Positions 1-23,737 of a stretch of 23,737 nt of DNA are shown here, piece by piece. The stretch's first letter is position 1; each line of letters starts with the position of its first letter. The notes under the pieces were generated by a model that was not told the origin of the DNA, did not search any database, and worked only from the letters and a program-made list of their open reading frames with translations. The DNA is from Desulfobacteraceae bacterium (GTDB taxonomy: Bacteria > Desulfobacterota > DSM-4660 > Desulfatiglandales > Desulfatiglandaceae), in contig CP070700.1 in the NCBI GenBank assembly GCA_020349865.1, positions 2,178,126 through 2,201,862 on the forward strand. The letters are read 5' to 3'. Both the position numbers and the translations under genes were made by a program.

Positions 1-1
1 A

Positions 2-244
2 GAGCCAGTTGCTGACTATAAAGCTAAAATGTACAAATCAATGGAACTCACTCCCCATAATGATTTTGACCGAACGGTTGTCTTGACTGACATCCAAATC
101 CCCTTTTGGTCTATGGTTGGGCTTCTATTTAAGTTTTGTTTGGCTGCAATTCCTGCCCTCATCTTACTTGTCAGTTTCGGGATATTTTCATTTCTTCTAT
201 GGGACGTTCTGGGTGACCTACGGAAGCTCATAGCTGGGCCATAA
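2..244 (+). CDS. small membrane protein, 3' end (partial at left edge)
   Basis: The frame is open from the first bases of the window with no stop before the ATG at 29, and no Shine-Dalgarno precedes that ATG. This is therefore probably the C-terminal part of a longer gene, although a 71-residue protein starting at 29 is possible. The visible part has a soluble stretch of about 30 residues, then one or two hydrophobic segments (from about WSMVGLLFKF through FSFLLWDVL), and a short charged tail ending RKLIAGP before the TAA. I do not recognise a family. The gene stops 6 nt before the first copy of the repeated RNA-like element. The call rests on the membrane-protein-like composition and the open frame only. 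Confidence 0.45.
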   Translation, partial: EPVADYKAKMYKSMELTPHNDFDRTVVLTDIQIPFWSMVGLLFKFCLAAIPALILLVSFGIFSFLLWDVLGDLRKLIAGP

Positions 245-250
245 TCCAAG

Positions 251-355
251 TTTTCCTTTCACGCTCTAACCTCTAATCAGAGGTCCCATCGTGGAGACAC
301 ATCTCAAACACGGCAAGCCTTGCTCCTGACGGGACACTTTTGTTCTGTTGGGAGC
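251..355 (+). ncRNA. repeated structured element, copy A
   Basis: This is the first of three 105-nt copies. It has three parts. Hairpin 1 is a perfect 6-bp stem, ACCTCT/AGAGGT, with an AATC loop (269-284). Hairpin 2 has CGTG-GAG at 290-296 facing CTC at 303-305 and CACG at 309-312. Hairpin 3 has CTCCTGAC at 323-330 facing GTTGGGAG at 347-354, pairing through several G-U pairs. Compared with copy B, hairpin 1 shows a compensatory change (T-A here, C-G in B), which argues for a conserved RNA fold. No gene starts directly downstream; copy B follows about 200 nt later. I know of no Rfam family that it matches. Confidence 0.55.
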
Positions 356-551
356 CAAAAGCAAAATAAGTTCACATGAGCTGAATCAAGCCGCCATTCT
401 AGAATATCTGGAATTCTGTCGAGCTTTAGGTACTGGCAAGAGTACAAAATATTCCAGGTCTGGGGGTGCGAAGAATTTGACTCCCAACTTGCCTAATCTG
501 ATTTGATTTTTCTTGACTTTTCGCCTCAAAGGGCACCATGTGAAATTCAAA

Positions 552-656
552 TTTTCCTTTCACCCTTTAACCTCCATCTTGGAGGTGCCTCGTGGAGAAA
601 CCCCTCAAAATGTGCTTACCTAACTCCTAACGGAATGTAGCTCTTCTGTTGGGAGG
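552..656 (+). ncRNA. repeated structured element, copy B
   Basis: This second copy has the same length as copy A. Hairpin 1 is CCTCCA/TGGAGG with a TCT loop (571-585). The GTGGAGA...CTCAAA block is at 592-609. Hairpin 3 pairs CTCCTAAC (624-631) with GTTGGGAG (648-655); here an A-T pair replaces the G-U pair of copies A and C. It ends 67 nt before the ATG of the nucleotide cyclase gene, where a 5'-UTR regulatory RNA would sit. The right arm of hairpin 3 contains GGGAGG, a ribosome-binding-like sequence, but the best start codon is further downstream with its own site. Function is unknown. Confidence 0.55.
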
Positions 657-723
657 CGTGATTACGTTTGTGCTATCTTTGAAATCTATTTTTCTCCAAA
701 CGTTCCTCATCGAGGGCCGATCG

Positions 724-3700
724 ATGAAATGCCCAAAATGCCAATTTGATAATCGTGAAGGGGCAAAGTTTTGCGGTAAGTGTCGGGCAAAGCTTTTATT
801 GGTTTGTTCTCAGTGTAATTCTGAAAACCTGCCTGACAATGTTTTTTGCGATGAATGCGGACAAGATCTAAGGAAGAGACAAAAACCAAAAGAACTCACA
901 CCTCTGTCTGAAGGCGAACGCAAATACGTAACGGTCCTCTTCTCTGATCTTTCCGGCTACACAACAATGACTGAAAAACTTGACCCGGAAGAAGTAAAAG
1001 AGATCATGAGTCGGATCTTCGGGGAGATCGCACAGGTGGTAACCAAATACGAAGGGTTCATAGAGAAATTTGTTGGCGATGCAGTCATGGCCCTTTTCGG
1101 TGTTCCAAAGGCCCATGAAGATGATCCAGTGCGGGCGATCTTAGCGGCTCGAGAGATACATTATCTGGTAGAGGCCATGAGCCCAGGTTTGGAGAAAAAG
1201 ATCGGCCGATCCATTTCTATGCATACCGGTATCAACACCGGTCTTGTGGTTACCGGTGAGGTCAATATGGAAAAGGGAACCCACGGAGTAGCCGGGGACA
1301 CCATCAATCTCGCATCACGACTTCAGGGCCTCGCCAAAAAGGGAGAGATCCTGGTAGGGCACGATACCTGTCGCCAGGCAGAGGGGCACTTTTCATTTGA
1401 ATCCATGGAACCCGCTACGGTCAAGGGAAAGGCTGACCCTGTACTTGTCCATAGGGTATTGTCCCAAAAAGAGAGACCTGTTACGACCCATCGGCTTTCC
1501 GGCCTCAGGGCGAATCTCACCGGCAGAAAAGGTGAGATGGCTGAACTGGCCGATGCCGTTGAAAGGCTTCGAAGCGGCAAGGGTAGAATCTTCTCCATTT
1601 GTGGAGATGCGGGTACTGGAAAGAGCCGGCTGGTGGAGGACTTCAAGGCAACGTTGGATCTGGAGGAAATTCAATGGATCGAAGGGCATGCCTACGCCTA
1701 TGCCCACAACATCCCCTATTTCCCGTTGATCAACTTCCTGAATGGAATTTTCCATATTGAGGAAAAAGACTCATCTGAAAAGATACGGGGAAAAATCGAG
1801 TCCGGGATCAAAGAGCTTACAGGGAACAGCAGGGAGATGGTTCCCTATGTAGGCAATCTATACGCTTTAACTTACCCCGAGTTGGCGGATGTGAGTGCTG
1901 AGTTATGGAAGAACCGGCTTGAAGAAGCGACGCAGGCGATTCTTACAGCCCTGGCCAAAAGAGCGCCGACTGTATTTTTCCTGGAAGACCTTCACTGGGC
2001 GGATCGCTCCTTTGTGGGACTACTCCGCCGGGCATTGTTGGAAATCAGGCAACCCGCCATTGTCCTCTGTGTTTACAGACCCACATTCAGTCTCTTTACC
2101 AGTCATCAACTGGGCAGTATCCACAAACTCTATCATGAGATTCGACTCCAGGACCTGTCCCTTTCCGATGCCCAGGATATGCTGGCATCACTCCTCAGGA
2201 CAGAGAATATACCTTCTGAGCTGAAGAGATGGGTTCAGGACAAGACAGAAGGAAATCCCTTTTACCTGGAAGAATTGGTCAATACATTGCTTGAATCCGA
2301 GGTCCTGATTCGGGAAAACGGTGACTGGAAGATCACGAGGCCAATCAAGGAAACAGACATATCCTCCTCTATCCACGGCCTGATTTCAGGGAGGTTGGAT
2401 CGGCTGGAAATGGAGACAAAACGGATTCTTCAAGAGGCCTCGGTGATTGGTAGGGCCTTCCTTTACGAGATACTCATAAAGGTCACAGAGCTGGAAGATC
2501 GTATTGACCGGGGACTCAGCGCCCTGGAGCGGCTTGACCTGATTCGAACCCGTTCATTGGAGCCGGACCTGGAGTATATGTTCAAGCACCCGCTCACCCA
2601 GGAGGTCGTTTACAACGGGCTTCTTAAGAGAGAGCGCCAGGACATCCACGAACAGATTGCCCGGGTGATGGAACGCCTCTTTGAAGGTCGGTTGTCGGAG
2701 TTTTACGAGACCCTGGCATATCATTTTGCATTGGGAAGGTCTTCTAACAAGGCAGTCGAGTACCTGGTGAAGGCAGGAGAGAAGAGTCTGGCCAGGTACG
2801 CTGTGGAAGAGGCGCACGAATACTATAAGAAAGCATATGATATCCTGGCATCCAAAGAGAAAAAGACCGAGGAAGAAAAAAAGCTGCTCATCGACATGCT
2901 GAATAGTTGGGGGTATGTCTATTATTATTTAGGGGATATAAAGGAGTTTATCAATCTGTTCAATTCTCATAAGGCTCTAGTAGAGTCCTTGGATGACAAG
3001 GCGAGGCTCGGAATGTTTTATGCATGGCTCGGAATTGCCATTAATTTGGCCGGCCAACAAAAGGATTCTTATGATTACCTTTGCAGTGCAATGGAGCTCG
3101 GGGAGAGTTCCGGCACCCAAAAAGTCGTGGGCTATGCCTGCACATGGCTCCCATGGGCATGCTCACAATTGGGCCTTTTCGATGAAGGGATCACTTATGG
3201 GAAGCGGGCACAGGAGATTGCGGCATCCTTCCCCTCCGATCAATACCTCTTTTTTAAATCACTCGCAGGAATGTGCTATATATATTATTGGCAAGGGAAT
3301 ACAAAAAAGCTTATTGAAGGGGCAAAACGTCTTTTAGACTATGGCGAAAAAACCTCAAATAGCAGAAGTAAGGTCTTCGGACATTTTTTAAATGCACTTG
3401 CTCATTTTGCGAAGGGAGATACGGTATTAAGTCGAAAAGAAAGTGAAAAGGCTGCTGGAGTTGCATTAGACCCCTTTTTTTCTCAGTTTCCAAAATATTC
3501 GTTAGGAATGTCTTATATTATGGATAGTCACCTTCAGGAAGCGGAAGACACATTCGAATCGCTTTTATATTATTGTGAGAAAAGTGGAATAGGATTGTTA
3601 TCTGGAGCAGCCCAACTATTCCTATCCAATATTTTAATTGCGAAAGGCAATATGAAGCAGGGGTTTAAAAAGTTTGAAGAGACACAAGAGGTCCTGCGAA

Positions 3701-4068
3701 AAAATCATATGAAAGTAGTTTATGCCCTATCGGAGTCTATCCTTGGGGTGGTGTATACACAGTTTATAACAGGATCTTCACCCGGCTTAGCAACCCTGGT
3801 CAAGAACATCGGTTCTATATTAAAAAACGTGCCATTTGCAGATAGAAACGCACAAGAACATTTTAACAGAGCAATTGTGATTCTAAGGGAAGTGGGAGCA
3901 AAAAGTCTTCTTGGGCGAGCTTTTTCTAATTTAGGTCAGTTACATAAAGCGAAAAAGAGAAACGAGCAGGCCCGTGAATGTTTTTCGGAAGCTGTGCATA
4001 TTTTCCAGGAATGCGATGCTCACGTGTATCTGAAACAGGCAAAGGAGGCTTTAGCTTCTTTGGGATAA
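724..4068 (+). CDS. class III nucleotide cyclase with zinc ribbons, AAA-type ATPase and TPRs
   Basis: A 1114-residue soluble signalling protein. Two zinc ribbons open it (Cys 3/6/17/20 and 28/31/42/45). A class III adenylate/guanylate cyclase domain follows at about 65-250, with metal-binding aspartates D75 (FSDLSG) and D119 (FVGDAVM), and K115 at the usual adenine-contacting position, which favours cAMP over cGMP. An AAA-type NTPase module of the kind found in soluble adenylyl cyclases has its Walker A at 294-301 (GDAGTGKS) and Walker B at about 418-422 (FFLED, then LHWAD). The C-terminal third (about 665-1114) is TPR-like helical repeats. The frame runs upstream to 649, but I start at ATG 724: GAGGG lies at the right distance, and zinc ribbons normally begin these proteins. 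Element copy B lies just upstream. From about 2880 on the DNA becomes noticeably more AT-rich. Stimulus and product are not determined by the sequence. Confidence 0.9.
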   Translation: MKCPKCQFDNREGAKFCGKCRAKLLLVCSQCNSENLPDNVFCDECGQDLRKRQKPKELTPLSEGERKYVTVLFSDLSGYTTMTEKLDPEEVKEIMSRIFGEIAQVVTKYEGFIEKFVGDAVMALFGVPKAHEDDPVRAILAAREIHYLVEAMSPGLEKKIGRSISMHTGINTGLVVTGEVNMEKGTHGVAGDTINLASRLQGLAKKGEILVGHDTCRQAEGHFSFESMEPATVKGKADPVLVHRVLSQKERPVTTHRLSGLRANLTGRKGEMAELADAVERLRSGKGRIFSICGDAGTGKSRLVEDFKATLDLEEIQWIEGHAYAYAHNIPYFPLINFLNGIFHIEEKDSSEKIRGKIESGIKELTGNSREMVPYVGNLYALTYPELADVSAELWKNRLEEATQAILTALAKRAPTVFFLEDLHWADRSFVGLLRRALLEIRQPAIVLCVYRPTFSLFTSHQLGSIHKLYHEIRLQDLSLSDAQDMLASLLRTENIPSELKRWVQDKTEGNPFYLEELVNTLLESEVLIRENGDWKITRPIKETDISSSIHGLISGRLDRLEMETKRILQEASVIGRAFLYEILIKVTELEDRIDRGLSALERLDLIRTRSLEPDLEYMFKHPLTQEVVYNGLLKRERQDIHEQIARVMERLFEGRLSEFYETLAYHFALGRSSNKAVEYLVKAGEKSLARYAVEEAHEYYKKAYDILASKEKKTEEEKKLLIDMLNSWGYVYYYLGDIKEFINLFNSHKALVESLDDKARLGMFYAWLGIAINLAGQQKDSYDYLCSAMELGESSGTQKVVGYACTWLPWACSQLGLFDEGITYGKRAQEIAASFPSDQYLFFKSLAGMCYIYYWQGNTKKLIEGAKRLLDYGEKTSNSRSKVFGHFLNALAHFAKGDTVLSRKESEKAAGVALDPFFSQFPKYSLGMSYIMDSHLQEAEDTFESLLYYCEKSGIGLLSGAAQLFLSNILIAKGNMKQGFKKFEETQEVLRKNHMKVVYALSESILGVVYTQFITGSSPGLATLVKNIGSILKNVPFADRNAQEHFNRAIVILREVGAKSLLGRAFSNLGQLHKAKKRNEQARECFSEAVHIFQECDAHVYLKQAKEALASLG

Positions 4069-4237
4069 AGACGATGCGATTTTTTTCTGTCTTTTTTCCA
4101 CATATTGTATGTCTTATACCTATACCGAAACGATAGACTTCTGCTATCATTCCGTAATACCTATATTTTTAAGTATTGTGATCGTAATCATGCCTAAATC
4201 CACCCATCAGGAGTGCATATTACGATAAGAAAACTGA

Positions 4238-4278
4238 ACTCGGAGCTGAGGAAAAAATCCCCGTTTTTTTCTCCGAGT
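4238..4278. repeat. bulged inverted repeat
   Basis: ACTCGGA at 4238-4244 pairs with TCCGAGT at 4272-4278. Inside these, GAAAAAA at 4250-4256 pairs with the T-run and C at 4265-4271, leaving a short CCCC-containing loop and a bulge of about five bases on the left side. It could be a transcription terminator for the cyclase gene, but it lies about 170 nt after the stop and its T-run is inside the stem, so the role is uncertain. Confidence 0.4.
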
Positions 4279-4296
4279 CCCCGCCGCTCAGAGGCT

Positions 4297-4349
4297 GTGA
4301 TATCACCCGCTCAGGTCAAAATATCATCCAACTCAAAAACCTGTGATAT
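4297..4349. promoter_or_regulatory. GTGATAT palindrome and repeat
   Basis: GTGATATCAC at 4297-4306 is a perfect 10-bp palindrome. CTGTGATAT occurs at 4295-4303 and again at 4341-4349, so ATATCAC and GTGATAT also form a 7-bp inverted repeat across a 36-nt gap. The half-site resembles CRP/FNR-type TGTGA, but the spacing is too short for a standard site. It could be an operator or part of a stem-loop; evidence is weak. Confidence 0.2.
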
Positions 4350-4613
4350 GTCTGACTGACCTAACCACACGAATGTTGGTTTTTCATGTATATTGTGTTG
4401 ATTTTAGTCAATTTTAGGAGTATTCAAAAAGATAGATCACTTAATAACAGGTTAATTTGGGTAACCTTGAATTCACTCTCATTTCAGATTACAAAACGAA
4501 GTCGTAAGTGAGTTCAATGAGTTACGGTGAAGTGTACGATAAGAAATATGGACTCCATTTCTAGGGAAATCCCTTGATTTTTAAGCCCATTTTAGATAGC
4601 CTGAAAAAGTAGA

Positions 4614-4718
4614 TTTTTCTTCCATTCTTTAACTTCCATTGAGGGGTGCCTCGTGGAGAAAAACCTCAAATACTGCCTACATTGCTCCTGACAGTACGTT
4701 ATCCGTTCTGTAGGGAGA
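4614..4718 (+). ncRNA. repeated structured element, copy C
   Basis: Third copy, about 4 kb from the others and in the same orientation. Hairpin 1 is ACTTC/GGGGT-type and holds through G-U pairs. The most conserved block, GTGCCTCGTGGAGAAA, is at 4646-4661 and is nearly identical to copy B. Hairpin 3 pairs CTCCTGAC (4685-4692) with GTAGGGAG (4710-4717). Spacing between the conserved blocks matches copies A and B to within one nucleotide. It lies 317 nt upstream of the histidine kinase start. The three copies differ too much in the loops to be a recent duplication, while the stems are kept, which fits selection on an RNA structure. Confidence 0.55.
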
Positions 4719-5035
4719 CTAAATTCTCGTCTTAAAAAAGTAATGCCCATCATGAGATGAGGGATGGAAAGCCACGAATCTTAATATTTTCTGTTGACCT
4801 TCCATTTAAGGCATATATCCAGTTAAAAAGGAAAGCCGAGTTGCGGAGTGGGATATCATAAAGTTTACTTGCATGTGTGATGCTGCTTTCTTTTTCCGGG
4901 TTTACTTGATTGACTCTAAAGCACGCGGCTTAGGAAAGGAATGGATTTGTTCTCGAATTAAGTCCTCATATGGAATGAATTTACTTTTCCTGGTAATGCG
5001 TTTCTTTATATTAAAGGCAATTGGAGGGTATCCTA

Positions 5036-8000
5036 ATGGCCAGAAATCAAACCTACGATGAACTGAAACAAAAGGTCAAGGTGTTAGAGAAAGAAGCCGG
5101 TAACCGCAAGCGGGCGGAGGAGGCACAGCTAGAGAGTGAGCAGCGGTACCGTCTGCTTGCTGACAATGTGACCGATGTTATCTGGATCAGAGATATGAAT
5201 CTGCGATTTACTTACATTAGCCCCTCGATTCTAAAAATGACAGGTTACAGTGTTGAGGAAGCGATGGCATTTTCACTTGAGTACGTCTATACTCCAGCTT
5301 CTATTGAGGTTGCCAGGAATGCCCTTGCAGAAGAACTGGCTATTGAAAAAACGGGTAATGCAAACCCGTTCAGAACACGGACGCTTGAGTTGGAGGGTTT
5401 CTGCAAGGACGGCTCTTCGATCTGGACTGAGGCCAAAATGAGTTTTCTCCGTGACCAAGCTGGCCAGGCTGTTGGGATATTTGGCGTATCACGTGACATT
5501 ACCGAGCGCAAACGAGCGGAGGAGGCCCTCCGGGAGAGTGAGGAGCGGTATCGTAGCATCTTGGAGACAGCCCCCCATTCCATCACCATAACCCGTGTGA
5601 AGGATGGCCGCTGTTTGCAAGTGAATGAAGGTTTCTGCCAAATGAGAGGTTACTCGCGTGAAGAGGTCCTGGGCAGGACCCCGTTTGAACTTAATCTATA
5701 TGTTAACCAGGAGGACAGAGAGGGTATTATCAAGATCTTAAAAGAGACAGGGGAAGTAAACGGATTTGAAGTCCAATACCAAAAAAGAGACGGCACCGCC
5801 ATAGACACTCTCTTGTCGGCAAGACCATTAGAGTATGAAAATGAGGACTGCTTGATCGCAGTTGTTACCGATGTTACCGAGCTCAAGGGGGCGCAGCAAG
5901 CTTTGAGAAAAAGGCTGGCCTACGAAAAAATGCTTGCTGATATTTCTACCCGAGCGATATTGATTGAAGATAAAGATATTAGCAGGTGTCTGGATGAATG
6001 CCTGGAAATTATGGGAAAGACCTTTTACGTAAGCCGCATCTATATTTTCGAATACCACCATGAGCCTGGAACTGCGGATAATACCTTTGAATGGGTCTCT
6101 GATGGAATTGCTCCGCAAAAAGAAAACCTTCAAGGGATTCCTATGAAAAAGTATTCCTGGTGGATGGAGATGATGAATAACAATAAAATCATTAACTATA
6201 AAGATATCGAAGATATGCCGGGAGAGCCGGAAAAGGAACTACTGCGGTCCCAGAACATTAAGTCAATTTTGGTTGTTCCCCTGTTTGTTAATAATGCTTT
6301 CTACGGTTTCATGGGCCTTGATGAATGCCGTTATCATCGCAAATGGCTGGATGAGGATGTCGATATTCTGAAGACTACTGCGCAGATAATAAGCAATGCA
6401 TTTGAGTCAAAACAGGCGGAGGAGTCGCTTCGGGAATCGGAGGAGAAATACCGGGCACTATTCGAAACGGCTCAAGATGCCATCTTTCTTAGCGATGAAA
6501 GGGGCGGATTCTTGGATGTCAATCATGCGGCGTGTGAATCACTCGGGTACACAAAAGAAGAATTATTAGAACTGTGCAATAAGGACATTGACGCCGATCC
6601 CAGAGGATACGAAGCGTTCGTGCAGGTCCGGGATGGACTGGCGGAAAATATAAGGTTTGATGTTGATCAACGCAGGAAAGATGGGACGCTCCTACCCGTG
6701 GAGATCACGGGATGTTTTTTTACCAGTGGCGGGCAACGCATCTCCATGGCGATTGCTCGTGACATCACCGAACGCAAAAAAGCAGAGGAAGCGCTTCGGG
6801 AATCGGAAGAAAAGTATCGCCTTTTGGTTGAGAATGCCACCGACGCCATTTTTGTTATGCAAGATGAGAAAGTAAAATTTCCAAATCCGAGGGCTATGGA
6901 AATTGGCCGGCAATTAGCAGTTGATTTAGAGCAAGTTCCTTTCATGAATTATATCCATCCTGAAGATCGGGAGATGGTCATCGAAAGGCATAAGGGTAGG
7001 CTAAAATCAGACAACGTGCCCAGCACCTATAGTTTCAGGTTAATTGGCAGAGATGGTGAAGAGTTATGGATGGAACTCAATGCCGTTCTCATAAGCTGGG
7101 AAGGTAAACCAGCGACCTTAAATTTACTAAGAGACATAACAGCACAGAAGAAAATGGAAACCCAACTCCAGCAGGTTCGTAAGATGGAGGCATTGGGCAC
7201 CCTTGCCGGGGGCATCGCCCATGACTTCAATAATCTCCTGATGGGCATACAGGGGCGTACATCCATGATGATGGATATGGATTCATCCCAAAAGTATTAT
7301 AACGACCTCAAAGGAATAGAGGACATTGTCAAAAGTGCTGCCGATCTGACCAACCAGCTATTGGGTTTTGCCAGAAGTGGCAAGTATGAGGTCAAACCGA
7401 CCGATTTGAATGAATTGATTCACAAGACTTCTCAAATGTTTGGCAGGACAAAGAAAGAGATCAAAATACAAACTAAATATCAAAAAGACATTTGGGCGGT
7501 GGAGGTAGACAGGGGCCAGATTGAACAGGTTATGCTCAATCTTTATGTCAACGCCTGGCAGGCAATGCCCGGAGGCGGTGACCTGTATCTTCAAACCGAT
7601 AATGTGACACTTGATGAAAACTACGCTCAGCCCTATAAAGTAAACCCGGGCAGATATGTAAAGATCTCCGTGACCGATACCGGTGTGGGTATGGATAAGG
7701 CAACCAAGGAAAAAATATTTGAGCCATTTTTTAGTACCAAAGAGATGGCCCGAGGAATAGGTCTTGGTCTTGCCTCTGCCTATGGCATCATCAAAAACCA
7801 TGACGGAATAATAAATGTGTTCAGTGAAGAGGATGAAGGTGCGACGTTTGACATTTATCTTCCTGTTTCTGACAAAGAAGTTATTGAAGAGAAAAAGCTG
7901 CCTGAGACGGTTATAAGAGGAACCGAGACCGTTCTTCTGGTTGATGATGAGGACATGATTATTGGTGTTGGAGAAAAGATACTAAAAAGGATGGGCTATG

Positions 8001-8290
8001 ATGTTTTAACGGCAAGAGATGGTAAAGAGGCCATAAAAATTTATAAGGAACACCAAGATAAGATTGATATCGTTGTCCTTGATATGATCATGCCGGAAAT
8101 GGGAGGTGGAGAAACCTATGACAGGCTGAAAGAGATCAATCCTGACATTAAGGTCATTCTTTCAAGCGGCTATAGTGTTGAGGGACAGGCAAGTGAAATA
8201 CTAAAACGTGGCTGCAATGGGTTTATTCAGAAGCCATTCCGCATGAAGCGGTTATCAAAAAAAATAGCGGAGGTTATGGAGAAGAAATAG
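5036..8290 (+). CDS. soluble multi-PAS/GAF hybrid histidine kinase
   Basis: A 1084-residue sensor kinase without membrane segments, so it presumably senses cytoplasmic signals. In order: a short coiled-coil start, PAS 1 (about 35-155), PAS 2 (170-280), GAF (295-455), PAS 3 (462-580), PAS 4 (590-700), a HisKA dimerisation domain with the phospho-accepting H729 in GGIAHDFNNLL, a HATPase domain with DTGVGMD and GIGLGLASAYG, and a C-terminal receiver domain with phosphorylatable D1016 (VVLDMIMPEM). The PAS modules are joined by near-identical linkers (ITERK-AEEALRESEEKYR type), which suggests internal duplication. The start is ATG 5036, seven bases after GGAGGG; the frame extends only to a TTG at 5021. 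No separate response regulator is adjacent, so the output partner is unknown. Element copy C lies upstream. Confidence 0.93.
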   Translation: MARNQTYDELKQKVKVLEKEAGNRKRAEEAQLESEQRYRLLADNVTDVIWIRDMNLRFTYISPSILKMTGYSVEEAMAFSLEYVYTPASIEVARNALAEELAIEKTGNANPFRTRTLELEGFCKDGSSIWTEAKMSFLRDQAGQAVGIFGVSRDITERKRAEEALRESEERYRSILETAPHSITITRVKDGRCLQVNEGFCQMRGYSREEVLGRTPFELNLYVNQEDREGIIKILKETGEVNGFEVQYQKRDGTAIDTLLSARPLEYENEDCLIAVVTDVTELKGAQQALRKRLAYEKMLADISTRAILIEDKDISRCLDECLEIMGKTFYVSRIYIFEYHHEPGTADNTFEWVSDGIAPQKENLQGIPMKKYSWWMEMMNNNKIINYKDIEDMPGEPEKELLRSQNIKSILVVPLFVNNAFYGFMGLDECRYHRKWLDEDVDILKTTAQIISNAFESKQAEESLRESEEKYRALFETAQDAIFLSDERGGFLDVNHAACESLGYTKEELLELCNKDIDADPRGYEAFVQVRDGLAENIRFDVDQRRKDGTLLPVEITGCFFTSGGQRISMAIARDITERKKAEEALRESEEKYRLLVENATDAIFVMQDEKVKFPNPRAMEIGRQLAVDLEQVPFMNYIHPEDREMVIERHKGRLKSDNVPSTYSFRLIGRDGEELWMELNAVLISWEGKPATLNLLRDITAQKKMETQLQQVRKMEALGTLAGGIAHDFNNLLMGIQGRTSMMMDMDSSQKYYNDLKGIEDIVKSAADLTNQLLGFARSGKYEVKPTDLNELIHKTSQMFGRTKKEIKIQTKYQKDIWAVEVDRGQIEQVMLNLYVNAWQAMPGGGDLYLQTDNVTLDENYAQPYKVNPGRYVKISVTDTGVGMDKATKEKIFEPFFSTKEMARGIGLGLASAYGIIKNHDGIINVFSEEDEGATFDIYLPVSDKEVIEEKKLPETVIRGTETVLLVDDEDMIIGVGEKILKRMGYDVLTARDGKEAIKIYKEHQDKIDIVVLDMIMPEMGGGETYDRLKEINPDIKVILSSGYSVEGQASEILKRGCNGFIQKPFRMKRLSKKIAEVMEKK

Positions 8291-8328
8291 ATACACCTAA
8301 TACAATCAAACTCTTTTTTCATTTTCCT

Positions 8329-8348
8329 GCCAAATCATTGGCGGTTTT
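8329..8348 (+). terminator. weak terminator-like hairpin after kinase gene
   Basis: GCCAA at 8329-8333 pairs with TTGGC at 8338-8342 around an ATCA loop, followed by GG and four T's. It lies 39 nt after the kinase stop. Stem and T-tract are both short, so the call is tentative. Confidence 0.3.
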
Positions 8349-8395
8349 GGTAATTGGGGGTTTGCAAGGTTAGGGTAAAAAGGGGAGGCAAAGTC

Positions 8396-8722
8396 ATGGG
8401 AACCAACTATTTGAGACGTGATGCACGAGACATTGAGTTTATGCTGTTTGAACATCTTGGTACAGACAAACTTTTGTACTACAAGTAATATAGGGATTTT
8501 TCAGTTGATGATTTCAAAATGATCATTGACGAGGCCATGAAGGTGGCCCGTGAAAGATCGGGACAGCTGGATGCAGATTCCTCTGACGGGATCTTTTACC
8601 GGGGCAAGGTGGAGACCGCAAAGTCATTCTGTCGAAATATCCTGACCAACGTATTTGCCCGTCATATGACTTTGCAACAGGAGGACACGTCTGTCGTGGA
8701 CATTCCGGAAGAGGATTTTTAG
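8396..8722 (+). pseudogene. acyl-CoA dehydrogenase remnant (ends joined, internal stop)
   Basis: A strong ribosome-binding site (GGGGAGG) lies seven bases before the ATG at 8396. The frame gives about 30 residues resembling the N-terminus of the large deltaproteobacterial acyl-CoA dehydrogenases (NYLRRDARDIEFMLFEHL), then a TAA at 8486-8488, then the same frame continues with YRDFSVDDFKMIIDEAMKVA. Within about 20 residues it passes into what looks like the C-terminal tail of the same family (GKVETAKSF, ending DIPEEDF) and stops at 8722. About 110 codons remain of a protein that is normally near 600 residues. The central FAD- and substrate-binding part is missing, so the gene is dead, apparently by an internal deletion plus a nonsense mutation. 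A 67-residue piece starting at the ATG at 8519 could still be translated but has no good ribosome-binding site. Confidence 0.65.
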
Positions 8723-8848
8723 TGCGGGAAAGATATGGATGAAGTTGTTTCCTGAACTCACTGCTTTCATTTTGCCTTTGTTACGGTTTTAAATCGCTCG
8801 GCTTGCGGTTTCCTCGGAGAGGGTGTAATCCCCGGCCTCTTCATGATT

Positions 8849-8892
8849 AAACCCGGATTATGCAATAGGATGCTACCGCGCAATCCGGGTTA
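8849..8892. repeat. 10-bp inverted repeat hairpin
   Basis: AACCCGGATT at 8850-8859 is matched by AATCCGGGTT at 8882-8891 across a 22-nt loop. It overlaps the stop codon of the minus-strand gene at 8890. There is no T-tract on either side, so it is not a typical terminator. It may be a dispersed palindromic repeat or an mRNA 3' end-protecting structure. Confidence 0.5.
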
Positions 8893-9162
8893 AAAGTTAT
8901 ACGGTCGAGATTCTGACTGACACCCATAAAACCCTGTTATCTCGTCACCAAGAGATTCAAGGTAATCATTGAGCTCACTTTCACTGTCAAACCTGAGTGT
9001 GCTTACATGACCGGCTGCCCGTTCTATTTTGGCATCCGGACCCGATCTACACATTGCCTTCAAGAATTCATCAGGGTCATTATTGTATTTTTCGTTCAAT
9101 TCCTTTTCGCTAATGGCATTTCTTAATTGCCCATAACCGTCAAAATATAGGTAATATCTCAT
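8890..9162 (-). CDS. hypothetical protein, 90 aa
   Basis: A small acidic soluble protein starting MRYYLYFDGYG and ending in a Tyr/Phe tail. A good ribosome-binding site (GGAAGGGG) lies seven bases before the ATG, and the composition looks like a real protein: a mixed start, then charged helical stretches (SEKELNEKYNNDPDEFL, SESELNDYLESLGDE). I recognise no domain or motif. It stands alone on the minus strand, about 700 nt downstream of the large operon's last gene, and ends inside a 10-bp inverted repeat. Function is unknown. Confidence 0.65.
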   Translation of the reverse strand: MRYYLYFDGYGQLRNAISEKELNEKYNNDPDEFLKAMCRSGPDAKIERAAGHVSTLRFDSESELNDYLESLGDEITGFYGCQSESRPYNF

Positions 9163-9875
9163 CTGATTCCCCTTCCAGAACTCCTTTCGCGATCCAACTC
9201 TCCTTGCTCATATCCTCACATGTGTTTTATCGTTTTTCTACTGTTTTTCCCCAATATAACGGGATGTCTCTCCAAGCCGTAGACTCTACAAGTTGGAGGC
9301 CAGGGCGGGCTTAAATCCTGTGGATGGCGGTTGCGTTATTTTAGGTTGTCCCGCTTCTCATTAGACACAGTTACTGATTTACCAATGTACGCTTTCCACC
9401 GTCCCGCTTTCACCATCATCAGGCTCTAGTTTGCTGAGTTTGTTCAAAACCAAAAACGAATTTAGGGCCAAGCGCATTCGCGGGATCAAAATATGGAAGT
9501 GGGGTCAACCCTTGAATTTCTCATAATCAGCCTTTTGAGAAAAAGATCCCTTTCCGCTCATTACCCCTGTCAGTTATGTGATAAAAAGCGCCTTCGTATT
9601 CTATCCTCAATGGCCTTGCCATATCTCACTCTTTACTTCCGTGGCAAATGGTGTAATTTAGAATGTCATATGACTGGGGTTGAGCGCATCTAACAATAGT
9701 TATTCAACATAGTCGACAATGTCCCCTACTCCATACCGAAAATCTTGGTCCACCTTTGACGGACAGCTATATATATTTCACGGCTCTCATTAATGAAAAC
9801 GGGAACGCTGTCCGCACTCATTGCCAACCTCTCCCCTCATATCCCATAACAACGAGGAAGAAAGGCAACTTGTTG
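9163..9875. other. non-coding region with degraded mobile-element sequence
   Basis: No intact gene is supported. The right half holds the transposase remnant listed separately. The left half, read on the minus strand, has two copies of AAGCGGGAC about 60 nt apart (near 9350 and 9404) but nothing else I can interpret. A frame at 9756-9995 on the plus strand runs into the 3' end of the last operon gene on the opposite strand and has no supporting signal. Confidence 0.5.
9496..9693 (+). mobile_element. degenerate REP-associated (IS200-like) transposase start, remnant
   Basis: GGGGTCAACCCTTGAATTT, starting near 9503, resembles the left boundary typical of Y1/RAYT transposase genes (usually GGGGTCAGGTCTTG...). 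About 100 nt later the frame from ATG 9610 reads MALPYLTLYFRGKW and ends ERI. This resembles, with errors, the usual RAYT start MARPLRIEYPGAWYHVMNRG...ERI. Allowing for small indels, the bases from about 9646 to 9690 also resemble the segment encoding WYHVMNRG. The catalytic HUH and tyrosine parts are absent, so only an eroded 5' end remains. This is recognition from memory of the family, not a computed alignment. Confidence 0.35.
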
Positions 9876-10796
9876 CTATTCACGGGATCTGAGGTAAGCG
9901 AAAAATTTCTTCCAGAATATGGGTGTGAGCTTGTGAAGACGACGTCCCTGGTCGGTTCCAAAGACGAGCCATCCTATTTTACGGTGATATTTTAAAAACC
10001 AGCTGAACCTTGAAGTCGAGACTTTTCCCTTGCTCAAATACCAGCACCGAGGGGCCAGCATGGGCCGCCACTTTCTTGAGGCGAGCTTTAGAATTTCCAG
10101 AGCGGCGAGGCTGGCGACCATCCACTCGACAGGGCAGATGAGTGGTAGGGGGAGGTTTCCTTCAAAGTATTGCAAGAACCAGTCAACCCGCCAGTCCCCT
10201 GAAGTGATATAATGGTATTGGCCGCATTGGAATTCCTTGGTGTGAACTATGCTCAGAAGATCTTTATAGCCGAGGTTCGGCACCCCGAAGACGTCATCCA
10301 GGCTCGGAGTTTCATCCCTGAAGACACTCACCCAGCCCATTGATCCCGAAGGCAGACACAATATGGCAGGCTTCCTCTGTTTCCTTGCAGCGCGGAAGAT
10401 CAATACACTGTAAACGAGATCTTCAACCGCTGGTATTATTATATCGCCTTGAGCAATAAGTTGATCGAGAACTTCTTCTTCCGGCAGATGCGGAAATATT
10501 GTGACCTTTGCTTGAGGATTGATAGAAAGGATAGTGTCTTTTATATGTGCAGTCTTATTTTTCCCAATTGTATCTATAAAACAGCCGATCTGCCGGTTCA
10601 TGTCTGAGGGGACGTAGTTGTCCTGCCCGGCGATAATAAATTCCTCGAAACCTGAACGGGAAAGTATAGTGGATATGGTTTCGCCGGTGCCGGAATCTCC
10701 TATTATTACGACTCGGTTTTGCCTTATACGGTTCTGCTCATCGTCGCTGAAGATCCCGTAATTTCGTCTGAACAATGTTTGGTATGACAGACCCAT
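9876..10796 (-). CDS. E1-like (ThiF/MoeB/HesA family) protein, second copy, altered P-loop
   Basis: The last gene of the operon, 306 residues, is a paralogue of the gene just upstream. It has the adenylating-enzyme Rossmann fold, but the nucleotide-binding loop reads GDSGTG (33-38) instead of GxGGxG. The family's conserved NRQ (67-69), the following lysine (GKNK, around 81) and the aspartate in PAVED are kept. Cys-x2-Cys zinc pairs are absent. E1-like enzymes adenylate the C-terminus of ubiquitin-like sulfur carriers (MoaD, ThiS) or small peptides, but no such carrier is encoded nearby. I start at ATG 10796 because MGLSYQTLFRRNYGIFS aligns with the start of its paralogue; a TTG at 10811 would add five residues. 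Either start lies just after the previous gene's stop (10820). Activity may be altered or regulatory. Confidence 0.8.
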   Translation of the reverse strand: MGLSYQTLFRRNYGIFSDDEQNRIRQNRVVIIGDSGTGETISTILSRSGFEEFIIAGQDNYVPSDMNRQIGCFIDTIGKNKTAHIKDTILSINPQAKVTIFPHLPEEEVLDQLIAQGDIIIPAVEDLVYSVLIFRAARKQRKPAILCLPSGSMGWVSVFRDETPSLDDVFGVPNLGYKDLLSIVHTKEFQCGQYHYITSGDWRVDWFLQYFEGNLPLPLICPVEWMVASLAALEILKLASRKWRPMLAPRCWYLSKGKVSTSRFSWFLKYHRKIGWLVFGTDQGRRLHKLTPIFWKKFFAYLRSRE

Positions 10797-10819
10797 AAAA
10801 CACCGCTGCAATATTCAGA

Positions 10820-11779
10820 TCATAGGCCCTTACGAGAATTTTGCTGGCCCTGACGGTATTTCATCCACGGGTAATAAAGATTCCACCACATGGATTGTAA
10901 TCTTTCCTGAAAAAGTGCCAGTCGCGTCTGGAACACCCACCACATAAATCTTCTCTGCCACACGAGCAGGGTCTGAAGACATACCCTGTTGATGCGGTTG
11001 ACCCTGATTTTGCTCCTGGTAATATTCCAGTACAAAGGAGACATAACAGGGCTCCATTTACCACTCAGGAACTTCAGTGTTTCAAAGGCACCCAGGGATG
11101 AACAGAGCCACACTGTGGGGCAGATCTGCGTCGGCGGAAGACCTTGTTCTACGAAGCCGCGATAGTATTCAATCCGCCAGTCGGCCAAAAGGACGTAAAA
11201 ATATGTCCCCAGTTTGTACCTCCTTATCTCAAGGGTGTCATGAAGCTCTTCATACGAAGAAAGCTTAGGAAGACCCTCGATATCTTCGGGTGAAGGACCA
11301 TCCGGCGGGATAATGCTGACATTCGCCCATGTGCCAGAGGGGACAACCATCAAGGCTGTCTTTCCCAATCTCTTGGCATCTCGAAAGACAAAGGTGCTGA
11401 ATGCAAAATCATCGGCAGCAGGAAAAACAAGGTCAGTCTGAGGCATAAGTCTCGCAATCTCAGCATGCGTCATCTGATTCTCATGGACGGTAACTTCGGC
11501 TTCAGGGTTGATCCGCAATATTGTTTCTCTTATGGTCCGAGCCTTATTGCGACCGATGGTATTAACAAAGCAACCGATCTGGCGGTTCATATTGGTCGGG
11601 TCATACGCATCGAACTCACAGAGGACAAATCGACTGACTCCTGCACGGGCCAGGATGATGGCAACCGTTCCGCCAATGCCACCGCATCCAATAATCAGGA
11701 TCTTTGACTGCCTGATCTTCTCTTGCTCTTGTTCTGAGAAGATTCCATAGTTCCTCTGATAAAGCTCCTTATAATCCAT
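10820..11779 (-). CDS. E1-like (ThiF/MoeB/HesA family) protein, first copy
   Basis: A 319-residue protein with a canonical adenylating-enzyme loop GCGGIG (31-36). It also has the D-x-Y-D-x-x-N-x-NRQ motif (57-67), the conserved lysine in GRNK (79) and the aspartate in PAADD (about 123). In this family these residues bind ATP-Mg and form the acyl-adenylate. There is no zinc-binding Cys-x2-Cys pair and no rhodanese domain. The C-terminal 70 residues are unusually rich in Trp and Arg (QRRFMWWVFQ, MWWNLYYPWMKY), but the WxPxxxPxxW and WxVFxT spacing is shared with the second copy, so the frame is probably right. It starts 2 nt after the stop of the membrane-protein gene with AGGT before the ATG. 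A role in activating a sulfur carrier for pterin cofactor, or in modifying an operon protein, is inference only. Confidence 0.87.
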   Translation of the reverse strand: MDYKELYQRNYGIFSEQEQEKIRQSKILIIGCGGIGGTVAIILARAGVSRFVLCEFDAYDPTNMNRQIGCFVNTIGRNKARTIRETILRINPEAEVTVHENQMTHAEIARLMPQTDLVFPAADDFAFSTFVFRDAKRLGKTALMVVPSGTWANVSIIPPDGPSPEDIEGLPKLSSYEELHDTLEIRRYKLGTYFYVLLADWRIEYYRGFVEQGLPPTQICPTVWLCSSLGAFETLKFLSGKWSPVMSPLYWNITRSKIRVNRINRVCLQTLLVWQRRFMWWVFQTRLALFQERLQSMWWNLYYPWMKYRQGQQNSRKGL

Positions 11780-11781
11780 TG

Positions 11782-12432
11782 CTACCTGACCCTATGAGTT
11801 CTGAAAAATTTAATAGAAATTCGGCCATGCAACAGAGAAGAAAGGATACAGATGATAGCGGCACCGATAGCCAGGTAGTATGGTCTCATAAACTGCATGG
11901 TCACGTCCACCGGCACAAGGTAATCAATGACCGCATCCCCTGTCACAGGCACTTTAACGCGGTGAGTGGCAAACAGAATGGAACCATAGAAACCTGCGGT
12001 ATAAAAGAACATAAAAAGGCCACTCCACATCAAGACTAATTTCCCCTTTTTTCCTTCCATTGTACTGCCCCAGAAGGCGAGAAAGAGATATCCTGCCAAT
12101 GATAGAATCAGTAAACTCACTAATATCGGAGGCGTCTCGATAACAAACTCTAACCCATCGGGTGGCAAGTTATGTCGCAGGACAACGGGGTATGCCCTTA
12201 TCGTGGAGGAATTATTGTAGACACTTGCGAACCACCACGGGTAAAAAAGGGTCCCCGTGAACACAATGCCTGATATGAGACCCAAGGGATTGTAAAGGGT
12301 AAACTGATGGAAATGCCCCAGGAAGACTCTGAGGATGCCTTTCAATCCCTTTGAATCTTTGCCTTCCCGTTTCAGCCTCTCTTTGGTGGAATCATCAATG
12401 AAGAGTCTTATTACAAAGTCTAGAAATTTCAT
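11782..12432 (-). CDS. four-helix integral membrane protein, unknown family
   Basis: A 216-residue protein with a charged amphipathic start (about 1-40) and four likely membrane helices at about 47-72, 101-123, 132-155 and 185-203. A histidine-containing motif, GHFHQF (about 38-43), sits just before helix 1, and another histidine follows helix 3 (ATHRVK). These could bind haem b or line a quinone site, but that is a guess. I recognise no family. It starts one base after the TAA of the AOR-like gene, with AGGG before the ATG, and ends 2 nt before the first E1-like gene, so it is translated as part of the operon. It probably anchors, or exchanges electrons with, the surrounding Fe-S proteins. 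Confidence 0.82.
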   Translation of the reverse strand: MKFLDFVIRLFIDDSTKERLKREGKDSKGLKGILRVFLGHFHQFTLYNPLGLISGIVFTGTLFYPWWFASVYNNSSTIRAYPVVLRHNLPPDGLEFVIETPPILVSLLILSLAGYLFLAFWGSTMEGKKGKLVLMWSGLFMFFYTAGFYGSILFATHRVKVPVTGDAVIDYLVPVDVTMQFMRPYYLAIGAAIICILSSLLHGRISIKFFRTHRVR

Positions 12433-12433
12433 C

Positions 12434-13858
12434 TTAATCCCTCACGCCACGGCCATCCGGAATGGTCATTTTGTTAGTCGCTAATTCCCCGGACTGCAGC
12501 AGAAGTGAGCTCACTAAGGCACCAAGCCGCTCAAGGAGATATTCGACGTCTTTCTGCTCGTTGGAAACAAGGCCTAATAGCTCAGATGCCTCGATGTCCA
12601 GGAATGCGAGCATAAATAAGGGGCATATGCCCATAACCATTGCCACGGCCACACGTGTCTCCCACAGCCTGTTCCTGTCCTTACCCTGTCCTCGAATGAT
12701 AGGAGGTATCCCCCCGCCAAAGAGGCGACAGGTCTCAGGCCGTAAGTAACCGCTATGTAATTCAAGACTCAGGTCTTTATCGTCTGGTTTCCTATTCACT
12801 TCCCCGGCTTCTTTGGTCCCGGCAAGCCCTCTTACAAACTGGAGTGCCTCTTCAGAACTTCCCTCCAGCGGGAGTCCCTTGGCCGCTGAAACAGGATCGA
12901 CACCCAGATGGAGGCACTCCCTCATTAATGCAAGAGATTGGGAACCACGTTTCTTGGTTAACGCATAAAATCCGGTGTGATCAAGCAAGAACAGCCCTTC
13001 TTTTCTCTTAGATCCTCTCTTGACCGTTGGATCTTTTAATTTGAATTCCAGGTAGCTCGTGCAAGGAAACGGGCAATGATAACAGGCATAAGACCTCCTG
13101 TGATATCTTTTGAGGAGACTCATGGCATTCGAATTAACATTCATCATTTCAAATACAGCAAAGCGTGCCTTTTTACTTTTCCCAAGCACATCCTTTACGG
13201 CCCTTGTCATTGCGTGACCCGGTTCAATGCCAAAATCAGGGAATGAAATGCCCATTGAGGCACCCATAATGATCGCCTTAAGGTTTTTTGAGGCCATAAG
13301 GGAACCGAGGGAGACCTTGTCCATGCTGCCCCACAACCCAATAGAAAGGCAGGCGGCCTCTGAGCCGCTATCAGCAGCCGGGCCGGTAATAAGCATTGTG
13401 CCTGTGCCGAGCATGTTGGGGCCTGTCAGGGCCTCTTGTGCCTCAGGTATCTCAAGACCGGCGATACATTCTGCATCGGCTATGTTAATGATGCCCCCTT
13501 TCATCTCAATTGCCGAAAGGCGTGGTGCCTTTCCCTGAATCACTACGAAGTCTATACCTGAAAACTTCAAGTCCGGTCCTGCGTCTCTTATGAAGGGCAC
13601 GTGGTGGACTTCTCCACTAGAAGAATGAAAGGTTGCCACCATAAGGCATGATGCAGGAGCAAAGCTTCCTGTAAGAGGACCGGTTCCAAGCACTACGGGA
13701 TTGCCCTCTCCATACTTTTGATAAAGGACATTATTTACTGCGGCACCCCCAATGTTCTCAAAGAGTAAGTCTTCAGGCAGCGGTGACACCTCCACTGATC
13801 CTGCAGAAAGATCCACAAGAGCAATCCTGCCATTGTAGAATCCGGCTAACTGACCCAC
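12434..13858 (-). CDS. degenerate, shortened AOR-family protein
   Basis: A 474-residue paralogue of the full-length AOR encoded in the same operon (family usual about 600). Kept: the N-terminal pterin-binding fold (GTGPLTGSFAPAS at 58-70, SKNLKAI at 190-196) and all four cysteines expected for the [4Fe-4S] cluster, C259/C262/C266 (CYHCPFPC) and C412 (GIC). Lost or changed: the DPRG...RG.CHH segment near the active site, the first aspartate of both pterin-contacting DxxG motifs, and about 70 C-terminal residues. It may therefore bind a cluster without active cofactor and serve as an electron-transfer or scaffold subunit. I start at GTG 13858, placed 6 nt after GGGGAGG; an ATG at 13891 in frame has no such site. 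The start overlaps the upstream gene by 13 nt, which implies translational coupling. Confidence 0.82.
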   Translation of the reverse strand: MGQLAGFYNGRIALVDLSAGSVEVSPLPEDLLFENIGGAAVNNVLYQKYGEGNPVVLGTGPLTGSFAPASCLMVATFHSSSGEVHHVPFIRDAGPDLKFSGIDFVVIQGKAPRLSAIEMKGGIINIADAECIAGLEIPEAQEALTGPNMLGTGTMLITGPAADSGSEAACLSIGLWGSMDKVSLGSLMASKNLKAIIMGASMGISFPDFGIEPGHAMTRAVKDVLGKSKKARFAVFEMMNVNSNAMSLLKRYHRRSYACYHCPFPCTSYLEFKLKDPTVKRGSKRKEGLFLLDHTGFYALTKKRGSQSLALMRECLHLGVDPVSAAKGLPLEGSSEEALQFVRGLAGTKEAGEVNRKPDDKDLSLELHSGYLRPETCRLFGGGIPPIIRGQGKDRNRLWETRVAVAMVMGICPLFMLAFLDIEASELLGLVSNEQKDVEYLLERLGALVSSLLLQSGELATNKMTIPDGRGVRD

Positions 13859-15147
13859 GCCGTTACCTCCCCGGGAGAAGCCTTCTGCCACCTGAAACGA
13901 ATCTTGGAAGCCCCATAAGGGCAGCTATCAATGCACCTCATGCAGAGCGTGCATTCGGTCATGGGGACCTCAGGTGATATGCCCTCGGCCAAGGCCTCCT
14001 TTTCTACTATACCCATGGGGCAGACCTCAGCACATTGCATGCAGGAAAATTTCTTACACCTGTGAGCGCCGATAACAATCCTGATAAGTCCAAGTCTTGC
14101 GGTCAATGCCAGGAGCGCCCCCACCGGGCAAAAGTACCTGCACCAGCTCCGTCGCTCCGAGGACTCTAATCCCACCAGGGCGGGCACAATTGCCAGCTCA
14201 TATCCCCGGAAAAAGCCTTGAACCCCATGGGACCGGCACAGGGTACCTATTGGGCAGACCGTGCAAAAGGCCTGGAAACCCAAGGCATAACTCCCGCCAA
14301 TGGAGGCTGCGAAAACACCGTATTTGGCTGTCCTGGTTCGCAGAAAAGAGGGTAACCATTTCTTCTTGGGGATGAGTTTGCCAAAGAGGTCCAGGACGAA
14401 GCCAAAAGGACAGAGCCAGCCACAGAGAATCCTTCCCCCAATTATGGTCAGGATTACTAGAATAAGACCCGAAAACACGCTCATAAGGATAACGGTTTTA
14501 GAGGAGAAAATGTTCTGGATTACCCCTAAAGGGCAAGAAATCTGGAACTCCCCGGCTCGTAGCACACAAAAGGTACCCACTAAGATCATGACAAGCAGGA
14601 GGAAAGCGAAAATCTGCACGGGCCAGCGAAGCAATCGTATCCAGCCAAGGGCCTTCCCTCTTGAAAAGCTGATGGCCTGTTCAGGACAGTGCTCGGCGCA
14701 AAGGGGCTCATAATTGCACAGATCGCACTTGCGCACCTCTCCATTTCTTGGGTCTATAAGTGGAGCCGCCTCCGGGCAGGCCATTGTGCACAGGCCACAA
14801 TGAACGCAGAGCCTCTGACTGATACGCACAATATCATCTTCACCCTTTTCAATGGCCTTGGTTGGACAGACCTCCATGCAGTTCGGCTCACGGCAGTGCT
14901 GGCAAAAGATGGCAAAGACCTTGCCTCTGCCATCATCGCGTATCACCTTTATACTTGCAGATGAAGGTGACACCGGTGCCCCTTTTCTGCTGGAGCAGAC
15001 CATTTCACATGTGTGGCACCCCGTGCATTTGTCCGGATCGAGAACAATAGCGGGGGTGCGTTTCAAGGCCATTCGATCAAAAAGACGTCTCTTCTTCTGA
15101 TAACGAGGCCTTAAATTGTCAATAGTAAGAAGACCTTTTTCAGGCAT
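13846..15147 (-). CDS. fusion of four-cluster ferredoxin with NapH-like membrane Fe-S protein
   Basis: 433 residues in two parts. Residues 38-165 form a four-[4Fe-4S] ferredoxin of the HycB/DmsB type: CTGCHTCEMVC (41-51), CQHCREPNCMEVC (82-94), CVHCGLCTMAC (114-124), CDLCNYEPLCAEHC (141-154). Residues 170-433 are NapH-like: membrane helices at about 174-197, 216-238 and 275-295 plus further hydrophobic segments, CxxxCP motifs beside the helices (LCGWLCP, FCTVCP, WCRYFCP), and two C-terminal clusters (SCMQCAEVCP and CTLCMRCIDSCP). NapH-type proteins pass quinol electrons to a periplasmic NapG-like ferredoxin, and one is encoded in this operon. No Tat signal is present, so the ferredoxin part should lie in the cytoplasm, facing the Hdr proteins. 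The fusion would make a wire between the membrane pool and a soluble partner. Confidence 0.88.
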   Translation of the reverse strand: MPEKGLLTIDNLRPRYQKKRRLFDRMALKRTPAIVLDPDKCTGCHTCEMVCSSRKGAPVSPSSASIKVIRDDGRGKVFAIFCQHCREPNCMEVCPTKAIEKGEDDIVRISQRLCVHCGLCTMACPEAAPLIDPRNGEVRKCDLCNYEPLCAEHCPEQAISFSRGKALGWIRLLRWPVQIFAFLLLVMILVGTFCVLRAGEFQISCPLGVIQNIFSSKTVILMSVFSGLILVILTIIGGRILCGWLCPFGFVLDLFGKLIPKKKWLPSFLRTRTAKYGVFAASIGGSYALGFQAFCTVCPIGTLCRSHGVQGFFRGYELAIVPALVGLESSERRSWCRYFCPVGALLALTARLGLIRIVIGAHRCKKFSCMQCAEVCPMGIVEKEALAEGISPEVPMTECTLCMRCIDSCPYGASKIRFRWQKASPGEVTAWVS

Positions 15148-15207
15148 ACCGGAACCTTATTCCACTTGCGATTCTGATCCTCTCTCCATATAAGTGTCTC
15201 CAGATAC

Positions 15208-15663
15208 TCAGGCGTTTCTGCCCATATATTGAATCCGCCTGCAAGAGGGGCATATACTCAGATACTTGGAGGGAATTCCCTTCAACTTGTCATACAGGTA
15301 TTCGAACACTGGTACAGAGGCATACAGGGCACCGCATAGAGCGCATTTCTTGGGGTCCTTGACAAAGCCATCTGCCAGGGCAAGCCTCCTTAGACCTTTA
15401 ATCAGAGCACGGCAGCTCACCCCCTCGGGGCATATATCGGTGCCCCCGTTGCACTCAGTGCAATACCATATGCTTTCATCCTCTAGGACTCGGGGGGACA
15501 TCATCGCCTTTTTGATCACGCCCCGGGGTGACATCTCTATGGAGAAATTATGGTACATCTCGGCCATGGGGCAGACCGCGACACACTTCCCGCATTCTAC
15601 GCACCCGTAGGCACCCGAAGCCTTTGCAAGGTCAATGATTCTTGAGTCGTCTTGATGGCTCAT
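15208..15663 (-). CDS. HdrC-like iron-sulfur protein with incomplete second cluster
   Basis: A 151-residue HdrC-like protein. Cluster 1 is regular, CVECGKCVAVCP (C21, 24, 27, 31). Cluster 2 reads CTECNGGTDICP, so the third cysteine is replaced by glycine (position 74); C84, just after the PEGV that follows, might substitute. The C-terminus carries two more Cys-x2-Cys pairs (CALC 107-110, CPSC 138-141) that could bind zinc or another cluster. In heterodisulfide reductases HdrC links HdrA to HdrB, but HdrB is not encoded in this window. It follows the HdrA-MvhD fusion. The start is uncertain: I choose ATG 15663 because HdrC proteins begin close to the first cluster, but an ATG at 15726 and a GTG at 15738, directly after the previous stop, are also in frame. 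Confidence 0.8.
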   Translation of the reverse strand: MSHQDDSRIIDLAKASGAYGCVECGKCVAVCPMAEMYHNFSIEMSPRGVIKKAMMSPRVLEDESIWYCTECNGGTDICPEGVSCRALIKGLRRLALADGFVKDPKKCALCGALYASVPVFEYLYDKLKGIPSKYLSICPSCRRIQYMGRNA

Positions 15664-15739
15664 CCCTAAGTTCTCGGTATTTCTTCGGTGCCAGAATTCC
15701 TGGAATGCATGGCTTCTCCATACCATCAAAAAGATCACA

Positions 15740-17908
15740 TCACTGGATATGTCTTCTAAGCTGCTTCCTGAACCCGTGGACTGGCACCTTTTTTAATCTA
15801 TCTAAAAAGCCGATTAGAATCTCGGCGAATTGATAGGGTTCGTGGGCTTCTCCCCAGTTGATTAACAACCTGGTCCCGCCAATCCCCACGAAATCCAAGA
15901 AATCCTTTAAAAGTTCGAGGCGCCTTTGGGCGATATGATTGGCGTTGTTATGTCTGCACCCGCCTTGGTGACACCCCAATACCGCCACTCCTTCGATTCC
16001 CTTGGCCAGTGCCATTAGCACTAAACTGCTCTCTACCCGGCCGGCACACTCCACTGGGACTACCCGAAATGAGGCAGGAAGTGGAAACCTCCTTTTCCCC
16101 GCGCCGTGAAGACCGATAAAGCTGCACCACCTGCAGGCAAAGACTATTACCCTGGGTGACCCCCTATTTGAGGTTGAATCCTCCGTTCCTGCAATTCCTT
16201 CATGAAGGCGAGTCTCTTGCTGGAATGAATGTTTGATCATTTCAGCTATCGAATAAAAACTCTGCTCGGGTACTTGGATAGCTCCGCCCGGGCAGACCGC
16301 GACACAGCTCCCGCAGCCTTTGCACCTGAACGTATTGATCGCACTTAATTTTTCTTTTTCTTGAATATGGCACGCCTCAAACGGGCAAACTGAAACGCAC
16401 TTTCCGCAGCCTGTACACCGTGTGACATTGACCCTGGCCTTAAAAGGATGGGTATCAGGAAACAAACCGAGAGTGGATGCTTCAATATTTTCCCTTTTCA
16501 GAAAGGCGGCAGCCTTTATGGCGGCAGCCTCGCCCTGTTCAATGGCCTGATGCGCAGATACCGGCCATCTGACAGAGCCACAGATAAAGACCCCATCAGT
16601 GCTGGTCTCCAAGGGGTGAATAGGGTCATTGCCGCGGAAGAAACCATATCGGTCCAATTCAACTCCGAGCACCTTGGCCAGTCCGGGGTTATCCTTTTTG
16701 GGGGCTAAGGGAGTACTGAGCACCACCAGATCTGTGTCTATACTCCTGTAAGTGCCTGAGCTTACGTCCCACACTTCTACGACCTTCACTGCCCCATTTC
16801 CCTTTATTTGCGGTGGTCTTTTCTCATCATATCTTATTAGTAAGATGCCGCTTGAAAGGGCCTTACGGTAATATTCTTCCGCTATCTTGCCCGGTGTCAC
16901 AATATCACGATGTAGCACAAACACCCTTGAATCAGGTGTCTCTTCCATCAACCTCATAGCGTTCTTAAGGCTTGTCGGACAGCATATGGTGGAACAATAC
17001 GGTCGGCTTTGATCCCTTGCCCCCACACACTGGATAAAAACGATCTTCTTGGCCTGAACCGCCCCTTTCTTGAATCGTCTTTCAAGCTCCATCTGGGTGA
17101 TGACATTTCGGGATTCACCATATCCAAAAAGACCGTGTGGAATCACCACCCTGGCGCCAGTGGCAATTATGATCGCACCTGCCCGGAGAGAAAAATCTCT
17201 CCCGTCCCCTGCTAAATGCACCTTGAAATCCCCTACAACGCCTTCGGCGGAGAGGATTTTGGTCCTGGGATAAAATTTGATGAGTGGATTAACTGCCGCT
17301 TCATCAACGTATGGCTTCATCTTTTCGGAGGCGGTCTCATTTCCAGGAAATAACCGGGTAATCAGGTTAAGCATGCCCCCGGGTTTTCCGACCGTCTCAA
17401 CCAAATGGGTCTTAAGGCCGATTCGCGCCAAGGAACACGCTGCGGACAAACCAGCCGGGCCAGCCCCAAGGATCAAGGCCTCTGGACATACCTCTACCCT
17501 GGCATCCTCGGAATGTTCCTTGTGCTCCAGGGATGCCAGGCCCATATGGACCAGATCGTAGGCCTTTTGGTTGGCTTCCTCCGGTTCTCCACCATGAATC
17601 CAGGCGCATCCCTCCCTTATGTCCACGAGCTCAATGTCCGAGATACTTATGCCACTTTTCACAAGACCACTAATAATCAGACTGCCTCTTGATAACTGAG
17701 AACATGCAGCAACTAAGACCTTATCTTCACCAGTGTCCCTGATGATGTATGCGGCTTTATTCACATCTTTTTCAAGACAGAGAGACTCAAATATTTCTAT
17801 GCGAGAGACGTTAGCGCTCCTTTGCACTTTCTCCTTCAAATCAATAATCCTGATAGTTCCCTCGATTTCACCGAGGCATTTGCAGAGGAAGACGATGGGA
17901 CGCGACAT
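15740..17908 (-). CDS. hdrA: HdrA-MvhD fusion flavoprotein
   Basis: 722 residues. The HdrA N-terminal domain (1-130) contains AACS and REGCAWIH. FAD-binding GAGPAG is at 148-153, followed by GGML. A conserved HdrA stretch IQCVGARD...YCSTICC lies at 292-310. Two ferredoxin-type clusters are at 498-509 (CTGCGKCVSVCP) and 529-540 (CKGCGSCVAVCP). The C-terminal MvhD/FrhD-like [2Fe-2S] domain (586-708) keeps five cysteines: C592, C595, C621, C646 and C651 (CRWC, VECAGRV, GCHQGGC). In other systems HdrA is the flavin-based electron-bifurcating subunit, and MvhD brings electrons from a hydrogenase or formate dehydrogenase. No hydrogenase is encoded here, so the AOR or the NapGH-like parts are the likely donors or acceptors (inference). 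It lacks the YPT-x2-CxxC motif, which the neighbouring short HdrA has. The start lies 7 nt after the previous stop. Confidence 0.92.
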   Translation of the reverse strand: MSRPIVFLCKCLGEIEGTIRIIDLKEKVQRSANVSRIEIFESLCLEKDVNKAAYIIRDTGEDKVLVAACSQLSRGSLIISGLVKSGISISDIELVDIREGCAWIHGGEPEEANQKAYDLVHMGLASLEHKEHSEDARVEVCPEALILGAGPAGLSAACSLARIGLKTHLVETVGKPGGMLNLITRLFPGNETASEKMKPYVDEAAVNPLIKFYPRTKILSAEGVVGDFKVHLAGDGRDFSLRAGAIIIATGARVVIPHGLFGYGESRNVITQMELERRFKKGAVQAKKIVFIQCVGARDQSRPYCSTICCPTSLKNAMRLMEETPDSRVFVLHRDIVTPGKIAEEYYRKALSSGILLIRYDEKRPPQIKGNGAVKVVEVWDVSSGTYRSIDTDLVVLSTPLAPKKDNPGLAKVLGVELDRYGFFRGNDPIHPLETSTDGVFICGSVRWPVSAHQAIEQGEAAAIKAAAFLKRENIEASTLGLFPDTHPFKARVNVTRCTGCGKCVSVCPFEACHIQEKEKLSAINTFRCKGCGSCVAVCPGGAIQVPEQSFYSIAEMIKHSFQQETRLHEGIAGTEDSTSNRGSPRVIVFACRWCSFIGLHGAGKRRFPLPASFRVVPVECAGRVESSLVLMALAKGIEGVAVLGCHQGGCRHNNANHIAQRRLELLKDFLDFVGIGGTRLLINWGEAHEPYQFAEILIGFLDRLKKVPVHGFRKQLRRHIQ

Positions 17909-17915
17909 TGTTCTT

Positions 17916-19208
17916 CTACCGTTCTAGCTTAAATTTCTTGCAAAGGGCCTTCAGCGCTGCTGATGAAGCCTGAATGGATGATTCAATAACGTCAGCCGGT
18001 CCTGAGCTGAAACCGCAAGAAAGATCCGAATTGCCGTCTTTCTCATTGGCCAGAAAACCGTGGCTGTCTAAAGCCGGCATACCCTTTTGTCCAAGGTCCA
18101 TCTGGAGCAAACCGGGCCGCAGTGCCCCGTTTAATATAACCATATCAAACTTGCAGATTTTTACTTCCTGGGTCATGGTATCCTCGTACTTGATAGCTAA
18201 GCCCCCACCTTGTGGCAAGGAGAGGATCAGGCCTGGCCTCCCTCTAATTAGATTCAAGTGGTAATCCTTGGTGGCCTTTACGGCATATTCGTAGTAGTTT
18301 TTCCCAACGGTGCGCAGATCTGCAAAAAAGATGGCGCATTCGATTTCAGGCGCCCGTTTATTCACCCATTTCGCCTGTTTGAGTGCATGCATACAGCAAA
18401 CTGCCGAGCAGTAAGGGAACATCCTCATGTCCCTTGCACCCGCGCATTGGATAAAGGCGATAGCCCGAGGGGACGAAAGATCGGATTTCTTCCTGATATT
18501 TCCCCGGTTCGGCCCTGCCTCTGATATCCAAGTTTCAAATTCCATGGAATGCATAATGTCAGGATGGGTACCGCTCCCGAATTCCTGAAGCCTAAATAAG
18601 TCTACCTCTTGGAAGCCGGTCGCCCATATCACATCGTCTACTGTAATAACAATCTCTTCTTCGGCGCGATCGAGATCAATAGCATTGCTCGGGCATATCT
18701 CCTGGCACATGCCGCATCTGGTGCAGGTATCCTTATTGATCATGTATGAAGGTGGGTATGCATGATCCCAGGCCATTTCAACCGCGTGGGACAAAGAGGC
18801 ATATTCCTCAAGGTGGCAGAGTTCTTTTTCAACAGGACACACTTTTGCGCAGCGGCCACAAGAGATGCACTTTTCTTTGTCCACAAAATGAGGGCCCTTT
18901 ACGATGGAAACGTTCTTGTATTTTTCATACCCGGTCAATTCCATGACGCGAGCACGGGTGTGGACTGTAATCTTGGGGTGTTGAGTGCATTTCTTGATCT
19001 CTGTCCAGAGTGGACAGAATGCGCAATGGTCCGTGGGGTAAAGCTTGTCCAGTTTTGCCACCTGGCCGCCCAGATTGGGCTCTTTTTCCACAAGGTGCAC
19101 GATTCGGCCGGCATTGGCCAGATCCAGGGCTGCCACGATCCCGGCCACTCCGCCACCAACGACCATTACGGGATTTCCCCGTGTCTCTGTCCCAAATCGC
19201 ATAGGCAT
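17916..19208 (-). CDS. short HdrA-like flavoprotein
   Basis: 430 residues. FAD-binding GGGVAG (18-23) comes near the start, so the HdrA N-terminal domain is absent. It is followed by the HdrA cysteine motif YPTDHCAFC (57-65) with HPKI, two [4Fe-4S] clusters (CISCGRCAKVCP 114-125, CTRCGMCQEICP 162-173), and the conserved IQCAGARD...YCSAVCCMHA stretch near 258-278. It resembles HdrA/BamE-type proteins and complements the HdrA-MvhD fusion encoded next: this one carries the cysteine motif that the fusion lacks, and the fusion carries the N-terminal and MvhD domains missing here. The two may form a heteromeric flavin unit. It starts 5 nt after the stop of the NapG-like gene. A second in-frame ATG two codons later cannot be excluded as the start. 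Confidence 0.88.
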   Translation of the reverse strand: MPMRFGTETRGNPVMVVGGGVAGIVAALDLANAGRIVHLVEKEPNLGGQVAKLDKLYPTDHCAFCPLWTEIKKCTQHPKITVHTRARVMELTGYEKYKNVSIVKGPHFVDKEKCISCGRCAKVCPVEKELCHLEEYASLSHAVEMAWDHAYPPSYMINKDTCTRCGMCQEICPSNAIDLDRAEEEIVITVDDVIWATGFQEVDLFRLQEFGSGTHPDIMHSMEFETWISEAGPNRGNIRKKSDLSSPRAIAFIQCAGARDMRMFPYCSAVCCMHALKQAKWVNKRAPEIECAIFFADLRTVGKNYYEYAVKATKDYHLNLIRGRPGLILSLPQGGGLAIKYEDTMTQEVKICKFDMVILNGALRPGLLQMDLGQKGMPALDSHGFLANEKDGNSDLSCGFSSGPADVIESSIQASSAALKALCKKFKLER

Positions 19209-19213
19209 TTTTG

Positions 19214-19909
19214 TTAGGGGTTCCTTTTGACTATTTCGTAGTGCTCGGCCAGTGTCCTGATCCGGTTCACAAACCAGGTCTTGAAATCAGGGGGCGGGAA
19301 TTCATAGGGGGCCACACGATTTTCCAGACGCAGGGCAAACCTCTCCTCGGGGGGGGCAAACCGCTTGGCTCCCTCGTAGGAAATAATTATGGATTTTGGT
19401 TTTGTGGGGCACTTGCGCACACATATGCCGCAGCCATTGCATTTTTCCAGCTCAAGCACGGGAAAGCGTCTTTTCTTGAGCCTGAAGGCCTTGGTTGGGC
19501 AGGCCTTGTAACATACCTCGCATCGCTTCTTCTTTTGCCAGGCTAGGCATATGTCATGGTTGATTACTGCCGTGCCTAAATCTACTTTCTCCTTTGGAAT
19601 CTTCTTCAGCGCACCTGTGGGGCAGGTCCTGATACATTCCATGCAAATAATGCACTTGGTCACATCCATAACTGGTGTGCCAATGTTGCCGATGCCGTCA
19701 AAAATACCGGCAGGGCGAAGTGCCAGGGGCTGACACACGTCTATGCACTCAAGGCACCGGGTGCAAAAGCCCAGGAACTCCTCCTCAATTATTGCCCCGG
19801 GAGGCCGTGGTAGTGCCTCTGCCTTTTTCACCTTAAAGAGGGCTAAGATCCCCCCGGAAACTGTGCCACTTACAACAAAGTGCAGAAAACTTCTTCTGGA
19901 AATGCCCAT
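19214..19909 (-). CDS. NapG/MauM-like ferredoxin with Tat signal
   Basis: 231 residues. A twin-arginine signal lies at the very start (SRRSFLHF, R5-R6), with a hydrophobic stretch and a possible cleavage near KKAEA (about 32). Four [4Fe-4S] motifs follow: CTRCLECIDVC (49-59), CIICMECIRTCP (86-97), C121 with CEVCYKACP (130-138) and CNGCGICVRKCP (157-168). NapG/MauM-type ferredoxins act in the periplasm and receive electrons from a NapH-type membrane protein; such a protein is encoded four genes downstream. The gap to the AOR gene upstream is 120 nt, the longest inside the operon, and holds a terminator-like hairpin. Whether it serves the AOR or another acceptor cannot be told from sequence. 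Confidence 0.88.
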   Translation of the reverse strand: MGISRRSFLHFVVSGTVSGGILALFKVKKAEALPRPPGAIIEEEFLGFCTRCLECIDVCQPLALRPAGIFDGIGNIGTPVMDVTKCIICMECIRTCPTGALKKIPKEKVDLGTAVINHDICLAWQKKKRCEVCYKACPTKAFRLKKRRFPVLELEKCNGCGICVRKCPTKPKSIIISYEGAKRFAPPEERFALRLENRVAPYEFPPPDFKTWFVNRIRTLAEHYEIVKRNP

Positions 19910-19956
19910 GAGATTTGCTCAGCCACTCCGAGAACGGATCGTATTTATTTCTTTTA

Positions 19957-20003
19957 TAAAAAACAAGGGCGGTGGGGTCACCCGCTGGTATCCCCGCCGC
20001 CCC
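19957..20003 (-). terminator. intra-operon terminator or attenuator hairpin
   Basis: On the minus strand GGGCGGCGGGG (20002-19992) pairs with CCCCACCGCCC (19977-19967), 11 positions with one mismatch, around a loop of 14 nt. The hairpin is followed by TTGTTTTTT (19966-19958). This is a GC-rich stem followed by a T-run, the form of an intrinsic terminator. It lies in the 120-nt gap between the AOR gene and the NapG-like gene. It probably lowers transcription of the nine downstream genes relative to the first two, or marks an operon border. Confidence 0.65.
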
Positions 20004-20029
20004 ACAAGTAGTCATCCCGTGCTGGACTA

Positions 20030-21844
20030 CTATCCTCTCGCCGCATTTACGTCATCGATGGCGAAGTCAAGCCCGAGTTGCTTGAGAGTCTTGTCCGGGG
20101 GAAGGCCGTCGTCGGCCCATTCGAAATAGGCATAGTATTTGTCCTGCATCGCCTTCATTTCTTCTGGTGTGACAATAGCATCTTTCTTCGGACCTTCTGG
20201 TAGCTTTTCGGTCAAGAGGCGTTTGGGTAAAACGTCATCCTTTCGGCCTATGCCCTCTCGTGCATTAAAGCAGCGCTCTAAGGTAATGATCCGCTTTCCC
20301 GTAGTCCAGTACTCATCGTCTGTCATGTCCCAGCCACACAGTGGATTAAGCATGGCGGTATAGACTTGTGGAGTGACCTTGCCCCACGGATATCCTCCCA
20401 CGAACGAGCACATGACAAGGGAATTCAGCATGGCCCACTGGGCATGTTTCTTGGGGTTTGTGCCCTCGTGATGGCAGCCGCCCCTTTGGCCAAGGGCATA
20501 GCTGTAACCCCTGGCCTTGTCACCCCGCGGGTCATGGGCCGCGAGTTCCTGGCCCTTCACGTGGATGGCGTAATAGTCAGCGCCCTTGCCTATCTTATCT
20601 CCCATCCTCTTTACGCCCAGGGATAAGAGTTCCCCGGCTTTGCCATCTTTGTGGGCCACTTGGTCGATCAACTTGATCATCGCCCCTGTCTCGCCCCACT
20701 CCAGTTCAACGCCGTCAAGGTCATCATAGGTGAGGATCTTACGGTCTATCAACTCCATGGTATACCCGAGCACATTGCCCATGGAAATAGCGTCGACACC
20801 CATGGCATCACACATCTCGATGGACTTGATATAGCCGTCAAAATCTGACACCCCGCAGTTGCTGCCTAACATTGTACCGGTCTCATATTCAGGGCCTTCT
20901 GCCACAAGACCGCTGTAATCTCCTCCGCGTATTACCCCAACCTTCATGCAGTGGACAGGACAGTTCGGGCAAGAAAGGTGTTTCTTCCAGAATGTCCGTG
21001 CTGCCTCCTCTCCACCAATCCGCTCAATGTCAGGATACCAGGTGGTCTGGAAGTTCTTGGTAACTAAGGAACCACTGACCCAGTTTTTGAGCTCGAGCAG
21101 GCCTGCAGTACCCCATCGTTTTATGCCCTGCCAGGCCTCGAGATCCACAGCTAACTTCTTTGCTTTTTTTGCGGCTTCATGGAACTCCTTGTCGGCTGAA
21201 ATAGGTACAGACCCAGTGCCTTTAATGGCGATTGCCTTTAGTTTCTTGCTCCCCAAAACGCAACCGCCTCCACTTCTCCCTGCAGCACGGAAGCGATCAA
21301 CAATGAGACAGGAATAGGGCACTAAATTTTCTCCACCGGGTCCTATTACGATGGTCTTGACGTCAGGATCATTTAGGTCCTTCTTTATGGCATCATCGGT
21401 GGCATAGGTGTCCTTGCCCCAGAGCGTCTTTCTTGCATCCCTGAACTCAACCTTGTCATTGTTGATGTAGAGCCAAACGGGGAGGCGGGATTGGCCCTTT
21501 ATCAGGATGCCGTCCCAACCGGCCCACTTTAGCTCATTGGCAAAGTGGCCCCCTACTTCGGCATGACCGAAGATGCCAGTATGGGGGCTCTTCATGGCAA
21601 TGCTTAGTCGGGTTGCCGGGCAGTAAGTTCCATTCAAAGGACCTACTCCCAGAAACATAAAATTTTTCTCTGAGAGGGGGTCCGCCTTTGCTTCCAGCTC
21701 TGTGAAAAGGAAGTAGGCGCCTAAGCCAGAACCCCCAATGTATTTTCGGTAAATCTCATCGGAGACGCTACGCGCCTTATACTGTTTGTTCGAAAGATCG
21801 ATCTCTAAGATCTTTCCAAAATATCCGCCTTTGGGTGCAGACAT
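20030..21844 (-). CDS. AOR-family tungsten/molybdenum-pterin oxidoreductase
   Basis: 604 residues, the normal family length. It has the AOR N-terminal pterin fold (IGGSGLGAYFL near 36-46, GVGPLNGTYCPATR near 66-79, GSKKLKAI near 198-205). Cluster cysteines are C292/C295/C299 (CPNCPVHC) and C479 (NSLVMC). The motif DAMGVD is at 346-351, and a DPRG...RGGCHH segment is near 438-459. AOR-family enzymes hold a bis-tungstopterin and oxidise aldehydes or reduce acids or ring systems; the substrate here is unknown. The C-terminus (DDGLPP..TLKQLGL) resembles BamB-type and YdhV-type members. There is no Tat signal, but the gene upstream encodes a Tat-exported ferredoxin. The TAATG at 21852-21848 offers a start at 21850, but I choose ATG 21844 because AGGAGG lies 8 nt before it and only 2 nt before the other. 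Confidence 0.92.
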   Translation of the reverse strand: MSAPKGGYFGKILEIDLSNKQYKARSVSDEIYRKYIGGSGLGAYFLFTELEAKADPLSEKNFMFLGVGPLNGTYCPATRLSIAMKSPHTGIFGHAEVGGHFANELKWAGWDGILIKGQSRLPVWLYINNDKVEFRDARKTLWGKDTYATDDAIKKDLNDPDVKTIVIGPGGENLVPYSCLIVDRFRAAGRSGGGCVLGSKKLKAIAIKGTGSVPISADKEFHEAAKKAKKLAVDLEAWQGIKRWGTAGLLELKNWVSGSLVTKNFQTTWYPDIERIGGEEAARTFWKKHLSCPNCPVHCMKVGVIRGGDYSGLVAEGPEYETGTMLGSNCGVSDFDGYIKSIEMCDAMGVDAISMGNVLGYTMELIDRKILTYDDLDGVELEWGETGAMIKLIDQVAHKDGKAGELLSLGVKRMGDKIGKGADYYAIHVKGQELAAHDPRGDKARGYSYALGQRGGCHHEGTNPKKHAQWAMLNSLVMCSFVGGYPWGKVTPQVYTAMLNPLCGWDMTDDEYWTTGKRIITLERCFNAREGIGRKDDVLPKRLLTEKLPEGPKKDAIVTPEEMKAMQDKYYAYFEWADDGLPPDKTLKQLGLDFAIDDVNAARG

Positions 21845-21849
21845 GGCCA

Positions 21850-22557
21850 TTACCTCCTTTCGCCCTTCTCATTGGGATAGAAAAGGTTAATCTGGAGCGC
21901 CTCGACAGCCTCGTCAGGACTGACATTTCGGTACGCCATGTTGACACCAAATCCCACCTTGCCTGACCTGAGACATGGCCCCTGTGGCGTGCCAGACTGC
22001 TCTACGCATGCCTTGACGCATTCCGGGTCGCCATCACACAGGTCGCAGAATATGGGCCAACCAGTATCGGGATGGCGGCGCAGGTAACCGGCCGGACATG
22101 CCTCCATACACTTATTGCACTTGGCGCCCAAGCAGGTCTTGTCATCAATATACTTGATAGCGTGAGTCTTCTCATCCCTCTTAATGGCAACTGGCGTTGT
22201 TGGGCATGCCTTAATGCAAGGGGCATCGTCGCAATGCCAGCAGATGTTCGGAACATCTATGATGTTATGGTATCTCCGGACATGGACCTGGGCAACGGAC
22301 GGCCTGACAGTCCCTTCATGCTTCAAGGAACAAGCATACTCACAGGCACGACAACCCGTGCAGTTCTGACGTTCTGCAAAGAGGTATTTCATCTGCACCT
22401 TCTTTTCGGGCGGGGCGGCCTTGGCCCTTGGAACGCTGAAACCGCCTATTGTTGCCAGTGCTGTTACTCCACCGGCGGTTACAACGGCCCCCTTAAGAAA
22501 GCCCCGACGAGAAGTCTCCTTTCCTAAGATCTTTGGGGTTCTTCCTTCTTTCTCCAT
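21850..22557 (-). CDS. Tat-exported four-cluster ferredoxin (DmsB/HybA/YdhX-like)
   Basis: The first gene of the operon, 235 residues. A clear Tat signal (TSRRGFLKG, R17-R18) and hydrophobic segment lead to a possible cleavage after AKA (about 47). Four [4Fe-4S] motifs follow: CTGCRACEYAC (66-76), CWHCDDAPCIKACP (106-119), CLGAKCNKCMEACP (142-155) and CDLCDGDPECVKAC (171-184). Proteins of this kind pair with molybdenum- or tungsten-pterin enzymes as the electron-transfer subunit. Its stop overlaps the AOR reading region by one base (TAATG), so the two are probably made together and interact. GGAGG lies seven bases before the ATG. If the AOR is carried along by this Tat signal the enzyme would be periplasmic; the sequence alone cannot decide this. 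Confidence 0.92.
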   Translation of the reverse strand: MEKEGRTPKILGKETSRRGFLKGAVVTAGGVTALATIGGFSVPRAKAAPPEKKVQMKYLFAERQNCTGCRACEYACSLKHEGTVRPSVAQVHVRRYHNIIDVPNICWHCDDAPCIKACPTTPVAIKRDEKTHAIKYIDDKTCLGAKCNKCMEACPAGYLRRHPDTGWPIFCDLCDGDPECVKACVEQSGTPQGPCLRSGKVGFGVNMAYRNVSPDEAVEALQINLFYPNEKGERR

Positions 22558-23053
22558 GATTAAACCTCCATTTCGTTGAATTAGTGTTTCTAACGGAAAT
22601 CAACACGCAAACAATCGAAACACCACTAAAGCATCGTCAGCCGCTCTCTTTTCACAGGAGTTCTTTGGCGATCGCTCACTCAGAGAAAAAGGTTGATTGT
22701 AGTCTCTGCCTTTCTGAAGGTTGTTGAAAGCAAGTAGCGCATCGCCGTTTTACTGTAATGAAAAAAAACAGATGCTTAGCCAGGTTTTATAGGTTGAATT
22801 ATGAGTAAGTAGGTACAAAAAAAGTTCCACTCCTGGGAAGAGAACAAAACCAATGAGGGCTAAAGGTTAACGAGAAAAGTTAGGATAATATTGGTCTGAA
22901 AAGGTTGAAAGGTAAACGTTCGATAATACCTTTCCCCTTAGAGGCAACGCCAGCATACAGCATATGGTATCAGGCTCTAAACATAAATTGCCCTGAGAAC
23001 CCAGACAATCGTGACCCTCTTCATATGACGAAGCATACAGGGATCGGGTAAGG

Positions 23054-23065
23054 TATTTCGAAATA
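23054..23065. promoter_or_regulatory. 12-bp palindrome upstream of the operon
   Basis: TATTTCGAAATA is a perfect palindrome about 500 nt upstream of the first operon gene. It could be a dimeric regulator's binding site, but no promoter is visible beside it. Confidence 0.2.
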
Positions 23066-23133
23066 AATCATGCAAAATTTAATGGGAAAAAATCAATCTG
23101 TCAACAAAAAATTCGACGTAATTTCCATCCCTT

Positions 23134-23149
23134 ATATCAACTTTGATAT
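23134..23149. promoter_or_regulatory. 16-bp inverted repeat, possible operator
   Basis: ATATCAA at 23134-23140 and TTGATAT at 23143-23149 form a perfect inverted repeat with a 2-nt spacer. It continues into TTGATATATCACAA, which contains TTGAT and TGTGA half-sites similar to those of CRP/FNR-family regulators, though the spacing is not standard. It lies about 580 nt upstream of the operon start. Confidence 0.25.
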
Positions 23150-23737
23150 ATCACAATTTCCGGGAAGGATCGTTACTTATTCAGCACCAGGCATTTCTTA
23201 GGGCGATTCAGTCTCTAGGTCGCCCAGAAGTCCTGGTCCAAAGCAATGGTAAGGTTGATAACGCGTTACAATAATTCTAAAGGACCCCACGTCCTGTTAC
23301 AGTTCAGTGAGCAGTTTGGTGTAATGACGACAATGGGAAAAATATTTCAGAAGAATCGGAAACTGAAGAAGCGATATGAGGAGATAAGGAACTCCGTGAT
23401 AGCAGATCAAACGGGGGGTCGATACTTCCGGAAATCCGTAATCCAGCGATTGCATGTATCTGCTATATATCCCCGTGATAATTTTGTCCGATAATTTTAA
23501 GATATTGTAAACATATCAGCACATCAATTATTTTATAAATTGACCTATTTCCCATCGGCCTTTGTACCTACCTTAACAGGGCGCGGTGTTGGATTCGCCA
23601 ATAATGCGGCATAGGTCTTCCTTGATTTACAACCGACTTCAGGCGTTAGCTCACCAAATATTAAGTTTTCAAGGGGCAACTCTTGTGTGAAAAGCCATTA
23701 AAAAAATCAAAAAAAGGATGAAAAAGCCTTAATATTG

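Follow-up and report, generated by a model that had tools for sequence, protein, structure and literature searches.

An operon of Desulfobacterota that appears to arrange AOR, Hdr, NapGH-like and formate dehydrogenase modules anew, with a predicted pseudo-AOR

How quinol electrons reach formate or hydrogen is a question in syntrophic anaerobes, and an operon that joins formate dehydrogenase (Fdh), Hdr flavoproteins, a quinone-type membrane protein and an aldehyde oxidoreductase (AOR) in one conserved unit offers one testable answer. Here we ask what the eleven genes of a version without Fdh genes, found in a stretch of 23,737 nucleotides (the window), could form together. Judged from sequence, known modules appear in a new arrangement: AOR, Hdr, NapGH-like and, in relatives, Fdh parts, with a pseudo-AOR retained as a part.

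Gene order and its conservation

The window's ORF listing confirms the eleven same-strand genes of the initial annotation: all lie on the minus strand, running from 22557 to 9876, and are separated, in order, by -1, 120, 5, 7, 1, 60, -46, 1, 2 and 8 bases. The -46 overlap, between g7 and g8, falls to 13 bases if g8 begins at codon 12, its probable start and the one used by several relatives. Rfam and tRNA scans of the window found none. Synteny was followed from AOR2 (g8), which is matched at 40 loci, in at least 39 of 395 genomes (four or five top candidates scored in each) and in 24 of 149 genomes, these sets overlapping; part of the genomes are metagenome-assembled (MAGs) and may be incomplete, and counts were taken only from contigs long enough. 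In all 12 genomes whose contigs extend some 10 kb or further upstream of AOR2, the order AOR-NapG-HdrA-HdrA/MvhD-FdhB-FdhA-HdrC-NapH-AOR2 is colinear, which rules out chance juxtaposition and bears out the expected conservation of gene order in Desulfobacterota, the phylum to which these genomes belong. The g1 homologue precedes the AOR in all eight loci whose contigs reach that far. In G005, G006, G013 and G015 the locus ends within the AOR, and the L215 and L216 contigs begin at NapH or HdrC.

The window operon differs from its relatives between g5 and g6, where FdhB and FdhA are missing. All 21 relatives in which this stretch can be seen carry FdhBA genes inside the operon (18 with both genes, three with FdhA only, at a contig edge). 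The relatives' FdhA passes its equivalog cut-off (839 versus 666 bits), and together with the FdhB-like protein it matches the formate dehydrogenases of methanogen Fdh-Hdr complexes (9t1s, 7bkb). The window's lack of FdhBA is probably a loss, as the AOR2 tree nests it within rows that have FdhBA, in a nine-member group that includes G295 (100/99), and a seven-gene tree, which takes one best segment per gene and drops MvhD in relatives, joins it with G295 (99.4/99). Loss is favoured and no more, because in the AOR1 tree the other seven rows group without the window (99/97), single-gene trees disagree, and the AOR2 tree (45 chosen rows: the window, 31 loci and 13 of P0001-P0120, with FdhA only in view in two of the 19 FdhBA-labelled rows) has flagged long branches. 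FdhBA within the relatives' operon is invisible from the window alone and had been missed at first.

The two AOR-family proteins

AOR1 (g2, 20030..21850) is an aldehyde oxidoreductase large subunit of the catalytic, WorL-like type, matching AFOR_N at 236 bits (4e-70) and AFOR_C at 351 bits (9e-105); T248, E323, H460 and the four cluster cysteines are kept in all eight aligned operon AORs. The second-shell residues of aldehyde enzymes are Thr243, Glu313, Tyr427 and His448 according to the available text of PMC12096430. AOR1 holds three of the four (T, E and H) in 8/8 rows, and the Tyr column is His in 8/8, a change which the same partial source knows from one AOR. Among nine solved relatives, aldehyde AORs score best (379 bits) and BamB lowest (180 bits), and in a tree the operon AORs form their own clade apart from YdhV, the sole Class V representative. 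YdhV has Cys336 as an extra ligand and is reported to lack the aldehyde second-shell residues, again as far as the available portion of PMC12096430 goes; in the segment that holds this ligand, running from the cluster motif to the Glu column, none of the eight operon AORs has a Cys. The YdhV row of our alignment contradicts that report in carrying E and H as AOR1 does, with A for Thr and W for Tyr, so the residue test divides AOR1 from YdhV less well than the tree and scores do, and E and H by themselves are no proof of aldehyde chemistry.

AOR1 resembles aldehyde AORs more nearly than YdhV or BamB, and its substrate would be an aldehyde. The initial annotation had likened g1 and AOR1 to YdhX/YdhV or BamC/BamB pairs, a view that does not survive these comparisons: a BamB type is rejected on the weakest of the nine solved matches, and a YdhV type, with less certainty, on the separate clade, the missing ligand-segment Cys and the Thr kept where YdhV has Ala. 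The same evidence makes it improbable that AOR1 acts on a substrate other than an aldehyde, reducing or transforming it in the manner of BamB with low-potential electrons from Hdr bifurcation. An AOR beside HdrA/MvhD is reminiscent of class II benzoyl-CoA reductase, the hosts of AOR2 loci include Syntrophaceae MAGs, and YdhV shares the E and H; against this stand the Thr and the Cys-free segment in 8/8, the BamB score, and the eleven proteins themselves, among which no BamGHI-type (Nuo-type) or Complex I 51K-type family was found.

The gene g1 (21850..22557) encodes a WorS-like Fe-S small subunit with Fer4 families, about four [4Fe-4S] motifs and a putative Tat signal, consisting of an RR motif and a hydrophobic stretch. 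Among solved structures it matches AOR/WOR small subunits best (WOR5 93 bits, AmWOR 93, AorA 90). The RR motif was seen in 5 of 9 loci scanned by regular expression, the g1 anchor string not being found in the other four. No signal is seen on AOR1 itself, so its export would rest on hitchhiking with g1.

AOR2 (12434..13891) had been described as a degenerate second AOR, and the degeneracy stands. By sequence it seems to have one domain, AFOR_N (7e-31), but the structure predicted for it can be superposed on complete AORs along some 440 residues. The four [4Fe-4S] cluster cysteines are kept in 24 to 26 of the family's 26 rows, the Asp338 equivalent is missing in 26/26, and the Asp489 equivalent is Met in 24/26, a loss that weighs less because the same position is already Asn in 7/8 operon AORs. 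Remnant chemistry is possible, since a column near the uncertain Glu313 equivalent is E or D in 16/26 rows. AOR2 is thus predicted to be a pseudo-AOR of a conserved family, with a whole AOR fold and the cluster cysteines and without pterin-anchoring residues, and it probably keeps the cluster and not the pterin. The AOR fold has apparently been reused as a pseudo-enzyme, its cluster ligands kept and its pterin anchors gone. A second branch seems to exist in other parts of the phylum, and distant pseudo-AORs are encoded at loci that lack the core genes, often next to a BPL_N-like gene. A literature search for degenerate AORs returned unrelated papers only.

The neighbouring g7 (13846..15147) fuses an Fe-S domain like AOR small subunits to a NapH-like membrane domain. 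Residues 33-177 match AorA best (91 bits) and residues 33-167 match WorS (82 bits), while the NapH model scores 111 bits over residues 184-423, with a cut-off of 234, and four hydrophobic segments are present. Because this N-terminal domain resembles AOR small subunits, it may make up, with the pseudo-AOR, a second small/large pair that has degenerated. AOR2 could instead help to assemble or regulate AOR1 without being a subunit: it lacks pterin-anchoring residues, its gene overlaps that of the NapH fusion, and there are distant pseudo-AORs at core-less loci. This is unlikely, as a chaperone need not keep the four cysteines and the neighbour carries a small-subunit-like domain.

Hdr, NapGH-like and ThiF-like proteins around a proposed complex

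The remaining core proteins, g3 to g7, are relatives and not members of the NapG, NapH, HdrA and HdrC families, because their model scores lie below curated cut-offs. The Tat ferredoxin g3 (19214..19909) reaches 81 bits with the NapG model (cut-off 269) and has an N-terminal RR motif, which a regular expression recovers in 7 of 9 loci. The HdrA-like flavoprotein g4 (17916..19208) matches the HdrA2 model at 337 bits, below cut-off; the family likeness first proposed holds, for a short, QmoA-sized protein that aligns to 141-556 of 777 model positions. In a tree of chosen sequences (QmoA from nine of ten loci, L166 omitted, plus 15 HdrA rows, of which five span 824-930 residues through merging of matched ranges), g4 homologues form their own clade (100/100), outside the QmoA rows (99/99) and the HdrA rows. 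The QmoB-sized g5 (15740..17908) is a flavoprotein fusing HdrA and MvhD, with 113 bits for FlpD (1e-32) and 440 bits, below cut-off, for HdrA2. The HdrC-like Fe-S protein g6 (15208..15738; 176 aa, the real start possibly within the ORF) matches Fer4_8, HdrC models at 42-48 bits, below cut-off, and the qmoC model at 26 bits against a cut-off of 300; it has no hydrophobic N-terminus. No CCG family, the mark of HdrB as the usual partner of HdrC, was found in the eleven proteins at E 0.01 (for g4, among the best 25 of 26 families). The gene set does join a pterin enzyme with Hdr flavoproteins as well as with NapH- and NapG-like membrane and Tat proteins.

The best explanation overall, held at close to even confidence, is that g1 to g8 encode one membrane-associated AOR-Hdr(-formate dehydrogenase) complex that trades electrons with quinone. 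It draws on the colinear core, the FdhA equivalog, the AOR1 residues, the two RR proteins, the g7 N-terminal domain and the predicted AOR2 fold; against it are AOR1's missing signal, the sub-cut-off Nap and Hdr matches and the HdrB not found. Such a physical unit, with its location, quinone use, electron path and direction, would be built as follows. The catalytic pair g1 and g2, holding a W- or Mo-bispterin site and probably co-exported through the g1 Tat signal, would exchange electrons with two partners, the Tat ferredoxin g3 and g7, the quinone protein in the membrane. Facing the cytoplasm, the g7 Fe-S domain, the pseudo-AOR as wire or scaffold, and HdrC would link to the two-flavoprotein Hdr module g4/g5. 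In relatives this module would also meet FdhBA, with formate/CO2 as the cytoplasmic couple; for the window, candidate partners would be ferredoxin and a formate dehydrogenase from another locus.

A fuller version is unlikely as a whole: a transmembrane machine with the catalytic pair outside and the degenerate pair inside as a cluster wire via the membrane quinone protein, the two-flavin Hdr module coupling aldehyde/acid and menaquinol to formate/CO2. If true, it could let energy-poor anaerobes produce or consume formate against the quinone potential. Rather unlikely, too, is an all-cytoplasmic arrangement, in which g1 and g3 would use their Tat-like N-termini as membrane anchors and an AOR-Hdr bifurcating enzyme would dock on a quinone-feeding NapH. 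Methanogen Fdh-Hdr complexes are cytoplasmic, and the flavoproteins and FdhBA are related to them; AOR1 without a signal and HdrC without a hydrophobic N-terminus fit as well. The recurring RR motifs of g1 and g3 speak against it, as do the Tat-type small subunits that mark exported Class V WORs in the available text of PMC13328260.

Downstream of the core lie g9 (11782..12432), a membrane protein predicted to fold as four helices and a beta sheet and matching no Pfam family, and two ThiF/E1-like adenylyltransferases, g10 (10820..11779; ThiF 129 bits, 2e-37; 238 relatives) and g11 (9876..10811; 97 bits, 1e-27), which are 37% identical. G31, G34, G36, D57, R66, Q67 and K79 are invariant in 27 aligned ThiF rows, g11 included, and we take these positions to be the nucleotide-binding and adenylation residues of MoeB/ThiF adenylyltransferases. 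A search for a MoaD/ThiS carrier found no family on the small ORFs at 8890-9162 and 23246-23494, the two scanned (ORFs of at least 80 aa). The E1-like pair is present as annotated, but it is separable from the core: of 26 genomes searched that bear the core, 5 have close homologues, and the pair also occurs in at least two genomes without AOR2 (G092 and G369; four or five top candidates scored in each genome). The membrane-ThiF-ThiF block is separable and more likely an add-on, and its role would most likely be cofactor maturation; ThiF genes beside AORs are so read in the available parts of PMC13328260 and PMC1779556. The pair adjoins the core in G002, G016, G018 and G470, in the last beside MobB and DUF364. 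That g9 and the pair have a function of their own and entered the operon by chance in the window's lineage is a serious possibility, though we lean against it; their scattered occurrence and opposite strand in relatives would suit it.

Relation to known systems

The combination was thought uncharacterised, and the literature search agrees, having found no described complex of such make-up, although the supplementary neighbourhood table of PMC13328260 could list the operon. The benzene 'Magic' cluster (PMC13101534) was rejected as the same system, as aldehyde, AOR and ThiF are absent from its main text. With the Class V tungsten oxidoreductases (YdhV/WOR41 type), as the available text of PMC13328260 describes them, the operon has in common a large/small pair, extra membrane-linked genes, an occurrence in Desulfobacterota and a Tat-type small subunit; the trait given is a small subunit with a Tat signal and/or transmembrane segment, and g1 has the RR motif and hydrophobic stretch. 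AOR1, however, lacks a Cys in the segment where YdhV has its extra ligand and branches apart from YdhV, and that text describes no Hdr, Fdh or pseudo-AOR genes for Class V.

Class II benzoyl-CoA reductase (Bam) shares an AOR-family enzyme, a small Fe-S subunit and Hdr/MvhD-like proteins, whereas AOR1 is not BamB-like by score and the operon has NapGH-like proteins and a pseudo-AOR in addition. The NapGH quinol dehydrogenase likewise pairs a Tat polyferredoxin with a four-helix membrane ferredoxin, but scores are below cut-offs (81/269 and 111/234 bits), the NapH part is fused to an AOR-small-subunit-like domain, and no NapA or NapC was recognised among the eleven proteins. QmoABC of sulfate reducers has a short HdrA and an HdrA-MvhD of the same sizes, plus an HdrC part. 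Membership is rejected despite these sizes, as g4 falls outside the QmoA clade and the qmoC model gives 26 of 300 bits; g6 is HdrC only, without the QmoC-type HdrC+HdrE, and a NapH-like membrane protein stands in its place. With the methanogen FdhAB-MvhD-HdrABC complexes (7bkb, 9t1s), finally, the operon shares sequence relatives of HdrA, MvhD and HdrC and, in its relatives, FdhA and an FdhB-like protein; unlike them, it has no HdrB found and, in the window, no FdhBA, and it carries HdrA twice (short and fused) and adds an AOR and NapGH-like proteins.

A conserved eleven-gene operon

The operon consists of eleven genes on the minus strand, running from 22557 to 9876 in the ORF listing of the window. 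All open frames were found as the initial annotation had claimed, on a single strand with short gaps or overlaps (−1, 120, 5, 7, 1, 60, −46, 1, 2, and 8 bases). A domain scan assigned them to an Fe-S protein (g1), an AOR with both AFOR domains (g2, AOR1), a Tat ferredoxin (g3), a short HdrA (g4), an HdrA-MvhD fusion (g5), an HdrC-like protein (g6), an Fe-S/NapH fusion (g7), a second AOR with, by sequence, AFOR_N only (g8, AOR2), a membrane protein matched by no family (g9), and two ThiF proteins (g10 and g11). Matches to the NapG, NapH, HdrA, and HdrC models scored under the curated cut-offs, and these names therefore denote relatedness only. Scans of the window detected no tRNA and no Rfam family at gathering score. 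The GC content is 0.506 in the operon versus 0.448 in the preceding 9875 bases. Two large plus-strand genes encode a guanylate cyclase/AAA_16/TPR protein (649–4068) and a PAS/GAF histidine kinase with a receiver domain (5021–8290).

Genome contigs scanned with an AOR2 alignment yielded 40 loci, in 14 of which (L026–L029 and L031–L040) the matched protein is an ordinary AOR. Window proteins were mapped onto these loci and onto longer genome stretches. Gene-order conservation in Desulfobacterota, the check proposed by the initial annotation, was borne out: the core AOR-NapG-HdrA-HdrA/MvhD-FdhB-FdhA-HdrC-NapH-AOR2 is colinear in all 12 genomes with enough sequence (G002, G003, G005, G006, G013, G014, G015, G016, G295, G430, G452, and G470), with a g1 homologue upstream of AOR in 8/8 loci reaching that far, and MvhD, depending on the genome, either fused to HdrA or standing as its own segment. 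The operon is thus real and conserved. MAGs labelled as Deltaproteobacteria, Syntrophaceae, Syntrophobacterales, Desulfobacteraceae, and the like supply the core-bearing loci. Even sampling showed proteins resembling AOR2 (E ≤ 1e-40) in 24 of 149 genomes from the order to which G002 belongs and in at least 39 of 395 from the phylum, the latter count scoring the best four candidates per genome, including a second pseudo-AOR branch, and containing a few weakest matches with long frames that may be true AORs.

The ThiF proteins vary among relatives. In G016 they are a single 662-residue open frame (L138:15758–17743), and one protein relative (P0122, 434 residues) runs on beyond ThiF1 into a ThiF-like stretch. 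In G470 (L211:10239–13014), the ThiF genes, with ThiF1 in pieces, are divergent from the operon and adjoin MobB and a DUF364/DUF4213 heavy-metal-chelation protein.

Two AOR-family proteins

The initial annotation had likened the Tat ferredoxin and AOR to a YdhX/YdhV or BamC/BamB-type pair, a likeness that the comparisons do not support, with less certainty as regards YdhV. Among solved structures, AOR1 scores highest against AmWOR1 (379 bits) and Pyrococcus AOR (363 bits), with BamB the lowest of nine (180 bits); it shares 29% identity with YdhV over 380 residues, and the operon AORs group together in a clade (100/100) separate from YdhV, whose placement on a long branch is unsure. In one published account (PMC12096430), Thr243, Glu313, Tyr427, and His448 are the residues given for family members that oxidise aldehydes, one AOR is noted to carry His in place of Tyr, and YdhV and BamB are said to lack these residues and to hold an additional Cys ligand. 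In all eight aligned operon AORs, the equivalents of Thr243, Glu313, and His448 and four cluster cysteines are kept, the Tyr427 equivalent is His, and no Cys lies between the cluster motif and Glu. Our alignment bears out that account of YdhV only in part: Ala replaces Thr and Trp replaces Tyr, yet the Glu and His columns hold E and H, as in the operon AORs.

The g1 product is closest to AOR/WOR small subunits among solved structures. RR motifs are present on g1 and g3 in the window; among nine loci scanned in relatives, five have the motif on g1, the anchor being missing in the other four, and seven have it on g3. In G430, the g1-AOR pair is present twice, as a tandem (L139:3–6198) upstream of one operon, and its two AORs share 52% and 53% identity with the AOR of the window.

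The second pseudo-AOR branch (L082–L108, L144–L148, and L175–L180) consists mostly of open frames of 425–536 aa, and nine sampled members of these more distant proteins form one group (100/100). By regular-expression search, the cluster motif is kept in some and missing in others. No other window protein matched in the flanks (about 1.5 kb or less) of the 27 loci L082–L108, and a BPL_N-like gene adjoins the pseudo-AOR in 15 of them. Neighbours are a Mo-oxidoreductase/Fe-S/NrfD set at L145 and cytochrome b6, Rieske-like, and CCG genes at L146.

A formate dehydrogenase pair in relatives

Relatives carry two extra genes, FdhB and FdhA, between HdrA-MvhD and HdrC, found in 21/21 genomes with a visible stretch (18 with both genes, three with FdhA at a contig edge). 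FdhA exceeds the Fdh-alpha equivalog cut-off (839 bits versus 666), and among solved structures it best matches a formate dehydrogenase of the coenzyme F420 type (9t1s, 757 bits; 7bkb, 648 bits). Its 294-residue partner resembles the C-terminal part of FdhB in the same complexes (7bkb_E, 112 bits), and the domain scan listed no FrhB/FdhB Pfam family on it. FdhBA is absent between g5 and g6 in the window, where one base separates the two genes. Both the AOR2 tree and a tree of seven concatenated genes group the window with G295, an FdhBA bearer, and hence favour a loss of the pair in the window; the AOR1 tree, which sets the window outside the other seven operon AORs, leaves such a loss in doubt.

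Formate dehydrogenase-like frames also occur in other settings. On a Desulfobacteraceae contig (L019:3–3478), an FdhA-like frame (48%) comes after AOR2, the same parts in a different order. Near the ThiF pair of G369 (L133:15012–19998), a 1015-aa NuoF-like/Pyr_redox fusion precedes FdhA-like frames, another formate dehydrogenase arrangement.

A putative complex and its relation to known systems

Gene content, order, conservation, residues, and predicted folds make up the observed part of the picture, onto which a model can be placed. The products of g1–g8 may form one complex, with AOR1 probably exported together with g1. One electron path would run from AOR1 through g1 and g3 to g7 and quinone; inside, electrons could pass along the g7 N-domain/g8, g6, g4/g5, and, where present, FdhBA. 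Aldehyde oxidation might feed quinone and formate, or quinol and a low-potential donor might drive CO2 to formate. The window variant has no formate dehydrogenase in its operon and would have to rely on another partner.

The initial annotation's view of the cluster as uncharacterised stands, insofar as no published account was recognised in the literature searched, a scope beyond which lie most subscription journals and supplements, making this weak evidence. Within that literature, the operon is an undescribed, new combination of known modules. Among solved structures, g4 and g5 are related to the HdrA and MvhD subunits found in methanogen complexes. In size and domains, the two also match QmoA and QmoB of the Qmo complex; however, in a tree of 30 rows, the g4 homologues cluster by themselves (100/100), with both QmoA (99/99) and the HdrA rows falling elsewhere.
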